This document shows positions 1-64,000 of a stretch of 64,000 bases of DNA, one piece after another; the first letter of the stretch is position 1; each line of letters starts with the position of its first letter. Source of the DNA: Anaerolineaceae bacterium oral taxon 439 (GTDB taxonomy: Bacteria; Chloroflexota; Anaerolineae; Anaerolineales; Anaerolineaceae). The notes beneath the pieces are model-generated. The model worked only from the letters and a program-made list of their open reading frames with translations. It made no database searches and had not been told where the DNA came from. The DNA lies in NCBI GenBank assembly GCA_001717545.1, contig CP017039.1:1984001-2048000 (forward strand), written 5' to 3'. Made by a program: the position numbers and the translations under genes.

Positions 1-403
1 CGTCGGCGCCGGCAAGCGCCATCATCGTAAAATCCTCATCCCGCAGCGGCATCGGGACGATTTCGGTAAAACCGCCGGGAATCCCGACCGTAATATAGAC
101 GTCGTCCGGAACGACGGCTCGAACGCCGCGCGTAACCTCTGCCATCTGCGCGACCGTAATTTCGTAGCGGATCCGCTCGGCGGCATGCATCGTCGTCACG
201 CCCTTATGCCCGCGCGCTAAAGCGACCGCCGGATGATTCGGCTCGACCATCTTTACGCCGACGTCGCAAACCGCCTTTGCCAGCCGGCTGTCGTCGCCGG
301 TAATCCCCGTACTCAAGATCGTATGCCCGCCGCCGAGCTCCAGCGCGGCATGAACCTTCGCGATTCCTTTTTTCATTCTCAACTGCATATCGTTCGTTAT
401 CAT
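1..403 (-). CDS. TIM-barrel-like protein of unknown function (partial)
   Basis: The gene enters from its start at 403 and runs off the window edge, so only about 134 N-terminal residues are visible (beginning MITNDMQLRMKKGIAKVHAA). GGAGGAA lies at 411-417 on the coding strand, giving good support for this start. The visible part has alternating beta strands and helices with small-residue turns (LGGGHTILSTGITGDD, VEPNHPAVALARGHKG, YITVGIPGGFTEIVPMP), which looks like the first half of a TIM barrel. It lies 50 bp downstream of the EIIC-like permease and is probably co-transcribed, suggesting a role in metabolising whatever that permease imports. I do not recognise the family securely and assign no reaction. 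Confidence 0.6.
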   Translation of the reverse strand, partial: MITNDMQLRMKKGIAKVHAALELGGGHTILSTGITGDDSRLAKAVCDVGVKMVEPNHPAVALARGHKGVTTMHAAERIRYEITVAQMAEVTRGVRAVVPDDVYITVGIPGGFTEIVPMPLRDEDFTMMALAGAD

Positions 404-453
404 GATCCTATTCCTCCGAAAATTTTCTCTGAGTTCCTGATCCGCCGGACGTT

Positions 454-2019
454 TTACGATCCCGCCGGCTTTTTATCCGATAGTTCATTTACCAAAATCG
501 TCAGGACGCAGGCAATCAGCAGCGCCGCCAGCATCGCCAGCGCGAAATAAAGCCCTTTCCCCTCGTTCGCCATCGTCGGCGCCAGAATCGACGGGACATA
601 CGCAATACCCTTAACGTCGAAAAGCCCGACCAGCGCGCCCGAGACCGTCGCCGCGATCAGCGCAGAAGCGAATACCTTCCTGCTGGAAAACATGAACGGA
701 TACGCCGCCTCGACAAACGTCCCAAAGCCCATGTTAATCAGGAAGCCGGTCAGCGCGACCGCCCGATCGCCTTTCCCCTTCGGCGCGATCATATTCGCCA
801 GCGTGATCCCAGCCGAAACCATGACAAGCCCGGTCATATCGATCGCCCCAAGGAAGCTGTATCCCGTCGCTTCCATCTCCAGAAGAACGATCGGTAAAAT
901 TGCGGCATGATAAACGCCGCCGATAATCGCCGGCCAGATCAGCAGCCCCGCCAGCGCCCCCGCGATCATCGGGTTAAACGCCAGCGCCGACTCGATAACC
1001 GTCTTGATTCCGTTCCCAAGCCATAAAGCCACAGGCGCAATCAGGTACATCCCGATCAGCCCGGCCGCCAGCCCGCCAAGCCCGCCGGCGGCGATATTCG
1101 CGGTCGTCCCGGGGAATTTCCAGCGGAGACATTGCAGGATAATATAGTAAGAAAAGACGCCCGCAAGGATTCCGCTCGCAAGCCCACCGATAATTCCCCC
1201 CTCGACCGACAGCGTTCCGGCGACGATCCCGGCGACGATCCCAACCTCGTCCAGCCCCGAAACCTGCTTCGCGGCGATCGCGGCGATCAGGACCGGCAGC
1301 GCGCCGATCAGAATATTAAACGCGTTTTCGAGCGGCGCTAAAAACGGGACCTTGCTCAGCGCGAGACAGAGCGCCATCGCAATAAATCCGGGAAGCGAAG
1401 CCATCATCATCCCGCGGAAATTAATCCGTTTCCAGATATTGTCCCCCGCCGCGGAAGCCGCCGCAGCCCCGATAATCGGCATGTACTTCAAGTTCCATTC
1501 GCTCGCCAGCGCGGAAACGAACGCGACCGCCCGCGTCCGGTTCGTCGTCCCGGTCGTACCGGACGCGGATATGACCCGCGCGCCCAACTTCTGCGCGTTG
1601 GCTATCGACGTCCCGCCGGTCCCGACGACGGGGAGCTGTTTCCGGGCCGCGGCGGCGATCGCCTCCTGATTGACGCCGGCCGGGTCACAGCTCATCACGA
1701 TCAGCCCATCGATCTCGCCGGCGTCGATCTTCGCCGCCAGCTCCGAGTCGAGCCGTTTCGCGTCCTGATTAACCTCCGCCAGCGTTTTCTCTTCGCCGGG
1801 CTCGACCGCCTCCCCGCTCAGCGTATACAGCCTCGCCTTCGCGTCCATCGCGATACCATCCATGCTTTTGTCCGTACTGATAAACAAAACACAGGCAATA
1901 TCCATACCAGCCGATCTCGTCTGTGTAAAGATCTCGGAAAACATCCGCTTCGGGTCGTTTCCGCCCTGGGAATATAAATTCCCCCCACTGCTGCCAAGAA
2001 CTGCTACCGTTTTTCCCAT
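454..2019 (-). CDS. PTS EIIC-like membrane permease with an extra N-terminal cytoplasmic domain
   Basis: 521 residues from the ATG at 2019, preceded by a GGGAGAA ribosome site; upstream in-frame codons lie in the promoter and were not used. Residues about 1-205 form a soluble Rossmann-like domain (VAVLGSSGGN near the start, VVGTGGTS near 165). From about 220 onward there are roughly ten hydrophobic segments with the glycine-rich loops of PTS EIIC permeases of the fructose/glucose superfamily, including a re-entrant GFGTFVEAAYPFMFS stretch. No EIIA or EIIB phosphorylation domain is visible in or beside the gene. A true PTS uptake role therefore depends on partners elsewhere, or the protein works as a non-phosphorylating transporter. 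Substrate unknown. The downstream TIM-barrel-like gene is likely in the same operon. Confidence 0.7.
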   Translation of the reverse strand: MGKTVAVLGSSGGNLYSQGGNDPKRMFSEIFTQTRSAGMDIACVLFISTDKSMDGIAMDAKARLYTLSGEAVEPGEEKTLAEVNQDAKRLDSELAAKIDAGEIDGLIVMSCDPAGVNQEAIAAAARKQLPVVGTGGTSIANAQKLGARVISASGTTGTTNRTRAVAFVSALASEWNLKYMPIIGAAAASAAGDNIWKRINFRGMMMASLPGFIAMALCLALSKVPFLAPLENAFNILIGALPVLIAAIAAKQVSGLDEVGIVAGIVAGTLSVEGGIIGGLASGILAGVFSYYIILQCLRWKFPGTTANIAAGGLGGLAAGLIGMYLIAPVALWLGNGIKTVIESALAFNPMIAGALAGLLIWPAIIGGVYHAAILPIVLLEMEATGYSFLGAIDMTGLVMVSAGITLANMIAPKGKGDRAVALTGFLINMGFGTFVEAAYPFMFSSRKVFASALIAATVSGALVGLFDVKGIAYVPSILAPTMANEGKGLYFALAMLAALLIACVLTILVNELSDKKPAGS

Positions 2020-2056
2020 TCTTTTCTCCCTTTTCAAGTAAAATCCTTCATCCCAT

Positions 2057-2085
2057 ATGCTATCATAAATATACGTACATTTCAA
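2057..2085 (-). promoter_or_regulatory. Sigma-70-type promoter for the EIIC-like gene
   Basis: On the minus strand TTGAAA (2085-2080) is separated by exactly 17 bp from TAGCAT (2062-2057), about 37 bp upstream of the ATG at 2019. The -35 box is good and the -10 box keeps the TAnnnT pattern. Confidence 0.5.
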
Positions 2086-2246
2086 GAAGAAAGCTGTCAT
2101 ATTTGTATGGTGACATTCGTCTTTCCGACAGAGCGCATTCCGAATTCCGGCGTTCCGAAACGGCAAGGACCAGGAAGCGCCCGCGCCGGTCTGTAAATAT
2201 ATTACATTCGGCGCATAAAACTCGTGATTTTTGACGAACAGTCGGA

Positions 2247-2275
2247 TTGTCAAACAATCTCAAAAAGGTTAAACT
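2247..2275 (+). promoter_or_regulatory. Promoter for the ygfK-like gene
   Basis: TTGTCA at 2247-2252, a 17-bp spacer and TAAACT at 2270-2275. An inverted repeat TTGAC (2231-2235) / GTCAA (2248-2252) overlaps the -35 region and could be a regulator site. The rest of the 2020-2370 gap shows no gene. Confidence 0.45.
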
Positions 2276-2370
2276 AAATACAGTAACCACAGGAAGGTTA
2301 GCCAGTTATATTGAAAAGCCTCCGTTTCGAATGGTCCCCGTGCGGAGTAATAACAAGAAGGAGAGTAATT

Positions 2371-5358
2371 ATGAGTGATCGAATGACGTGCATGCCGTTT
2401 GCACAATTATTGGATTGGGTTTTTACCGAATATGAAACCCGAAAAACCGTTTTCGGACAGCACCGCTTCTTCAAGGCATCTGAAAAGCCGGCGCTGACGA
2501 TTTTCGGACGAACGCTTGAAACGCCGCTGGGGCCGGCCGCCGGACCGCATACGCAGCTGTCGCAGAACATCGTCGCCGCATACGTCGCCGGCAGCCGCTT
2601 TTTCGAAGTCAAAACCGTTCAGATTATCGACGGCGAAGACCTCCCGGTCAGCAAGCCTTGCATCAACGCCCATGACGAAGGGTACAATGTCGAATGGTCG
2701 ACGGAGCTGACCGTTCCCAACGCGATGCGCGAATATATCAACGCCTGGGTCCTGCTTCACCTGCTCGCGATTGAACTCGATCTGGGCTCCCCCAACGGCT
2801 TCCAGTTTAATATGAGCGTCGGCTACGACCTCGCCGGGATTCAATCCGAAAAAATTAATACGTTCATCGATACGATGATGGACGCGTCAGGCAGCGACGC
2901 GTTCCAAACCGCGATCGACACGGCGATAAAATTCCTCCCGCGCCTGAAAAAAGTTACGGAAGCGGATATTCGCGCGATCCCCGCGAAAATCTGCAACTCG
3001 GCGACGCTGTCGACGCTGCATGGCTGCCCGCCGGTCGAAATCGAACGCATCGCGACCTACCTGATCGAGGAAAAAGGGCTGCATACGTTTATCAAATGCA
3101 ACCCGACGCTGCTCGGGTATGAATTCGCGAGGAAAACGCTCGATAAAATGGGCTACGATTATATTCAGTTCGGAACGCATCATTTCGAGCATGACCTGCA
3201 GTGGGCCGACGCGATCCCGATGATGCGCCGGCTGATCGAAAGATGCGCAGCGAAGGATCTTCAATTCGGCGTCAAAATCACGAACACCTTCCCGGTCGAA
3301 ATCAAGGCCGGCGAATTGCCCGGGAACGAAATGTACATGTCCGGCCGGGCGCTCTACGCGCTTTCGATTTCGTTAGCCGCGAAGCTGTCGACCGAATTCG
3401 CCGGAAGCCTCCGGATCTCCTACTCCGGCGGGATCGACCGGTTCAATATCGAGAAAGTCGTCGAGTGCGGAATTTGGCCGGTGACGATCGCAACGACGAT
3501 GCTGAAGCCCGGCGGATACCAGCGCGCGATCCAGCTCGCCGAGCTCTCTTCCGCCGCCGTCAGGTCGCCGTTCACAAAAATCAACGTCAACGCGCTGAAC
3601 ACGTTAGCTGCGGCCGTTCCAGCGGACGGGAACTATCGAAAATCGATCAAGATGCCCCCCGCCCGGAAGAACGGAAAGAAAGTCCCGCTGATCGATTGTT
3701 ATGTTGCCGGCTGTCAGGAGGGCTGTCCGATTCATCAGGACATTCCAACGTATATCCGCCTCAACGGCGAAGGAAAATTCGCCGATTCGCTCCGTGTGAT
3801 CCTGGAGCGCAACGCGCTCCCATTTATTACCGGGACAATCTGCGCGCATCCCTGCATGAGTAATTGCGTTCGCACCGTATACGAATCGCCGGTCGAAATC
3901 CGCGCGACAAAACTGAACTCCGCGGAAAAGGCGTTCAAAGAGGTCCTCGCTGAACTGAAGCCGACCGGAACTTCAAATAAACGCGTCGCCGTCGTCGGCG
4001 GCGGACCGGGCGGAATCGCGGCCGCGTTCTATCTCGCGCGCGCCGGCGCCGCGGTCACGCTGTACGAAAAAACCGACGTCCTCGGCGGTATCGTGCATCA
4101 CGTTATCCCGAACTTCCGAATCGGCGCGGACGTCATTCAGAAAGACGTCGCCTTCATCGAGAAACTGGGCGTCAGGATCGAAACCGGGCGGGAAATTACC
4201 GACGTAGCGGCGTTGAAAGCCGAAGGCTTCGACGCGGTCGTCCTCGCCCTCGGGGCGTCGGCGCTCAGCCATATTCAAGTCGAGGGGATCGCCGTCCGGA
4301 ACGCGATCGAATTCCTCGAAGAATTCAACCGGACGAACGCCCAGATCGATCTTGGGAAGAAAGTCGTCGTGATCGGCGGCGGCAATACCGCCATGGATAC
4401 CGCCCGGGCGGCGAAGCGGACCGCTGGCGTCGAGGAGGTCTCGCTCGTCTATCGCCGAACGATGCGGTACATGCCCGCCGACGAAGAAGAGCTTCGCTAC
4501 GCGCTCGAAGACGGCGTAGCCTTCAAGGAGCTCCTGTCACCGGTCAAATGGGAAAACGGAGAACTCCTCTGCCGCCAGATGGAGCTCGGCGAACCGGACG
4601 CGTCCGGACGGCGCGGCTTCGTCGACACGGGGAAAACCGTCGCGATCCCCTGCGACAGCGTCATCGCCGCTATCGGCGAGAAGGTTCCGGCGAAGTTTTA
4701 CGAAGCGAACGGAATCGCGCTGAACGACCGAGGCATTCCAACCCTGAGCCCCGCTTATGAAACGTCGGTCGAAGGCGTTTATCTCTGCGGCGACGGAAGA
4801 ACCGGCCCGGCGACAATCGTACAGGCCGAAGCCGACGCGATCGTCGTTTCCAACGCGATTTCAGGGATCCGCGAACAAAGGTTCAGGCCAGTTCCGGATC
4901 AGCTTTCGAATATCTATCCGAAACGCGGAATCCTGAATCACCCGTCGGTGAAAGTTCATGAACAGAACCGCTGTCTGTCCTGTTCGACGATCTGTGAAAT
5001 CTGTACCGAAGTCTGCCCGAACCGCGCGAATGTCGCGGTCGCGGTCCCCGGAATCGACATGCCGCAGATCATTCACGTCGATTACATGTGCAACGAGTGC
5101 GGCAACTGCGAAACGTTCTGCCCATGGGCCAGCGCGCCGTATAAGGATAAGCTGACGCTGTTCGCAACCGAAGCCGATTTCGAAGACAGCGCCAACAACG
5201 GCTTCCTCGTCCTGGATCGCGACGCGCTCCGTTATAAAGTCCGGCTCCTGGGGCGCGTCTTCGAGACGAGCGGGAAAGAATCCGACCCCGCGCTCCCGCG
5301 CGACGTCCGCGACACGTTCAACGCCCTTGTCGCCAATTACGCGTGGATGATCCCGTAA
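2371..5358 (+). CDS. ygfK: YgfK-type multidomain Fe-S flavoprotein oxidoreductase
   Basis: 995 residues starting at MSDRMTCMPF, with GGAG just upstream (2360-2363). Domain order: a dihydroorotate-dehydrogenase-like TIM barrel (about 1-420); a GltD-like N-terminal cysteine cluster (CYVAGCQEGCP, about 443-453); an FAD-binding GGGPGG motif near 540; an NAD(P)-binding GGGNTAMD motif near 663; and two ferredoxin-type clusters at the C terminus (CLSCSTICEICTEVCP near 868 and CNECGNCETFCP near 907). This is the architecture and length of E. coli YgfK, annotated as a putative selenate reductase subunit and linked by neighbours to purine/hydantoin metabolism. Here the gene stands alone between its own promoter and terminator, with no xdh, ssnA or ygfM neighbour. 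The electron donor and substrate therefore cannot be inferred from context. Confidence 0.85.
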   Translation: MSDRMTCMPFAQLLDWVFTEYETRKTVFGQHRFFKASEKPALTIFGRTLETPLGPAAGPHTQLSQNIVAAYVAGSRFFEVKTVQIIDGEDLPVSKPCINAHDEGYNVEWSTELTVPNAMREYINAWVLLHLLAIELDLGSPNGFQFNMSVGYDLAGIQSEKINTFIDTMMDASGSDAFQTAIDTAIKFLPRLKKVTEADIRAIPAKICNSATLSTLHGCPPVEIERIATYLIEEKGLHTFIKCNPTLLGYEFARKTLDKMGYDYIQFGTHHFEHDLQWADAIPMMRRLIERCAAKDLQFGVKITNTFPVEIKAGELPGNEMYMSGRALYALSISLAAKLSTEFAGSLRISYSGGIDRFNIEKVVECGIWPVTIATTMLKPGGYQRAIQLAELSSAAVRSPFTKINVNALNTLAAAVPADGNYRKSIKMPPARKNGKKVPLIDCYVAGCQEGCPIHQDIPTYIRLNGEGKFADSLRVILERNALPFITGTICAHPCMSNCVRTVYESPVEIRATKLNSAEKAFKEVLAELKPTGTSNKRVAVVGGGPGGIAAAFYLARAGAAVTLYEKTDVLGGIVHHVIPNFRIGADVIQKDVAFIEKLGVRIETGREITDVAALKAEGFDAVVLALGASALSHIQVEGIAVRNAIEFLEEFNRTNAQIDLGKKVVVIGGGNTAMDTARAAKRTAGVEEVSLVYRRTMRYMPADEEELRYALEDGVAFKELLSPVKWENGELLCRQMELGEPDASGRRGFVDTGKTVAIPCDSVIAAIGEKVPAKFYEANGIALNDRGIPTLSPAYETSVEGVYLCGDGRTGPATIVQAEADAIVVSNAISGIREQRFRPVPDQLSNIYPKRGILNHPSVKVHEQNRCLSCSTICEICTEVCPNRANVAVAVPGIDMPQIIHVDYMCNECGNCETFCPWASAPYKDKLTLFATEADFEDSANNGFLVLDRDALRYKVRLLGRVFETSGKESDPALPRDVRDTFNALVANYAWMIP

Positions 5359-5390
5359 GATCGCCGGGAAACGGCCGATCCTGAAAACGC

Positions 5391-5419
5391 AAGCCGCCTG
5401 AGAATCCGGGCGGCTTTTT
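5391..5419 (+). terminator. Rho-independent terminator after ygfK
   Basis: Stem AAGCCGCC (5391-5398) pairs with GGCGGCTT (5409-5416), with a run of five T following. It sits 33 bp after the ygfK stop and before the convergent glycosidase gene. Confidence 0.8.
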
Positions 5420-5438
5420 CATGCCGGCGACGACATCG

Positions 5439-6377
5439 TTACCGTAAATCCGCGGCAATCGCTTCAGCAATCGCGGAATTGATCGCGTTAAAGACCGGAT
5501 TCTCCGGATGCGGGATACAGTCCTGAACCCAGTTCCACCAGAAATAACCGCCGATAAAACGATCGCCGGCGCGCCTCATCCCATAATAAGCGGTCGCCAT
5601 CGCAATTTTACTTTCGACGGCTGCCCTATCCGCCGCCGTATTCCCGGATTCGCCGACGCCGATTTTTGCGTTCGGGAAAAAACGCGCGATCCCGGCGAAG
5701 ACCGAAGCCCAATCCGGCGCGTACCCGCCGTTATCGTCTTCGTAATAACTGACCAACGCATAATCGACATTTTCAGCAAGTCGGACCGGAAGGTAACGAT
5801 CCAGCCAATCGAACAGGTCGTGGTCGGCTGGGTCGGCGTAATAGACCGTCAGCGCCGTCTTTCCACCGCGCGCCCTGATAAAATCGTTCGCCGCCCGCGT
5901 TTTCGCGACGATAAGCGCCGGATCCTGACGAATCCAGTCGACCCCGTTGATCTCGTTCCCGATTTCCCAGATTCCGACGTACGGCGAAAGAACCGCGAAC
6001 GATTCCCGGAACCGTTCCAGGTAGGATTCGACGTCCGGATAATTGCGCATGTAAAATGAATCAACCGGCTGAGCCATGACCGTCGCGACGGAAGAGATCG
6101 CTGAAAAAAGCTCGACGTATTCCGCGACCGGAAGATCATCCGTCATCACGATTCGCACCACCGGCCGGACGGGCATCGCGCGGATCGCGGCGGTTATCTC
6201 AGCGATCGCAACTTCGCCGTACCAGGAATCGTCAACCGTTATACCGAAAATCAGCTCATCCGGCCGTGAATTCAGGTCCGCAGCCGCGGCGATCGAAAAA
6301 ATCGAACCGCATGAAAACACGAAGAGGACCGCGAAGAGGAAAACCTGAATCAGGAGCCGGCGCTGGATTTTTGTCAT
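5439..6377 (-). CDS. Secreted glycoside hydrolase-like protein (clan GH-A-type TIM barrel)
   Basis: 312 residues. The first ~33 form a basic-hydrophobic export signal ending near SIAAAADL; a cysteine at 23 might allow lipidation but the lipobox is poor. The mature part looks like a small beta/alpha barrel with the two catalytic signatures of clan GH-A retaining glycosidases: WEIGNEIN (acid/base E142) and IGVGESG (nucleophile E243). Additional aromatic motifs (YFWWNW near the end) could line a sugar site. It probably acts outside the cell on a polysaccharide or oligosaccharide; the exact GH family and substrate are not clear. It is a single gene, convergent with ygfK and divergent from the SUI1 gene. 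The glycosidase role is inferred from motif pattern only. Confidence 0.6.
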   Translation of the reverse strand: MTKIQRRLLIQVFLFAVLFVFSCGSIFSIAAAADLNSRPDELIFGITVDDSWYGEVAIAEITAAIRAMPVRPVVRIVMTDDLPVAEYVELFSAISSVATVMAQPVDSFYMRNYPDVESYLERFRESFAVLSPYVGIWEIGNEINGVDWIRQDPALIVAKTRAANDFIRARGGKTALTVYYADPADHDLFDWLDRYLPVRLAENVDYALVSYYEDDNGGYAPDWASVFAGIARFFPNAKIGVGESGNTAADRAAVESKIAMATAYYGMRRAGDRFIGGYFWWNWVQDCIPHPENPVFNAINSAIAEAIAADLR

Positions 6378-6421
6378 GGCTCCATTTTAGCGGAAGTTGG
6401 GAAGAACGCTCGCTCGAATGC

Positions 6422-6427
6422 TATAAT
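6422..6427 (+). promoter_or_regulatory. -10 box of a probably leaderless transcript (SUI1 gene)
   Basis: TATAAT ends 9 nt before the ATG at 6437, so transcription should start within a few bases of the start codon. No Shine-Dalgarno sequence precedes the ATG. One of seven such cases in the window. Confidence 0.55.
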
Positions 6428-6436
6428 CATGTCACC

Positions 6437-6796
6437 ATGGCAAACAAGAGCGTCACAGTTTTCAGCACCGAATCCGGGCGGCACTGCCCGAATTGCGGCA
6501 TGCCGGTATCTGAGTGCGCCTGTAAATCGTCCGGCGCGAATCCGCCGCAATGGAAAGACGACGTTATCCGCGTCCGCCGTGAAAAACAGGGCAGGGGCGG
6601 GAAAGAAGTCACAACTATCCGCAACTTTCCCGGAACGACGGATGAGCTCCGACGACACGCGACTGCGCTGAAGAAGGCGCTCGGAACCGGCGGGAGCGAG
6701 AAAAACGGAACGCTCGAAATCCAGGGCGATCACGTCGATCACGTCATCGCTTATTTCAAAAATTCAGACATGAAAATCAGGAAAGACGGAGGATAA
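6437..6796 (+). CDS. SUI1/eIF1-family translation factor (YciH-like)
   Basis: 119 residues. A short N-terminal cysteine motif (C17PNC20 ... C27AC29) that could bind zinc is followed by the SUI1/eIF1 fold with the conserved basic loop (RREKQGRGGKEVTTI) and the LKKALGTGG segment. Bacterial YciH proteins of this family influence start-site fidelity on the 30S ribosome. The gene sits 9 bp upstream of ettA, another ribosome-associated factor, and the two are probably one transcript. The ATG at 6437 was chosen because it gives the canonical length and follows the -10 box; codons further upstream lie inside the promoter. The likely leaderless start of a gene for an initiation factor is notable. Confidence 0.85.
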   Translation: MANKSVTVFSTESGRHCPNCGMPVSECACKSSGANPPQWKDDVIRVRREKQGRGGKEVTTIRNFPGTTDELRRHATALKKALGTGGSEKNGTLEIQGDHVDHVIAYFKNSDMKIRKDGG

Positions 6797-6805
6797 ACGA
6801 CCCGC

Positions 6806-8491
6806 ATGGCGCAGGATCCGAACAAAGTTATTTACTCGATGATCGGGGTTTCGAAAATCTATGGTCAGAAATACGTCTTAAAGGATATTTACTTATCCTA
6901 TTTTTACGGCGCGAAAATCGGCGTCCTCGGGCTGAACGGCGCGGGGAAATCGTCGCTGTTAAAGATTCTCGCCGGCGTCGATAAAGACTTTATCGGCGAA
7001 ACGATCCTTTCTCCGGGCTTCACGATCGGCTACCTTGAACAGGAACCGCTCGTCGACAGCCGGAAAACCGTCCGCGAGGTCGTCGAAGAAGGCGTTCAGG
7101 AAGCGATCGACCTGCTCAGGGAATTTGAAGAGGTCAGCGCGAAATTCGCCGAGCCGATGAGCGACGCGGAAATGGATAAGCTGATCGCGCGGCAGGGCAG
7201 AATCCAGGAGAAAATCGACGCGCTGGACGCCTGGGATATCGACGCCCGGCTGGAAATGGCGATGGACGCGCTGCGCTGCCCGTCCGGCGATACGAACGTT
7301 TCCGTCCTCTCCGGCGGCGAAAAACGCCGTGTCGCGTTATGCCGGCTGTTATTGAAACGACCGGATATCCTCCTTCTCGACGAACCGACGAATCATCTCG
7401 ACGCGGAAGCGGTCGCCTGGCTCGAACGTCATCTCCAGCAGTACCCCGGAACGGTTATCGCCGTGACGCATGACCGCTACTTCCTTGATCATGTCGCGGG
7501 CTGGATTCTCGAACTCGACCGCGGGCAGGGGATCCCCTACCAGGGGAACTATTCGTCATGGCTGGAACAGAAGAAATCGCGCCTTTCGCTCGAAGAAAAG
7601 GGTGAGTCGCAGCGTCAGCGCACGCTCGAGCGCGAGCTGGAATGGATCAGAATGTCGCCGAAAGGGCAGCACAGCAAATCCAAAGCGCGCATTGCCGCCT
7701 ATGAAAAGCTTCTCAGCGAAGATACCGTCAAGCGCGCCGAGGAGCTGCAGCTGTTTATCCCGCCGGGGCCGCGTCTGGGGAACCTGGTGATCGAGATGAA
7801 CGGCGTGCGAAAGGTCTACGGCGACCGGATTATTTTAGATAACGTAACCTTCAGCCTTCCGCCCGGCGGCGTCATCGGAATCATCGGCCCCAACGGCGCG
7901 GGGAAAACGACGCTTTTCCGGTTGATCGTCGGCGAAGAGAAGCCCGACGGCGGAACGATCCGAATCGGGGAAAGCGTAAAACTCGGCTACATGAATCAGA
8001 GCCGCGACAACCTTGATCCGGAGAAAAACATCTGGGAAGTTATTTCCGGCGGCGCGGACGAAATCAGCATCGGAAACCGAAAAATCAACTCGCGCGCCTA
8101 TGTCTCCCGTTTCAACTTTAATGGCGCCGATCAGCAGAAAAAAGTCGGAACGCTCTCCGGCGGAGAACGGAACCGCGTCCAGCTGGCGCGGACGCTGACC
8201 GCGGAAGCGAACGTCCTCCTCCTCGACGAACCGACGAACGACCTCGACGTCAATACCATCCGCGCGCTCGAAGATGGGCTGGAAAACTTCGCCGGCTGCG
8301 CGCTGGTCATTTCGCATGACCGCTGGTTCCTCGACCGGATCGCGACGCATATCCTCGCGTTTGAAGACGACAGTTCGGTTCTGTATTTCGACGGAAACTA
8401 CACGCAATATGAAGCCGATCGCAAGGCGCGGCTCGGAATCGCCGCGGACACGCCGCATCGAATCAGGTACCGTTCGCTGACGAGAATATAA
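6806..8491 (+). CDS. ettA: Energy-dependent translational throttle protein EttA (ABC-F ATPase)
   Basis: 561 residues, close to the 555 of E. coli EttA. There are two ABC ATPase domains and no membrane part: Walker A motifs GLNGAGKSS (near 46) and GPNGAGKTT (near 357), signature motifs LSGGEKRR and LSGGERNR, and Walker B LLLDEPTNHLD / LLLDEPTNDLD. The basic inter-domain linker (SPKGQHSKSKARI) is typical of EttA. EttA binds the ribosomal E site and gates entry into elongation according to ATP/ADP ratio. The gene is probably co-transcribed with the SUI1 gene and ends at a clear terminator. The short C-terminal tail after the second domain (HRIRYRSLTRI) also fits EttA. Confidence 0.93.
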   Translation: MAQDPNKVIYSMIGVSKIYGQKYVLKDIYLSYFYGAKIGVLGLNGAGKSSLLKILAGVDKDFIGETILSPGFTIGYLEQEPLVDSRKTVREVVEEGVQEAIDLLREFEEVSAKFAEPMSDAEMDKLIARQGRIQEKIDALDAWDIDARLEMAMDALRCPSGDTNVSVLSGGEKRRVALCRLLLKRPDILLLDEPTNHLDAEAVAWLERHLQQYPGTVIAVTHDRYFLDHVAGWILELDRGQGIPYQGNYSSWLEQKKSRLSLEEKGESQRQRTLERELEWIRMSPKGQHSKSKARIAAYEKLLSEDTVKRAEELQLFIPPGPRLGNLVIEMNGVRKVYGDRIILDNVTFSLPPGGVIGIIGPNGAGKTTLFRLIVGEEKPDGGTIRIGESVKLGYMNQSRDNLDPEKNIWEVISGGADEISIGNRKINSRAYVSRFNFNGADQQKKVGTLSGGERNRVQLARTLTAEANVLLLDEPTNDLDVNTIRALEDGLENFAGCALVISHDRWFLDRIATHILAFEDDSSVLYFDGNYTQYEADRKARLGIAADTPHRIRYRSLTRI

Positions 8492-8512
8492 GCCGGGCCA
8501 TTAAAAATCCAG

Positions 8513-8544
8513 ACCGTCGCTAAGTCCATGCGGCGGTTTTTTTT
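8513..8544 (+). terminator. Rho-independent terminator after ettA
   Basis: ACCGTCGC (8513-8520) pairs with GCGGCGGT (8530-8537, one G-U pair) and runs into eight or nine T. Confidence 0.8.
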
Positions 8545-8717
8545 GATTCCACCCCTGTTTCAATATTCCCTCCAGGCGCGAATGCACGATCCAAACCCGG
8601 GAATTCCTGAAATCGGCGGACGCTGCTAAACGATCTTACTGAAAAATGACATAGATCATGCGCTCTTCATGATAATATTCACTATCCGCACGAGTACGAA
8701 TATTTATTCATTATTGA

Positions 8718-8746
8718 TTGAATATTTCAGCCAGACTCCCTATAAT
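8718..8746 (+). promoter_or_regulatory. Promoter of the sugar ABC importer operon
   Basis: TTGAAT (8718-8723), a 17-bp spacer and TATAAT (8741-8746). It gives a leader of about 200 nt before the binding-protein start at 8960. The rest of the 8492-8959 gap holds the ettA terminator and the palindrome at 8888. Confidence 0.6.
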
Positions 8747-8887
8747 CGGATTATACAAATACATATCAAACTGCGCAGGCATAATTCGTTCATTTTCGCC
8801 AGATTCCTGATCAACGTTTCAAATCTGGCGGGCAGAGAAAGGAGTCCGAACTTCAGGTATATTGCAAAACGCAGAATTCTATCGAAC

Positions 8888-8903
8888 CGCGAATCGATTC
8901 GCG
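8888..8903. promoter_or_regulatory. 16-bp perfect palindrome, candidate operator in the ABC operon leader
   Basis: CGCGAATCGATTCGCG is perfectly symmetric with a central CG step, as in many LacI/GalR-family operators. It lies in the untranslated leader, about 140 bp downstream of the -10 box and 57 bp before the start codon. Its sequence differs from the operator at 13751, so a different regulator is likely. Function inferred from symmetry only. Confidence 0.4.
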
Positions 8904-8959
8904 CTTTCAGATATTTTGTCCGCCATATTTCATTACGGAAATTCATATCAGGAGAAATC

Positions 8960-10192
8960 ATGAAAAAAACTGTCGTCCTTTTAGCCGTCCTTACCGCCCT
9001 CTGCACCCTTTCCATTTCAGCCCTCGCGCAAACCGAAGTAACCTTTTGGACGCTCAACACGCGCCAGGAGGCGGTCGGGCCCATCGTCGAAGCCTTCAAC
9101 GCCGCAAATCCGGATATCAAAGTCATACCATCTTTCTTTGATACAGATGGCATTAAAGACGCCTGTAAAGTCGCCGCGTCCTCCGGAACGCTCCCGAACA
9201 TGTGGTTCAACTGGGGCGGGAGCCTGGGCGGGTTTTACGCGGACAACGGATTAACCTATGATTTGAACGACTTCGCCGCCGCGAACGGCTGGGAGGAGAA
9301 ATTCAGCCCATCCGCGATTTCGCTCGCAACCTATGACGGCAAGCTCGCCGGTTATCCGACCAGCTATAACATCCTCGGCGTCTACTATCGAAAAGACATT
9401 TTCGAAAAATACGGAATCGCCGTTCCGACGACGTTCGAAGAATTCGAAGCCGCCTGCGCGACGCTGAAAGAGAACGGCGTCATTCCGATTTCGACCGCCG
9501 GACTTTACGGTTGGCATGTCATGCGCTTCGTCGAACTCCTCATCGAACATTACGCCGGCGCTGAGCTCCACGATAAAATGAACCTTTTCGAAGAAAGCTA
9601 CAACAACGACGCCGTTATCCAGGCCTTAACGAAATATAAGGAATTCGTCGATAAAGGCTACTTCCCGATCGGATTCATCACGGCAAATCCAAACGATACG
9701 CGCATGGCAGTTTACACCGGTGACGCGGCCATGGATATTCAGGGACAATGGTACGATGGAATGATCATCCAGGACGAACAGCCAATGGAACAGTTCGGCG
9801 TCTTCGCTTTCCCGTCAGGCGAAAAGAACCGCCTTTCAGCTTTTGTTGAAATGACAGAGTTCAATGCAAAAAATACCCCTGAAGAATTGGAAGCCTGCGT
9901 CAGGTTCATGGATTTCTATTACAGCCAGGAAAACGCCGATCGATACGCCGCTTACTTCAACCAACCGCTGCCGTTAATCGACCCCGTCATGCCCGAGGGC
10001 CAGCCGAACGTTCCCGTTCTCCTGAAGCTCGGCGAAGAAAACGGAACCTTCACGATCACGGATCAGGCCTTCCCGACCGAAGTCGCCGACGCGCTTTTCA
10101 ACGTTCAGGCCGGGATTGCAAATAGCGAAATGACGCCGGAAGAAGGCGCCGCGAGAATTCAGGAAGCGATCGAAGCGTACCTGAATAAATAA
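8960..10192 (+). CDS. Extracellular sugar-binding protein of a CUT1 ABC importer
   Basis: 410 residues from the ATG at 8960 (AGGAGA 8950-8955). The first 22 residues (MKKTVVLLAV ... ISALA) are a standard Sec signal peptide; there is no lipobox cysteine. The mature sequence begins EVTFWTLNTRQEAVGPIVEAF, the typical opening of family 1 (MalE/UgpB-like) solute-binding proteins, and the length fits. It should capture an oligosaccharide or glycoside and deliver it to the two permeases downstream. No ATPase gene is present here, which is common for CUT1 systems that share an MsmX/UgpC-type ATPase encoded elsewhere. The cytoplasmic glycosidase-like protein at the end of the operon suggests the ligand is a glycoside hydrolysed inside the cell. 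Confidence 0.88.
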   Translation: MKKTVVLLAVLTALCTLSISALAQTEVTFWTLNTRQEAVGPIVEAFNAANPDIKVIPSFFDTDGIKDACKVAASSGTLPNMWFNWGGSLGGFYADNGLTYDLNDFAAANGWEEKFSPSAISLATYDGKLAGYPTSYNILGVYYRKDIFEKYGIAVPTTFEEFEAACATLKENGVIPISTAGLYGWHVMRFVELLIEHYAGAELHDKMNLFEESYNNDAVIQALTKYKEFVDKGYFPIGFITANPNDTRMAVYTGDAAMDIQGQWYDGMIIQDEQPMEQFGVFAFPSGEKNRLSAFVEMTEFNAKNTPEELEACVRFMDFYYSQENADRYAAYFNQPLPLIDPVMPEGQPNVPVLLKLGEENGTFTITDQAFPTEVADALFNVQAGIANSEMTPEEGAARIQEAIEAYLNK

Positions 10193-10207
10193 TCCGGTTC
10201 ATCAATC

Positions 10208-10249
10208 TGCTCAGGCGTGGCGACGCGGAGGCATGACTGCGCCTGAGCA
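10208..10249 (+). other. Intercistronic stem-loop between binding protein and permease genes
   Basis: TGCTCAGGCG (10208-10217) and CGCCTGAGCA (10240-10249) are perfectly complementary over 10 bp with a 22-nt loop and no T-run. Such a hairpin would stabilise the upstream mRNA and favour high binding-protein levels over permease levels, as seen in maltose-type operons. Confidence 0.6.
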
Positions 10250-10288
10250 ATCCGATTGACCCATCAAAATAGACAGCGGGACAGCATC

Positions 10289-11161
10289 ATGAACACACAG
10301 AAAAAAACAGATTGGGGCGCATACCTTTTCCTGGTTCCGGCCGCTATTATCTACCTGTCCGTCATCGTTTTTCCGATCGGCTATTCCTTTTTTATCAGTC
10401 TGAACAAATGGAACGGAATCGCTGAAATGGAATTCGTCGGCTTAGGAAATTACATATCGCTATTTACGAACGATCCGATTTTCCAGCAGTCGCTTAAAAA
10501 CAACCTGATCTGGATCATCCTGACGATCTGTCTGACGATGCCGGCTGCGTTAGGCTTCGCGCTGATCCTGAACCATAAGTTCAAAGGTCGGACGTTCTTC
10601 CGCGGCCTCTTTTACTTTCCATGCGTCATCGCGCCGATCACCGTCTCGATCATCTGGCGCTGGATTTACGAGCCGAGCGTTGGATTTATTAATCAGCTGG
10701 CCAAATTGATCAACTCGCCATTCCGCCAGAGCTGGCTTTCCAACCCGGATACCAGCCTCTACGCTATCTTTGCCGCCGCGCTTTGGGCCGGAATCGGCGG
10801 TTCGATGATCCTTTTTCTCGCAGGACTCCAATCTGTTCCCACCGAAGTTCTGGAAGCCGCGACGATCGACGGCGCTTCGGGTATCCGGCGTTTCTTCTCG
10901 GTGACGGTCCCGCTGTTACGCGAGACGTTCGTTATCGTTTTAGCGACGTTGATCGTTTCCGCGATGAAAGTTTTCGACGTGGTGCAGGGCCTGACCGGAG
11001 GCGGTCCCAATAACGCCACTCAGATGATGTCGACATATATGTATTCGCAATCATTCCGGTACAACAACGTCGGGATGGGGACCGCGATCTCCTGCATCAT
11101 GGTCATTATGATGCTCGTCGTTATCGTCCCTTACGTCAGCTTCACCGCTAAAGAAGCGTAG
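10289..11161 (+). CDS. Sugar ABC transporter permease, MalF/UgpA type
   Basis: 290 residues from the ATG at 10289; an in-frame TTG at 10256 was rejected because MNTQKKTDWGAYLFLVPA is the usual opening. Six membrane segments are predicted. The cytoplasmic EAA loop (EAATIDGASGIRRFFSVTVPLL, written here only to its key residues E-A-A and G) near residue 200 is the contact site for the ATPase. The family 1 permease PPxW region is replaced by the usual GGPNNAT motif near the C terminus. It forms a heterodimer with the next gene product in the cytoplasmic membrane. Operon position: after the binding protein, 20 bp before the second permease. Confidence 0.88.
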   Translation: MNTQKKTDWGAYLFLVPAAIIYLSVIVFPIGYSFFISLNKWNGIAEMEFVGLGNYISLFTNDPIFQQSLKNNLIWIILTICLTMPAALGFALILNHKFKGRTFFRGLFYFPCVIAPITVSIIWRWIYEPSVGFINQLAKLINSPFRQSWLSNPDTSLYAIFAAALWAGIGGSMILFLAGLQSVPTEVLEAATIDGASGIRRFFSVTVPLLRETFVIVLATLIVSAMKVFDVVQGLTGGGPNNATQMMSTYMYSQSFRYNNVGMGTAISCIMVIMMLVVIVPYVSFTAKEA

Positions 11162-11181
11162 ACGGCCGATCGGAGAGAACC

Positions 11182-12021
11182 ATGACAGCACTAAATAAAA
11201 AAATCACGAAAACGACGCTGTTTTATATCGCGCTGATCCTGATCGCGATTATCTGGATCATTCCAATTTATACGCTCCTCGCGACCGCCGTCAAAAGCAA
11301 ACAGGACTTTTTCAGCGGTCTCGGACTTTTCAGCCTGCCAAAAAAATTTGCCTGGGTCAACTTTGCCAACGCGTTTACAAAAGGGAATTTAGGCAGATAC
11401 ATGGTCAACGGACTGATCATCTGCGTCCTGAAAGTTCCGCTCGGAATCTTCGTCGAAGCGTTAGCCGCTTTCGCGATGACCCGATTAAACGTCAGGCACA
11501 AGACCGCTATATTCGTCTTCTTTCTGGTCGGAATGATGCTCCCGATGCAATCCGCGTTGGTTCCGATTAACGTCGTCTTCAGTAAATTGAAGCTGCTGAA
11601 TACCTATTTCGGTTTATTTTACGTGTACGTTGGATTCGGGATATCCTACGGGATCCTGATCCTGCGCGGATTTTTCCGCGGAATACCGAAAGAGATCGAC
11701 GAAGCCGCGACGCTCGACGGCTGTTCCAAATGGCGGTTGTTATGGCGGATTATCCTGCCGATCGCCAAACCCGCCGTCGCTACCCTCGTCATAACCGATT
11801 TTCTCGCGACCTGGAACGAATACCTTTTAGCGAGCGTTATTATCAACGATAACACTAAGAAAACCGTGCCGGTCGGGCTCATGACCTTCGTCGGCGAACA
11901 TGGAACCGATTACGGGTTCCTCTGCGCCGGGGTTCTGATGTCGGTTGTTCCGGTCCTGACCGTTTACCTGATCTTCCAGCGGAATTTTGTCGAAGGCATG
12001 TCCGGCGCTATCAAGTCATAA
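11182..12021 (+). CDS. Sugar ABC transporter permease, MalG/UgpE type
   Basis: 279 residues with six predicted membrane helices and GGAGAG upstream of the ATG. The EAA-loop motif (EIDEAATLDGCSKW) near residue 175, the TWNEYLLA segment and the C-terminal FVEGMSGAIKS are classic for MalG-type CUT1 permeases. It partners with the preceding permease. Only 12 bp separate it from the downstream glycosidase-like gene, so uptake and intracellular breakdown are co-expressed. Confidence 0.9.
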   Translation: MTALNKKITKTTLFYIALILIAIIWIIPIYTLLATAVKSKQDFFSGLGLFSLPKKFAWVNFANAFTKGNLGRYMVNGLIICVLKVPLGIFVEALAAFAMTRLNVRHKTAIFVFFLVGMMLPMQSALVPINVVFSKLKLLNTYFGLFYVYVGFGISYGILILRGFFRGIPKEIDEAATLDGCSKWRLLWRIILPIAKPAVATLVITDFLATWNEYLLASVIINDNTKKTVPVGLMTFVGEHGTDYGFLCAGVLMSVVPVLTVYLIFQRNFVEGMSGAIKS

Positions 12022-12033
12022 AAGGAACCAGCA

Positions 12034-13572
12034 ATGAGCATTCCACAATATCCAAAAATGGTTGAAAAATGGGGTGTCTTTGAAATAAGCTGCCGCGGGA
12101 AATCGGATAAGAATCCGTTTACGGATTATACGATCCAGGGCGAATTTTCCAGCAAAAACGAAACGAGCACAGTCGACGGATTTTACGACGGCGACGGCGT
12201 CTATAAAGTCCGATTCATGCCGCGGTTCGAGGAAGATCACGTTTTCAGGATCTTCGGGACCTTCTCCGAGGAAACGGTTGGCGGAGCCTTTTCCGTCGCG
12301 CCGCCCGCCGAAAAGAATCACGGGCCGGTCCATGTCGCCAACACGTTTCATTTCGCCTATGAGGACGGGACCCCTTATTACCCGATCGGGACGACCTGCT
12401 ACGTCTGGGAGCTCCAATCGGAAGCGCTTCAAAAACAGACGCTGGAAACATTGAAGAATTCGGCGTTCAATAAAATCCGGTTCTGCATTTTCCCGAAGCA
12501 TTACGATTACAACCTGAACGAACCGTCTTCCTACCCCTATATTGGCAAGCCGATGGACAGCTCGGTCCTGACCAGCGACAATTTCCAGCAATACAACGGC
12601 GCGGCGGATGGGAACGACTGGGATTTCACGCGGTTCAACCCGGCTCATTTCCGTCATATCGAAAAATCGATCGAAGCGCTGCGGGACCTGGAAATCGAAG
12701 CCGACCTGATCGTCATGCATCCCTACGATCGCTGGGGCTTCAGCCTGATGAACCCCGAACAGGACGATCTTTACTGGAAATACGTTATCGCCCGCTTCTC
12801 CGCCTATCGGAACGTCTGGTGGTCGCTGGCGAACGAATATGACCTGATGCCCCAGAAATCGATCGCGGACTGGGAACGCATCGCGAAAATTCTCTGTACT
12901 CATGACCCGTATCAGCACCTGCGTTCGATCCATAACTGTCGTCCGTTCTACGATCATTCGCGCCCGTGGATTACGCACTGCAGTATCCAACGTCAGGACC
13001 TGTATAAATCCGCGGAGCTCGTCGGAGAATGGCGGGAGAAATATCGGAAGCCGATCGTCCTCGACGAAATCGCTTACGAAGGCAATATCCAGCATGGATG
13101 GGGGAATATCTCCGGGAAGGAGCTGGTCCGCCGGTTCTGGGAAGCGGCCTGCCGCGGTGGATACGCCGGGCACGGAGAAACGTTCATGAGCAGTGACAAC
13201 GTTCTCTGGTGGTCGCATGGCGGAACGCTGAAAGGCGAAAGCCCGGAACGGTTCCGCTTCCTTTATCAAATTCTGGCGGACACCCCCGGGCTGGGACTCA
13301 TGCCGATCCAACGCGATTGGGACGCCGCAACCGCGGTCCCGGATACGCTCCAATCGCTCGTTTCGCCGGAATATTACCTGATTTATTACAGCTTCATGCG
13401 CCCGTCGTTCCGGGAATTTTATTTTGACGATTCGAATACGTATGAAGTTGAAGTAATCGGCACATGGGAAATGACGATTCAGAAGGCCGGAAGGTATCAG
13501 GGAAAATTCAAAATCGAGCTGCCGGGGAAAGAATACATGGCCGTTCGGATCCGTAAAGTCTCCGCCGCCTGA
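12034..13572 (+). CDS. Cytoplasmic glycoside hydrolase-like protein (DUF5060/DUF4038 type)
   Basis: 512 residues with no signal peptide. The N-terminal ~90 residues (VEKWGVFEISCRG ... FRIFGTF) form a beta-sandwich of the DUF5060 type. The centre (about 110-420) is a TIM barrel of the DUF4038 apiosidase-like/GH5-like group, with WWSLANEYD supplying a candidate acid/base Glu and KPIVLDEIAYEG the candidate nucleophile Glu. The C-terminal ~80 residues make a small beta domain, as in DUF5605. Because it is encoded directly behind an ABC importer and is cytoplasmic, it probably hydrolyses the imported glycoside. Relatives of the DUF4038 group include apiosidases, so release of a branched or deoxy sugar is possible, but the substrate cannot be read from sequence. 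Confidence 0.75.
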   Translation: MSIPQYPKMVEKWGVFEISCRGKSDKNPFTDYTIQGEFSSKNETSTVDGFYDGDGVYKVRFMPRFEEDHVFRIFGTFSEETVGGAFSVAPPAEKNHGPVHVANTFHFAYEDGTPYYPIGTTCYVWELQSEALQKQTLETLKNSAFNKIRFCIFPKHYDYNLNEPSSYPYIGKPMDSSVLTSDNFQQYNGAADGNDWDFTRFNPAHFRHIEKSIEALRDLEIEADLIVMHPYDRWGFSLMNPEQDDLYWKYVIARFSAYRNVWWSLANEYDLMPQKSIADWERIAKILCTHDPYQHLRSIHNCRPFYDHSRPWITHCSIQRQDLYKSAELVGEWREKYRKPIVLDEIAYEGNIQHGWGNISGKELVRRFWEAACRGGYAGHGETFMSSDNVLWWSHGGTLKGESPERFRFLYQILADTPGLGLMPIQRDWDAATAVPDTLQSLVSPEYYLIYYSFMRPSFREFYFDDSNTYEVEVIGTWEMTIQKAGRYQGKFKIELPGKEYMAVRIRKVSAA

Positions 13573-13600
13573 TCCCTGGACAAGCTGAACTGCAAAGGCA

Positions 13601-13627
13601 AAAGCTCCCGGCTTTGGGAGCTTTTTT
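13601..13627 (+). terminator. Rho-independent terminator of the ABC importer operon
   Basis: AAGCTCCC (13602-13609) pairs with GGGAGCTT (13616-13623), followed by a T-run. It separates this operon from the inositol operon. Confidence 0.85.
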
Positions 13628-13736
13628 CAGACGGCGGCCGCCTCACGCATGGAACGATTTACCCCACCCCTCTCGCAGTGACATTCCGCCGGATAAAAAA
13701 TGACAATCAATTCCGCTCGGAAACGGCGAAAAATGA

Positions 13737-13766
13737 TACAATTGTCCTGCTTGTAAACGTTTACAA
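13737..13766 (+). promoter_or_regulatory. -10 box and LacI-type operator controlling the inositol operon
   Basis: TACAAT (13737-13742) is followed by the perfect 16-bp palindrome TTGTAAACGTTTACAA (13751-13766), which covers the expected transcription start. The TGTAAACGTTTACA core with a central CG is the standard LacI/GalR-family operator form. The LacI-family gene at 22791, at the end of the same cluster, is the natural candidate repressor. No convincing -35 box was found. Confidence 0.65.
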
Positions 13767-13811
13767 AGCCGCTGTTAACGAAATCAGCCAATTAAAGGAG
13801 CTATTTTTCTC

Positions 13812-14825
13812 ATGAAGAAAATCAAGATCGGAATCATCGGCGCGGGACGCATCGGACGCGTCCACGCCAACGCCTTAACCAACAGCATCCCGCAGGCAGA
13901 AGTCGTCGCCATTTCCGATACCTTCGCCGCCGCCGCTGAGAAAGCCGCCGCCGACTTCGGCATCCCGCATTTCTACGCCGACTATCAGGAAATCCTGAAA
14001 AACCCCGAAATCGACGCGGTTCTCGTCTGTTCCCCGACGAATACACATGCTCAAATCACGATCGAAGCCGCCAACGCCGGGAAGCATGTCTTCTGCGAAA
14101 AGCCGGTCGACCTGAAAATCGAACGCATCCTCGAGGCGAAAGCCGCTGCCGAAAAAGCCGGGATCAAGCTCCAGATCGGCTTTAACCGCCGTTTTGATCA
14201 TAACTTCAACCGGATCAGCCAGCTGGCGCGAGCCGGCGCGTTGGGCGAGCTTCAGGTCCTGCGGATTACCTCGCGCGATCCGGAACCGCCGTCCGCCGAG
14301 TACGCGAAAAATTCCGGCGGGATGTTCCTCGATATGACGATTCATGATTTCGACATGGCCTATTTCCTCGCGAATTCAGAAGTCGAGGAGGTTTTCGCCG
14401 CGACCGCCGTCACCGTCGACCCCGCGATCGGCGCCGCCGGCGATATCGACACGGCCGTGATCACGCTCCGCTTCGCCAACGGCGCGATCGGCGTCATCGA
14501 TAACTGCCGCAAGGCAGCGTACGGTTACGACCAGCGCGTCGAATACTTCGGGACGAAAGGCGCCGCCGTCGCTGAAAACGACCGCGAAACGAACGTCAGC
14601 GTCGCCACCGCCGAATCGGTCAGCAGCGATAAACCGCTGTATTTCTTCCTCGAACGATACATGCAGTCGTTCCGGGAAGAGCTCTGCCAGTTTATTGACG
14701 CGATCGAAAACGACAAGCCGGTACCGGTGAATATCGACGACGGACTGCGCCCGATCCGGATCGCGATCGCCGCGAAAAAATCGTCGCTCGAAAACCGTCC
14801 CGTTCGCCTGAGCGAAATCGAATAG
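13812..14825 (+). CDS. iolG: myo-Inositol 2-dehydrogenase (Gfo/Idh/MocA family)
   Basis: 337 residues, AAAGGAG upstream. The N-terminal Rossmann fold has GAGRIG (10-15) for NAD binding; EKP near 97 carries the catalytic-network lysine; GGMFLDMTIHDFD near 175 contains the conserved Asp/His pair of inositol dehydrogenases; and GYDQRVEYFGTKG near 238 is typical of IolG. It oxidises myo-inositol to scyllo-inosose with NAD+, the first step of inositol breakdown. It is the first gene of the operon behind a LacI-type operator and is followed directly by iolB, iolD and iolE. Other Gfo/Idh/MocA sugars are conceivable, but the neighbours make inositol or a stereoisomer the best call. Confidence 0.9.
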   Translation: MKKIKIGIIGAGRIGRVHANALTNSIPQAEVVAISDTFAAAAEKAAADFGIPHFYADYQEILKNPEIDAVLVCSPTNTHAQITIEAANAGKHVFCEKPVDLKIERILEAKAAAEKAGIKLQIGFNRRFDHNFNRISQLARAGALGELQVLRITSRDPEPPSAEYAKNSGGMFLDMTIHDFDMAYFLANSEVEEVFAATAVTVDPAIGAAGDIDTAVITLRFANGAIGVIDNCRKAAYGYDQRVEYFGTKGAAVAENDRETNVSVATAESVSSDKPLYFFLERYMQSFREELCQFIDAIENDKPVPVNIDDGLRPIRIAIAAKKSSLENRPVRLSEIE

Positions 14826-14870
14826 CTCGTTGCTGTAAAAGCGCATGAAGAAAACAACGGAGGAACAAAA

Positions 14871-15674
14871 ATGAATCGCAGCCTTATCCCCGCCCGCCCG
14901 TTTTCGGACGGGTACAACGAAATCGTACGGCGCGGCGGAAGCCCGGACATGCTGATGGATTTCGGAATTATCCGGCTGAAAACCGGACAAGTCTATCAGA
15001 ATAACGAACCGCTCGAGCGCGTCCTCCTCCTGGTCCAGGGGGCGGTTACGCTCGAATTCGCGGGCCAGGAGAAAACGATCGACCGGGCCAACTGCTTTGA
15101 CAGCGCTCCCTGGGTACTGAGCCTTCCCGCCGGCGAACCCGTCAGGATTACCTCGCGCCGCGACGATACCGAACTCACGTACAACGCGACCGAGAACGAA
15201 CGCGCGTTTCCGCCGCGCCTCTACGCGCCGGAAGAAACTCCCGATGAATATCGGGGCGCGGGAACGATGAAAGAAACGTCTACGCGAATCGTTCGCACGA
15301 CGTTCAACTACACGAACGCACCTCATTCCAACTTCGTCATCGGCGAAGTCGTCGGCTTCCCCGGAAAATGGAGCAGCTACCCGCCGCATCATCATCCGCA
15401 GCCGGAAATTTACTACTATAAAACGATGCCCGAGGGCGGGCGCGCGTACGCCGAGCTCGGCGACGACGCCTATAAGCTCCGCGGCGACGATACGCTCCTG
15501 ATTACCGAAGGATTGACCCATTCGCACGTAACCTACCCGGGGTATGCGCTCTGGTACCTCTGGATCATCCGACATCTCGACGGCGCGCCATATATTACCC
15601 CGATCTTCGTACCCGAATTCAAGTGGGTCGAAGCTCCGGACGCGATCATCTGGCCCGATAAAGCGGAGGAATAA
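14871..15674 (+). CDS. iolB: 5-Deoxy-glucuronate isomerase
   Basis: 267 residues, matching the family length. It is a double cupin; the metal-binding cluster PPHHHPQPEIYYY (about 178-190) and the second-half His at GLTHSHVTYPG are the IolB hallmarks. It converts 5-deoxy-D-glucuronate to 2-deoxy-5-keto-D-gluconate (DKG), the fourth step of the iol pathway. GGAGG lies before the start. The stop codon ends 1 bp before the iolD start, so the two are translationally coupled. No iolC kinase follows, which in most iol operons would phosphorylate the product. Confidence 0.93.
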   Translation: MNRSLIPARPFSDGYNEIVRRGGSPDMLMDFGIIRLKTGQVYQNNEPLERVLLLVQGAVTLEFAGQEKTIDRANCFDSAPWVLSLPAGEPVRITSRRDDTELTYNATENERAFPPRLYAPEETPDEYRGAGTMKETSTRIVRTTFNYTNAPHSNFVIGEVVGFPGKWSSYPPHHHPQPEIYYYKTMPEGGRAYAELGDDAYKLRGDDTLLITEGLTHSHVTYPGYALWYLWIIRHLDGAPYITPIFVPEFKWVEAPDAIIWPDKAEE

Positions 15675-15675
15675 A

Positions 15676-17544
15676 ATGACCCAACGAACTCGATTAACCA
15701 TGGCGCAGGCGCTCGTCCGCTTCCTGGACCGCCAGTACATCTCGTTCGACGGGAAAGAGGAAAAATTCGTCGACGCCATGTTCGGGATCTTCGGGCATGG
15801 CTGCGTCGTCGGCGTCGGTCAGGCGCTCGAACAGGGCGGGCACGGGATCCGCTTCCTGCAAGGGCATAACGAACAGGGGATGGCGCACGCTGCGATCGGA
15901 TACGCGAAACAGCTCAACCGCCGGAAAATTATCCCATGCCTGTCGTCGATCGGCCCCGGCGCGATGAACATGGTCACCGCCTGCGGAACCGCGACCGCGA
16001 ATCGGATCCCGCTCCTCGTCCTCCCCGGCGATACCTTCGCGACGCGCCAGCCAGATCCTGTCCTCCAACAGGTTGAACATCCGAATTCGTTCGCGACGAC
16101 GTCGAACGACGCCTTCCGCGCCGTCTGCAAGTACTGGGATCGGGTCGAACGTCCGGAACAGCTCATGACCGCCATGATTAACGCGATGCGCGTGCTGACC
16201 GACCCCGCCGACACCGGCGCTGTCTGCGTTGCGCTTCCGCAGGACGTCGAAGGCGAAGCGTACGACTACCCTGAATACTTCTTTGAAAAGCGCGTCTGGT
16301 ATCTCGACCGGCGGCCGATTTCCGCGGCGCAGCTGGACCGCGCCGTCGCGTTGATTCGATCCGCGAAAAAACCGCTGCTGATCTGTGGCGGCGGGGTCCG
16401 CTACGCTGAAGCCGGCGACGCGTTAATTCGCTTCGCCGAAGCGCTGAACGTTCCGATCGCGGAAACGCAGGCCGGAAAATCCGTCGTACCCTGGGACCAT
16501 CCGCTGAACGTCGGCGGTCTCGGCGTAACCGGCGGGAAAGCCGCGAACGTCCTCGCGAAAGACGCCGACCTGATCCTCGCGGTCGGGACGCGGCTGACCG
16601 ATTTCACGACGGCGTCGAAATCCGCCTTTAAGAACCCTGACGCGCGGCTGCTCTCGATCAACGTCTGCCCGTTTGACGCGTTCAAGATGGACGCGGACGC
16701 GATCATCGCCGACGCGCGCGAAGCTTTAACAGCGCTGACCGCGTCGCTCAGCGCGATTGGGTACCGTTCCGGCTATCAGGGCGAAATCGCGGCGGCGCGG
16801 GACGAATGGAACGCGATCGTCGACGATTTCTATGCGCAGCCGGATACAGCCGCCGGGATGAGCCAGACGCGCGCGTTAGGCCTGATCAATTCACACATGA
16901 AACCCGCCGATATCGCGGTCGGCTCCGCCGGATCGCTCCCCGGCGACATGCAGCGGCTCTTCCGCCCGGGGAACCGTGACACCTACCACATGGAGTACGG
17001 CTATTCCTGCATGGGCTATGAAGTCAACGCCGCCGTCGGGGTCAAAATGGCCCAACCTGAAAGCGAAGTTTACGCGTTTCTCGGAGACGGCTCGTTTATC
17101 ATGTCGCACAGCGAGCTGTATACCGCCGTGCAGGAAGGGTTGAAAGTCAACTTCATGGTCTTCGATAACGCCGGATGGGGCTGTATCGAGAACCTCCAGA
17201 ACAGCCAGGGAACAAAAACCTTCGGGACCGTTTTCAAAGCGCGAAGCGAGACGACCGGCCGCCTCGACGGCGGGCCGCTTCCGATCGATTTCGCCAGGAT
17301 CGCCGAGGGCTACGGACTGAAAGCCTACCGCGCCGCGACGAGCGCGGAGCTCGAAGCCGCGCTGAACGACGCGGAGGCCCAGACCGGCCCCTGCCTCTTC
17401 GATATCAAGGTACGTCCGGGAACGATGACCCCCGGCTTCGAAAGCTGGTGGCGCGTTGGGACGGCGGAGGTTTCGACCGATCCGAACGTTCAATCGGCTT
17501 ATGAAGCCATGCGCAGGAAAATCAAGCTCGCCCGGGATTATTAG
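15676..17544 (+). CDS. iolD: 3D-(3,5/4)-trihydroxycyclohexane-1,2-dione hydrolase
   Basis: 622 residues beginning [18 protein letters not shown], with GGAGGA ending in the iolB stop region. This is a thiamine-diphosphate enzyme of the acetohydroxyacid-synthase superfamily. [17 protein letters not shown] near 60 supplies the catalytic Glu. The C-terminal GDGSF ... DNAGWGC segment near 475-500 is the TPP/Mg2+ motif. VGVGQALEQ and the conserved QVEHPNS region are typical of IolD. It opens the inositol ring to give 5-deoxyglucuronate, the substrate of IolB next door. The gene is full length with no disruption. Confidence 0.93.
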
Positions 17545-17579
17545 AGCCGGGAATGAATAAAAACGCGGAGAAAATTAAA

Positions 17580-18473
17580 ATGTTATCGACTGAAAAAGTT
17601 CGCCTGGGAATCGCCCCTATCGGATGGACGAATGACGACATGCCCGATCTGGGCGCGGAAAACACGTTTGAACAGTGCGTCAGTGAAATGGCGCTCGCCG
17701 GCTTTGAAGGCTGCGAAATCGGGAATAAATACCCGAAAGACTGGGAAACGCTGAAACATAAACTCGACGTCCGCAAGCTGCAAATCTGCAACGCCTGGTT
17801 CTCAACGCTCTTTACCTCCCGCCCTTACGAGGAGACGATCGCGGCGTTCATCGAGCACCGCGACAAACTTCATTATCTCGGCGCGAAAGTCATCGGCATC
17901 TCGGAACAGGGCAACTCGATTCAGGGAAAGCCAGTCCCGATCCTGGAAAATAAACCGGTCTACAGCGCGGAAGAATGGGAAGTCGTCTGCCGCGGGTTCA
18001 ACGAATTAGGAAAGCTGGCGAAGGAAAAAGGCATGTTCCTGACCGTGCATCATCACATGGGGACCGGCGTTCAGACCGCGGAAGAAATCGACTACCTGAT
18101 GGATCATACCGATCCTGAGCTCGTCTACCTGCTTTTCGATTCGGGTCACCTCAGCTTCGCCGGGATCGATCCGCTCCCGATCCTGAAAAAGTATATTCAT
18201 CGCACCAAACATGTCCATCTGAAGGACCTGCGCTCAAAGGTCTGGGAAAACGTCAAGGCTCAGAAGATGAGCTTCCTCGACGCGGTCCGCGCCGGCGTCT
18301 TTACCGTTCCCGGCGACGGCGACGTTAATTTCCTGCCCATCTTCGAGGAACTGGCGAAGGCCGACTATCGCGGCTGGGTCGTCGTCGAAGCGGAACAGGA
18401 TCCCGCCAAAGCCAACCCGTTTGAATACGCGCTGATCGCACGCGAGTATATCCGCAAAACCGCTAAAATATAA
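17580..18473 (+). CDS. iolE: Inosose dehydratase
   Basis: 297 residues from the ATG at 17580. This start was preferred over an in-frame ATG at 17553 because GGAG (17567-17570) is well spaced and the family begins close to [19 protein letters not shown]. It is an AP-endonuclease-2-type TIM barrel with metal ligands in the [12 protein letters not shown] and LLFDSGHL segments and a HVHLKDLR motif. It dehydrates scyllo-inosose to the cyclohexane-dione cleaved by IolD. With iolG, iolD and iolB, this completes conversion of inositol to DKG in one operon. Confidence 0.93.
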
Positions 18474-18509
18474 CTAAGCCTTTACAGAAAGATAAGGAGA
18501 AAATTCATC

Positions 18510-19532
18510 ATGGTAAAAGTTGGTGTAGCCGGGTACGGCGTAATCGGTCAGCGTCTGGCTGACGGCGTCGCGCTCCAGAAAGACATGCAGCTCGTCGGCG
18601 TCGCCGACGTCGCCCCGACCCTCGCGATCCGCGCGCTGAAAGAGAAAGGCATGCCGTACGAGCTGTATCTCGCGGTCTCGGATCATCGCGCCAGGTTCGA
18701 CGAACTCGGGATCCCCGTCAGCGGGACGCTCGAAGACCTGATCCAGAAATGCGATATCATTCTCGACGCGACGAACGCCGGCGTCGGCGCGAAAAATAAG
18801 CAGCTTTACGAGAAATACGGAAAGAAAGCCGTCTTCCAGGGCGGCGAAAAAAACAGTGTCGCCGACGTCTTCTTCCATGGCTACGCTAACTTTGAGAAGG
18901 GTGTCGGGAAGCAGTTCCTGAAATTAACCTCCTGCAACACGACCGGTCTGATCCGCGCCGTGGACGCGCTCGACCGCGATTACGGCGTTGAAAAAGTCGC
19001 AATTACGATTATCCGTCGCGTCGCCGATCCAGGCGATTATCATCGCGGACTGACCAACGCGCTGCAGATCGACAAAGCTCCAAGCCATCAGGCCGTCGAC
19101 CTGATGACGATCATGCCGCACGTCGAAGCGACCGGAATCCTCGTGCATACCCCCGTTACCCATGGACATATCATCACCGTCCTCGCGAAAGGGAAACAGA
19201 AAATAACCCGGGAGATGGCGCTGAAGACGTTCCGGGGCCACGACCGAATCCGTGTCGTCCGGATTGAAGACGGATTCCTCGGGAACGCTTCGTTCTTCCG
19301 CTACGCCCGCGACCTCGGGAACCCGCGCGGCGACATGTACGAAATCGGTTTATGGGAAGATTCGATCGTCGAATCCGGCGACGATATCATGTTCGCGATC
19401 AACATTCCTCAGGAATCGGTCACGATCCCCGAAACGATGGACGCGATTCGCGCCGCCTGCGGGATGCAGCCGGATCGGGCGTCCGGAACGGCAGCGACCA
19501 ACGCCAATTTAGGGTTAGGAAAATGGAAATAA
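18510..19532 (+). CDS. Type II (archaeal-type) glyceraldehyde-3-phosphate dehydrogenase-like protein
   Basis: 340 residues, the length of archaeal GAPDH. The N-terminal Rossmann fold (VGVAGYGVIGQRLADGV) binds NAD(P); C142 in TSCNTTGL is the catalytic cysteine; RR at 169-170 matches the RRAADP phosphate-site motif of archaeal enzymes. The next motif, usually PSHHGPDV, reads PSHQAVDL here, so one His is lost. Family reaction: aldehyde plus phosphate plus NAD(P)+ to acyl phosphate. It overlaps the PGK-like gene by 10 bp, which implies coupled use. In this operon the true substrate may be a different aldehyde, for example malic semialdehyde, but ordinary glycolytic use is not excluded. No second gap gene is visible in the window. 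Confidence 0.85.
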   Translation: MVKVGVAGYGVIGQRLADGVALQKDMQLVGVADVAPTLAIRALKEKGMPYELYLAVSDHRARFDELGIPVSGTLEDLIQKCDIILDATNAGVGAKNKQLYEKYGKKAVFQGGEKNSVADVFFHGYANFEKGVGKQFLKLTSCNTTGLIRAVDALDRDYGVEKVAITIIRRVADPGDYHRGLTNALQIDKAPSHQAVDLMTIMPHVEATGILVHTPVTHGHIITVLAKGKQKITREMALKTFRGHDRIRVVRIEDGFLGNASFFRYARDLGNPRGDMYEIGLWEDSIVESGDDIMFAINIPQESVTIPETMDAIRAACGMQPDRASGTAATNANLGLGKWK

Positions 19533-20773
19533 AAATGCGGTCCCTTGACGGGATCAACCTGAACGGGAAAAAAGTTCTTCTCCGTCCGGATATTAACTCG
19601 CCGATCGATCCCCAAACCGGGGCCATCGTCAGCGACGACCGCATCGTCAAGACGATCCCGGTGATTCGGGAGCTGATCGACGGAGGCGCCGCAGTCGCGA
19701 TCATCGCGCATCAAGGCGACACGCTCGATTATCAGAACCTGACCGATCTCTCGGCGCATGCCGCGCGGATCGAAGCGCTCCTCGGCCGGCCGGTCGAGTA
19801 TCTGGACGACGTTTGCGGCCCGGCCGCGATCGCGCGCGTCAAGGCGCTTCAGCCCAGCGAAATCGTTATTCTGGGGAACCTGCGCTACCTGACCGAGGAA
19901 GTTTCAACGTTCGAGAAAGACGTCAGGCTGACCGCCGGGCAGTATGGAAAGACCCGCCTGGTCCGGCGCCTCGCGCCGCTCTTCGACCTGTACGTGAACG
20001 ACGCCTTCTCCGCGGCGCATCGCAACGCGGCCAGCATGGTCGCGTTTCAGGAGCTGCTTCCGACGGCCGCCGGGCCGCTTCTTTTCCGCGAATACGGCGA
20101 GCTCTTCAACGTTTTGCACAACGCCGTCAAGCCGGTTGTCTTCGTTCTTGGCGGCGCGAAAATTTCCGACGCATTCGGAATGATGAAACCGGTCCTTGAA
20201 AACGGGACAGCCGATACGATCCTGACGACCGGCGTCACCGGAATCGTTTTTCTCGCCGCCGCGGGGATCCCGATCGGAGAAAAAGAAACGAACTTCCTCC
20301 GGGATAAAGATCTCCTCGGCTTTATCGACGAAGCGAAAAACTATCTCCTCGACTACCCGGAAAAATTCGCCCTTCCGCTCGACCTCGCCTTCGAAAAAGA
20401 CGGATTGCGCGCCGAAACCGACGCCGCGGACCTTCCCGGCGACGCGCTCTTCCTCGATATCGGTCCGAAAACCGTCGCTTTCTACGCGAACGTCCTCGCA
20501 GGAGCGAGAACGATTTTCGCGAACGGTCCCGCCGGACTGTACGAGGACGAGCGATTCGCCGCCGGGACCCGGGGAATCTGGGAAGCGATCGCCGCTTCCG
20601 AAGGTCATTCGGTTATCGGCGGCGGCGACACCGTCAGCTCCGCCTCGAAATTCATCGACCTCAGCAGGATCACCTACGTTTCGACCGCCGGCGGCGCGAT
20701 GGTACGCTTTATGTCAGGAAAAAAGCTGCCGCTGATCATGGCGATGGAGAAGGCGTTTGCGGCGGGGAAATAA
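19523..20773 (+). CDS. Archaeal-type phosphoglycerate kinase-like protein
   Basis: 416 residues. The PGK signature is present as LLRPDINSP (19-27), with R40 (SDDRI), R121 (GNLRY) and R167 (AAHRN) keeping basic-patch arginines, and GGAKISDAFG for the nucleotide half. The HQGRP motif of the family reads HQGDT (63-67), so the arginine that contacts the substrate phosphate is aspartate 66; the usual ENxRF glutamate is also glycine (G118). The C-terminal GGGDTVSSASKF matches archaeal PGKs. It would transfer phosphate from an acyl phosphate to ADP, making ATP. Its coupling to the GAPDH-like gene shows they act in sequence. The altered patch suggests a non-standard substrate; this is inferred from remembered family motifs. 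Confidence 0.83.
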   Translation: MEIKMRSLDGINLNGKKVLLRPDINSPIDPQTGAIVSDDRIVKTIPVIRELIDGGAAVAIIAHQGDTLDYQNLTDLSAHAARIEALLGRPVEYLDDVCGPAAIARVKALQPSEIVILGNLRYLTEEVSTFEKDVRLTAGQYGKTRLVRRLAPLFDLYVNDAFSAAHRNAASMVAFQELLPTAAGPLLFREYGELFNVLHNAVKPVVFVLGGAKISDAFGMMKPVLENGTADTILTTGVTGIVFLAAAGIPIGEKETNFLRDKDLLGFIDEAKNYLLDYPEKFALPLDLAFEKDGLRAETDAADLPGDALFLDIGPKTVAFYANVLAGARTIFANGPAGLYEDERFAAGTRGIWEAIAASEGHSVIGGGDTVSSASKFIDLSRITYVSTAGGAMVRFMSGKKLPLIMAMEKAFAAGK

Positions 20774-20857
20774 AAGACAGATTATACTTATAGCCGCGTC
20801 CGGTACGTACAATCGATAGCGGGCGGATTCGATAAAAAGAGAAAGGATCAACGCATT

Positions 20858-21679
20858 ATGACGAAATTACAAGCATTTGCAAGGGATATCCGCATCCAGC
20901 AGATGATCGAGTTCAAGACCCGCGGCTTCGGGCATCTGGGCGGGTCGCTGTCGATAACCGACTGCCTCGCCGCGCTCTACGGCGAAATCATGAACATCGA
21001 TCCCGGGAATCCGAGCTGGGAGGACCGCGATCGGCTGGTCATGTCGAAAGGACACGCCGGTCCGGCGCTCTACGCGACCCTCGCTCTCAAAGGATACTTT
21101 CCGCTCGACGTCCTGCTGACGCTGAATCAGAACGGAACGAAGCTCCCGAGCCATTGCGATAAAAATCTGACGCCCGGAATCGACATGACGACCGGTTCGC
21201 TCGGGCAGGGCGCGTCGACCGCCGCCGGAATGGCGCTCGGATTGAAACATTCCGGTAAAAAAGCGCGCGTCTATCTCATTATCGGCGACGGCGAAGCGCA
21301 GGAAGGCCAGGTCTGGGAGATGGCGCTTTTCGCGGCGCAGAAGAAGCTCAGCAACCTCATTCTCTTCCTCGACTTCAACAAGCGCCAGCTCGACGGGCGG
21401 ACCGAAACCATTGCTGACCTCGAAGACCCGACCGAAAAATTCAAGTCGTTCGGCTGGCACGCCGTTCGCATCCCCGGGAACGATCCCGACCGGATCGCCC
21501 GGACGGTCCGCGAGGTTCAGGCAGCGCAGGGCGAAAAGCCGGGCGCGATTATCCTGGATACCGAAAAAGGCGCAGGCGTTCAAAAGATCATTGATATCGA
21601 ATTGAATCATCATATCACCTGTTCCCCGGAACTTGCCGACGCGGTCATCTCCGAACTCGAAGCTCAGAAGAAAGGATAA
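20858..21679 (+). CDS. Transketolase, N-terminal (TPP-binding) subunit
   Basis: 273 residues, about the N-terminal two-fifths of a normal transketolase. It contains HLGGSLSITDCLAALYG near the start, SKGHAGPALYA near 65, GSLGQGASTAAGMALG near 110 and the TPP/metal motif GDGEAQEGQVWE (about 143-154) ending in NKRQLDG. It carries AAAGGA upstream and sits 6 bp before the C-terminal subunit gene; together they form a split transketolase. Split enzymes occur in many anaerobes, and also as dedicated pathway enzymes (for example for apulose phosphate or sulfo-sugars). Membership of an inositol operon suggests a dedicated role in transferring a two-carbon unit from the ketose acid DKG. The 84-bp gap in front has a TTATACT-like box but no clear promoter. 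Confidence 0.9.
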   Translation: MTKLQAFARDIRIQQMIEFKTRGFGHLGGSLSITDCLAALYGEIMNIDPGNPSWEDRDRLVMSKGHAGPALYATLALKGYFPLDVLLTLNQNGTKLPSHCDKNLTPGIDMTTGSLGQGASTAAGMALGLKHSGKKARVYLIIGDGEAQEGQVWEMALFAAQKKLSNLILFLDFNKRQLDGRTETIADLEDPTEKFKSFGWHAVRIPGNDPDRIARTVREVQAAQGEKPGAIILDTEKGAGVQKIIDIELNHHITCSPELADAVISELEAQKKG

Positions 21680-21685
21680 TCCACA

Positions 21686-22651
21686 ATGTATAAAATAATC
21701 TATACGGGCGAATTAGAAAAAGTCGCTGGAAAAGCCGTCTTCGGGGCGACGATGAAAGCGCTCCTCGCCGAGGATAAGGACGTCGTCTATCTCGACGCCG
21801 ACCTGATGAACTCTGTTGGGACCGGCGGCCTCGAAAACCAGTTCCCGGATCAGGCGTTCGACGTCGGGATCCAGGAAGCCAACATGGCGGGGCTCGCCGG
21901 CGGTCTCGCCGCGGTCGGGAAGAAACCGTATATTCATACGTTCGGCTGCTTCGCCTCCCGACGCATGTTCGATCAGGTCTTCATCTCAATCGCCTATGCG
22001 CAGCTGAACGCGCGGGTCATCGGCTCCGATCCGGGCGTGACCGCCGCTTATAACGGCGGAACGCACATGCCGTTCGAAGATATCTGCCTGTACCGTGCGA
22101 TCCCGAACGCGACCGTGATCGAAACGACCGACGCCGCGATGGCGGGCGCGATCCTGCGCCAGACGAAAGACCGGCCGGGCGTTACCTATATCCGTCTTTC
22201 GCGGAAGAATCTTCCCGCTATTTACGAACCGGGTTCAACGTTCGAGATCGGGAAAGGGAACGTCCTCCGAGACGGAAAAGACGTCGCATTTATCGTCGCC
22301 GGCCTGCTCGTCGCCGAAGCGCTGAAAGCCGCGGAGGAGCTCGAAAAAGAGGGGATCTCCGCCGCCGTCATCGACATGTTCACGATCAAGCCGCTCGACG
22401 AAGCGCTGACGCTCGAATATGCGAAGAAGACCGGCGCGATCGTGACCGGAGAAAACGGAAATATCGTCGGCGGATTAGGCGCGGCGGTCGCCGGGTTCCT
22501 GAGCGAGAACCGTCCGACCCCGGTCGTCCGAACCGGCGTTCAGGACCGCTTCGGACAGGTCGGCGCACAGAATTTCCTTCAGGAGGAATACGGCCTGACT
22601 GCGAAAGTCCTGATCGAAAACGCGAAAAAAGCGATCGCGCTGAAAGGGTAA
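21686..22651 (+). CDS. Transketolase, C-terminal (pyrimidine-binding) subunit
   Basis: 321 residues. E64 in DVGIQEANMAGLAGG is the conserved Glu that activates TPP in the partner's site. The HTFGCFASRRMFDQV and GSDPGVTAAYNGGTHMPFED segments, and TYIRLSRKN near 170, correspond to the substrate-phosphate region of transketolases. The last ~120 residues form the usual C-terminal Rossmann-like domain (TGENGNIVGGLGAAV). It forms an active heterotetramer with the preceding subunit. It is the final gene of the inositol operon, which ends 24 bp later at a terminator. Related DXP-synthase or dehydrogenase E1 functions are less likely because of the donor-side motifs. Confidence 0.9.
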   Translation: MYKIIYTGELEKVAGKAVFGATMKALLAEDKDVVYLDADLMNSVGTGGLENQFPDQAFDVGIQEANMAGLAGGLAAVGKKPYIHTFGCFASRRMFDQVFISIAYAQLNARVIGSDPGVTAAYNGGTHMPFEDICLYRAIPNATVIETTDAAMAGAILRQTKDRPGVTYIRLSRKNLPAIYEPGSTFEIGKGNVLRDGKDVAFIVAGLLVAEALKAAEELEKEGISAAVIDMFTIKPLDEALTLEYAKKTGAIVTGENGNIVGGLGAAVAGFLSENRPTPVVRTGVQDRFGQVGAQNFLQEEYGLTAKVLIENAKKAIALKG

Positions 22652-22674
22652 GCGGCCTTTCCGTCAAATCGACA

Positions 22675-22736
22675 ACGGGCGCATCGTGCAGCGATCGCGA
22701 AACCGATCGTAAAGCAATTCCGTTGCGCCCGTTTTT
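22675..22736 (+). terminator. Terminator of the inositol operon
   Basis: ACGGGCGCA (22675-22683) pairs perfectly with TGCGCCCGT (22724-22732) and is followed by TTTT. The ~40-nt loop contains a further small hairpin around CGATCGCGAAACCGATCG. Confidence 0.7.
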
Positions 22737-22790
22737 GATTCATTCTCGAAGCCGGATATGGGAGAAAGCCAGAAGGACAGGCGGCTATCG

Positions 22791-23789
22791 ATGGAAAACG
22801 TAACGATTAAGGATATCGCCGGCGCATGCGGCGTTTCATACGCGACCGTCTCGCGGACGCTGAACCGGCGCAGCGGCGTGCATCCGGCAACGCGCGAGAA
22901 GATCCTGCGCGTTGCTGACCTCCTTGGCTATTCCCCGAATCTCCACGCGCGCAGCCTGAAAACGCAGAAAACCCGGATTATCGGGCTGATTCTGCCCGAT
23001 ATCTCGAACCCGTTTTTCGCCGATATCGCCTCGTCTGTCAATGAAATCGTTTATGGACAGGGGTATAACTCGATCCTTTGCAGCACGGACTGGAACGCGT
23101 CTATCGAAGAAAAGCAGCTTTCGCTCCTGATCGATCAGCGGGTCGACGGGCTGATCTTCAAGCCATCGCCCGACCTGACCGACCGTTACGCCGAACTCCC
23201 GCTTCCGAAGGTCATGATTTCCAATTCGCAGGACCCCCGGTTCAGCTGGGTTGAAATCGACAACGTCGAAGGCGGACGGATCGCCGCGGATCACCTGATA
23301 ACCGGCTGCGGCTATCGGTATCCAGCGTTTATCAGCGGCGCCCGCGCGTCCCGCTCCAATCAGGATCGCCTTCAGGGCTTCCGCCAACGCTTAGCCGAAC
23401 TCGACGTCCCGCTTCCCGACGAACGGATTTCTTTCGGGGCGTATTCGATCGAAAGCGGGTACCGGTCCGTCGAAAAGCTCGATCGAGGCGGCTCCGAAGC
23501 GGATTGTTTCTTCTGCGGAAACGACCTGATCGCGCTGGGCGCGCTCCAATATCTCTCCGAAAAGGATCGCCCGGTTCCGGACCGCTTCGGCGTCGTCGGA
23601 TTTGACGACGTTTATTTCGCATCTCTTCCGCAGATCCAGCTGACAACCGTTCGACAGCCGCGCCGCAGGATCGGCGCGCTCGCCGCTGAAACGCTGAGCC
23701 GCATGATAGAATCCGAAGAACGGCCGGGAGAAACGCAGATCATGCTTCGGCCTGAGCTCGTCGCCCGCCACACGACAAGCGAGCATTAG
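22791..23789 (+). CDS. LacI-family transcriptional regulator, probable repressor of the inositol operon
   Basis: 332 residues from the ATG at 22791; an ATG 33 bp upstream was rejected because MENVTIKDIAGACGVSYATV is the standard LacI start. The helix-turn-helix lies at about 5-25, followed by the hinge helix (YSPNLHARSLKTQKTRIIGLI). The rest is a periplasmic-binding-protein-like sensor domain with conserved GFDDVYFA and TTVRQPRR motifs. It lies directly behind the inositol operon, and the perfect LacI-type palindrome at 13751 sits on that operon's start point. The simplest model is repression relieved by inositol or an early catabolite. It may also control larA downstream. Confidence 0.88.
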   Translation: MENVTIKDIAGACGVSYATVSRTLNRRSGVHPATREKILRVADLLGYSPNLHARSLKTQKTRIIGLILPDISNPFFADIASSVNEIVYGQGYNSILCSTDWNASIEEKQLSLLIDQRVDGLIFKPSPDLTDRYAELPLPKVMISNSQDPRFSWVEIDNVEGGRIAADHLITGCGYRYPAFISGARASRSNQDRLQGFRQRLAELDVPLPDERISFGAYSIESGYRSVEKLDRGGSEADCFFCGNDLIALGALQYLSEKDRPVPDRFGVVGFDDVYFASLPQIQLTTVRQPRRRIGALAAETLSRMIESEERPGETQIMLRPELVARHTTSEH

Positions 23790-23893
23790 AACCGTCGTTT
23801 CCGTATCCGATATCAAACGCCGCAAGACATTTCACCATGACGGAAGGAAAGTAAAACCAAGCTGATGAGGAACCGCCAAACCAGGGAAGCCAT

Positions 23894-25156
23894 ATGAACC
23901 AGATTTTTAATTTCGCAAAATCAACCGTTTCACTTTCAATCCCGGATCGCAGCCTGCGAAAAGTATTGACCGCCAAAGCGGTCGAGGTCCCCCCGGATCA
24001 GGAGGAAACCGTCCGCCGGGCGATCGCCGCGCCAATTGGAACGCCTCGGCTATCCGAAATTGTCCGTCCCGGCGAAAAAATCGCGATTATTACCAGCGAT
24101 ATCACACGTCCGATGCCGTCGAGAATCGTCCTCCCGCCCGTCCTCGCCGAACTCGAAAAAGCCGGAATCGCGCCGGGCGACGTCACGATCGTTTTCGCGT
24201 TGGGGATTCACCGTACGCATACCGAAGCCGAAAAAGAAGCGCTCGTCGGATCCGACGTCTACCGGAAATACCGTTGTATCGATTCGTCGGGCGAATTCGT
24301 TAAGCTCGGAACAGGCAAACACGGGACGCCGTTCGAAGTTTTCAAACCGGTTGTCGACGCTGACCGCCGAATCTGCCTTGGGAATATCGAGTTCCATTAT
24401 TTCGCCGGATTCAGCGGCGGCATGAAAGCGATCATGCCGGGAGTTTCGACAAAAGCCGCGATTCAGGCGAACCACAGCCACATGGTCCATCCGGACGCCG
24501 CCGCCGGAAAAATCGACGGCAATCCGGTCCGCGGCGATATCGACGAAGTCCTCGACTTTATCAACGTCGACTTCATCGTCAACGTCGTCCTCGACGAAAA
24601 GAAACGCATCGTCCACGCCGTCGCGGGTCATCCGATCGCGGCGCACCGGGCCGGATGCCGTCTGCTGGAAGACATGTACCGGATCGAAATCCCCGACCGC
24701 GCCGAAATCGTCGTCGTTTCGCCCGGCGGCTACCCCAAAGATATCAACCTCTATCAGGCGCAAAAAGCGCTCGATAACGCCAAACACGCCGTCAGGAAAG
24801 GCGGCTCGATCCTCTGGATCGCCTCCGCCGCCGAAGGCCTGGGCGAAGACTCGTTTGAGGAATGGATGCTGGGGCATGAAAAATTATCCGACATGATCCC
24901 GCATATCCGCGAACATTTTGTCCTCGGCGGGCATAAAGCCGCCGCGATCGCGCTCGTCGCCGAAATCGCCGATATTTATCTGTATTCCGACCTCCCCGAA
25001 GACTTCGTCCGCAGGCTGCATTTCCAGCCCGTTTCAGACCTCCAGGGGACCTTCGACGCGCTGCTCCGGAAATATGGGGAAAACGCCGGGGTGATTGCAA
25101 TGCCGTTCGGCGGCGCGACGCTCCCCTTTTTAGCCGGACACCCGGACGCCGCCTGA
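23894..25156 (+). CDS. larA: LarA-family nickel-pincer racemase
   Basis: 420 residues, the family length. Conserved landmarks: the DITRPMP phosphate-like loop near 75, GIHRTHT near 104 (active-site His), EFHYFAGFSGGMKAIMPG near 165-182 (second His, and the Lys that carries the nickel-pincer cofactor) and NHSHMVHP near 200. LarA proteins interconvert 2-hydroxyacid stereoisomers; known members act on lactate, malate and other hydroxyacids, so lactate is only the default name. The cofactor genes larB, larC and larE are not in the window. Its position next to the inositol operon and its LacI gene suggests a substrate made there; D-malate is one possibility. It is full length, in a gap with no clear own promoter. 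Confidence 0.85.
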   Translation: MNQIFNFAKSTVSLSIPDRSLRKVLTAKAVEVPPDQEETVRRAIAAPIGTPRLSEIVRPGEKIAIITSDITRPMPSRIVLPPVLAELEKAGIAPGDVTIVFALGIHRTHTEAEKEALVGSDVYRKYRCIDSSGEFVKLGTGKHGTPFEVFKPVVDADRRICLGNIEFHYFAGFSGGMKAIMPGVSTKAAIQANHSHMVHPDAAAGKIDGNPVRGDIDEVLDFINVDFIVNVVLDEKKRIVHAVAGHPIAAHRAGCRLLEDMYRIEIPDRAEIVVVSPGGYPKDINLYQAQKALDNAKHAVRKGGSILWIASAAEGLGEDSFEEWMLGHEKLSDMIPHIREHFVLGGHKAAAIALVAEIADIYLYSDLPEDFVRRLHFQPVSDLQGTFDALLRKYGENAGVIAMPFGGATLPFLAGHPDAA

Positions 25157-25186
25157 AATCAGGAACCGGAGCGCGCTGATTTCAGC

Positions 25187-25192
25187 TATAAT
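25187..25192 (+). promoter_or_regulatory. -10 box upstream of the ROK kinase gene
   Basis: TATAAT lies 35 bp before the ATG at 25227, with AGGAGG just ahead of the start. No good -35 box is seen. Confidence 0.4.
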
Positions 25193-25226
25193 AATCCTTA
25201 CAGAAACGATCAAGGAGGACTCCCTT

Positions 25227-26120
25227 ATGAAATACTACGGCGCAATCGAGGCTGGCGGGACTAAATTTGTCTGTTCCGTAATCGCCGATCCGGATAATTA
25301 TTTCGAAGAAGAACGGTTCCCGACGACAATGCCTCAGGAAACGATCGCACGGACGATCGAATTCTTCAAGGAAAAGCAGAAAAAATATCCGTTAGCGGCG
25401 CTGGGGATCAGCTGTTTCGGGCCAATCGACCTGAACGAAGCTTCTCCGACCTACGGCTATATCACGAGCACCCCGAAGCCGGGCTGGAAAAATACGAATA
25501 TCGTCGGCGCCCTTGAGGATGCGTTCGGCCTGAAAATCGGCTTTGATACCGATGTCAACGGCGCGGCGCTCGCCGAATATATCTGGGGGAATCCGTACGG
25601 CGTCCGCTCGCTCGTTTATTACACGATCGGGACCGGCGTCGGCGCTGGCGTCGTTATCAACGGCGCCCCCGTTCACGGGCTGGTTCATCCCGAAGGCGGT
25701 CATATCCTGATCCGTCAGGATTACGAATCGGATCCATACGCCGGTCATTGTCCTTTTCATCAGAATTGTCTGGAAGGCTTATGCTGCGGCCCGTCGGTTC
25801 AGGATCGATTCGGGAAACCCGGATATGAACTCGGCGATGATCATCCGTTTTGGAATACGTTCTCGAATTACGTTGCCCAGGCCTGCGTCAGTCAGATTCT
25901 TCAGATCTCGCCCGAGAAAATCGTCCTCGGCGGCGGCGTCATGGAGCAGGAGCATCTCTTCCCGAAGATCCATGCCGAAGTCTTGCGCCTGCTGAACGGT
26001 TACGTAATTCATCCGGCGATCCTCGAAAAAATTGACGAATACATCACCCCTCCAGTACTCGGGAACCGCGCCGGAGCCTGCGGCGCGATGGCGCTTGCGC
26101 GCCGCGCACTCGAAGGTTAA
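25227..26120 (+). CDS. ROK-family sugar kinase, fructokinase-like
   Basis: 297 residues. ATP-binding signature GAIEAGGTKFVCSV at the N terminus; DTDVNGAALAE near 107-117 holds the catalytic Asp; the ROK zinc site is HCPFHQNCLEG (about 173-183) with the upstream His in HPEGGHI; GGGVMEQEHLFP is the second ATP motif. This pattern, including CLEG followed by CCGPS, matches bacterial ROK fructokinases better than glucokinases. It phosphorylates a hexose in the cytoplasm. It is probably monocistronic, with its own TATAAT and a terminator. It is not a substitute for IolC, which belongs to the PfkB family. Confidence 0.85.
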   Translation: MKYYGAIEAGGTKFVCSVIADPDNYFEEERFPTTMPQETIARTIEFFKEKQKKYPLAALGISCFGPIDLNEASPTYGYITSTPKPGWKNTNIVGALEDAFGLKIGFDTDVNGAALAEYIWGNPYGVRSLVYYTIGTGVGAGVVINGAPVHGLVHPEGGHILIRQDYESDPYAGHCPFHQNCLEGLCCGPSVQDRFGKPGYELGDDHPFWNTFSNYVAQACVSQILQISPEKIVLGGGVMEQEHLFPKIHAEVLRLLNGYVIHPAILEKIDEYITPPVLGNRAGACGAMALARRALEG

Positions 26121-26139
26121 GCGGGAATTTCATTTGCGC

Positions 26140-26174
26140 AAAAAGGACGCGCTTTTCGAAATGCGTCCTTTTTT
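26140..26174. terminator. Bidirectional terminator between convergent genes
   Basis: AAAAAGGACGC (26140-26150) pairs with GCGTCCTTTTT (26163-26173). T-runs exist on both strands, so it can end the ROK kinase gene and the minus-strand gene that stops at 26188. Confidence 0.8.
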
Positions 26175-26187
26175 GCCTGCCGGATCG

Positions 26188-27894
26188 CTATTTACAAAGA
26201 ATAACCGGAATATTCGTCTTCGACAGCACAGCTTCAACCGTGCTCGACTGAAACAGGCGCTTAACAAACGAATTTGAATACCCGCCCATCAGGATTAAAT
26301 CCGCGCCGACCTCGTCCGCCGTCTGGATAATCATGTCCCCCGGCGCTATATCCCGGTTCCGATAATTCACCGCCAGCGGCTTTTCCGCGAAAAACTGCGT
26401 CGCCTCGGCCAACGCCAAATCGCGCTTGGGCAGGTCTGAACCGGAGATGACGACCGTAATTTCCGCGTTCGAAACCCGCGCGAGCGCCTCCGCAAAGTAC
26501 ATCGCCTCGCGCGCCTTTTTCGTCGCGGAAAACGCGAGCACGATACGATACACGCTGCGCGGAAGGCAATCCGGGGAAATACAGATCATGCCGGGAATAT
26601 GCATAATCACATCGTTCCAATTATTTCGCCCGGTCTCCGGTCGGTGACGCATCTTGAAAAAAGACAGGTCGCTCCAAAACGCCCGCTCCGACAGATTACG
26701 GATCAGGCCGCCCTGCAGCACGACGAATTTTCCCCGGACGCCGGCGTCGGACAGCATCCGGTCAACCTCTTCACGGAACCGGCTCATCTCCGGCGAATCT
26801 ACGTCCTCCGATTTTGGGACGACATGAACGACCCCGATCCACGCGTCGTAGATTTTCGAAAAACGGATCGCCGAGTCGAGAAACGCACGGTCCGCTTCAA
26901 TATCGACGGCGGAAATCATGACGCGCTCGATATAATCGTCCGCGCCGCCTAAAATCTCCCTGCGCCAATCGCCCGTCTTCACGCCCCAATCGGATAAATC
27001 CGACGTGAAGAACATCGACAAACGCCGAAACGCCCGGAACAGCAGTCCGCGCTTCCCCTTTCCGAAATCGTCGGTCAGCTTCCAGGCCAGCGCCGTATTG
27101 CGAATTTTTCCGCCGTACTCCTCGCTCAGCGCCGACTTATTATTTTCGAGCCAGAGATAAAGCTCGCTCTCGGTCTTGCCGCTGAACTGGTCCAGAAGGC
27201 CCATCTGCCGAATGGTTCGAACGATCGGCAGGTAAACCTCGTTATACCAATGCACAACCGCTTCGCCGTCAGAAATATCGCGCTTGAAATCCAGCCCCAT
27301 GAAAAATTTATGCACCTGAATATGCTCATACAGCTGCGGATACTGGCCGGCCAGCGTGAGCCTGATCGCGTTGTCCGGGATCAGCTCGTTAATCCGCGTC
27401 CGATCCAGGAACGACTGCCGCTCGGTTTTAACGATAATTTCGTCCGGCGAATCCGTCGGCTTCAGCGGGACGTCCGTATTAATAACGCGGACGTTCGCCT
27501 GAATATAATCGGCTTTAATACTCTTCATGACGGAAACGCGATGATGCCCATCCAATACAAAATAGACTTCGCCGATCTGGTATACGTCGATCGGCGGGAC
27601 CCCCTCCATCGATTCATTCGCTAACTTGACGTTAACCCAACGCGATTCGTCCTCAACCAGCTTCGGCAGGAACGTCCGCGAAAAATCCTGATTCCGCGAA
27701 ACGGTACCGACGATCGAGGCGATCGGAATCTCCTTGGTAACCGGGATGTTATACGCGTTCGAGAGACGCTTCCGAACCTCGTTATAATCGACCAGGTCAT
27801 AATTCCTTCCCGTCAATAAGCCGAATAACCGCTCCCACCCGGCTTTGGACCGCGCTTGATAAAAATCGTTTCGGGCTTGATTGATTGAATTCAT
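26188..27894 (-). CDS. ParB/Srx-like N-terminal domain fused to a UspA-type stress domain
   Basis: 568 residues. The N-terminal third contains DVYQIGEVYFVLDGHHRVSV (about 104-123), the GHHR-type motif of ParB/sulfiredoxin-like nucleotide-binding domains, with an upstream region that positions basic residues. The centre is helical with no recognised domain. Two UspA-like modules follow: an incomplete one around VMISAVDIEADRAFLDSAI (about 318-336) and a better one at the C terminus (VLAFSATKKAREAMYFAEALA ... ADLILMGGYS). It looks like a cytoplasmic stress or signalling protein that binds a nucleotide. No catalytic role can be assigned. It ends at the bidirectional terminator and shows no obvious operon partner. 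Confidence 0.65.
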   Translation of the reverse strand: MNSINQARNDFYQARSKAGWERLFGLLTGRNYDLVDYNEVRKRLSNAYNIPVTKEIPIASIVGTVSRNQDFSRTFLPKLVEDESRWVNVKLANESMEGVPPIDVYQIGEVYFVLDGHHRVSVMKSIKADYIQANVRVINTDVPLKPTDSPDEIIVKTERQSFLDRTRINELIPDNAIRLTLAGQYPQLYEHIQVHKFFMGLDFKRDISDGEAVVHWYNEVYLPIVRTIRQMGLLDQFSGKTESELYLWLENNKSALSEEYGGKIRNTALAWKLTDDFGKGKRGLLFRAFRRLSMFFTSDLSDWGVKTGDWRREILGGADDYIERVMISAVDIEADRAFLDSAIRFSKIYDAWIGVVHVVPKSEDVDSPEMSRFREEVDRMLSDAGVRGKFVVLQGGLIRNLSERAFWSDLSFFKMRHRPETGRNNWNDVIMHIPGMICISPDCLPRSVYRIVLAFSATKKAREAMYFAEALARVSNAEITVVISGSDLPKRDLALAEATQFFAEKPLAVNYRNRDIAPGDMIIQTADEVGADLILMGGYSNSFVKRLFQSSTVEAVLSKTNIPVILCK

Positions 27895-28116
27895 TTTTCA
27901 GGAGAATCCTTTCTTCGCTCACAGTCGGGCAGATATATTTTACCCGAATGCGCCCCCGGCTGCTTCCGTCGGACGCAGATCAGGAGGCGTCATCAGAATA
28001 CCGCGCTGAATTTTGGCCCGTAACGGCATACCGCTTCAAGCCTGATTTATTCATAAGAACGACTATAATACAACTTCCTTGTAATAGAAAGCGAAATGGT
28101 CAGGACGCGCCTCGCA

Positions 28117-28159
28117 TAAAAAATCCGGGAACCCGGGCGAGCGCCTGGATTTCCGGATT
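28117..28159 (-). terminator. Terminator after the carboxyltransferase gene
   Basis: AATCCGG (28122-28128) and CCGGATT (28153-28159) pair, and on the minus strand the stem runs into TTTTTT. It lies 20 bp beyond the stop at 28180. Confidence 0.7.
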
Positions 28160-28179
28160 GAACGATTGACAGGGTCCGC

Positions 28180-29658
28180 TTACTTCCGCGACTGTAGGAA
28201 CGTATCCGCCGCCGCGCCGAAAACGAGATGCAGCAGCAGATCCTTACGCGAATGGACAAACGGCAAGTCGTAACTGTCTTCAAGGACAGGCATCAAATAC
28301 GACGCCGGGCGATATTTCATGACTTCAACGTCATCGCCCAGGATTTCTTCAACCACCTTCGGATTACAGGGAGCCGGCGTCTTTCCGAACTCGCCTTTTA
28401 AGATCATCTGGAATTCGTTCGACGTAAACGCGTACCGCGATCCGGTCAGCACGTTGTAAGCCGCCTGAACGCCGACGATCTGAGAGGTCGGGGTCACGAG
28501 CGGGACGTAACCGGCGTCGGCGCGGACCGCCGGAATCTCGGCCATGACTTCGTCAAATTTTTCTTCCGGAACGCCCATTCCCTTCAGCTGGTTCTGCAGG
28601 TTGGAGAGCATTCCGCCCGGGATCTGCGACTCGAAGATACGATCGTCATACTTCGGATAATCGAGATCCGCCATAATCTCGCGGCTCAGGTCGATCGCGG
28701 TCTTCAGGTCCACCGGCTCTTTCATGATCGCTTCGACGAATCGGTCGACTTTCTCGACCGGCACGTCTTCGAAATGCACCGGCTTATGCCACCCTTTCGC
28801 GAAGGACGGCGTCGAATTCTTTAATTCGACGAAGATTTCGCGTAAAACGTCCTGCGCCTTCGTGATCGCCTCTTTATCCAATCCATGGTCATATCCCATG
28901 CGCTCGGCGATAACGGCCATGACCTCGACAGGGGAATGCGACGAGCCGCCCGCGAACGGGGAGATGCAGGTGTCGACCTGATCGATTCCATATTTAATCG
29001 CTAACGCCAGGTTGACGAGAGAAACGCCCGTCGTCGCATGCGTATGGAGGACGATCGGAATACTGATTTCTTTTCGAAGCGCCGGGAGTAAAACGACCGC
29101 GTCCTTCGGATGCAGCAGGCCCGCCATATCTTTGATCGCGATTCGATCGACGCCCTCGGCGAGAAGCCGTTTCCCATAATCGACGAAGTACCCGGTTGTA
29201 TGAACCGGGCTCGTCGTATACGACATCGCCGCTTCAACCTTCCCGCCGTACGCTTTCGTCGCCAGAATCGCCATGCGCAGGTTACGAATATCGTTCAGCG
29301 CGTCGAAAATACGCATATTCCCGGAGCCGCTTTCAATCGATTGGCGGATAAACGCCGTCAGGAGATCGTCCGGATACGGATTATAAGCGAAGAGATTCTG
29401 GCCGCGGAGAAGCGATTGGATCCGTTCGCCGCCGCCAAGGCAGTCCCGGAACTTTTCCAGACGTTCCCATGGATCGTCTTTGGTAAAACGAATCGCTGCG
29501 TCGAGCGTCGCCCCCCCCCAAAGCTCGAAATTATTGTACCCGGCGTCCTTGATAATCGGAAGAACGCGCATGCACTGTTCGGTCGTCATTCGAGTCGCTG
29601 ACAGACTCTGATGCCCATCTCGCAGCGTTAAATCATTAAATAAAATCCTTTTCCCCAT
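28180..29658 (-). CDS. Carboxyltransferase subunit (oxaloacetate decarboxylase alpha / pyruvate carboxylase B type)
   Basis: 492 residues from MGKRILFNDLTLRDGHQS at 29658; upstream in-frame codons are leader. It is a TIM-barrel carboxyltransferase domain: DLTLRDGHQS (metal Asp), AIKDMAGLLHP (the lysine that is carbamylated) and LHTHATTG (two metal His) are all present. It continues with the PYC/OADA conserved region (SQIPGGMLSNLQNQL). No biotinyl-lysine domain (AMKM) is found at the C terminus, so a separate biotin carrier protein is needed. It could make or use oxaloacetate from pyruvate in fermentation. The partner genes (biotin carboxylase or membrane beta subunit) are not in the window, so direction and exact complex are open. 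Confidence 0.85.
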   Translation of the reverse strand: MGKRILFNDLTLRDGHQSLSATRMTTEQCMRVLPIIKDAGYNNFELWGGATLDAAIRFTKDDPWERLEKFRDCLGGGERIQSLLRGQNLFAYNPYPDDLLTAFIRQSIESGSGNMRIFDALNDIRNLRMAILATKAYGGKVEAAMSYTTSPVHTTGYFVDYGKRLLAEGVDRIAIKDMAGLLHPKDAVVLLPALRKEISIPIVLHTHATTGVSLVNLALAIKYGIDQVDTCISPFAGGSSHSPVEVMAVIAERMGYDHGLDKEAITKAQDVLREIFVELKNSTPSFAKGWHKPVHFEDVPVEKVDRFVEAIMKEPVDLKTAIDLSREIMADLDYPKYDDRIFESQIPGGMLSNLQNQLKGMGVPEEKFDEVMAEIPAVRADAGYVPLVTPTSQIVGVQAAYNVLTGSRYAFTSNEFQMILKGEFGKTPAPCNPKVVEEILGDDVEVMKYRPASYLMPVLEDSYDLPFVHSRKDLLLHLVFGAAADTFLQSRK

Positions 29659-29838
29659 TTGCTTTATACCTTTCAGAAAAAAATGTAATTTGTCCCGAAC
29701 GATCGGCAACAACTATTTATTTACGCTATCAATTTTAGCATACCCCGTCCGATTTACGCATGATTCAAAGGAGCGGTTTTCTGAAACAACTCAGATTGTT
29801 AGTTGACAAACGCAGGAATCAGGCTGACAAAGCAGCGT

Positions 29839-29868
29839 AAAAAACAAAGCCCCACCCTGCGCGGGGGC
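29839..29868 (-). terminator. Rho-independent terminator (minus strand)
   Basis: GCCCC (29849-29853) and GGGGC (29864-29868) pair, and on the minus strand TTTGTTTTTT follows. It would end transcription coming from the GH13 operon or from the short frame at 29873. Confidence 0.55.
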
Positions 29869-29872
29869 GGAC

Positions 29873-30025
29873 TCAGCGATGATCCCACGCTGCCTGCAGT
29901 ACCGCATACATCGCATATGTTCTCGCATCAAGAGCACGCTGCTGATCATTCGCACCGCTCAATCCTTTTCCAATAAAGTAAGAAAGAGGGTATCTCAAAA
30001 CGGATTTTATTACAATAAAATCCAC
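29873..30025 (-). CDS. Possible short protein or gene remnant (50-55 residues)
   Basis: From a GTG at 30025 (or a TTG at 30040) there is a frame of 50 (55) residues ending in a TGA at 29873, just before the terminator. The translation (ending in DARTYAMYAVLQAAWDHR) reads like real protein, and the frame stays open well upstream of the start without an ATG. No Shine-Dalgarno sequence is seen. TTGACA (30041-30036, minus strand) with TATTGT 17 bp on overlaps it, so it may be a chance frame around a promoter. It is more AT-rich than its neighbours, which could mark a decayed insertion. Confidence 0.25.
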   Translation of the reverse strand: MDFIVIKSVLRYPLSYFIGKGLSGANDQQRALDARTYAMYAVLQAAWDHR

Positions 30026-30104
30026 CTGTTTATTTGTCAATGCGTCGAATAGGTGTCGCGCGTACCCGTAAGGATATTCGATGCATTGATCCCGGGGGGC
30101 TTTA

Positions 30105-30136
30105 CGTGGAAGCCGGTTTTATCTCCGGCTTCCACG
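30105..30136. repeat. Perfect 12-bp hairpin at the 3' end of the GH13 gene
   Basis: CGTGGAAGCCGG (30105-30116) pairs with CCGGCTTCCACG (30125-30136) around an 8-nt loop. Neither side has a T-run, so it is not a standard terminator. It starts 16 bp past the GH13 stop and may protect the mRNA 3' end. Confidence 0.6.
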
Positions 30137-30152
30137 CCATCCATCCCTGTTT

Positions 30153-31718
30153 TCAGCCGGAGTGGACGCGGACGTACGCAGCGCTCGTCCCTTCCAGCTC
30201 GATCCGGTTCGCGCCTACGACCCGGACGTCGCCGACGCTGAAAATCGTCTCGCCGAGCGGCCGCGGCGACGCGAGCGTCCGCGACTCGCCGACTGGATTC
30301 AGCGCAACCAAAATCGATCCGGCTTCTCCGGTCCGCAGCAATCCCAACGGATATTCGCCGCTTTCCGGGAGGATGAACTCGACCGCGCCGTGCGTCCGCA
30401 GCGGCTCATTCGCCTGCCGGACCTGAATCAGCTTCTTCACGTAATTCAGGAATGAATCCGGGGTCCTTTCCTGATCGGCGACCGTCGGACGATCGGGGTC
30501 CGGATCAATCTGGATATACAGGTCCTCCTTCGGCGCGCTCGAAAAACCGGCGTTAACGCTTTTGTCCCACTGCATCGGCGACCGCGATCCGGTCCGCTTA
30601 TATCCACCCTCTACTGAACGCAGCCCCGGAAGGTACCGCATTCCAATCTCATCTCCGTAGTAGATAAACGGAGCGCCCGGCATGCCCAGCAGGAAGGCAA
30701 ACGCGACTTTCCGTTCCGCCTCATTTAAGTGATATGCGATTCGGGTCATGTCATGGTTCCCGGACGGGATACAGATCAACGCCTCCCGGGAAGCCTCTTC
30801 GTCATAACGCCGATACGTCTCGACGAACGGGCGGATCGCCCCCTTCCCGTCCTCCCTGAACCATGGATTTTCGGCACGGAACAGGTCGGTATAATGCGAC
30901 TCGCCAAAATGCAGCAGGAAATCCATATGAAAACCGCCTTTCAGCGACTCGTTTGGATTCCCCCATTCCGAAACCATGACCGCGTCCGGATACTCCGCGT
31001 CGAGCATGGCGCGGAACTCGCGCCAGAGCCGGATCGTCGCCGTTCGGTCCGGATCGCCTTTGACGAGCGATAAAGCCATATCGACGCGGAACCCGTCGCA
31101 GCCCAAATCCAGCCAGAAACGCATGACATCTTTCATCGCTTCAATCGTCCCGCGCGGCCCGGGCGCGTCGACCGCCTGCTGCCAGGGAGCCTGCGGATTT
31201 GCGTAGCCGTAATTCAGCGCCGGCTGCGACGAGAAGAAATTCACTGCCGCCGCTCCGGACCGATCCGAAATCCCGCGGAGCCAGCCGCAAAGCTGCGCGT
31301 CGGCAACGGCAGTCATCCCATCGAATACGTCGTTCGTCCAGATATACCGGTCGCTGAACGAATTCGGATCGGGGCGCATCGACGCCTGGAACCAGGGATG
31401 CGCAATCGAGGTATGACCCGGGACAAGGTCGAGCAGGATACGCATTCCGCGGTCATGAACCGCGCAGAAGAGCGCCTTCAGGTCCTCGTTCGTCCCATAT
31501 CGCGGCGCGGCGCGGAAATAATTCGAAACGTCGTAACCCGCGTCGTTGAACGGGGATTCGAAACATGGATTCATCCAGATCGCGTTGCAGCCCAAAGACT
31601 GAATATAATCCAGCCGCGAAACGATTCCCCGGAAATCACCGATCCCGTCGGCGTCCGAATCTTTGAAGCTCTGCGGATAGATTTCATAAAAAATCGCGGT
31701 ATCGAGCCAATGCGTCAT
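30153..31718 (-). CDS. GH13 alpha-glucosidase / alpha-amylase family enzyme
   Basis: 521 residues from MTHWLDTAIFYEIYPQSF at 31718, with GGAGG upstream; a longer in-frame start lies in the preceding gene and was rejected. No signal peptide, so cytoplasmic. GH13 regions in order: DLVPGHTS (region I), DGFRVDMALS with the nucleophile Asp (II), MVSEWGNP with the acid/base Glu (III) and PSGNHDMTRI with the transition-state Asp (IV). A beta-sandwich C-terminal domain follows. Overall it resembles oligo-1,6-glucosidase or trehalose-type glucosidases, acting on imported malto- or isomalto-oligosaccharides. It is the last gene of a four-gene operon starting at 36332, 10 bp after the DUF59 gene. Confidence 0.87.
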   Translation of the reverse strand: MTHWLDTAIFYEIYPQSFKDSDADGIGDFRGIVSRLDYIQSLGCNAIWMNPCFESPFNDAGYDVSNYFRAAPRYGTNEDLKALFCAVHDRGMRILLDLVPGHTSIAHPWFQASMRPDPNSFSDRYIWTNDVFDGMTAVADAQLCGWLRGISDRSGAAAVNFFSSQPALNYGYANPQAPWQQAVDAPGPRGTIEAMKDVMRFWLDLGCDGFRVDMALSLVKGDPDRTATIRLWREFRAMLDAEYPDAVMVSEWGNPNESLKGGFHMDFLLHFGESHYTDLFRAENPWFREDGKGAIRPFVETYRRYDEEASREALICIPSGNHDMTRIAYHLNEAERKVAFAFLLGMPGAPFIYYGDEIGMRYLPGLRSVEGGYKRTGSRSPMQWDKSVNAGFSSAPKEDLYIQIDPDPDRPTVADQERTPDSFLNYVKKLIQVRQANEPLRTHGAVEFILPESGEYPLGLLRTGEAGSILVALNPVGESRTLASPRPLGETIFSVGDVRVVGANRIELEGTSAAYVRVHSG

Positions 31719-31728
31719 ACGTCCTCCT

Positions 31729-32085
31729 TCAGTAAAGTCCCCAATCAAAATCCATACCATCCTCCATCATCGCCGGATCCCATGGATCAAAGCGCAAATC
31801 CACGAAAACCTGGAGCCCGCTGACCTCGGTCACGGTCGCTCGAACCGCCTCGACCAGTTCTCCAGCGTATGGACAGAACGGCGTCGTCAGAATCATCGTC
31901 ACGTTCAAGCTGTTCTCTGTTCGCGCCGCGTTGCGGATCAATCCTAATTCAATGACGTTGTATCCCAGCTCCGGGTCTTCAACGCTGCGCAGCGCCTCCC
32001 TGATTTTCCCGGCCAGGACATGGTCCGTCGAGGTTAATTCCCATACCGCCTGCTTCGAGGCTGATTGATCGGCTTCCCGTTTCAT
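31729..32085 (-). CDS. MIP18/DUF59-family (SufT/PaaD-like) Fe-S assembly protein
   Basis: 118 residues. The core ALRSVEDPELGYNVIELGLI is the DUF59 signature and is followed by TTPFCPYAGELVEAV, with the conserved Cys within a T-x-P-x-C-P motif. Family members (SufT, PaaD, MIP18) help deliver Fe-S clusters to targets. About 25 extra residues precede the domain. It is placed inside a membrane glycosyltransferase/GH13 operon rather than in a suf cluster, so its client is not clear. It is separated by 39 bp from the upstream gene and 10 bp from GH13. Confidence 0.8.
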   Translation of the reverse strand: MKREADQSASKQAVWELTSTDHVLAGKIREALRSVEDPELGYNVIELGLIRNAARTENSLNVTMILTTPFCPYAGELVEAVRATVTEVSGLQVFVDLRFDPWDPAMMEDGMDFDWGLY

Positions 32086-32124
32086 TCATTTTCCTTTCTG
32101 AACGCCGGAACTGCGTTCGCGTTT

Positions 32125-33789
32125 TTATTCGCTTCGATCGAGCGTCACTTCGGCCAGCACGCCCAGTTCCGCCAGCTTCCGCCGAACCGGATCGACGCCT
32201 CTCGCGCGGATCGCCAGCGTTGTCGGATTCAGCCGGCTGACGATCCAGGGGGCGCAGTCCCGCGAATCGACGAGCGCGCTGATCCGCTCCGGATCCGGAT
32301 CGCTGACGAGAACCGCCGAATAAATCGCCGCCTCAGTTTCATTCCGGTCCCAGCTCTCGATCGCGCTGAGAACCGTCCTCGGAAGCGCAGGCCCTGCCGC
32401 GCGCCGGAGCGCCGCGCACAACGCAGAAAGCTTCAATCCGTTGCGCTTCGCCAGCCGGAGCGACCCCGGCGTCAGCCGCAGCTTCCAGCCATCCACGCGG
32501 ATATCCTCCCAGTCGCAATACCGGGCTAAATGATACCGGAGCGGAGCGGAGACCTTCGGACCAACGAGGACACGGCCGTCGATCCCGACCGACGGAGGTT
32601 CGACCCACCTGGGATTCGGCGGAAACGGCTCCCCGCGAAGCCAACCCAGCATCCGTTTTCCGAAGGGCGTCACCCGAAACGCGGTCAGTTCCTCCGACCC
32701 GTTCGCCGCAGCCGCAAGATCGATGAATCCGAAATTATACAGCGGGCCAAGAAAATACGATTTGATCAGCTCACCCTCGACCGCGTCCCATCCTGCCGGA
32801 TCGCTATGCGAAAGCCTGCGAATGAGGCGACTGGCGGAATCGAGAGGATCCCTGAAAAAATTCAGCTCCGCCCCTCTCAGCAGTGTAACGAAACCGCGAA
32901 ACCCGAGCCAGACCGAAGCGTCGAGCCGATCCAGAATCGAAAAAATCCGGGTTCGAAAAGCTTTGCCGTCGCTGTGAAAAATCGGATCGAGGACGAAATT
33001 CTCAGCTAAAATCGCGTCATGGTCCGACTGATCCCCGATCCACGCCCGCACGAGCCGCGTCAGACAGATCGCCGGATGCTGACTTAGAAAGTTTTGAATC
33101 GTCTCGCCATCCGCGTCGGTCTGTCCGATAATCCCTTCGCGCCGGAGCGCGCGCTCGGCTAAAGCGACCCGCCCCGAACCGTAAGCTCCGGCGATCATTG
33201 CCGTCGGTTTTCGAATCCGCGCTCCGGCAAGAACCAGACAAACCATGTCGAAAAAATTCGCCGCAGCCAGGCGCTGAACCGCGATTTCGCTGTCAGAGGC
33301 GGGACGAACGACCAGTTTCGCGCCCGGGTCCGGCGTCGGAAGCGCCGGCGCGTTGAAAAACGGGACCAGGTCCGTCGGCATCGCGTAAAACGCGTCCAGC
33401 CCGGACGCGTCTTCGCCGTACCCGGGAAAAATAAACCCATGATAGATCAGCCACTCGCTGACCGATTCCGGGCTGCGCCAGGGCGCGTCGCGAAGAAAAC
33501 GGTCCGGTCCCATCGCGCGAACCGAACCAAACATCGCGGCAAACCTGACCGCTGAGAACCGTCCGCCAGACCCGATCAACGCGCGCAGCGCCAGATCCGT
33601 TCCTGCCGGCGCTTCATCGAGCTTTTCCCGAAGCGAAACTGAATTCAGGATCCGCGGTACGAGCAGGTCGCGAATTTCGCTTCCGGTCAGCCTACCGGCC
33701 GGATCGGAAATTCCCCAATTCTCAGCAACCGCCGTCAGCTGCTCCCGGTTCATCCGGCGCAGCTCTTCACGAAGCGTCCGCGGCGTCAT
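32125..33789 (-). CDS. Conserved hypothetical protein, possible helicase-associated (XPB/Ssl2-like) domain
   Basis: 554 residues, soluble. The N terminus (LREELRRMNREQLTAVAENWGI) resembles the SAP-like start of helicase-associated proteins. A winged-helix-like stretch follows (EKLDEAPAGTDLALRALIGSGGRFSA), and the C-terminal part (about 400-520) recalls the Helicase_C_3 domain found beside XPB-like helicases in Actinobacteria. No Walker motifs are present, so it is not itself a helicase. Its ATG overlaps the stop of the upstream membrane protein by 4 bp (ATGA), indicating translational coupling. Function unknown. Confidence 0.5.
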   Translation of the reverse strand: MTPRTLREELRRMNREQLTAVAENWGISDPAGRLTGSEIRDLLVPRILNSVSLREKLDEAPAGTDLALRALIGSGGRFSAVRFAAMFGSVRAMGPDRFLRDAPWRSPESVSEWLIYHGFIFPGYGEDASGLDAFYAMPTDLVPFFNAPALPTPDPGAKLVVRPASDSEIAVQRLAAANFFDMVCLVLAGARIRKPTAMIAGAYGSGRVALAERALRREGIIGQTDADGETIQNFLSQHPAICLTRLVRAWIGDQSDHDAILAENFVLDPIFHSDGKAFRTRIFSILDRLDASVWLGFRGFVTLLRGAELNFFRDPLDSASRLIRRLSHSDPAGWDAVEGELIKSYFLGPLYNFGFIDLAAAANGSEELTAFRVTPFGKRMLGWLRGEPFPPNPRWVEPPSVGIDGRVLVGPKVSAPLRYHLARYCDWEDIRVDGWKLRLTPGSLRLAKRNGLKLSALCAALRRAAGPALPRTVLSAIESWDRNETEAAIYSAVLVSDPDPERISALVDSRDCAPWIVSRLNPTTLAIRARGVDPVRRKLAELGVLAEVTLDRSE

Positions 33790-36332
33790 CCTTCCTCCGT
33801 CAAATCCAGAAAAAAGTCCAACGATTCAAAATGGAACGGAGTTTCACCCCCGACGCTATCGATTGTCAGCACAGCGAAAGAATCGCCAGACGATTTTCCA
33901 ACCAGGACCACGTCAGCCGGATCCGGAACCGGCTCAACTATACTCCGACAATCCAAGGGAAGCACCGCGGTCAAGACGCGCTCATCCTCCGTCAGAACCA
34001 TCCAGACCAGACGGGAATAAGCCGCGCCCCGCTTCGCCGACGAAACGCCGTCTGCGTCGCCCTCCCCGGCCAGATATACGCGAGGATAAACCGCCATGCC
34101 GCGTACGATCTCCAATTCGCCGCCAAGCTTCTCCTCGAATGAATCCAATTCATCGAACAGCGCTTTTTCCCTATGAATTTCGGTCCATTCCCGGGATAAT
34201 TCAGTCCGCTCCATGCGCCGCTTCGGAAGAAGCGCCGGGAAATCCAACGCAGGCAGCAATCCGGCGATGAAAATCGCCAACCCAACGGCCCAGACGGCAG
34301 CGGCCCGCTCCCGCCGGGCCGCATGGAACATCCAGCGGGTCCGATCAAGGACCAGATCAACGCTGTCCGTCCTGGAAGCAGCCGCTGAAATCAGTCGAAA
34401 CGTCGATTCCGCACCAAACGCGAAAATCAACAATGCGAACCAATCGACCGGGAGAATAAAGCGAAAACCGGAGGTCATCGCCACCGAGCAGCTCAGCGCG
34501 TAAGCCAGGAAAATCCCGACAGGGACGACCGCCCGATAGCCGCTCCGTCGGACCGCGCCGCCGATCCCCAGCGCAAAAACAGCCGCAATCCACCCCCACT
34601 GCCAGCCGTTTTTCGCCAACACCTCGCGGGACGATTCCCGATACCAGAAATTCGTCGGATCGAAAAACCATTGTCCCGGCTCGCGAACCGCTTCTGTCCG
34701 CAGCGGTAATACGAGAATCGTCGACAACAGGTTATTCGCGAGATGTCCCGAGATTTCCGCGCCGACCACGCCCGGACGCGTCAGCGTGAGATGAACGACC
34801 GATTCCCCCTGCGTCTCCGGAACGCCGGCTGCGCGCGCGTAAAGCCGCGTCAGATACGCGCCCTCGCTCGCGGCGGGGGGAACCGTCCGGTTTGGGAAAG
34901 CCGCCTGATAAACGATCCAGGGAACGATAACAGCGGCGATAACGGCGAAGAACGCTCCAATCCGCCCCAGCTCACGCGCCCGCCTCCTCTTCGGCAAGCC
35001 GCCCCTCCGAAACGCCGCGATAACGAAAATCAGGCCCAGGATCGGCGCAATCAGGATCGACTGCGTCCGAAGAAGGAACCCCATCCCGCAGGCCGTTCCC
35101 AGCAAAACGACGCTTGACAGGCGAACTGCGCCATGCAGATCCCAATCCTCCAGCCAGCGGACCGTCAGTTCAGCGATCCAAAGCAGAATCAACGCCATCG
35201 GCAGCTCGCTCATCAGCAAACGGCTGTTCGATACCTGGATCAACGGGGTCAGCCGGATCGCGTAAGCCTCGCGGGCGATCACCCAAACTGCCGCCAACGC
35301 CCCACCCCAGGGCATCCGCAGCCGCCGTCCCAAACGGAATATCATTGCCGGGATCAGCGCCAGAACAACGATCTGCATATTTGTTAAATCCAGATAATCG
35401 GTCCCGGCGAACTGATGCAGCACGGCTAAAAACGCAGCGTACAGCGGACGGACAACCGTCATCCCATTCCGAAAACCATTTCCGGTAAATAAATTCAGCG
35501 CCAGTAAATCGTAATTCTCAGCGTCGGACGACGGGTAATAATTGAAATTCGGCGGACGGAGCGCCGGAAGGAAATAACTCCGACCCTCGAACGGAACGGC
35601 GCGCCAGGCGATCGCGGCGCCAAGCCAAAGCAGCGCGAAAACGACCCAGCCGCAGGCCGCGTCATGCTTTCGGACCCATTCCGCCGCCCGGCCACCGCCG
35701 CGCGAAACCTCCGTCCAGATGATCCCCGCCAGCGCCAGCGTCAAAAGCGCCGCCCAAAGCGGGCCGTCCAACAGCGAAACACCCTGCCGATAAAACGTTC
35801 CCGACAGGACCGTCAATCCAAGCCCTGTCCGCAGCGCGATCAGGCGCAGCCCGACGACAAAAATAAACGTCAACAGTCCGAACGCAATCGCCGGATAGAA
35901 AGCGCGCCGAAGCTGTTTTTCCGCCGCTGAAGATCGGGAGCCGCGCCGTCCGAGCGCGGAAAAAACGATCGATTCCATCGCGAAAAGCGTCAGGAAGATC
36001 AGCCATGGGGAAACCCGGATATAAATTGCCTCAAAGTTAACCCCGCGCGCATACGGCGAGCGAAAAAAAGTCCAGACCGCCGCGCAGAGCCATCCCAGCC
36101 ATGCGCCAAGACGCCCGAACCAGCGCGCCTCGAAATCCGACCGTCTTTTCTTCAGGCGCCAGACCGAAATGAAGCAGACCCCAACGAAGCCTGCCGCCAG
36201 GGCAAGCCGAACCGGGGAAAGGCCGAAAACGGCGGCGTTTCCGGCGGCGGAAGGAACACGGAAAATCCCCACGATCCCAAAAACTGCCTCGATCAGGACC
36301 AGAATCCAGAAGAAACCCCAGAGCCGTTTCAT
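33786..36332 (-). CDS. Large membrane protein, GT-C (family 39-like) glycosyltransferase
   Basis: 848 residues from the ATG at 36332, chosen because a TATAAT box ends 7 nt upstream and MKRLWGFFWILVLIEAVFG is a good first helix. About twelve hydrophobic segments occupy the first ~560 residues. A luminal-type loop with YPSSDAENYDLLALNLF (about 294-310) holds acidic residues in the place where GT-C enzymes bind metal and lipid-linked donor, and NSRLLMSELPMALIL fits the following helices. A ~200-residue soluble domain closes the protein. It probably transfers sugar from a polyprenyl-phosphate donor to a cell-surface acceptor. It is the first gene of the operon that ends with GH13. Confidence 0.65.
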   Translation of the reverse strand: MKRLWGFFWILVLIEAVFGIVGIFRVPSAAGNAAVFGLSPVRLALAAGFVGVCFISVWRLKKRRSDFEARWFGRLGAWLGWLCAAVWTFFRSPYARGVNFEAIYIRVSPWLIFLTLFAMESIVFSALGRRGSRSSAAEKQLRRAFYPAIAFGLLTFIFVVGLRLIALRTGLGLTVLSGTFYRQGVSLLDGPLWAALLTLALAGIIWTEVSRGGGRAAEWVRKHDAACGWVVFALLWLGAAIAWRAVPFEGRSYFLPALRPPNFNYYPSSDAENYDLLALNLFTGNGFRNGMTVVRPLYAAFLAVLHQFAGTDYLDLTNMQIVVLALIPAMIFRLGRRLRMPWGGALAAVWVIAREAYAIRLTPLIQVSNSRLLMSELPMALILLWIAELTVRWLEDWDLHGAVRLSSVVLLGTACGMGFLLRTQSILIAPILGLIFVIAAFRRGGLPKRRRARELGRIGAFFAVIAAVIVPWIVYQAAFPNRTVPPAASEGAYLTRLYARAAGVPETQGESVVHLTLTRPGVVGAEISGHLANNLLSTILVLPLRTEAVREPGQWFFDPTNFWYRESSREVLAKNGWQWGWIAAVFALGIGGAVRRSGYRAVVPVGIFLAYALSCSVAMTSGFRFILPVDWFALLIFAFGAESTFRLISAAASRTDSVDLVLDRTRWMFHAARRERAAAVWAVGLAIFIAGLLPALDFPALLPKRRMERTELSREWTEIHREKALFDELDSFEEKLGGELEIVRGMAVYPRVYLAGEGDADGVSSAKRGAAYSRLVWMVLTEDERVLTAVLPLDCRSIVEPVPDPADVVLVGKSSGDSFAVLTIDSVGGETPFHFESLDFFLDLTEEG

Positions 36333-36339
36333 GCTCTGA

Positions 36340-36345
36340 ATTATA
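36340..36345 (-). promoter_or_regulatory. -10 box of a probably leaderless transcript (GT-C gene)
   Basis: On the minus strand TATAAT ends 7 nt before the ATG at 36332, with no ribosome site between. Confidence 0.55.
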
Positions 36346-36435
36346 GTCGACTCGCCGAAATCCGCTGAGAACAATAAAAAGAAATAAGATTACCAGCGCC
36401 CTTTCTTCCCGCGTTTATCATGGGAGCCCCCCCCA

Positions 36436-36483
36436 TTGACAGACAAACACAACCCGCTTATAATAACAACGTTATCGATAACG
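36436..36483 (+). promoter_or_regulatory. Consensus promoter with overlapping TetR-type operator
   Basis: TTGACA (36436-36441), exactly 17 bp, then TATAAT (36459-36464): a perfect sigma-70 consensus. The 14-bp palindrome CGTTATCGATAACG (36470-36483) lies on the predicted start point. The TetR-family gene begins 33 bp later, so autorepression of the TetR/exporter operon is the natural reading. Confidence 0.8.
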
Positions 36484-36515
36484 CAGTTATCACCCAAAGG
36501 AAGGAGGATGACTTG

Positions 36516-37111
36516 ATGGCAGCGCCCGACAAAACGATCGACCCGCGCATTCTGCAATGCGCCCGGGAGGAATTTCTTTCGAAGCCGTATGAAGCGGTTT
36601 CCCTGCGGGAAATCTGCGCAAAAGCGGGCGTGACCACCGGCGCGCTATACAACCGCTATCCCAATAAAGCCGCCTTATTCAACGCGCTCGTCGAACCGAC
36701 AATTGCGTTAATCTATTCCTACGCGGATTCCGTCGAAGCCTTCAACTATGATCAGCTGGATAAAAATGACATGAAAAAGGTCTGGGAAATCGCCCCGGAA
36801 ACGCAGGCCCGCGTTGTCAACCTGCTCTACGATCATTATCAGGACTTTCGCCTGCTGCTCTGCCGTGCGGAAGGGACCCATCATGCAAATTTTATCCATG
36901 ACTTTACCGATCACGTCACCGACCGTACCATGACTTTCGTCCGGGAAGCATATCAAAAAGGAATTTCTTCTACGCTGCTGGACGAAGAAGAAATGCACAT
37001 GCTGAACACAGCGTATTGGTCGACCATGTTTGAACCGGTCATCCATGGACTGCCCAGAGAGAAAGCCCTGAAACATAGCGAACTTACTGGCCTGCCGTCC
37101 TGGGTTTCTGA
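36516..37111 (+). CDS. TetR-family regulator with an apparent single-base frameshift near its end
   Basis: AAGGAGG (36501-36507) precedes the ATG at 36516. The N terminus has a TetR helix-turn-helix (VSLREICAKAGVTTGALYNRYPNK, about 26-49). The frame reads through into the ABC gene downstream, giving a regulator-transporter fusion that would be odd. If one T is restored near 37084-37085 the reading becomes SELYWPAVLGF followed by TGA at 37109-37111: a 198-residue protein with a tail typical of TetR regulators. The 26 codons from 37112 to the next start then become plain intergenic sequence. Whether the missing base is real or a sequence error cannot be told here. It should sense an exporter substrate and bind the palindrome at 36470. 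Confidence 0.75.
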
Positions 37112-37190
37112 GCGTTCCGGCTGGCTCGCGGTCAGCGATTCTCGACGAACGCAGCCGCGATCATTGATTTTATTTTCAAGAAAGGATTTT

Positions 37191-38921
37191 ATGTTCCAAA
37201 AAGTTAAACCTTACATGGGCGAATACATGAAGTATACGGTAAGGGCCGCGATCTCGGTTTCAATCGCCGTGATTCTAAGCGTCATCCCGTATTTCGTTTT
37301 ATATCAGATCATCGACCCGCTCGTCAAAGGGAACGCTCTGTCGACAGGATTCGTCATGTCCCGCGTCCTGATCACGATGATCTGCCTGACGGGCAACGCC
37401 GTTTTATATATCCATGGCCTGAGCCTGAGCCACCTGAGCGCATATCATACGCTGAAAAACCTTCGCGTCGCGCTGCAGAAAAAATTGGAAAACCAGCCGC
37501 TTGGCAATATCCGCGAGCTGGGGAACGGACGGATCAAGAAGGTTTTCACCGACGATATCGAGACTATCGAACTGCTGCTGGCGCATGCGATCCCGGAAGG
37601 CATCGGAAATCTGGCCATTCCGATCGCCGTGCTCGCCGCTATGTTTTTTGTAGACTGGAAGCTCGCGCTGCTTTGTCTCGCCTCGCTGCCGATCGGCATG
37701 TTCGCCATGGGAATGATGTTCAGGATCGGGATATCGCGAATGGGGTCGTACTACGCCGCTGGCGCAAAGATGAACAACACTATCATCGAATATATCAACG
37801 GCATGGAAGTCGTCAAAGTTTTCAACCGCGACGGCGAAAGCTATGAACGCTATGAACGGGATATTCATTACTATCGCGATATGACGTTGAATTGGTACCG
37901 GATCTGCTGGCCATGGATGGCGCTTTACTCAAGTATCATCCCCTGCGTCGCGCTATTCACGCTGCCGATCGGCGCCTTTTTCGTCCTGAAGGGGATCAGC
38001 ACGCTTCCGGACTTTATCCTTGTGATCTGCATGTCGTTCGCAGTCGGAATGCCGCTGCTGAAAGCGATGAGCTTCGCGGGCAAAATTCCGCAGCTCGGTT
38101 ACAAAATCGACGCGTTGGAAAAGCTCATGGAACATCCGCCGCTTCAGCAAAGCAGCCGGAATTTCGAAGGGAAGGATCATCAGATCCGGTTTGAAAAGGT
38201 TCGCTTTTCCTATACCGAGACGGAGGTAATCCATGACGTCGATCTGGAGCTGCCGGAAGGGAAGATGACCGCGCTCGTAGGCGAATCGGGCAGCGGAAAA
38301 TCAACGCTCGCGAAGCTCCTGGTGCATTTTTACGATCTGGACGGCGGACGGATCACGCTCGGAAGTCAGGCGCTGACGGACATGAGTATCGAAGCGCTCA
38401 ACAACCAGATCTCCTACGTCGCGCAGGAACAATTCCTCTTCAATACCAGCTTATATGAAAATATCCGGATCGGGCGTCCTGAGGCGAGCCGCGAAGAAGT
38501 CCTCAAAGCGGCTCATCGCGCGCAGTGCGACGAGTTTCTCGAAAGGTTCCCGGCCGGCCTCGATACCCCGGCCGGCGACAGTGGGAAAATGCTCTCGGGA
38601 GGCGAACGCCAGCGGATTTCTCTGGCGAGGGCGCTCCTGAAAAACGCGCCTGTGATCGTTCTTGACGAAGCGACCGCGTTCATCGATCCGGAAAACGAAG
38701 AAAAAATGAACGCCGCGATTTCCGAAGTCATCCGCGGGAAAACCGTTCTCGTCATCGCGCACCGGCTGCGCACGGTTACAAAAGCCGATAAGATCGTTGT
38801 CATGAAGGACGGAAGAATCGTCGGACAGGGAAAGCATGAAGAACTTCTGGAGAGCTGCGAACCTTACCGACGCTTATGGGAAGCTTCTGAAGAAAGCGCG
38901 GCATGGGAGGTGCGAAAATGA
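37191..38921 (+). CDS. ABC exporter half-transporter (first subunit)
   Basis: 576 residues from the ATG at 37191, which has its own AAAGGA site and gives the standard half-exporter length. Six membrane segments lie in about 1-310 (the first at MKYTVRAAISVSIAVILSV). The ATPase domain has Walker A GESGSGKST (near 362), Q-loop SYVAQEQ, signature LSGGERQR and Walker B VIVLDEAT with the catalytic Glu. It probably pairs with the next gene product as a heterodimer exporting a drug, lipid, peptide or siderophore-like compound. Control by the adjacent TetR favours a drug- or toxin-type substrate. A continuous frame joins it to the TetR gene only because of the apparent frameshift. Confidence 0.88.
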   Translation: MFQKVKPYMGEYMKYTVRAAISVSIAVILSVIPYFVLYQIIDPLVKGNALSTGFVMSRVLITMICLTGNAVLYIHGLSLSHLSAYHTLKNLRVALQKKLENQPLGNIRELGNGRIKKVFTDDIETIELLLAHAIPEGIGNLAIPIAVLAAMFFVDWKLALLCLASLPIGMFAMGMMFRIGISRMGSYYAAGAKMNNTIIEYINGMEVVKVFNRDGESYERYERDIHYYRDMTLNWYRICWPWMALYSSIIPCVALFTLPIGAFFVLKGISTLPDFILVICMSFAVGMPLLKAMSFAGKIPQLGYKIDALEKLMEHPPLQQSSRNFEGKDHQIRFEKVRFSYTETEVIHDVDLELPEGKMTALVGESGSGKSTLAKLLVHFYDLDGGRITLGSQALTDMSIEALNNQISYVAQEQFLFNTSLYENIRIGRPEASREEVLKAAHRAQCDEFLERFPAGLDTPAGDSGKMLSGGERQRISLARALLKNAPVIVLDEATAFIDPENEEKMNAAISEVIRGKTVLVIAHRLRTVTKADKIVVMKDGRIVGQGKHEELLESCEPYRRLWEASEESAAWEVRK

Positions 38922-40672
38922 TTGGACTAGTAGGACGAATTCTGAAGCTCGCCGAGGGATATCGGAAACGGATTATCCTGGCCGCCGTTTTCTCGTTCCT
39001 GAAAGCGTTTATCTCGAAAGCGCCGATTATTCTGGCTTTTTATATCATCTCCGCCTTTATCGCCGGGAGCATGACGGGAAAAAGCTGCGTAGCCGCGGGC
39101 GCGGCGCTGGCGCTGTGTATCCTGCTGGAATGTATTTTCCAGAACCTGGCGGACAGGCTCCAATCCGCATCCGGGTTTGAAATCTTTGCCGACCTTCGGA
39201 AAAAACTGGGAGCGCACCTGCGAAAGATGCCGATGGGTTTCTTTACGGAAGGCAATATCGGCAGAATCAGTTCCGTCCTTTCGACGGACATGCTCTTCAT
39301 CGAAGAAAACCTGATGATGGTGTTGGCCGACCTGATGAGCTACCTGTTCTCCGCGGCTATCTTCATCATCTTCATGTTCATTTTCGACCCGAGGCTCGGA
39401 GCGCTCGCCCTCGCCGTATCGCTGGTTATTTACGCAATCGGCGAAGCGATGAAGAAGAATTCGCTGATGCATTCCGACGAACGGCAGGCGGCTTCGCAGA
39501 AGCTGACGGAGGCGGTTCTCGATTTCGCGGAAGGAATCGGAATTATCAAGACATATAATCTCCTCGGCGAAAAATCCAAAGAACTGACGGCGAGCTTTGA
39601 AGAGAACTGCGAAAAAAGCCTGAGCTTCGAAGAAGACTTCTCGCCATGGGTGCGAGCGATCAACCTGACCTATGGCGTCGGGACGGCGGCGATGCTCGCG
39701 CTGTCCTGGGCGCTGTATCAGGACGGAACGCTGACGCTCTCGTATTTTATCGGTATGCTGCTGTTCATGTTTGAACTGTTCTCGCCGATCAAGGCCTTTT
39801 ACGGTCAGGTCGCGAGACTGACGGTCATGAACAGTTGTGTAGATCGGATCGAAGCGGTCTTTGCCGAAGCGGAACTCGCGAATCAGGGAACCGACCTGAT
39901 CGAGGAGGACGAGGAAGCGAACCGAGAAGAACGAGCGGAGATCGAGTTCCTCGACGTATCGTTCGCATACGACGATCGGGACGTTTTAAGGAATATATCG
40001 TTTACCGTGCCGAAGAATACAATGACCGCATTGGTCGGAGCTTCGGGAAGCGGGAAAACCACGATCGCGAACCTGTTGCCGCGGTTTTGGGATATCGAGA
40101 GAGGCTCGATCCTCGTCCGCGGGAAGGACATCCGAGACGTAACCCTCGCTTCGCTCATGGATCATATCAGCATGGTTTTTCAGCGGGTCTACCTGTTTCA
40201 GGACACCGTTTACAACAATATCGCCATGGGACGCACGGACGCCACAGAGCGCGAAGTCATCGAAGCGGCGAAAAAAGCGCGCTGCTACGATTTCATCCAG
40301 GCGCTCCCGGACGGATTCAACACGGTCATCGGGGAAGGCGGCGCTTCTCTTTCCGGCGGCGAGCAGCAGCGGATTTCGATCGCGCGCTGTATCCTGAAGG
40401 ACGCGCCGATCGTGATCCTGGACGAGGCGACAGCCAGCATCGACGCGGACAACGAAAGCTATATTCAAGCTGCCATTTCCGAACTGGTCCGGGGAAAGAC
40501 GCTTCTGGTCGTCGCGCATAGGCTGCATACGATCGCCGGCGCGGACCAGATTCTGGTCATCGACGACGGAAAAATCGCGGAACGGGGCACGCATACCGAG
40601 CTCATGTCGGCCGACGGGATTTATCGCGATATGGTCACGAAGCGGGCCGCCGCGTCCGGCTTCCATAATTAA
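38918..40672 (+). CDS. ABC exporter half-transporter (second subunit)
   Basis: 584 residues from the ATG at 38918, which overlaps the previous stop (ATGA), so the two subunits are translationally coupled; GGGAGG lies upstream. Six membrane segments occupy about 1-300. The ATPase has Walker A GASGSGKTT (near 375), Q-loop MVFQRVYLF, signature LSGGEQQR, Walker B VILDEATASID and an H-loop in VVAHRLHT. Both subunits keep the catalytic Glu, so both ATP sites may be active. The pair with a TetR regulator is a common arrangement in Firmicutes and may have been acquired laterally. Confidence 0.88.
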   Translation: MIGLVGRILKLAEGYRKRIILAAVFSFLKAFISKAPIILAFYIISAFIAGSMTGKSCVAAGAALALCILLECIFQNLADRLQSASGFEIFADLRKKLGAHLRKMPMGFFTEGNIGRISSVLSTDMLFIEENLMMVLADLMSYLFSAAIFIIFMFIFDPRLGALALAVSLVIYAIGEAMKKNSLMHSDERQAASQKLTEAVLDFAEGIGIIKTYNLLGEKSKELTASFEENCEKSLSFEEDFSPWVRAINLTYGVGTAAMLALSWALYQDGTLTLSYFIGMLLFMFELFSPIKAFYGQVARLTVMNSCVDRIEAVFAEAELANQGTDLIEEDEEANREERAEIEFLDVSFAYDDRDVLRNISFTVPKNTMTALVGASGSGKTTIANLLPRFWDIERGSILVRGKDIRDVTLASLMDHISMVFQRVYLFQDTVYNNIAMGRTDATEREVIEAAKKARCYDFIQALPDGFNTVIGEGGASLSGGEQQRISIARCILKDAPIVILDEATASIDADNESYIQAAISELVRGKTLLVVAHRLHTIAGADQILVIDDGKIAERGTHTELMSADGIYRDMVTKRAAASGFHN

Positions 40673-40725
40673 TCCGCGCAGCGATCAGCCGCTGAAATCA
40701 ATGCATTGTCAATTCAGCGATAAAA

Positions 40726-40810
40726 AAAAGAGCAATAAATCTGTGTACCGACCCCCAAAAGTTAGACTTTTGGGGGTCGCCTCAATCTGATTTTGATTCA
40801 TTGCTCTTTT
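40726..40810. repeat. Nested double hairpin, IS3-family-end-like sequence acting as terminator
   Basis: Inner stem: GACCCCCAAAAG (40750-40761) pairs perfectly with CTTTTGGGGGTC (40767-40778) around a 5-nt loop. Outer arms AAAAGAGCAATAAAT (40726-40740) and ATTCATTGCTCTTTT (40796-40810) match at 14 of 15 positions. The string TGTACCGACCCCCAAAAGTTAGAC (quoted only by its parts: TGTACC then GACCCCCAAAAGTTAGAC) resembles the terminal repeats of some IS3-family elements as I remember them. It may be a solo element end or a MITE-like remnant; it also supplies T-runs on both strands. Confidence 0.5.
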
Positions 40811-40934
40811 GATCGTATGAAATAAAGAAAACCGGACGGGGAATCGGGCCTGAGTCAGAAAAAAACTTTGCCGCCGGCTTTGACCCGTCGGGAATCTTTG
40901 TCAATAACCAACGAAGGATTCGCAGCGAAAGATT

Positions 40935-40940
40935 TATAAT
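40935..40940 (+). promoter_or_regulatory. -10 box of a probably leaderless transcript (CapA-like gene)
   Basis: TATAAT ends 6 nt before the ATG at 40947; no ribosome site between. Confidence 0.55.
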
Positions 40941-40946
40941 AAGCGT

Positions 40947-42404
40947 ATGCAAATTTCGATATGTTTGACAAGTAAACTGCGGATGATCGCAATCCTTCTC
41001 ATCACACTGGTTCCGATCCTGACGGCCGCCGACCCGGCGGCTGCGATCGAACCGAGCCAGACTCTTTACGTCTTAGCCGCGCCGTTCACGACGGTAACCG
41101 ACACGGTTGAAAGCAGCGCGCTCGCGTCGCTTGACCCGGAGCGGATTCCCGACGGACTCCTGATCGCGGCGTTCGACGAAACCGATATAGATAAAAAAGC
41201 GTTTCTCGCGGAGCTGTCGCTCGAGGTTGATCCGGCCCGCGTCGTTCGCTATTCTCCGATCGAGGAAGCGATCGCGGCCTCGGTCCGGACCGGCCGCTGG
41301 ATCGTCCTCCCGTTCGATCGTCTCGATCCACGATTGAAAGTTATCGCGATTGACGGCGTTCGCCCGATCGATAAATCGTTTAATCCGTATCGCTGGCCGC
41401 TCGTTTTCCGGCGCGGGGGCGAATCGCTGTCGGAGAAGCAGTGGGATGACATACCGTTCGCGAACTATGATCCTTCGAAGCTGAGCGACGTCATGCTGAC
41501 CGGCGTCACTGCGCTCGTCCGCGCTGTCGCGAATTATATGGATGGGTTCGGCCCCGATTTTCCCGCCGTGTATACCGGCGATTACCTGCGTTCCGCCGAC
41601 ATCCTTCATATTAATAACGAAGTCCCGTTTGCCGCTGTCTGTCAGCAGACGCCGCAGCAGCTTTCCAATCTGGTATTCTGTTCCAAGGAACGCTACCTGG
41701 ACCTGCTGATCGGACTGGGAACGAGCGTCGTCGAGATTTCAGGGGACCATTTTCAGGATTTCGGCGATGACGCGGTTAACTATACGCTCGATCTTTACGA
41801 TAAGGCGGGGCTTCCATACTACGGCGGCGGACGGACGCTTTCCGAAGGTCAGCGCCCGGTTTTTATCGACCACAACGGCAACCGGTTCGCTTTTCTCGGC
41901 TGCAACGGGAAAGAAGAAGGTTACGCCGCCGCTTCTGAAACCCGACCCGGTGCGGCGCACTGCGATTATTCGTTGATGGAAAAGCGGATCCGCGAGCTTC
42001 GGGCGCAGGGACGCCTTCCGATCGTCACCCTTCAGCATATCGAATATTACAAAGTCGCGCCCAATGATCAGATGATCACCGAATACGGACGGCTCGCCGA
42101 CGCCGGAGCGGTTATCGTCAGCGGCAGCCAATCGCACATGCCGATGGCGTTCGACGTTTCGCGGGACCGCGTTATTCATTACGGACTGGGGAACCTCTTC
42201 TTCGATCAGGCGTATTTCCTTCCCGAAACCGCCGAAGCCACGATCGACCGCTACGTTTTCTATGAGAACCGGCTCCTTTCCGTTGACGTCGCTACGATTA
42301 AGTTTATCAACCTGGCGCAGAATGACTGGATGACCGCGGACGAACGCGCCGGGCTCTTAGAACGAATCTATGCCGAAACGATCGTCCGGAACGGAGCCGG
42401 GTAA
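40947..42404 (+). CDS. CapA/PgsA-family metallophosphatase-like protein, exported
   Basis: 485 residues with an N-terminal export signal (about 1-35, cleaved near AAAIEP). The C-terminal ~250 residues carry the CapA-family pattern: EISGDHFQDFGDDAVNYTLD (conserved N/D-H region), a QHIEYYK segment, VSGSQSHMPMAFDV with the metal-binding His, and IHYGLGNLFFDQ. CapA relatives support poly-gamma-glutamate or other polymer export at the cell surface, although many members have no proven role. The N-terminal ~200 residues lack a known domain. No capB or capC gene is nearby, so a capsule function is only a possibility. Confidence 0.75.
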   Translation: MQISICLTSKLRMIAILLITLVPILTAADPAAAIEPSQTLYVLAAPFTTVTDTVESSALASLDPERIPDGLLIAAFDETDIDKKAFLAELSLEVDPARVVRYSPIEEAIAASVRTGRWIVLPFDRLDPRLKVIAIDGVRPIDKSFNPYRWPLVFRRGGESLSEKQWDDIPFANYDPSKLSDVMLTGVTALVRAVANYMDGFGPDFPAVYTGDYLRSADILHINNEVPFAAVCQQTPQQLSNLVFCSKERYLDLLIGLGTSVVEISGDHFQDFGDDAVNYTLDLYDKAGLPYYGGGRTLSEGQRPVFIDHNGNRFAFLGCNGKEEGYAAASETRPGAAHCDYSLMEKRIRELRAQGRLPIVTLQHIEYYKVAPNDQMITEYGRLADAGAVIVSGSQSHMPMAFDVSRDRVIHYGLGNLFFDQAYFLPETAEATIDRYVFYENRLLSVDVATIKFINLAQNDWMTADERAGLLERIYAETIVRNGAG

Positions 42405-42423
42405 AAGGCTTCGAATTATACCG

Positions 42424-44100
42424 ATGTCCAACTCCGACCACGCTCAGATCACAGACGACGTAAGCCGCTGGGAAGCCGCGAAAAAAGAAACGCCGGAAAC
42501 GCTCGCGATCGCGGGAAAAATCCTGGACGACGTGATCGCCGGGGAAGACGTTTTCAAAGCCATCCGCAGCCATCCGATCCCTGACCGCGGCCATATCTCA
42601 AAATCGTCGCTGATTACCGTTTACCGCGCCCGCGTCGCGGCCGGGGAACTCGCCGAGGACGCCGGGCTCTACCTGAAGCTGCGGATGAAGCCGAGCCGGA
42701 CGCTGAGCGGAGTGACAACGGTTACCGTCCTGACCCGGCCGTTCCCATGCCCGGGGGAATGTATCTTCTGTCCCAACGACGCGCGGATGCCGAAGTCCTA
42801 TCTTCCCGACGAACCCGGCGCCGCGCGGGCCTTCCAGAACGAATTTGATCCGTACCGTCAGGTCCGGTCGCGCCTCCGTGCCTATGAAGCGGTCGGTCAT
42901 CCCACCGAAAAGATCGAGCTGCTGATCCTTGGCGGCTCCTGGACCTCCTATCCGATCGAATATCGCGAACGCTTTATCCAGCGCTGTTTCGACGCGATGA
43001 ACGGAGTCGATTCGTCCGACCTTGCCGCGGCTCAGCGCCTCAACGAATCCGCGGCGCATCGAAACGTCGGCCTCGTCGTGGAGACGCGGCCGGATGAGCT
43101 GGATCCTGCCGAACTGAAAGAGCTCCGACGCCTGGGCGCAACCAAAATCCAGCTCGGAATTCAAAGCCTCGACGATCGGATCTTAAAACTGAACCGCCGC
43201 GGGCATACCGTCCGGGAAGCGCTGAGCGCCGTCGCGCTCTGCCGCGCGGCCGGGTTCAAAATCGTCCTGCACTGGATGCCCAACCTGCTCGGCGCAACGC
43301 CGGAGTCCGACGCCAAAGATTTCGCCCGCCTCTGGTCGGCGGACCGCGGCGGACTGGGATTCTGTCCTGACGAAATAAAGATCTACCCGACGCAGCTCGT
43401 CAAAAACGCCGGCCTGTACCAGGAATGGATCGAAGGCCGCTACCGACCGTACGATACCGAAACGCTGATCGAGCTGATCGCCGCCGTCAAGCCAACCATC
43501 CCGCCGTACTGCCGCGTGAACCGCGTGATCCGCGATATCCCGTCGCATCACGTCGTCGCCGGGAACAGGCGAACCAGCCTGCGAATGGATATTCAGCGGC
43601 GTGTCCGGGAAAACAGGCAGACGTGCGCATGCATCCGCTGCCGCGAGATCAGGGGACAGCCGGTCAGCCCAGAAGAGCTGACGCTCCGGGACACAGTTTA
43701 TCAGGCTGCTTACGCCGAGGAACATTTCCTCCAATTCGTTGCCAGCGACGATAAGCTCGCCGGATATTTACGACTTTCGCTCCCCAAGGCGGAACGGCCA
43801 GACGTTGGAATCGACGAATTAGCGAACGCGGCGATCATCCGCGAAATCCATATCTACGGCCAGAGTCTCGGCGTCGGAGAAGAGGCCGACGGCGCGGCGC
43901 AGCATATCGGGCTGGGGAAACGGCTCATCGAGCGCGCCGTCGAAATCGCGGCGGAAAACCGCCTTCCCCACCTCGCCGTTATCGCCGCCGTCGGAACGCG
44001 CGGCTATTATCGGAAACGCGGATTCAGGGATGGGAACTTTTACATGATCCGCGACGTCTTTTCCGATAACGATCGCGGGGAAAATTCTGCGATACAATAG
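42424..44100 (+). CDS. elp3: tRNA U34 modification enzyme Elp3 (radical SAM / GNAT)
   Basis: 558 residues from the ATG at 42424, 19 bp after the CapA stop. The radical SAM cluster motif is CPGECIFC (CxxxCxxC, about 110-117). IQLGIQSLDDRIL and the central barrel match Elp3, and PSHHVVAGNRRTSLR is a conserved tRNA-binding region. The cysteine motif CACIRCREI in the linker is also typical. The C-terminal GNAT domain has IYGQSLGVG ... IGLGKRLIERA for acetyl-CoA. Bacterial stand-alone Elp3 proteins of this kind are known from Chloroflexota such as Dehalococcoides, and they carboxymethylate wobble uridine. The length is complete. The start overlaps an A/T-rich box and has no ribosome site. Confidence 0.92.
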   Translation: MSNSDHAQITDDVSRWEAAKKETPETLAIAGKILDDVIAGEDVFKAIRSHPIPDRGHISKSSLITVYRARVAAGELAEDAGLYLKLRMKPSRTLSGVTTVTVLTRPFPCPGECIFCPNDARMPKSYLPDEPGAARAFQNEFDPYRQVRSRLRAYEAVGHPTEKIELLILGGSWTSYPIEYRERFIQRCFDAMNGVDSSDLAAAQRLNESAAHRNVGLVVETRPDELDPAELKELRRLGATKIQLGIQSLDDRILKLNRRGHTVREALSAVALCRAAGFKIVLHWMPNLLGATPESDAKDFARLWSADRGGLGFCPDEIKIYPTQLVKNAGLYQEWIEGRYRPYDTETLIELIAAVKPTIPPYCRVNRVIRDIPSHHVVAGNRRTSLRMDIQRRVRENRQTCACIRCREIRGQPVSPEELTLRDTVYQAAYAEEHFLQFVASDDKLAGYLRLSLPKAERPDVGIDELANAAIIREIHIYGQSLGVGEEADGAAQHIGLGKRLIERAVEIAAENRLPHLAVIAAVGTRGYYRKRGFRDGNFYMIRDVFSDNDRGENSAIQ

Positions 44101-44132
44101 GGTCAAAGCTAACAGGAAAAACAGGAGCAGCG

Positions 44133-44855
44133 ATGAAAAAACAATTCTTCATCTTTTTATCGGTACTTGCAGGTATGCTTGCGATCATGTCCCCCGCCGC
44201 GGCGCAGAACGGCGCGACGGAATGCGGCAACGGTACAGTGACGGTCGCGTTTACCGCCCCCGGGAACCTGACGGATTTCACCTGCCTGACCGTTCCGACG
44301 GCCGAGCGCGCGCCCGACGGCCAGCCGCTTACCGCGGCGAAACTGGAATCTGCGGCGGTCGTTTTTAATCAGCTTCGCACCGCGAATCCGATTTCGCCGG
44401 AGCTGACCGTCTTTCCCGTTTCCGGGCTCAGCGCCGTCAATTCGGAAATTTACCAGAAAGCCGTCGACTTGACCGCGCTGATTAATTCGGTGACGACGAA
44501 CGGAATTGCCGCCATCACCGGCGACGTTCCCGTCCTCCCGCTGCAGGAAAAGCCGCAGCTGATGAGCGCGCTGCCAACCGTGTTAACGCCGCAGGGAATC
44601 AACGGGCTGCGCTTCCTGACCGCGTTCGACGATGCCTCCGCCGGAGTCACCAATAACAACATCGTCTATGCGTTTCAGGGACTTTCCGTCGACGGGCGCA
44701 ATATCGTCAGCGTCCTCTTCCCGATTCAGCATTCCGCGCTGACCGCGCCGGCGACCGCTCCGCGCGAATATAACTGGGCGGCGCTTCCGGAAGACGGCTG
44801 GACCCCGCGCCTCAGCGATTTAGACGAAATTATCAAGTCAATTACGCTTCGTTGA
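44133..44855 (+). CDS. Secreted protein of unknown function
   Basis: 240 residues with a clear signal peptide (MKKQFFIFLSVLAGMLAIMSPAAAQ, key features: KK, hydrophobic core, AAAQ cleavage). The mature part has two cysteines early (ATECGNG, DFTCLTV) that may form a disulfide, and no recognised domain. AGGAG precedes the start. TACAAT at 44097-44102, overlapping the elp3 stop, could serve as a promoter. Its stop overlaps the TTG start of the next membrane protein, so the two probably work together at the cell surface. Confidence 0.7.
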   Translation: MKKQFFIFLSVLAGMLAIMSPAAAQNGATECGNGTVTVAFTAPGNLTDFTCLTVPTAERAPDGQPLTAAKLESAAVVFNQLRTANPISPELTVFPVSGLSAVNSEIYQKAVDLTALINSVTTNGIAAITGDVPVLPLQEKPQLMSALPTVLTPQGINGLRFLTAFDDASAGVTNNNIVYAFQGLSVDGRNIVSVLFPIQHSALTAPATAPREYNWAALPEDGWTPRLSDLDEIIKSITLR

Positions 44856-46315
44856 GCCCTTCCGAAACGCCGGCCGACCCAGCTTCGCAGCAATCGGGAA
44901 CCGCTTTCCGGTTCCTGTTTGCGTTATGTCTGATCCTTGCCGCGGCGACGGTATGGATCGAGCGTGCCGGAGGCCAGACGCTGATCCATACCGTCACGCT
45001 TGAAATCACGGAACAGCGTTACGTCAGCGGCCGCCTCATCCGGCCGCTCTCCGCCCAATCGCTGGATCAGCGAACAGCGGTTTTTACGCTTTCCGAACGC
45101 GAGTTTTCACGGTACGATCGTCTCGCGGACGCCGAAAGCTGCGCCGCCTCCGGCCGGGTCTGCCTGACATCGGACGCCTATACGCAGGGCGATCGCAGCG
45201 ATTGGGTAACGACGGATTCTGGCGGGACGCCAGCGTCCGAGCTCATAGCCGCCGCCGTAAACCTTCTCGTTGCACAGCCGTTCGTCCGGGACGACAACGT
45301 CGCTGTCCAGCTGATCGGGTTCAGCGCCGGCGAGATCCGGACGTTCCGGTCCGCGTTGGAAAATACGGCGGCGGTCGTCTGGCTCCCGGACGGGAAAATC
45401 GATCAGCAGGAGCGGGACAAGCTGATCGAAATATACGGATCTACCCTGACGATCGCAGGGCCGGAGCTGCCGCACGGCGCGAAGAATCGGACGCTGGAAA
45501 AAGTTCTGTCTGCGCTCGACCCGGAGAATTCAGCGCGACGCAGTTCCGATCGGCCGCGCTTCCCGCTGGCGCCCACGCTTGCCTTGCTGTTCCAGCTCGC
45601 GCTGCCTGGCGCCTTGATCTGCGCGCTGCCGCGCGCGCAATTCCCGAAGGACGTCGGATCAAAATCGGGCGGGAAATATTCCGGAGCGGGCGTGCGCGTT
45701 TTAGTCTCTGCGTTCGTCCTTGCCGCTTCGACCGGATGTTTTGTTTATCCGCAGGTAATATTCTCCCGCCCGCGTTTCGTTTCCGATTCGCTCGTCCTCG
45801 CGATCGCCGCGGGCTCATTCCTGATCACAGGATACGCCGCCGGGCGGAAACTTCCCGATCCCTCGTCCGCGCCTGAAGCGAAACCTGTCCGGTTTCTTCC
45901 CGCGTTCGTCTGGCTGACGGCGCTGCCGCTCGCGATTTTTTACCTGACCGATAACCCTTTCCGTGTTGCCGGTCTTGGAAGCGCCTTTCTATATCCGGGT
46001 CAGCTGGCTACCGCCGCATGGTACTGGCCCGTTTTCACGCTTTTCGCCGGGTCGCTCCGCGCCGCCGCAGGAGCCGCGCCGAAAGAGAGAGCCGCGCTCG
46101 CGCTGATCGTCGCCGGCGCGCCCGTCGTCGCGATTCTTCGATCCGGCGCGTTCGATTCGCCGGCCGCAGCCGTCCTCGCGCTCGGGGCGTTCGCAGTCTG
46201 GATCGCTGGGAACGTCTATATCGATTACCGCCGGCGCTCTTCGCGAGGCGCGCGTCTGATCCTGGCGCTGTACGCGGCGCTTCTGTTCAGTTCAGGTATA
46301 ATGATTTCGTTGTAG
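44852..46315 (+). CDS. Membrane protein of unknown function
   Basis: 487 residues starting at a TTG whose last two bases belong to the upstream TGA stop (TTGA overlap). One membrane segment lies near 22-37, followed by a ~190-residue outside domain (with LVAQPFVRDDNVAVQLIGFS), then about seven membrane segments from 235 to the end. No family recognised. The domain order, tight coupling to the secreted protein before it, and absence of catalytic motifs suggest an envelope component. Confidence 0.65.
   Translation: MSPSETPADPASQQSGTAFRFLFALCLILAAATVWIERAGGQTLIHTVTLEITEQRYVSGRLIRPLSAQSLDQRTAVFTLSEREFSRYDRLADAESCAASGRVCLTSDAYTQGDRSDWVTTDSGGTPASELIAAAVNLLVAQPFVRDDNVAVQLIGFSAGEIRTFRSALENTAAVVWLPDGKIDQQERDKLIEIYGSTLTIAGPELPHGAKNRTLEKVLSALDPENSARRSSDRPRFPLAPTLALLFQLALPGALICALPRAQFPKDVGSKSGGKYSGAGVRVLVSAFVLAASTGCFVYPQVIFSRPRFVSDSLVLAIAAGSFLITGYAAGRKLPDPSSAPEAKPVRFLPAFVWLTALPLAIFYLTDNPFRVAGLGSAFLYPGQLATAAWYWPVFTLFAGSLRAAAGAAPKERAALALIVAGAPVVAILRSGAFDSPAAAVLALGAFAVWIAGNVYIDYRRRSSRGARLILALYAALLFSSGIMISL
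46297..46302 (+). promoter_or_regulatory. -10 box upstream of the small membrane protein gene
   Basis: TATAAT inside the 3' end of the preceding gene, 28 bp before the ATG at 46331, which has AGGAGA upstream. Confidence 0.4.
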
Positions 46316-46330
46316 GAGACAGGATACGCT

Positions 46331-46822
46331 ATGAAAGAAAATCGCCTTCGCTCTTTTCTGACCTTTTTCTGCTTTATCGCGCTGTATGCGGTTGGATTCG
46401 GATTTCTGATCCTGCGCCTGATCCGCGAGGACGCCGTCGGACTCTACCGCGGGTCGTTCGCGCTTCCCGGCTTCTTCCCGTCGCAAACGAACCTCGAAGC
46501 GTTCTCGCTCATCGCGCTTCTGACGCTCGCGATTTCGAACGCGATCGTCGCGCTGGACCCGGTTCAGATCAACCGGCGGAAAAACGTCCTGGTCAACAGC
46601 CTGGTTCTCGCCGGGATGATTTTCTCCTGGTACTTCCTGCTCATCCGTTCGGGGAACATGATCGGGGCGCTCGTCATGACGATCGCCGAATTCCTGGTCA
46701 GCCTGATCGTCATCTCAATGCTCTACCTGGTTGAGCATCGAGCCGGATACTATTTCATTCCGACGCTCCTTTGGGCGCTTTTTCGAATTATTCTGAGTAT
46801 TTTTCTGGTCGCCCGGAACTGA
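46331..46822 (+). CDS. Small membrane protein, weakly TspO/MBR-like
   Basis: 163 residues with about five hydrophobic helices. The length, helix count and the ending AGYYFIPTLLWALFRIILS recall the last two helices of TspO/MBR proteins (tetrapyrrole-binding membrane proteins), but the usual tryptophan motifs are poor. It is best treated as unknown. Its 3' end overlaps the convergent NYN-domain gene by 35 bp. Confidence 0.55.
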   Translation: MKENRLRSFLTFFCFIALYAVGFGFLILRLIREDAVGLYRGSFALPGFFPSQTNLEAFSLIALLTLAISNAIVALDPVQINRRKNVLVNSLVLAGMIFSWYFLLIRSGNMIGALVMTIAEFLVSLIVISMLYLVEHRAGYYFIPTLLWALFRIILSIFLVARN

Positions 46823-47285
46823 AAATATCGGCCCAGAACGCGATTTCGCTTTCGCTGAGCCGCGGTTCGTCGCGCTGCGCCTGAGGTCGGGGCCGACGCT
46901 TCGGCGGATTCCGGAACGCCTCTTCAACTTCGGCCGCAAACGCCTCAGACGAGACAACACGCGCGCCGAAGCCCCTGACCTGAACCTGAACGCTGCGATC
47001 CGACGTCACGACTGTAATCGAATCGCTCTTCTTCATCTTCGATACCCGGTAAATCAGCGCCGCGTCGGCGCTCGTCCGCCCGCTCACGAAATGGACCCGG
47101 ATCGTCCCGACCGTTTCCTCATGCGCAGCCCCGTTCCGCCCCCGATCGAAATAAACCTCGATCGTTCGCCCGGTCAGCCGCGCGTATTCGTTCAGCCGCG
47201 CTGATAAAGACGCTTCGTCCGTCTCCGCCCGGAGCGACAGTCCCATTTTGGGGATCAGGTTATGCCCGTCGATCAGCCATTTCAT
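46788..47285 (-). CDS. NYN-domain (YacP/Rae1-like) ribonuclease
   Basis: 165 residues. It begins MKWLIDGHNLIPKMGLS, the DGHNL motif of NYN/PIN-like nucleases (first acidic residue). The EVYFDRGRNGAAHEE and SGRTSADAALIYRV segments carry further acidic residues, and ITVVTSDRSVQVQVRGFGA is the typical last strand-helix. The basic tail PPKRRPRPQ may bind RNA. YacP/Rae1 relatives cleave mRNA on ribosomes or take part in RNA processing. It is convergent with, and overlaps, the small membrane protein gene. Confidence 0.82.
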   Translation of the reverse strand: MKWLIDGHNLIPKMGLSLRAETDEASLSARLNEYARLTGRTIEVYFDRGRNGAAHEETVGTIRVHFVSGRTSADAALIYRVSKMKKSDSITVVTSDRSVQVQVRGFGARVVSSEAFAAEVEEAFRNPPKRRPRPQAQRDEPRLSESEIAFWADIFSSGRPEKYSE

Positions 47286-47293
47286 ATACAGCT

Positions 47294-47299
47294 ATTTTA
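47294..47299 (-). promoter_or_regulatory. -10 box of a probably leaderless transcript (NYN gene)
   Basis: Minus-strand TAAAAT ends 8 nt before the ATG at 47285. Confidence 0.45.
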
Positions 47300-47354
47300 C
47301 CCGCTGACGCGTCATCGTCCGCCGCCTTGTAAAAAAACCATTCCGGATATCGAT

Positions 47355-47360
47355 TAAAAT
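47355..47360 (+). promoter_or_regulatory. -10 box of a probably leaderless transcript (lamin-tail gene)
   Basis: TAAAAT ends 6 nt before the ATG at 47367; divergent from the NYN promoter 56 bp away. Confidence 0.45.
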
Positions 47361-47366
47361 AATCTC

Positions 47367-48005
47367 ATGAAGTCTGCGTTAAAAATTTTATTAATTCTGA
47401 TCGTCAATATCATCGTCAGCTTTTCAGCCGCGCTGGCGGCTTTATACTGGTGGGAAAAGACGCAGAGCGATCCGCCGCCGATTTCGGTCGGCGAAATCAT
47501 CGCCCCGCTCGCTCCGAACGCCTCCGACGCAGGCGGCGCCGTCCCAACGCATGTCATCGCGATCGAACTGGAACCAAACGTCCGGCTGACCGCGATCGCG
47601 CTTCCAACCGAGGCGATCTCGGGCGTCGCGGTATCCGACCTCGTCGGCGAATCGACGCCGACACCCGAAGGATTCGTCCCGGTAACGAGGGACCGGCTGG
47701 TTTCGATCGTATCCGTATTCGGAATGGGCGACCTGAACAGCGAGACCGTCCGGATCCAGTCCAACGCCGACGAAGTCGTCAGCCTTGAAGGCTGGACAAT
47801 TCAGGACGCAGAAAACAACATCTTTACCTTCCCCGCGATTCAGCTCATCCGCAAAGGCATTTTTATCGAACTGTATACCCGTTTGGGACATACGACGCCG
47901 TTCGAACTCTACTGGGACCAACCGGAAGCCCGCTGGCAGAGCGGCGAGACAGTCGTCCTCAGGGACAGCACCGGCCAGATCCAATCGGCCTACCGGATCC
48001 CCTGA
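47367..48005 (+). CDS. Membrane-anchored lamin-tail-domain protein
   Basis: 212 residues. One N-terminal helix (about 5-28) anchors or exports the protein. A Pro-rich and Ala-rich spacer follows, then a C-terminal beta domain with NSETVRIQSNADEVVSLEGW and TIQDAENNIFTFP, the LTD (lamin-tail) pattern of Ig-like sandwich domains used for extracellular binding. The ligand is unknown. The gene is short and appears monocistronic ahead of the dnaX promoter. Confidence 0.7.
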   Translation: MKSALKILLILIVNIIVSFSAALAALYWWEKTQSDPPPISVGEIIAPLAPNASDAGGAVPTHVIAIELEPNVRLTAIALPTEAISGVAVSDLVGESTPTPEGFVPVTRDRLVSIVSVFGMGDLNSETVRIQSNADEVVSLEGWTIQDAENNIFTFPAIQLIRKGIFIELYTRLGHTTPFELYWDQPEARWQSGETVVLRDSTGQIQSAYRIP

Positions 48006-48016
48006 CCGCAATACGG

Positions 48017-48022
48017 TATAAT
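48017..48022 (+). promoter_or_regulatory. -10 box of the dnaX-ebfC-recR operon
   Basis: TATAAT with a leader of about 65 nt; AAAGGAG (48078-48084) serves the dnaX start. No clear -35. Confidence 0.5.
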
Positions 48023-48094
48023 CACAGCGACGGAGAAGAGCTTTTACGGAAAAAATTTCCCGCCGGAAAGCGACAGAAAGGAGAACGTTCATCG

Positions 48095-49708
48095 ATGGCA
48101 ATTCAGGCGTTATACCGCCGCTGGCGCCCGCAGCGTTGGGAAGACTTCGTCGGGCAGGAACATATCGTCCGCGTCATGCGCAACGCGATCAAAGCCAATC
48201 GGTTATCGCATGCTTACCTGTTCTCCGGACCACGCGGAACGGGGAAAACGACGATGGCGCGCATGATCGGACGCGCGGTCAACTGCACCCATGACGATCC
48301 TGCAAAACATCCCTGCGACGAATGCGAAAACTGCCGTGCGGCGTTAGACGATCGCTTTCTCGATATTATCGAAATCGACGCCGCTTCGAATACCGGCGTA
48401 GACGATATCCGCGACCTGCGCGATAAAATCAACTTCGCGCCGGGACAGGGAAAAATGAAAGTCTATATTATCGACGAGGTTCATATGCTGTCGACGGCGG
48501 CGTTCAACGCACTGCTGAAAACGCTCGAAGAGCCCCCGAGCCATTCGATGTTCATTCTGGCGACAACCGAGCTCCAGAAAATTCCGGCGACAGTCCTTTC
48601 CCGCTGTCAGCATCATGAATTCCGCCGTTTTCCGACGACAGAAATCAGCCGCTATCTTCAGAAGATCTGCGACACGGAAAACTTTCCGTACGAACCGGAA
48701 GCGCTGACGCTGATCTCGCGGCAGTCGACCGGCGCGATGCGCGACGCGCTTTCGCTCCTCGATCAGCTTTCCTCGACCGGCGACAAACTGACCCTCGCCA
48801 TGGCGCAAACGATCTTAGGCGTCGCAACCAGCCAGGCCGTCGTCGAGCTCATCGACGCTATCGCCGAAAAAGATCCTGCCGCCGGGTTGTCGATCCTGCA
48901 TGCTGCGATGGACAGCGGAACCGAACCGCGTCAGATCGCCAGACAGGCCGTCGAGTATCTGCGCTGGATGCTGAACCTGCGAATGGGGGCCAACGAAACC
49001 GTCGAACTTCCACAGGAGTCGCGTTCGAAAATCGCCGAACAGGCGAAGCGGTTCAGCGTTGAGCGGCTGGTAACGCTGATCCAGTTCTTCAATCAGGCCG
49101 TCGTCGACAGCCGCGCTGGATGGAATCCCGGGCTGGACCTGGAAATCGCGCTGGCGCAAAGCTGCGCTGAGGAGAAAACCGCGCCTCAGCCATCCGTCGT
49201 CCAGCCGCAGCCAGCGCAGAAGCAGCCGCCAGCCGTCCGCGTCGTCGACCGCCCGGCCGGGCCGCATGTCGAAACGCTTCCGTCCCCGGAAGAACTCGAA
49301 AGCGAAGGGATGGATGAAATCGCAATAACCAGCAAGGTCTACATCCGCAAAGGGAACCATCCTGATCCGTCCGTCGCCAAAGACGAGATTATTAAAAACT
49401 GGAGCGAAATCCGCGGAATTATCCGGGAATATGACCCCGTTTTAGACGCGCTCCTTTCGCACGCAAAGGTCATGGACGTCAAGGATGGAATCCTGACGCT
49501 TTCCTATTCGCATGACACCGCCGCCAACAATATCAACAGCAACGGCAAGCTCCTCCTTTGGACCAGCGCCGCGATCACAAAAGTCATCGGCAAAAACGTC
49601 GGCGTCCGCAGCGCGACCGTTCGCAGCTCCGCCGGCAAGACCGGGAACCAGTCGCTCGTCAGCGCCGCGCTCGAGCTCGGCGGGAAGCTCGTCAACGACA
49701 AGAAATAA
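48095..49708 (+). CDS. dnaX: DNA polymerase III subunit gamma/tau
   Basis: 537 residues. AAA+ clamp-loader ATPase: Walker A GPRGTGKTT (45-53), the four-cysteine zinc module (CTHDDPAKHPCDECENC), Walker B YIIDEVHML, and the SRC motif LSRCQHHEFRR. Domain III lies near 250-350, then a Pro/Gln-rich linker (QPQPAQKQPPAVR) and a short tau-like C-terminal domain. It loads the sliding clamp on DNA at the replication fork. The order dnaX, YbaB/EbfC gene, recR is conserved across bacteria and confirms the call. Confidence 0.96.
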   Translation: MAIQALYRRWRPQRWEDFVGQEHIVRVMRNAIKANRLSHAYLFSGPRGTGKTTMARMIGRAVNCTHDDPAKHPCDECENCRAALDDRFLDIIEIDAASNTGVDDIRDLRDKINFAPGQGKMKVYIIDEVHMLSTAAFNALLKTLEEPPSHSMFILATTELQKIPATVLSRCQHHEFRRFPTTEISRYLQKICDTENFPYEPEALTLISRQSTGAMRDALSLLDQLSSTGDKLTLAMAQTILGVATSQAVVELIDAIAEKDPAAGLSILHAAMDSGTEPRQIARQAVEYLRWMLNLRMGANETVELPQESRSKIAEQAKRFSVERLVTLIQFFNQAVVDSRAGWNPGLDLEIALAQSCAEEKTAPQPSVVQPQPAQKQPPAVRVVDRPAGPHVETLPSPEELESEGMDEIAITSKVYIRKGNHPDPSVAKDEIIKNWSEIRGIIREYDPVLDALLSHAKVMDVKDGILTLSYSHDTAANNINSNGKLLLWTSAAITKVIGKNVGVRSATVRSSAGKTGNQSLVSAALELGGKLVNDKK

Positions 49709-49770
49709 GCCGGAACGGAAGCTTCCTTCCCGGCTCAGAACCTGATAAAAGAAAGAGGGATTATTGATTC

Positions 49771-50118
49771 ATGGCAAAAGGATACGGAAAAATCGGCGGG
49801 GCGCCCCGGTCGGGCGGAAATATGAAAGCGCAGGTCCAGGCGCTTCAGAAGCAAATGCAGGAACAGCAGGCGAAAATCGCCGAAATGGAAACCACGACGA
49901 CCGTCGGCGGCGGCGCGATTAAAATCACGATGACCGGCGATCAGGTCTGTAAATCGGTCGTTATCGATCCCGAATTCCTGAAAGACAGCGACGCGGAAAC
50001 GCTCCAGGACATCCTCCTGAGCGGATTTAACATGGCGCTCGAACAGAGCCGGAAACTCGCCGACGAAAATATGGGCTTTTTAGGAAATACGCTCTCCTCG
50101 TTAGGGCTGAATTTCTGA
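49771..50118 (+). CDS. YbaB/EbfC-family nucleoid-associated protein
   Basis: 115 residues. A Gly/Lys-rich N terminus precedes a long helix (KAQVQALQKQMQEQQAKIAEM) and the family core TVGGGAIKITMTGDQVCKSVVIDP. It forms small dimeric tweezers that bind DNA. It lies between dnaX and recR with GAAAGAGGG upstream. Its stop is 3 bp from the recR start. Confidence 0.93.
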   Translation: MAKGYGKIGGAPRSGGNMKAQVQALQKQMQEQQAKIAEMETTTTVGGGAIKITMTGDQVCKSVVIDPEFLKDSDAETLQDILLSGFNMALEQSRKLADENMGFLGNTLSSLGLNF

Positions 50119-50121
50119 CGC

Positions 50122-50730
50122 ATGGCGCTCATTCCTGAATCCGTTCAGGCGCTGATCGACGCGTTTTCGCGGCTTCCCGGTATCGGACCGCGGACGGCCT
50201 CACGCCTGACGTTCTTCCTGCTGAAAAACGAGAGCGACGCGGGAGAAAACCTGGCGGAAGCGTTGACAAAGCTGAAAAGCGAGACGGCGTTCTGTCCCGA
50301 ATGCTTCAATATTATGAACGCGGGGAAAGAACGCTGCGATATCTGCGCCTCATCATCGCGCGATGACGACGTTCTCTGCGTCGTCGAATCGCCGATGGAC
50401 GTGATCGTCCTGGAGCAATCCGGCGGTTATTTCGGAAAATATCATGTCCTTCACGGCGCGCTGTCGCCAATCGAAGGCGTCAATCCGGAGGACCTCCGCC
50501 TCAGCGAGCTATTCAGCCGCGTTGAAACGGGGAATTTCAGCGAAGTCATCGTCGCGACCAATCCGTCGATGGAGGGCGACGCAACTGCGCTGTATATCCG
50601 GAAAAAGCTGGAGCATCTTCCATCCATACAGTTCTCCCGGCTGGCGCGCGGGCTTCCCGTCGGGGGCGAACTCGAGTACGCCGATCCGAATACGCTCCTT
50701 CGCGCACTCTCGGGACGGCAAAAATTCTAA
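50122..50730 (+). CDS. recR: Recombination protein RecR
   Basis: 202 residues. Helix-hairpin-helix LPGIGPRTASRLTFFLL at 18-34, a zinc finger with CPEC and CDIC (about 57-75), and a Toprim domain (VVESPMDVIVLEQSGGYFGKYHVLHG and the acidic ATNPSMEGDATA). It acts with RecO/RecF in loading RecA at gaps. It is the last gene of the dnaX operon, with near-zero spacing to the YbaB gene. Confidence 0.96.
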   Translation: MALIPESVQALIDAFSRLPGIGPRTASRLTFFLLKNESDAGENLAEALTKLKSETAFCPECFNIMNAGKERCDICASSSRDDDVLCVVESPMDVIVLEQSGGYFGKYHVLHGALSPIEGVNPEDLRLSELFSRVETGNFSEVIVATNPSMEGDATALYIRKKLEHLPSIQFSRLARGLPVGGELEYADPNTLLRALSGRQKF

Positions 50731-50753
50731 CAATCCTTTTCATCTTCCGGGAT

Positions 50754-50792
50754 AAAACAAGGAAAGCGCGGCGGATCTCCACTGCGCTTTCC
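50754..50792 (-). terminator. Terminator for the minus-strand Ig-like gene (perhaps bidirectional)
   Basis: GGAAAGCGC (50761-50769) pairs with GCGCTTTCC (50784-50792); on the minus strand TTGTTTT follows. Confidence 0.6.
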
Positions 50793-50812
50793 AGAAATAC
50801 CCGGATTCCCTT

Positions 50813-51481
50813 TTATTTATGCGGAACGTAAATATACACCGAAAACGGGCAGAACAACCGCGAATACGTCTCCTCGATATTATTATTGAAAACGCCATGA
50901 ACTAAATAATACGTCGAGTAATATTTCCCGTTCTCGCTCGATTCGTCCTTCGGCGCTTCCATTCGGATTTTCCAGCGGATCGATTGCCCCGGATAGACGA
51001 TTCTCGCTGAATCGTAATCCTTATCAATATCGTACGTATACCGTTTCTCGATCTCCATTCGCCATCCGGTATACTGCTGAACGTCGACGTCCGTGGACCA
51101 GGGCTGCGTCCCCGTATTCGTAAACGTCACGTCAAAATCGAAGTCCTCGCCCGGATAAAACTGCTGATAAAAATACGGCTTATTGACGTTAACGGCGCAA
51201 TCGTATGCCTTGCGGGCAACGAGGTCATCGGGAAGGACGTGCGGCGTTTGGGCTGCGTTCGGCGTAGCCGTCACCACAATCACGTACGGCGTTTGCGTCG
51301 GCTGCGGAATGGGGGGAACGACCGTCGGATTTTGGAGCCGGAGGCGGATATTCTGAAGAAGCGGCGCCGCCGGAGTCGGAACGACCGTCTGAGCCTTGAC
51401 GAACGTCGGCGTCATCAGTCCGAACAGGATCAAAAAAACGCCAAGCTTTAATCCTGCTATTAAATAAGTCCGTTTTTTCAT
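50813..51481 (-). CDS. Secreted protein with a C-terminal NBR1-type Ig-like domain
   Basis: 222 residues from MKKRTYLIAGLKLGVFLI at 51481; an in-frame ATG at 51502 is less likely. The signal peptide ends near VKAQ. A Pro/Thr-rich spacer (about 40-95) leads into a beta-sandwich with FDFDVTFTNTGTQPWSTDV and PGQSIRWKIRMEAP, the pattern of NBR1-type Ig-like (FW) domains common in secreted Chloroflexota proteins. It probably mediates surface binding. It is divergent from the FliB-like gene with 75 bp between. Confidence 0.72.
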   Translation of the reverse strand: MKKRTYLIAGLKLGVFLILFGLMTPTFVKAQTVVPTPAAPLLQNIRLRLQNPTVVPPIPQPTQTPYVIVVTATPNAAQTPHVLPDDLVARKAYDCAVNVNKPYFYQQFYPGEDFDFDVTFTNTGTQPWSTDVDVQQYTGWRMEIEKRYTYDIDKDYDSARIVYPGQSIRWKIRMEAPKDESSENGKYYSTYYLVHGVFNNNIEETYSRLFCPFSVYIYVPHK

Positions 51482-51513
51482 AGGATGACCTTTCATTTTC
51501 ATTTTTCCACGAC

Positions 51514-51519
51514 TATAAT
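51514..51519 (+). promoter_or_regulatory. -10 box of the FliB-like gene
   Basis: TATAAT with a weak -35 (TTTCAT 51491-51496) at 17 bp; the start codon is at 51557. Confidence 0.4.
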
Positions 51520-51556
51520 ATCTTACCGTAAACTTTCCGAAAAAGGTTTACGTTCT

Positions 51557-52804
51557 ATGGATAAAGACGAACCCGCCTTAAAAAAAGTTCCCTTGAATTT
51601 TCCGATTCGCAGCAAGATCCCCGTCCGTGCGCCGGCGGCGATGACGTCGTTCATCTGCGCGGCGGAGCGCTGCGAATGGACGTGCTGCCATGGGTGGCGG
51701 ATTCCTGTCGATCCGGCCCATGCGACGATCTATACATCCTGGACAGAGACAGACGGGACCCAGCCATTCGCCGGATTCCTTCGCTGCGTCCGTGTCAGAC
51801 GCGCCGGAAAGCTGACGACCGAATCATTCCTGGACCTGCCGGCGGAGCCTGGCGGGCGCTGTCGTTTCCTGTCCGCAGCGCGCCGTTGCCGGCTGCAGGA
51901 ACGATTCGGCGAAGACGCCCTGTGCGATAGCTGCGCCCTGTTCCCGCGGAGATTGATTCAATTCGACAAACAGACCTGGATGACCGTGTCGTTAGCCTGT
52001 CCGGAGACGATCCGCGAGCTGATCCTGACGGAAAAGCCTTTGACGCTGACGACGGTCGAATCGTCCGTTGACCTGAACGCGGATTGGCTGGATACGGATC
52101 AGGTTACCGATAAATCGCTACGCGAAGTTTTATCGAGCCGTGAGGAATTTCTCACGGCATGCTTCAGGGTCATCTACGACCCAGGCGCGCCGTTCCATGA
52201 AAAGCTCAGCCGGCTCTGTTCCCGGATTGCCGCGCTGAACGGCGCCTCTCCGCCCGCGATCAACCCACGACCGACAGAGGCGGACCTTGGCGCCGCGGTT
52301 TTATCGCTCGAAAAGAGCTTCAATCCGCCGCCGGACGGATTCGCGTTCTCTGTATCGGACGCGGTCGGCGGGCTTCTCGGATCAGCGTCCGACCGCCAGA
52401 TCAGGCTGGGCGCGGCGTTCTCCCGAGCGGATCGCTCGTATCTCTCGCCTTTCTTTGAATCGCGCCCACGCTGGTTCGAGAACTATCTCGCCGCCATGCT
52501 GTACGCCGACGCGCTGACCGAAATCAACGCGTTCGTCCGCCCTGATTTTACGCTGGCCGACGCGGTCCAAACAACGCTGGCGCGGCTCGTCCTGAGCGTA
52601 AACCTGCTGACGCTTCGGCTCGCCGCTTCCGCCCGCGCGAAAGACAGGATATCGAAGGAAATATTCATGCGGTCGATTTACGAAAACGATCGAAACTTTT
52701 TCCAATCACCCACCATCGTCGAAAACGTACTGAACCGCTATGCGGCGCAAATCGGAACTGGCCCGATTGTTTTCTCAGGCGATTTCCTGAATCAGTCGGA
52801 TTGA
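51557..52804 (+). CDS. FliB-like lysine-N-methylase family protein
   Basis: 415 residues from the ATG at 51557. The cysteine-rich core AAERCEWTCCHGWRIPVD (about 34-51) and the second cluster CRFLSAARRCRLQERFGEDALCDSCALFPR (cited by its cysteines, about 102-131) define the FliB family, named for flagellin lysine-N-methylase of Salmonella and resembling YkgJ-type cysteine clusters that bind a metal or Fe-S centre. No flagellar gene appears in the window. The target protein here may be another surface protein. It is a single gene. Confidence 0.75.
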   Translation: MDKDEPALKKVPLNFPIRSKIPVRAPAAMTSFICAAERCEWTCCHGWRIPVDPAHATIYTSWTETDGTQPFAGFLRCVRVRRAGKLTTESFLDLPAEPGGRCRFLSAARRCRLQERFGEDALCDSCALFPRRLIQFDKQTWMTVSLACPETIRELILTEKPLTLTTVESSVDLNADWLDTDQVTDKSLREVLSSREEFLTACFRVIYDPGAPFHEKLSRLCSRIAALNGASPPAINPRPTEADLGAAVLSLEKSFNPPPDGFAFSVSDAVGGLLGSASDRQIRLGAAFSRADRSYLSPFFESRPRWFENYLAAMLYADALTEINAFVRPDFTLADAVQTTLARLVLSVNLLTLRLAASARAKDRISKEIFMRSIYENDRNFFQSPTIVENVLNRYAAQIGTGPIVFSGDFLNQSD

Positions 52805-52855
52805 ATTTTCAAGTCCTGTTATCCCGCTAAAGAATACCTATACGAATCCCCCTGC

Positions 52856-54127
52856 TTACACCGCGTAAAACAGATCGAGCGCATCGTTGACCGAAGCGAC
52901 CGCGATCGCCCCCGCCCGGTCCAAAAGCGCGTTTTTCGCCGCCGTCGTTCGAACGCCGTACGGATAGAACGCAGCCGGAATTCCAACGCCGCGCAGCAGC
53001 TCAAACGCGGATTTAACCGCATTAATCCCGCTGGCGGAGTCTTCAATAACCGCGATCTGAAGCGGCCGTTCGTCGGAAAGAAGCGCCCGGGCTGACGCTT
53101 TCCCGCGCTGCGCGGCGAAGCGAACCGCCGCATCCAACGCATGAAACGCGTTCCCGCCGATCGCCAGACCTATCGCCGCTAACGCGTGAATCGGGCTGGG
53201 CTTCAGGTACGAATCCAGCGCCGCCCCGATCGAAGCTTCGAACGCGTTCAACGACCCAACGCCGATCAGCCGAACCGCTTCGCCGCCCCAGCCCAACGTT
53301 TCGAAAGCGCACTGCGCTTCGGGGATCGCGGAAAAAGGGCGTGGAAGGCCGTTCGGGAAACTGTCGTCCGGCAAGTCCGGACGCGCGGTCATTCCAGCCG
53401 CGAAGATCGCCGTCCCGTTTTCCGCTTTAATCCGGCGCTGATATTCCGCGCTGAGAAGCGGGACGTCCAACGTCCGCAGGTTCGACGCGATTCCTTCCGG
53501 ACAATCAAGCCCGAACGTCGCCCGGAACAGCTCGCTTCCCAAAAGATACGTTTCAAGACGCCGAAGCGTCGGCGACGCCGACAGGTTCAGCGAATCGCCG
53601 AGCAGTTCCGCAAAGAGCCGCATCCTGCGCAGCCGCGGGAAAAGCCCAGCCGGAGCGTCCCCGCGCAAAACGGATAAATAGATTGCCTTCGCCGGGGACT
53701 GCGCGCCAGAAAACCCTTCGCCGATCAGCGCCAGCGAACGATCAAAATAAGCGTCAAAATCCACTGCCGTCAGGTTTTCCGGCGCGTCGATTCGCCGGAT
53801 CTTCGAAAGCTTCGACGGCAGCGCGAACGCGGGATCGATCGACAGCAGGTAATCGAAAACCATCGCCAGCGTCAACGGAACCATATCCCATTCCGCCGGG
53901 ATCTCGCAGGCTTCGAACCGCTCGGCAAAACGATCGTCGCGCAGCTCGAACCGTTCAAGGCCAAGCTCGCGCAAAAACGAATTGACCGTGTCGCGGTAGG
54001 AGCGCCGATAGCCGCCGGGCCGAACCAGAACGCCATCGATATCGAGGAGTAAAACTTTTCGCGCCGGCCGCGTCATTTGCCAGCGCCATTTTCGGCTCTC
54101 GCCCGTCCGATCGCCGCCGCGGCTCAT
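52856..54127 (-). CDS. HAD-superfamily phosphatase-like protein
   Basis: 423 residues, nearly twice the usual HAD length. Motif I is VLLLDIDGVLVRPGG (nucleophile Asp near 29), and the last motif is VIEDSASGINAVKSA near 363. Between them is a large helical insert with many leucines and arginines that could be a cap domain. The ATG shares one base with the stop of the prenyl synthase gene (TGATG), so it is coupled; an alternative start at 54076 gives MTRPARKVLLL. It may remove phosphate from a prenyl or sugar phosphate. Substrate unknown. Confidence 0.7.
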   Translation of the reverse strand: MSRGGDRTGESRKWRWQMTRPARKVLLLDIDGVLVRPGGYRRSYRDTVNSFLRELGLERFELRDDRFAERFEACEIPAEWDMVPLTLAMVFDYLLSIDPAFALPSKLSKIRRIDAPENLTAVDFDAYFDRSLALIGEGFSGAQSPAKAIYLSVLRGDAPAGLFPRLRRMRLFAELLGDSLNLSASPTLRRLETYLLGSELFRATFGLDCPEGIASNLRTLDVPLLSAEYQRRIKAENGTAIFAAGMTARPDLPDDSFPNGLPRPFSAIPEAQCAFETLGWGGEAVRLIGVGSLNAFEASIGAALDSYLKPSPIHALAAIGLAIGGNAFHALDAAVRFAAQRGKASARALLSDERPLQIAVIEDSASGINAVKSAFELLRGVGIPAAFYPYGVRTTAAKNALLDRAGAIAVASVNDALDLFYAV

Positions 54128-55140
54128 CAGCGGACCCGCGTAATCAGCCGCTCAGCCAGCGAAAACAGCTCGCTGCGATCCGCCGCCGCAGGCGCGCCGT
54201 CCGGAACCGAAGCGAGCGCATCCCGTAAAACCGCCAGCGCCGTCTCCGACTCCTCGCGGACGAACTTCGCCGTCGCCTCGCGCGCCCCCGCCTCTGCCAG
54301 CCGGTCGACAATCTCGGCGACACGCCCCGCCGATCCGTCATAGGCGTTCCAAAGGTCGGCGAACCCCGGATCGGCTTCGATTCCGTATAAAACCGGATAA
54401 GTCATCTTCTTCGTCATAATATCGGACGTGACCGGCTTGCCGAGCTGATCCGCCGCGCCCCAGATGCCCAGATAATCGTCCTGAAGCTGGAAAGCGATCC
54501 CGATTTTCTTTCCCGCTTCGCGAACGCGCCGCATCGTCCGCTCGTCGCAGTCCGCGGCCGCCGCGCCGGATTGCATCGCCCCGCGCAGCAGCGCCACCGT
54601 TTTCCCGCTGATCATCCCCAGATATTCTTCGGTCGTCGTCTGCGTCCTGCCTTCGAACGAAATATCGAGATGCTGCCCGAAGATAACCTTCTTAATCATC
54701 TCGTCAAATAAATCGACATAAATCGGGAGCTGCGTCGTCCGTGCCGCCGAATGCACCGCGCGATAGCACAGGGAAATCATGTAATCACCCGCGTTCAGCG
54801 CCAGCGCCGGGCCATATTTTTTCCAAAGCGCCGGTCGGCCATGCCGGAGATCGGACTGATCCTCGATATCGTCATGAACCAGCGTAAAGTTATGCAGAAT
54901 TTCCAGCGCAGCGGCAGCCGGTAAGACACGGTCGACGTTCCCGCCCAACGCGCCGCAGCTCAAACAGGCCAGCAGCGGACGGATCCGTTTTCCGCCGCGC
55001 GGAATCGGCGCCCCGTCGGCGTCCAGCCCCATCGCGCTGAAAACCATCTCGCCCAACTTCTCGTCGGCGCGCAGCCCCCAATCCGCGTTCAACACGGAGA
55101 AAATCGCCTCGTTAATCCTCGAAATATACGCCTCGTTCAT
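54127..55140 (-). CDS. Polyprenyl (farnesyl/geranylgeranyl) diphosphate synthase
   Basis: 337 residues. GGKRIRP (49-55) and the first Asp-rich motif HDDIEDQSD (about 89-97) bind the allylic diphosphate and Mg2+; the second motif is FQLQDDYLG (about 216-224), and KKMTYPVLYG follows. The small residues before the first motif and overall length fit a short-chain (C15-C20) synthase. It condenses IPP with allylic diphosphates for membrane lipid or quinone precursors. The start overlaps the end of the upstream isomerase gene by 29 bp, so the two are one operon and act in sequence. Confidence 0.9.
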   Translation of the reverse strand: MNEAYISRINEAIFSVLNADWGLRADEKLGEMVFSAMGLDADGAPIPRGGKRIRPLLACLSCGALGGNVDRVLPAAAALEILHNFTLVHDDIEDQSDLRHGRPALWKKYGPALALNAGDYMISLCYRAVHSAARTTQLPIYVDLFDEMIKKVIFGQHLDISFEGRTQTTTEEYLGMISGKTVALLRGAMQSGAAAADCDERTMRRVREAGKKIGIAFQLQDDYLGIWGAADQLGKPVTSDIMTKKMTYPVLYGIEADPGFADLWNAYDGSAGRVAEIVDRLAEAGAREATAKFVREESETALAVLRDALASVPDGAPAAADRSELFSLAERLITRVR

Positions 55141-56176
55141 GGTCCGCTCTCCCTTCGTTCGAATCGCCGGCCGGCTCGATCCCGGAGGATACGAACCGCG
55201 CCGTCTTATACTGCGTCACCAACCGTTCGACCAGCCGGCAGACCGCCTCCGGCCCTTCCAACGCCGGCCGCAGGAACGGCATCGCAACCCCAAACATGCG
55301 CGCGCCCAACAGTTCGGCCTTGCGCATGTCAACGCCCGTGCGGATTCCACCCGAAGCGATCAGCGGCATATTCGGGAACGCCGCATGGATCCGGCGGACC
55401 GCCTCCGCGGTCGGGAGCCCAAAATCCCGGAACGGCGCGTAAACGCTGTCGTCGAGACGTTCGCCCCGGGCCGCGATTTCAACTTTCGCCCATGACGTTC
55501 CACCGGCCCCGGCGACGTCAATCCAATCGAACCCCGCGTCAATCAGCCGCCCCGCAGTCCTGACGTCGAAGCCAAACCCGACCTCTTTCGCGATCAGCGG
55601 GATCGCGATTTCTTTTCGCAGCTCGGCAATCTTCGCCATCAGTCCGGAAAAATTCGTATCGCCTCCCAGCTGGATCAACTCCTGAAGCGGATTAAAATGC
55701 AAAATCAATCCGTCCGCACGAATCAACTCGACCGCCTCGCGGATCGCGCCGACCGTCATTCCATAATTCAACTGAACCGCGCCGAAATTCGCTAAAACCG
55801 GGGCCGTCGGCGCGCTCAGCCGAATATCGGCTAACCCGCGCCAGTCGTTCGTCTCGGTATACACGCGCAGCGACCCCAACGCCAGCGGGATCCGCATCCA
55901 CTCCGCGGCAAGGCATAGGTTCCGATTGATCTCCGCGCCACGCTCCGTTCCGCCCGTCATCGACGAAATCAACAGCGGCGCCGCGATCGCTTTTCCGAGA
56001 AACCCGGTCCGCAGCGAAAACGTCAGATAGTCCGCCTCCCGCGCCGCCGCAGGAATCAGGCGGTACCGCTCGAATCCGGTCGTCGTTTCAGAACGGACGT
56101 CCTCTTCAAGGCAGATCCGCAAATGTTCATCTTTTCGCGTCTGAATCTTCGTTTCCGGCTGCTTCTTCTCGGTCAT
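55112..56176 (-). CDS. fni: Type 2 isopentenyl-diphosphate isomerase (FMN-dependent)
   Basis: 354 residues. RKDEHLRIC at 14-22 (diphosphate binding), SSMTGGTERGAEINRNL near 70-85 (FMN phosphate region), LHFNPLQELIQLGGDTNFSG (active-site Gln/Asp region) and the glycine-rich ASGGIRTGVDMRKAELLGA near 270 mark the IDI-2 TIM barrel. It interconverts IPP and DMAPP with reduced FMN. It starts a three-gene isoprenoid operon (isomerase, prenyl synthase, HAD). TAAAAT lies 9 nt upstream of the ATG, so the mRNA may be leaderless. Confidence 0.92.
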   Translation of the reverse strand: MTEKKQPETKIQTRKDEHLRICLEEDVRSETTTGFERYRLIPAAAREADYLTFSLRTGFLGKAIAAPLLISSMTGGTERGAEINRNLCLAAEWMRIPLALGSLRVYTETNDWRGLADIRLSAPTAPVLANFGAVQLNYGMTVGAIREAVELIRADGLILHFNPLQELIQLGGDTNFSGLMAKIAELRKEIAIPLIAKEVGFGFDVRTAGRLIDAGFDWIDVAGAGGTSWAKVEIAARGERLDDSVYAPFRDFGLPTAEAVRRIHAAFPNMPLIASGGIRTGVDMRKAELLGARMFGVAMPFLRPALEGPEAVCRLVERLVTQYKTARFVSSGIEPAGDSNEGRADHERGVYFED

Positions 56177-56185
56177 ACAGGAGAA

Positions 56186-56196
56186 ATTTTACTATA
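56186..56196 (-). promoter_or_regulatory. -10 region of a probably leaderless transcript (fni operon)
   Basis: Minus-strand TATAGTAAAAT; TAAAAT ends 9 nt and TATAGT 14 nt before the ATG at 56176. Confidence 0.45.
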
Positions 56197-56239
56197 CTTT
56201 CCATGCGCCGCATTCGTCATTTTTTCCGTCGACTAATGA

Positions 56240-56245
56240 TAAAAT
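56240..56245 (+). promoter_or_regulatory. -10 box of a probably leaderless transcript (VTT gene)
   Basis: TAAAAT ends 7 nt before the ATG at 56253. The 76-bp gap thus holds two divergent leaderless-type promoters. Confidence 0.45.
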
Positions 56246-56252
56246 AAGTCAG

Positions 56253-56921
56253 ATGGAAAATTCGCGCCTGATCGACCGATTTCGAACCACGCTGCATAAC
56301 CTCGCCAACAGTAACTATTTTCGCATCACGTTAACGGTCGTCATGGCGATTCTCCTGATGCTCCCGTTTCTGGTCTATGACTACGATACGATTCGCTCAT
56401 TCATCGCGCAGAACCGCGTCTCCGGCGTTTTCGTCGCCATGTTCCTCTACGTTGTCATCGGGCTGTTCCTGATCCCGACTGACGGACTGACGGTCTTCAT
56501 TCTGGCGACAATGGGCGTCATTCCAGCGTTCATCCTCGACGTACTCGGAAATTCTGCCGTCTCGTATATCGAGTATTTTATCGGGACCGGGCTTCAGGAT
56601 ATTACCCAGTTTGAAAAGAAGAATAAAAAGCTTCCCGGATTCCTTGAAAATTACCCGATCGCGCGGCCCCGCTACCAGATTCTCGGCCGAATGCTTCCCG
56701 CGGTTGGATCGAAAGCGATTAATATCCTCTGCGGCTTCCGCAGGACTTCGCTCCGCGTTTTTACCTGGACGACGTTATTTTCGACCTCCTGGGGCGCGTT
56801 CCTCGTAACGGTCGGCTATTTCTGGGCGGCCAAACTGATCATCTATCTCAATCCGTTCGGAATCGCGACCCATTACACCTTTTTACAGACCTTCGTTGCC
56901 CAGTACCATTACGCCCGATAA
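56253..56921 (+). CDS. VTT/DedA-type (TVP38-like) membrane protein
   Basis: 222 residues with about five hydrophobic helices (first at 25-43, LTVVMAILLMLPFLVYD). The FLIPTDGLTVFILATMGVIPA stretch resembles the conserved re-entrant loop of VTT-domain proteins, and GRMLPAVGSKAINILCGF the second one. VTT/DedA proteins are lipid scramblases or transporters of the cytoplasmic membrane. The key G-x-x-x-G spacing is only partly kept, so it is a divergent member. Monocistronic. Confidence 0.65.
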   Translation: MENSRLIDRFRTTLHNLANSNYFRITLTVVMAILLMLPFLVYDYDTIRSFIAQNRVSGVFVAMFLYVVIGLFLIPTDGLTVFILATMGVIPAFILDVLGNSAVSYIEYFIGTGLQDITQFEKKNKKLPGFLENYPIARPRYQILGRMLPAVGSKAINILCGFRRTSLRVFTWTTLFSTSWGAFLVTVGYFWAAKLIIYLNPFGIATHYTFLQTFVAQYHYAR

Positions 56922-56968
56922 CCCCCGGTTCCCGCCCGGAGCCCGATCGTTCAAGGGCTCGTCTCTGG

Positions 56969-56974
56969 TATAAT
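56969..56974 (+). promoter_or_regulatory. -10 box upstream of the LOR/SDH protein gene
   Basis: TATAAT, 49 bp before the ATG at 57024; AAAGGAG (57008-57014) serves that start. Confidence 0.45.
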
Positions 56975-57023
56975 CTATTCAATACAAATCGATAACAGAA
57001 TGGAAATAAAGGAGTATCCCAAA

Positions 57024-58133
57024 ATGATCTTCACGCTCCCCGAATATCGGGCACCGGATTTTTCAGCCAGGAAATTCGTCGAAGCCCCCGACGTCAAAAG
57101 CCAGCCTGTCATCGCCGACGGCGTCGCCCCCGATCTTTATCACGCGACGTCGATTTTCCCCGAATACTATAAAATCAACGGCGTCTGGGTCCTCGCCGAA
57201 GAATCGCGGATGGACTGCGTCGTCGTGATCCGTCCGGACGGGACGCTCGACGTCGTCGAATTCCGGAACCTGAAACGCGGCGATGAGGTCATTCTCGGCC
57301 GGACGGAGAACTGCGAAGAGGGGATTTTCCTCCACGCGACCGGTTTCGACGAAAGCGGTCCCGACGCGAAAGACGTTTTCGCTTTTCGAAGCGGCCGTTC
57401 GCGCGAAACCGCCTTTTCGAAGGATTATGATTCACTGTACCGAATGCTGCTGCATGAACGCGATCACGGGAATATCCTGTGGGTCATGGGGCCGGCCTGC
57501 GCTTTCGACGCCGACTCACGACAGGCGATGATGGACCTGATCCGCGCCGGCTTCGTCGACGGACTACTCGCCGGTAACGCCCTCGCGACTCATGATCTTG
57601 AAGCGGCGTATAAAGGCACGGCCCTGGGGCAGGATATTTATACGCAAATTTCTCAGCCAAACGGCCATTATCATCACCTTGACACGCTGAACGCTGTCCG
57701 GCGCTCCGGCTCAATCCCGTCGTTCATCCGCGAGCATAGGATTAACAACGGCATCATTTACACGCTGCTCGAAAACAGGATCCCGTTCGTCCTGACCGGA
57801 TCGATCCGCGACGACGGCCCGCTCCCGGAAGTCTACCGCGACAACTACGACGGGCAAAACGCCATGCGGACGCTGGTCCGAAAGGCGACGACGGTAATCT
57901 GCCTCGCGACGCAGCTTCACACCATCGCGACCGGCAATATGACGCCCTGTTTCCGGAAGGTCGACGGAAAGATTCGCCCGCTCTTTATCTATTCGGTCGA
58001 CATCTCCGAATTCGCGCTGAATAAGCTGTCGGACCGCGGTACGCTGACCGTGACCTCGATTATCACCAACGTTCAGGATTTCGTCGTCATGGTCCGCAAT
58101 GGAGTCAGCCGTATCGAAGCGGAAAAGAAATAA
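57024..58133 (+). CDS. LOR/SDH-domain protein, possible ornithine cyclodeaminase (archaeal-type)
   Basis: 369 residues from MIFTLPEYRAPDFSARKF, chosen because of GGAG (57011-57014) at good spacing; an ATG 24 bp earlier lacks a ribosome site. The first ~100 residues resemble the LOR/SDH N-terminal region. A central Rossmann part (WVMGPACAFDADSRQAM, GLLAGNALATHDLEAA) binds NAD. The GHYHHLDTLNAVRRSG and LTGSIRDDGPLPEVYRD segments match the TIGR00300-type family. Members in archaea and the C-terminal part of cyanobacterial AgrE/ArgZ deaminate ornithine to proline. That function fits a proline route here but is not proven by the sequence. Confidence 0.7.
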   Translation: MIFTLPEYRAPDFSARKFVEAPDVKSQPVIADGVAPDLYHATSIFPEYYKINGVWVLAEESRMDCVVVIRPDGTLDVVEFRNLKRGDEVILGRTENCEEGIFLHATGFDESGPDAKDVFAFRSGRSRETAFSKDYDSLYRMLLHERDHGNILWVMGPACAFDADSRQAMMDLIRAGFVDGLLAGNALATHDLEAAYKGTALGQDIYTQISQPNGHYHHLDTLNAVRRSGSIPSFIREHRINNGIIYTLLENRIPFVLTGSIRDDGPLPEVYRDNYDGQNAMRTLVRKATTVICLATQLHTIATGNMTPCFRKVDGKIRPLFIYSVDISEFALNKLSDRGTLTVTSIITNVQDFVVMVRNGVSRIEAEKK

Positions 58134-58142
58134 AGCTCAGGT

Positions 58143-58194
58143 AAAAAAAGCAGGAAAACAGAAGCAACTGTGAACAATCGCTTCTGTTTTCCTG
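58143..58194 (-). terminator. Strong terminator between convergent genes
   Basis: CAGGAAAACAGAAGC (58151-58165) pairs perfectly over 15 bp with GCTTCTGTTTTCCTG (58180-58194). On the minus strand a TTTTTTT run follows, ending the SHMT-GcvT gene. Confidence 0.75.
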
Positions 58195-58233
58195 AAAAGT
58201 CCTCAAACGGACGGCAAGAACGGACAGTCCGCG

Positions 58234-61200
58234 CTACGCCAGCTTCGGATAGCGCCGAAGAACGACCGCCGTCGAAGGCATCGGAAGCTTATCGCCTAAT
58301 TTCAGCTCGTCCAGCTTTTTCATCGTTGTCCGCGCCGCGTTCTGATAAATAACGAATTCGGTTCCCTCAACCGCGAACGCAATATCGACCATCGCCAGGC
58401 CAACGACGCCGCCCTCCGAATCGATCGAGCAGCTGGTCACGACGCCGACGACCTTCCCTTTTTCGTCGAAGAGCGGATCGCCCGGCTGCGCAAGCCGCTG
58501 CGATTTACCTTTGATCGTGAAACGGACGAGCCGCCGTTTCTTTTCTTCAACCTCGGATAAGAATGCGCTGCGCCCGATGAACCACGGTTTATAGATCTTA
58601 ACGAAATGGCTGAACCCGACCTCCGAGAGCCTGTAATTATACGGTCCGGCGAGCTCATGCCCATACAGCGGCAGTCCCGACTCAATTCGCAGCGAATCGC
58701 GCGCGGCCAGCCCGCAGGGCAGGATTCCGAACGCGGAACCGATATTGAGCAGGTCGGTCCAAAGCGCGGGGGCTTTATCCGGATGGACAAAGATTTCATA
58801 CGAAAATTTTTCGCCCGTGTAGCCGGTTCGGGAAATAATAACGTCGTATCCGCCGAGATTAACCCGGATCACTTTCCCCTTCGCAAGCCGCTGAAGCCTG
58901 GCCCGATCCGACGCCTCCATATCATACTGTTCAAGGATCTGGATCGAAGCGCGGCCCTGGAGCGCGATATCCACGCGCATGCGCTCGCCGGCCTCCGGAT
59001 CGCGCAAATCCTCCAGGACGACGCCGCGCCCGAACGCACGCGCGCCCGGCGCGTCCCGGTCGACCAGGACTGTCCCGTCCTTAACCGCGTTCAGCCACGC
59101 CCAGTCCTTTTCGTCGTTCGCGGCGTTTACGACGATCATGTATTCTTCGAGGGAGACATGATAAATGATCAGGTCGTCGATCACGTTCCCATCCGGCGTC
59201 AGCAGGTGCGTATATACCGTATCGCCAACCGCCAGCGCCGCGATATCGTTCGGAACGACGCAGTTCAGGAAAGACAACGCAGACGGCCCGGACGCCATAT
59301 ACACGCCCATATGCGTGACGTCAAAGAGACCGACCGCCGTACGGACGGCGTGATGTTCCTCCTTGACCGAACTATACCAAAGCGGCATTTCATACCCTGC
59401 GAACGGCGCCATCTTCGCCTTCGCCGCCACGTGCAGCTCATGCAAGGCAGTGAATTTAATCGGCGCGGCGGTCCGCTCGTACCGGGCGAAATCGAACTCA
59501 GGGAGCGGATCTCCGCCCGCGGGCTTCAACCCGATCGCGAACGGTTTCGCGAACTCATCCGGCTTAACCTTCCGGAACGCGCCGGGCTCGGCTTCGGTAA
59601 TAATCGTGCGCTCCGGAAGCCGCGTCCGCGGATCGGCGTCAAACGATACGAAACCGTCCGACAGATCGCGGAGCCAGGCGGCGGCAAGGCCAGCTTTTTC
59701 GGCCGGGACCGCGAGAAGATAACCGTCCTCCGCCAGTCCCAATTCGCCGCTGAGCGATTCGCCGTCGACAACAAAACTGACATCGGCCGATTCTCCCGTT
59801 TCCAGCGCAGCGATATCGGTCAGGAACGCAAAATCGACGAATTGCCGATAGAATGGGCCGCTGATTTTCAGGTACGCTTTCCCGTCGATCGCCCGGAAAC
59901 GGTCGTCAAGATAAAAGAAATGCGGATATCCGAAATCGGCGCGATCGCTGAACGTCTGGCGCTTCTCCGCCAGCGTGCGGATACGCAGCTTGCAGTCCTG
60001 GAACGCTTTGAAATCGACCTTCGCGCGCAGCAGCATGCCTTTCGCGCCATACGTCGAATATGGCTGGGTCGCGTACATCAGGTCGGCGATGATATTCCCC
60101 AGCTCGACCATATCGGCTTCCTTCAGCCCGATCTGCGTCACACAGGGAAGCCCGATCCGCAGCCCGCTGGCACGCAGCGCAGATTTATCGCCGGGGATCG
60201 TATTGCGGTTGACGACGATGCCGGCGTTGTCGAAGATACGAGCCGCCATGTCGCCGGTCAGCGTCGAACCGTCCGCGCCCTTAATCTGCTTGCAGTCGAT
60301 CAGGAACATATGCGAATCGGACCCGCCGTAGCAGACATGAATCCCGCGCTCGCGGACCTGCGCGATGAGCGCCTGACAATTGGCGAGAATCTGTTTCTGG
60401 TATTCCCGATATTCCGGCGTCGAGGCGATTTTAAAGGTCGTCGCCAGCGCGGCGATCGCGTGCATATGCGGTCCGCCCTGCTCGCCCGGGAAAACGGCCT
60501 TATCGATCGCTTTCGCGTACGCCGGATTCGTCGTCAGAACGACCGCCGCCCGCGGACCGGTCAGCGTCTTATGCGTCGTGAACGTGATAACGTCGGCGAT
60601 CCCGACCGGCGAAGGGACGACCCCGGCCGCGATCAGCCCGGCGATATGCGCGACGTCGGCGAGCAGGATCGCGCCGACCGAATCGGCTATTTTCCGGTAC
60701 GCTTTCCAGTCCGGAATATACGGGAACGAAGTATAACCCGCGATGATCAGCTTAGGCTGGTGCTCAATCGCCAGCCGCCTGACTTCTTCATAGTCGATTT
60801 TTTCCGTTTCCGGATCGACGGTATACTGGATAATGTTATACAGCTGGCCGGTTCGGTTGACCGGGGAACCATGCGTCAGGTGCCCACCATGAAGCAGGTC
60901 CATCGCCAGAACCGTGTCACCGGGCTGGATCAGGTGGTACGCTGCGTTATTCGCGGGAGCGCCGGAGAGCGGCTGAACGTTGACCTGAATCTGGTCCGCA
61001 GAGACGCGCGAATTCGAGAAGAGCGCCGCGCAGCGGCGCCGCGCCAATTCTTCGATCGTATCGGCGTATTCGACGCCCTTATAATAACGCGGGTCCGAAT
61101 TCCGCCGGTATTCGGTAAGACGTTCCGGGTAATTTAAAATCTGATCGCAGCGCATCGTCCGCGTTTCTTCCGGCGGATAACCTTCCGCGTAAATATTTTG

Positions 61201-61359
61201 GAAACGCGAAGCGAGCGACGCGCGGACCGATTCGGGCGCGAACGATTCGCTGGCGATCATGATCAGCTTCCGCTTCTGCCGTTCCGCTTCGACTTGATTC
61301 AAAAAATCCACGTCGGGATCGATTTCTGAAAGGGAACCGTTGAAAAAGAATGAATCCAT
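58234..61359 (-). CDS. Fusion of serine hydroxymethyltransferase and glycine-cleavage T protein
   Basis: 1041 residues in one uninterrupted frame, with GGACAGG upstream of the ATG. Residues 1-465 are a full SHMT: the PLP lysine is K264 in TTHKTLTGPR, and ADVAHIAGLIAAG precedes it. Residues about 635-1041 are a full GcvT aminomethyltransferase (MAPFAGYEMPLWY, GLFDVTHMG, GYTGEKFSYEIFV, GLAARDSLRIESGLPLYGHEL). A linker domain at about 480-625 has beta-rich sequence of no known family. The fusion joins the two enzymes that exchange the methylene group through tetrahydrofolate, so serine and glycine metabolism would be channelled. gcvP and gcvH are not in the window. Confidence 0.92.
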   Translation of the reverse strand: MDSFFFNGSLSEIDPDVDFLNQVEAERQKRKLIMIASESFAPESVRASLASRFQNIYAEGYPPEETRTMRCDQILNYPERLTEYRRNSDPRYYKGVEYADTIEELARRRCAALFSNSRVSADQIQVNVQPLSGAPANNAAYHLIQPGDTVLAMDLLHGGHLTHGSPVNRTGQLYNIIQYTVDPETEKIDYEEVRRLAIEHQPKLIIAGYTSFPYIPDWKAYRKIADSVGAILLADVAHIAGLIAAGVVPSPVGIADVITFTTHKTLTGPRAAVVLTTNPAYAKAIDKAVFPGEQGGPHMHAIAALATTFKIASTPEYREYQKQILANCQALIAQVRERGIHVCYGGSDSHMFLIDCKQIKGADGSTLTGDMAARIFDNAGIVVNRNTIPGDKSALRASGLRIGLPCVTQIGLKEADMVELGNIIADLMYATQPYSTYGAKGMLLRAKVDFKAFQDCKLRIRTLAEKRQTFSDRADFGYPHFFYLDDRFRAIDGKAYLKISGPFYRQFVDFAFLTDIAALETGESADVSFVVDGESLSGELGLAEDGYLLAVPAEKAGLAAAWLRDLSDGFVSFDADPRTRLPERTIITEAEPGAFRKVKPDEFAKPFAIGLKPAGGDPLPEFDFARYERTAAPIKFTALHELHVAAKAKMAPFAGYEMPLWYSSVKEEHHAVRTAVGLFDVTHMGVYMASGPSALSFLNCVVPNDIAALAVGDTVYTHLLTPDGNVIDDLIIYHVSLEEYMIVVNAANDEKDWAWLNAVKDGTVLVDRDAPGARAFGRGVVLEDLRDPEAGERMRVDIALQGRASIQILEQYDMEASDRARLQRLAKGKVIRVNLGGYDVIISRTGYTGEKFSYEIFVHPDKAPALWTDLLNIGSAFGILPCGLAARDSLRIESGLPLYGHELAGPYNYRLSEVGFSHFVKIYKPWFIGRSAFLSEVEEKKRRLVRFTIKGKSQRLAQPGDPLFDEKGKVVGVVTSCSIDSEGGVVGLAMVDIAFAVEGTEFVIYQNAARTTMKKLDELKLGDKLPMPSTAVVLRRYPKLA

Positions 61360-61418
61360 TAGACCTGTCCTTTCCGGGATAGCCTGCGAGGCCGTGAAGA
61401 TAGATATTCGCTGTCGAA

Positions 61419-61424
61419 ATTATA
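61419..61424 (-). promoter_or_regulatory. -10 box of the SHMT-GcvT gene
   Basis: Minus-strand TATAAT, 59 bp upstream of the ATG at 61359. No glycine-riboswitch-like structure is seen in the short leader. Confidence 0.45.
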
Positions 61425-61477
61425 CCGTGACAAAAGGAAAACAAACTTTGTGCTTTATTTCTCAAAATCTGTCCGGG

Positions 61478-61483
61478 TATAAT
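61478..61483 (+). promoter_or_regulatory. -10 box of the VOC-family gene
   Basis: TATAAT, 30 bp before the ATG at 61514, which has AGGAG upstream. Confidence 0.5.
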
Positions 61484-61513
61484 GATAAGGAAGCAAGCCG
61501 ACAGGAGCGAAAG

Positions 61514-61879
61514 ATGTTTACATTTGCGCATTTCAACTTTAACGTTTTTGACCTTGATCAAAGCCTGAAATTCTATCGCGAGGCGTTGGGACTGACGCCG
61601 ATTCGCGAGAAAACCGCCGGCGACGGTTCGTTCAAAATCGTCTTTCTGGGCGACGGCGTAACCGGGTTTGAGCTCGAGCTGACCTGGCTCCGCGACCGCG
61701 CCGAACCGTATAACCTCGGCGATCTCGAATATCATCTGGCGCTTACTGCCGACGACTATGACAATGCCTACGCGAAGCATAAAGCCATGGGCGTCGTCTG
61801 CTACGAGAATCCAGGAATGGGAATTTATTTTATTTCTGATCCGGACGGATACTGGATCGAGATCGTCCCGAAACGGTAA
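61514..61879 (+). CDS. Glyoxalase/VOC-family protein (lactoylglutathione lyase-like)
   Basis: 121 residues. Two beta-alpha-beta-beta-beta modules: FAHFNFNVFDLDQSLKFYREALG opens the first, with the metal His at position 6, and EYHLALTADDYDNAY opens the second. The family ending YFISDPDGYWIEIVPKR carries the last metal Glu (E118). Members detoxify methylglyoxal or rearrange small metabolites using a divalent metal. The length is that of a minimal glyoxalase I. A monocistronic unit between the SHMT fusion and the pst genes. Confidence 0.88.
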   Translation: MFTFAHFNFNVFDLDQSLKFYREALGLTPIREKTAGDGSFKIVFLGDGVTGFELELTWLRDRAEPYNLGDLEYHLALTADDYDNAYAKHKAMGVVCYENPGMGIYFISDPDGYWIEIVPKR

Positions 61880-61995
61880 ACGCCGGCGTATTTTTATAAA
61901 AGTTTTTTACAGCCTGCTCCGCGCCCTTTACAGGAATGCGTCATCCTGTCTCCGAGGAGATAAAAACGCATCGATTATTAAAGGAAAGAGAAAGC

Positions 61996-62859
61996 ATGAA
62001 AAAGAGGCCGTATGTCGTTTTTCTGGCAGCCCTGATCGGTTTAATCGCCGCGGTCGTCAGGTTTGGCTGTGAGCCCGGCGATCCATTCGAAATCGCCGTC
62101 ATTTCGCGGGAAGACGGATCGGGAACGCGCAGCGCCTTCGTCGAGCTGACCGGCATCGAAGAAACGGACCCCAACGGGGAAAAGATTGATCAGACGACCG
62201 TCGAAGCCATCGTCGCTAATAACACGAACGTCGTCATGACGACCGTCGCCGGGAATCGCTGCGCAGTCGGTTATATCTCGCTCGGGTCGCTGAACGAAAC
62301 CGTCAAGCCGCTGAAAATCGACGGCGTCGAAATTTCCGTCGAATCGATACATTCGGACGAATATAAGCTTGCGCGCCCGTTTACCGTCGCGTACCGGGGC
62401 GAATTATCCGAGACCGCGCGTGACTTTCTTGATTTCGTCCTGAGCGACGCCGGCCAGGCCGGCGTCGCGTCGGCGAAATATGTTCCTGTCTCGTCCGGCG
62501 ATTACCGGACGGACGGCGGGCGAAGCGGTAAGATCGTTATCGGCGGATCCTCGTCGGTCGCGCCGGTCATGGAAAAGCTTAAGGAAGCGTATCGCGCGCT
62601 GAACCCCGGCGTCGAAATCGAAGTCCAGCCGTCCGACTCAACGACCGGCGCGCTCAACGCGATCGAAGGGATCGTCGACCTGGCGATGGCGTCCCGGGAA
62701 CTGAAAGGATCGGAACGCGAAGCGCTGACCCCGGTCGTGATCGCCCGGGATGGTATCGCCGTCATCGTGCATCGCGACAACCCGATCGAATCGATCACGC
62801 TCGCACAGCTCAGGGCCGTTTTCACCGGCGAGCTGCTGAGCTGGAACGAATTTGAATAA
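61996..62859 (+). CDS. pstS: Phosphate-binding protein of the Pst importer, permuted domain order
   Basis: 287 residues from the ATG at 61996, with AAAGGAAAGAG upstream. The N terminus is hydrophobic (YVVFLAALIGLIAAVVRFGC) with a Cys at 25 that may be lipidated. The conserved phosphate segment VISREDGSGTRSAF, normally in the second half of PstS, comes first (about 36-49); the normally N-terminal GSSSVAPVMEKL and MASRELKGSE segments come second (about 180-240), and the protein ends at the position LLSWNEF. All phosphate ligands appear to be present. It delivers phosphate to PstC/PstA. The gene order pstS-pstC-pstA supports the call. Confidence 0.87.
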   Translation: MKKRPYVVFLAALIGLIAAVVRFGCEPGDPFEIAVISREDGSGTRSAFVELTGIEETDPNGEKIDQTTVEAIVANNTNVVMTTVAGNRCAVGYISLGSLNETVKPLKIDGVEISVESIHSDEYKLARPFTVAYRGELSETARDFLDFVLSDAGQAGVASAKYVPVSSGDYRTDGGRSGKIVIGGSSSVAPVMEKLKEAYRALNPGVEIEVQPSDSTTGALNAIEGIVDLAMASRELKGSEREALTPVVIARDGIAVIVHRDNPIESITLAQLRAVFTGELLSWNEFE

Positions 62860-62911
62860 ACCGGCCGGCGGACGGTCGGGTCCGCAGCCTTCAGGAGATG
62901 AAGAAAAACCC

Positions 62912-63781
62912 ATGAACCTTCGGAAAGCTTTTTTCGATAAAGAATATCGGATGCGGATCGTTTTCCTGATCTGCGCGTTGGCGTCCATTCTCGCCGTCCT
63001 CCTGATTTGCGTCTTCCTTTTCGCGAACGGAATACCGGCGATCGCGGAAATCGGCCCGCTCGAATTCCTGTCTGGAAGGACCTGGAAACCGTCCAACGAT
63101 ATTTACGGAATTTTCCCGATGATCCTCGGGAGTATCTACGTAACCGCCGGAGCGATCGCCGGCGGCGTCCCGATCGGGATTCTGACCGCTCTCTTTCTGG
63201 CGCAGTTCTGTCCAAAGCCGTTGTACCGCGGTTTAAAGCCAGCCGTCGAACTCCTCGCCGGGATCCCTTCAGTCGTTTACGGCTTCTTCGGGATGGCCGT
63301 TCTTATCCCCAGAATCCGCGCCACGTTCGGCGGACATGGGAACAGCCTCCTCGCGGCGTCGATCCTGCTGGGAATCATGATCCTCCCGACGATTATCAAC
63401 GTCAGCGAAGCGGCGATCCGCGCCGTTCCGAAAAGCTATTACGAAGGCGGTCTGGCCTTAGGAAGCTCGCATGAGCGGACCTGTGTTTTCGTCCTGCTGC
63501 CAGCCGCGAAATCCGGCGTCATGGCGAGCGTTGTCTTAGGAATCGGACGCGCCGTCGGCGAAACGATGGCGGTGATCATGGTCGCCGGGAACCAGGCGCG
63601 CGTCCCGAAAGGACTGCTGAAAGGACTGAGAACGTTGACCGCCAATATCGTCATTGAAATGGGTTATGCCGCCGGGCTCCATCGCGAAGCGCTGATCGCG
63701 ACCGGCGTCGTCCTCTTCGTCTTCATCCTGATCATCAATCTCAGTTTTTCGCTGATCAGCCGGAAGGACCGGTCCGCATGA
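62912..63781 (+). CDS. pstC: Phosphate ABC transporter permease PstC
   Basis: 289 residues from MNLRKAFFDKEYRMRIVF; an in-frame TTG overlapping the end of pstS was rejected. Six predicted membrane helices. The FLSGRTWKPSNDIYGIFPMILGS segment after the first helix and the LAGIPSVVYGFFGM motif are PstC signatures, and AVPKSYYEGGLALGSS is the ATPase contact loop. AGGAG is rather distant (14 nt). The stop overlaps the pstA start by 4 bp. Confidence 0.93.
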   Translation: MNLRKAFFDKEYRMRIVFLICALASILAVLLICVFLFANGIPAIAEIGPLEFLSGRTWKPSNDIYGIFPMILGSIYVTAGAIAGGVPIGILTALFLAQFCPKPLYRGLKPAVELLAGIPSVVYGFFGMAVLIPRIRATFGGHGNSLLAASILLGIMILPTIINVSEAAIRAVPKSYYEGGLALGSSHERTCVFVLLPAAKSGVMASVVLGIGRAVGETMAVIMVAGNQARVPKGLLKGLRTLTANIVIEMGYAAGLHREALIATGVVLFVFILIINLSFSLISRKDRSA

Positions 63782-64000
63782 CAGCCGCGCCGCCGCAAAT
63801 CAACCGCCGCAGCTTCGCCGGTCAGCTCCGCACATATCAAAAAGATCCGCTTTCCGGCGCAATCGCGTTCCTGATCTGGACCGCGGCGGCGCTGACAATC
63901 AGCGCGCTGGTCGTTATACTCGGCTATATCCTGATCCGGGGCGTTCCCAGGCTGACGCTCAGCCTTTTCGCCTTCGAATACAATTCTGTCAACGTCTCGC
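63778..64000 (+). CDS. pstA: Phosphate ABC transporter permease PstA (partial, runs off the window)
   Basis: The ATG overlaps the pstC stop (ATGA), which couples translation. About 74 residues are visible: a soluble basic start (MTAAPPQINRRSFAGQLRTY), a first hydrophobic helix (FLIWTAAALTISALVVILGY) and the PstA-type loop ILIRGVPRLTLSLFAFEYNS. The rest of the gene, and a pstB ATPase gene, should follow beyond 64000. Confidence 0.85.
   Translation, partial: MTAAPPQINRRSFAGQLRTYQKDPLSGAIAFLIWTAAALTISALVVILGYILIRGVPRLTLSLFAFEYNSVNVS

Follow-up and report, generated by a model that had tools for sequence, protein, structure and literature searches.

Gene organization of the inositol locus

The window analysed, a 64,000-nt stretch of the genome of Anaerolineaceae bacterium oral taxon 439 (GCA_001717545.1, CP017039.1, positions 1,984,001-2,048,000), belongs to an assembly of one contig that is 99.9% complete. 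It carries, head to tail and all on the forward strand, iolG, an iolB-like gene, iolD, iolE, genes for archaeal-type glyceraldehyde-3-phosphate dehydrogenase (GAPDH) and phosphoglycerate kinase (PGK) homologues and a split transketolase, followed by genes for a LacI regulator and a predicted malate racemase of the LarAH6 type (Table 1). The inositol, GAPDH-like, PGK-like and transketolase genes named in the initial annotation are thus all present on the same strand, but iolB is identified at the family level only, the protein scoring 84 bits with the IolB equivalog model (cut-off 205). The start of iolD was placed at the point where the family match begins. A Pfam Gp_dh_N match in the window was considered for the GAPDH homologue; it is iolG, and the model misses the GAPDH homologue.

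By intergenic spacing, the operon proper runs from iolG to the gene of the C-terminal transketolase subunit (13812-22651). The single operon claimed initially holds for this segment, and lacI, larA and the ROK kinase gene, downstream on the same strand, fall outside it by gaps of ~70-106 bases. The candidate operator has no other match at ≤3 mismatches across the whole window, and the identical 16 bases are found 5′ of iolG in Flexilinea flocculi (L030:4984-4999); a gene 56% identical to that of the LacI-family regulator occupies the same place in Flexilinea. A ROK kinase gene with 72% identity lies 3′ of larA in loci L030 and L032. A promoter and terminator scan returned sites no more numerous than in its shuffles.

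Table 1. Features of the inositol locus (positions within the window)
Feature	Position	Strand	Evidence or remark
Candidate LacI-type operator, perfect 16-base palindrome TTGTAAACGTTTACAA	13751..13766		just 5′ of iolG
iolG, inositol 2-dehydrogenase	13812..14825	+	TIGR04380, 469 bits (cut-off 355)
iolB-like, candidate 5-deoxy-glucuronate isomerase (makes DKG)	14871..15674	+	PF04962 (KduI/IolB), 159 bits
iolD, trihydroxycyclohexanedione hydrolase	15676..17544	+	TIGR04377, 916 bits (cut-off 715)
iolE, myo-inosose-2 dehydratase	17553..18473	+	TIGR04379, 405 bits (cut-off 290)
Type II (archaeal-type) GAPDH homologue, proposed phosphorylating D-malic semialdehyde dehydrogenase	18510..19532	+	NF003251, 405 bits (cut-off 185)
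PGK homologue, proposed D-malyl phosphate:ADP phosphotransferase	19535..20773	+	PF00162, 344 bits (cut-off 27)
tkN, split transketolase, N-terminal (ThDP) subunit	20858..21679	+	Transketolase_N, PF00456, 149 bits
tkC, split transketolase, C-terminal subunit	21686..22651	+	Transket_pyr and Transketolase_C (PF02779, PF02780)
LacI-family regulator	22758..23789	+	PF00356, PF13377
LarAH6-type nickel-pincer malate racemase, proposed D- to L-malate	23894..25156	+	NF052593, 542 bits (cut-off 500)
ROK-family sugar kinase	25227..26120	+	PF00480, 207 bits; pathway link unproven

Classical-pathway and glycolytic genes in the genome

The absence of iolC and iolA, first noted for the locus, was confirmed genome-wide. 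No IolC passed the cut-off of 300 bits; the 15 weak matches to the model, the best at 115 bits, are PfkB-type kinases. IolA (malonate semialdehyde dehydrogenase, MMSDH) gave no match at E ≤ 0.001 in the whole genome, and IolJ, the aldolase acting on the phosphate of 2-deoxy-5-keto-D-gluconate (DKG), was not among the operon proteins scanned with profiles.

Canonical GAPDH and PGK are encoded elsewhere in the genome. These separate copies rule out the operon pair as the organism's sole GAPDH/PGK. The case is less clear-cut for the transketolase. Only two Transketolase_N genes were found genome-wide, operon tkN and one other, which is also split and adjoins a sugar-kinase-like gene; since neither has the canonical motif, the operon enzyme may have a second role in the pentose phosphate pathway. 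LarC (PF01969) exceeded its cut-off at two separate genome sites, covering positions 1-237 and 241-374. Neither a malic enzyme nor sulfoquinovose genes, including those for sulfosugar isomerase and sulfoacetaldehyde, were recognised among the 19 proteins of the scanned stretch (2311-27894).

Substrate-pocket changes in the GAPDH, PGK and transketolase homologues

The GAPDH homologue (AlphaFold model pLDDT 87.7; nearest PDB chain 2czc, 253 bits) is ~36-39% identical to ordinary type II GAPDHs. With the archaeal-type GAPDH and PGK it shares the fold family, the catalytic-Cys motif (SCNTTGL, with SCNTTG in 80/80 relatives) and the logic of a phosphorylating dehydrogenase coupled to an acyl-phosphate kinase. 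However, its pocket motifs are changed relative to the 11 ordinary GAPDH rows counted, and in a quick tree these homologues form a separate clade (100% SH-aLRT, long branches).

In the window PGK homologue HLGR reads HQGD and the other checked substrate residues are kept. The phosphate-end arginine of HLGR is replaced by Asp (37) or Ser (36) in 73/73 aligned PGK-like relatives, and nine other checked positions are unchanged in all of them. The HLGR arginine is part of the substrate basic patch of PGK, which is incomplete in the window type. In tkC, His-to-Asp and Asp-to-Asn changes occupy acceptor/phosphate-site positions in the window and in 27/27 relatives; tkN has an SHCD motif in 27/27 relatives. 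The nearest PDB chains of tkN and tkC are 6yak, the split transketolase of Carboxydothermus, and 6yaj, respectively. As read from the alignments, the pocket changes would suit a substrate with a carboxylate where the usual one has its phosphate.

Recurrence of the gene set in relatives

From 185 candidates we kept 80 GAPDH-clade loci, with 74-83% identity, from Bacillota, Spirochaetota, Chloroflexota and others. Their neighbours were pgk-like (75 loci), larA-family (35), iolE (35), iolD (29), malic enzyme (28), tkN (28) and tkC (27) genes. At least one of iolD/iolE, transketolase, larA or malic enzyme was adjacent in 58/80 loci; none of these markers was adjacent in the other 22, 15 of which have iolD elsewhere in the genome. 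This recurrence across phyla excludes chance clustering. The malic-enzyme neighbours provide evidence for malate that was unavailable to the initial annotation.

Fifty relative genomes were searched. IolD exceeded the cut-off in 33/50; among the remaining 17, two contain strong fragments and 15, including three Acetobacterium-type genomes, contain none. Either these 15 drafts are incomplete, or the substrate of their GAPDH/PGK pair must come from elsewhere. iolD/iolE was not beside the GAPDH gene in 44 genomes, and IolD was over the cut-off elsewhere in 27 of these. When the 33/50 found by genome search are combined with 29 of the remaining 30 found by locus, iolD or iolE is present in 62/80 loci or genomes. 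Canonical GAPDH was over the cut-off in 44/50 genomes and below it in 6/50, and for this reason the idea that the pocket-changed GAPDH is an ordinary glycolytic enzyme where it stands alone was rejected.

IolC passed the cut-off in 1/33 iolD-positive genomes with this GAPDH, compared with 39/97 iolD-positive genomes without a close copy in an own-phylum sample (Fisher p 1.8e-5, kinship ignored). IolC was below the cut-off in 58/97 genomes of the latter group, so that absence of iolC alone proves little.

The surroundings of the GAPDH-PGK pair vary. In locus L104, the gene directly 3′ of GAPDH-PGK encodes a protein that matches TIGR02089 at 504 bits (cut-off 470), a family that includes D-malate dehydrogenases, which speaks for the route proposed below; PdxA-like and SDR genes lie upstream of the module. 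E1-E2-E3 genes are found directly 5′ of GAPDH-PGK-malic enzyme-LarA in L095-L097, with part of such an operon in L073. The transketolase adjoining the set in L087 is full-length and canonical, and the LarA relatives in L074 and L082 score below the LarAH6 cut-off. No phosphoketolase-like protein of 700-900 aa was recognised beside the set in relatives when start sequences were inspected by eye.

A proposed transketolase branch of inositol catabolism

The gene content and the comparisons above make it likely that these genes specify a branch of myo-inositol catabolism that runs through transketolase (DKG → D-malic semialdehyde → D-malyl phosphate → D-malate + ATP). IolG, IolE, IolD and IolB would make DKG as in the classical route. 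A dedicated split transketolase, replacing IolC, IolJ and IolA, would then transfer the C5-C6 unit from DKG onto an acceptor. If this is glyceraldehyde 3-phosphate, as is probable, xylulose 5-phosphate results; the C4 fragment left behind would be (R)-3-hydroxy-4-oxobutanoate, D-malic semialdehyde. With phosphate and NAD(P)+, the GAPDH homologue would convert this aldehyde into D-malyl phosphate, from which the PGK homologue would form D-malate and ATP from ADP. The racemase would turn D-malate into L-malate, and malic enzyme, which adjoins the set in relatives, could release pyruvate and CO2. The catalytic steps past DKG, together with acceptor and cofactor, are those that we infer.

The stereochemical argument of the initial annotation holds on redrawing: when DKG is viewed from its C6 end, C4 and C3 would have the D-threo arrangement of xylulose, the head group for transketolase, and the C4 fragment would have the D configuration. 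Its suggestion that the LarA homologue could racemise malate agrees with the LarAH6 model score and with the best PDB match (6d6z, malate racemase Mar2, 374 bits). A survey of the kind it suggested places the same GAPDH/PGK pair of distant bacteria in the company of iol genes, a split transketolase, a malate racemase and a malic enzyme. The initial interpretation is supported by this recurrence, by the separate canonical GAPDH and PGK, by the missing iolC and iolA and by the pocket changes; apart from the exceptions given above, comparative tests able to contradict it turned out in its favour, at the level of sequence.

Alternatively, GAPDH, PGK and transketolase might be a spare lower-glycolysis/pentose-phosphate set acting on ordinary sugar phosphates within an iol operon, with inositol degraded through an unseen kinase and aldolase. 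Family models do name a type II GAPDH and a PGK, the weakly matching PfkB-type kinases could be candidates for the kinase, the genome has just two transketolase genes, and canonical GAPDH falls below the cut-off in six relatives. We regard this as unlikely, however, given the canonical enzymes in the own genome and in most relatives, the absence of iolA, and pocket changes kept in every aligned PGK-like and tkC row; it also offers no explanation for a malate racemase and a malic enzyme as neighbours. It is very improbable that the transketolase cleaves some other substrate, a sulfosugar or branched sugar for instance, and owes its place in the operon with the inositol genes to regulation alone. 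The His-to-Asp change common to tkC and sulfofructose transketolase would suit this idea, but DKG bears the transketolase head group, the operon has no other DKG-consuming enzyme, and the scanned stretch showed no recognisable sulfoquinovose genes.

It is also conceivable, though improbable, that the module does convert a four-carbon aldehyde into malate but that the main precursor of this aldehyde is not DKG. The iol genes would then be one feeder of several, and iolD-free genomes would use another ketol cleavage, for example by a pyruvate/acetoin-dehydrogenase-like complex in Acetobacterium. The 15 iolD-free genomes, the E1-E2-E3 genes and the PdxA-like and SDR genes of L104 point in this direction; against it stands the presence of iolD or iolE in most loci or genomes, and in the window the iol genes share the operon. 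For the window itself this alternative is compatible with the transketolase branch from DKG. On balance, we favour the view that (i) the pathway is widespread, occurring in at least six phyla and there mainly in lineages of anaerobic type, with DKG as transketolase donor, a repurposed archaeal-type GAPDH/PGK making ATP via a new metabolite, D-malyl phosphate, and a nickel-pincer racemase recovering D-malate; and (ii) in Acetobacterium and others the same GAPDH/PGK module also receives malic semialdehyde from precursors that do not depend on iol genes.

Discussion

The proposed route shares IolG, IolE, IolD and an IolB-like protein, up to DKG, with the classical Iol pathway of the Bacillus subtilis type. 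There, a kinase and an aldolase cut DKG into C3 + C3, whereas the transketolase would give C2 + C4; the genome also differs in having no IolC over the cut-off, no IolA and an IolB below the equivalog cut-off. Apulose-4-phosphate transketolase (AptAB) is likewise a split transketolase taken into an operon for sugar catabolism; it differs in having a phosphorylated branched sugar as substrate and no GAPDH/PGK pair. A survey of Iol pathways places iolC in the core set, and transketolase goes unmentioned in the main text (PMC9430895). A literature search, with most subscription papers outside its scope, found no published description of the inositol route proposed here.

The sulfo-TK pathway of sulfoquinovose, as presented in PMC11659671, also uses a split transketolase (SqwGH) to pass C2 on to glyceraldehyde 3-phosphate; the donor is a C6 ketose whose terminal acid group is not a phosphate. 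The 6-deoxy-6-sulfofructose transketolase carries a His-to-Asp change, the same at the phosphate site as in window tkC (PMC11659671). That pathway differs in that the acid is a sulfonate and the C4 aldehyde is isomerised and cut again, whereas here a carboxylate would be oxidised by GAPDH/PGK to malate with gain of ATP. The window racemase resembles Mar2/LarAH6, whose cellular role is left open in PMC7583248 and PMC11770544; here, by contrast with Mar2/LarAH6 as published, the racemase would recover D-malate from inositol.

Plants contain inositol, and its phosphate phytate, in abundance. If the proposal is correct, bacteria would have a second inositol route, which spares the kinase step and gains ATP via the malyl-phosphate step, and surveys that require iolC overlook such genomes or score them as incomplete. 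The products predicted for anaerobes would shift from malonate semialdehyde and triose to malate, pyruvate or succinate plus pentose phosphate. The annotation of these proteins as glycolytic would need correcting. The GAPDH/PGK pair would exemplify the adaptation of such a pair to a substrate with a carboxylate, and a malate racemase previously without an assigned role would acquire a cellular one.

The inositol cluster and its genome

ORF calling and family scans confirmed the gene content of the initial annotation, namely iolG, iolB, iolD, iolE, GAPDH, PGK, split transketolase and larA genes, with IolB assigned at the family level. Among proteins of solved structure, Mar2 is the best relative of the racemase.

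Gene cluster in the window (positions of the window)
Feature	Position	Strand	Basis
iolG	13812-14825	+	ORF and family scan; curated cut-off passed
iolB-like	14871-15674	+	KduI/IolB family; 84 bits vs. IolB cut-off of 205, not reached
iolD	15676-17544	+	curated cut-off passed
iolE	17553-18473	+	curated cut-off passed
Type II (archaeal-type) GAPDH homologue	18510-19532	+	ORF and family scan
PGK homologue	19535-20773	+	ORF and family scan
Split transketolase genes (two)	20858-21679 and 21686-22651	+	ORF and family scan
LacI-family gene	22758-23789	+	ORF and family scan
LarAH6-type malate racemase	23894-25156	+	curated cut-off passed
ROK kinase	25227-26120	+	ORF and family scan

A perfect palindrome, TTGTAAACGTTTACAA, lies just ahead of iolG, and has no second match across the window with up to three mismatches allowed. 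The same palindrome precedes iolG in Flexilinea flocculi (Anaerolineaceae, Chloroflexota), the closest named source of a GAPDH relative. Immediately upstream of the operon, 8669-13572 encodes ABC sugar transporter components and a glycosidase (apiosidase-like/DUF5060/DUF5605), possibly for releasing an inositol glycoside and importing it. A putative YgfK-type selenate reductase subunit (TIGR03315, 1334 bits) is encoded at 2311-5358.

The source genome is a single contig of 2.945 Mb (99.89% complete). Canonical GAPDH and PGK genes lie together ∼80 kb from the cluster. The lack of iolC and iolA, noted initially for the window, held genome-wide: the 15 matches to the iolC model all fell below its cut-off (at most 115 bits vs. 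300), and the iolA model gave none at E ≤ 0.001. LarC, a nickel-pincer cofactor gene, is in two pieces at separate places (1840571-1841479 and, on the minus strand, 1055330-1055734).

A proposed transketolase route from DKG to malate

Redrawn from its C6 end, 2-deoxy-5-keto-D-gluconate (DKG) would read HOCH2-CO-CHOH-CHOH-CH2-COOH and would show the D-threo stereochemistry that transketolase donors share, as initially argued. Transketolase would take C5-C6 off DKG, the two-carbon unit would end in xylulose 5-phosphate, and D-malic semialdehyde would be left, with CH2-COOH in place of the CH2-OPO3 of glyceraldehyde 3-phosphate. The GAPDH/PGK pair would then yield D-malate and ATP, LarAH6 would convert D-malate to L-malate, and malic enzyme would form pyruvate.

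The rows for the active-site comparison were picked for their resemblance to the window enzymes; agreement among them therefore shows that residues are conserved between phyla, not that they arose independently. All GAPDH homologues have SCNTTGL (80/80), and most have RRVADPGDYHRGLTNAL (77/80) and SHQA(V/L/I)DL (76/80), where ordinary type II GAPDHs have RRx(T/A)DPWES and SHQGPDA (11/11). In a quick maximum-likelihood tree, long branches with an SH-aLRT support of 100% set the 81 close GAPDH sequences and 11 ordinary ones apart. In the PGK homologues, nine of ten positions that we take to belong to the substrate and nucleotide sites are unchanged in 73/73 rows. The HLGR arginine, presumably among the residues holding the 3-phosphate, is Asp in 37/73 rows and Ser in 36/73; the window protein has Asp. 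The relatives fall into two types at one phosphate-end position, HQGD-TLD (37/73, seen with the window type) and HQGS (36/73).

Relative to the Carboxydothermus split transketolase, all 27 rows show a phosphate-site His-to-Asp exchange, an acceptor-site Asp-to-Asn exchange and SHCD for GHPD, and the second phosphate-site Arg is retained (27/27). A published comparison gives the identical His-to-Asp exchange for 6-deoxy-6-sulfofructose transketolase, another enzyme that removes two carbons from a C6 ketose ending in an acid group other than phosphate (PMC11659671).

Distribution and neighbourhoods of the GAPDH relatives

Among 84,980 species (one genome each), 231 pattern matches yielded 185 GAPDH relatives. 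The best 80 of the 185, all with 74–83% identity, belong to Bacillota (44), Spirochaetota (29), Planctomycetota (2), Chloroflexota (2), Myxococcota (1) and Synergistota (1), with one unassigned. Among 400 sampled genomes of the own phylum, 14 others matched at only 34–39% identity or over shorter stretches; matches in plasmid records reached at most 38%.

The association of iol genes with GAPDH, PGK and transketolase genes recurs in these relatives. Within 10 kb either side of the GAPDH gene, or up to the contig end, a PGK-like gene was present at 75/80 loci, larA-family genes and iolE at 35 each, iolD at 29, malic enzyme at 28, the N- and C-terminal split transketolase genes at 28 and 27, iolB at 22 and iolG at 21. 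Of the 80 loci, 58 carried one or more of four markers (iolD/iolE, transketolase, larA, malic enzyme) and 22 carried none. Pfam Malic_M recognises the malic enzymes in two examples (loci L047 and L074), and NCBIfam malic-enzyme models match in L034 and L047 under their cut-offs. Two observations at these loci speak against the proposed route: LarA proteins of several relatives (L074, L082) score under the LarAH6 cut-off, and at L087 the transketolase beside the set is ordinary and full-length.

An Asp/Glu-racemase-family protein repeatedly adjoins the GAPDH gene (L104 at 7430-13470, L068, L079, L086), accompanied at L104 by PdxA-like and SDR genes and a TIGR02089 protein. The latter immediately follows the GAPDH-PGK pair at this locus, which has no larA, and belongs to what we take to be the tartrate/D-malate dehydrogenase family; judged by this assignment, it would use D-malate directly. 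In a Clostridia group (L035, L037, L040, L044, L046, L057, L058, L077), the pair stands alone amid ABC exporter, FAD oxidase and ECF-type genes, and iolD lies elsewhere in the genome.

We searched 50 relatives' genomes, comprising 44 in which neither iolD nor iolE adjoins the GAPDH gene and six in which they do. IolD was over cut-off in 33/50 (27/44 and 6/6), with strong fragments in two more (G410 and G419), and neither was found in 15/50. Canonical GAPDH was over cut-off in 44/50, and IolC in 2/50, one of them with IolD. Since 29 of the 30 loci outside this search carry iolD or iolE, one or other was found in locus or genome for 62/80 (33 by genome search, 29 by locus). In the 400 own-phylum genomes, IolD was over cut-off in 98, IolC in 41 and both in 39. 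IolC accompanied IolD in 39/97 genomes without a close GAPDH copy vs. 1/33 with one (Fisher p 1.8e-5, the two groups being different phyla and non-independent).

Alternative readings and significance

Because 58/97 iolD-positive own-phylum genomes without a close GAPDH copy also had no iolC over cut-off, iolC absence alone does not mark the transketolase route. The operon transketolase may have a double role. A second Transketolase_N gene, the only other one in the genome (1356985-1357704), is present as initially sought, but it is also split with a non-canonical active-site stretch; lacking a canonical transketolase, the genome leaves room for such a role. Some genomes have the GAPDH/PGK pair without iolD, so it may draw on several precursors. 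At L095-L097 (Acetobacterium type, about 5260-14771), GAPDH-PGK-malic enzyme-LarA directly follows a pyruvate/acetoin-dehydrogenase-like E1-E2-E3 operon, and the same order follows E1 beta and E2 at the partial locus L073 (2-6604). No iolD was over cut-off in these genomes, and the thiamine/lipoyl complex may here replace transketolase, acting on another ketol.

Searches of open-licence PubMed Central full text listed no paper joining inositol breakdown to transketolase cleavage of DKG or to D-malate. A large inositol-cluster survey counts iolC as core, attributes missing core genes to incomplete genomes and frameshifts among other causes, and does not mention transketolase in its main text (PMC9430895); the main texts of the malate racemase papers do not mention inositol (PMC7583248, PMC11770544).

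The initial proposal stands, strengthened by the relatives' neighbourhoods, the genome tests and the active sites. From these sequence comparisons, we consider it probable that the window cluster represents a new variant of inositol catabolism by a transketolase route. In a broader and less certain reading, the GAPDH/PGK pair would be a general malic-semialdehyde module.
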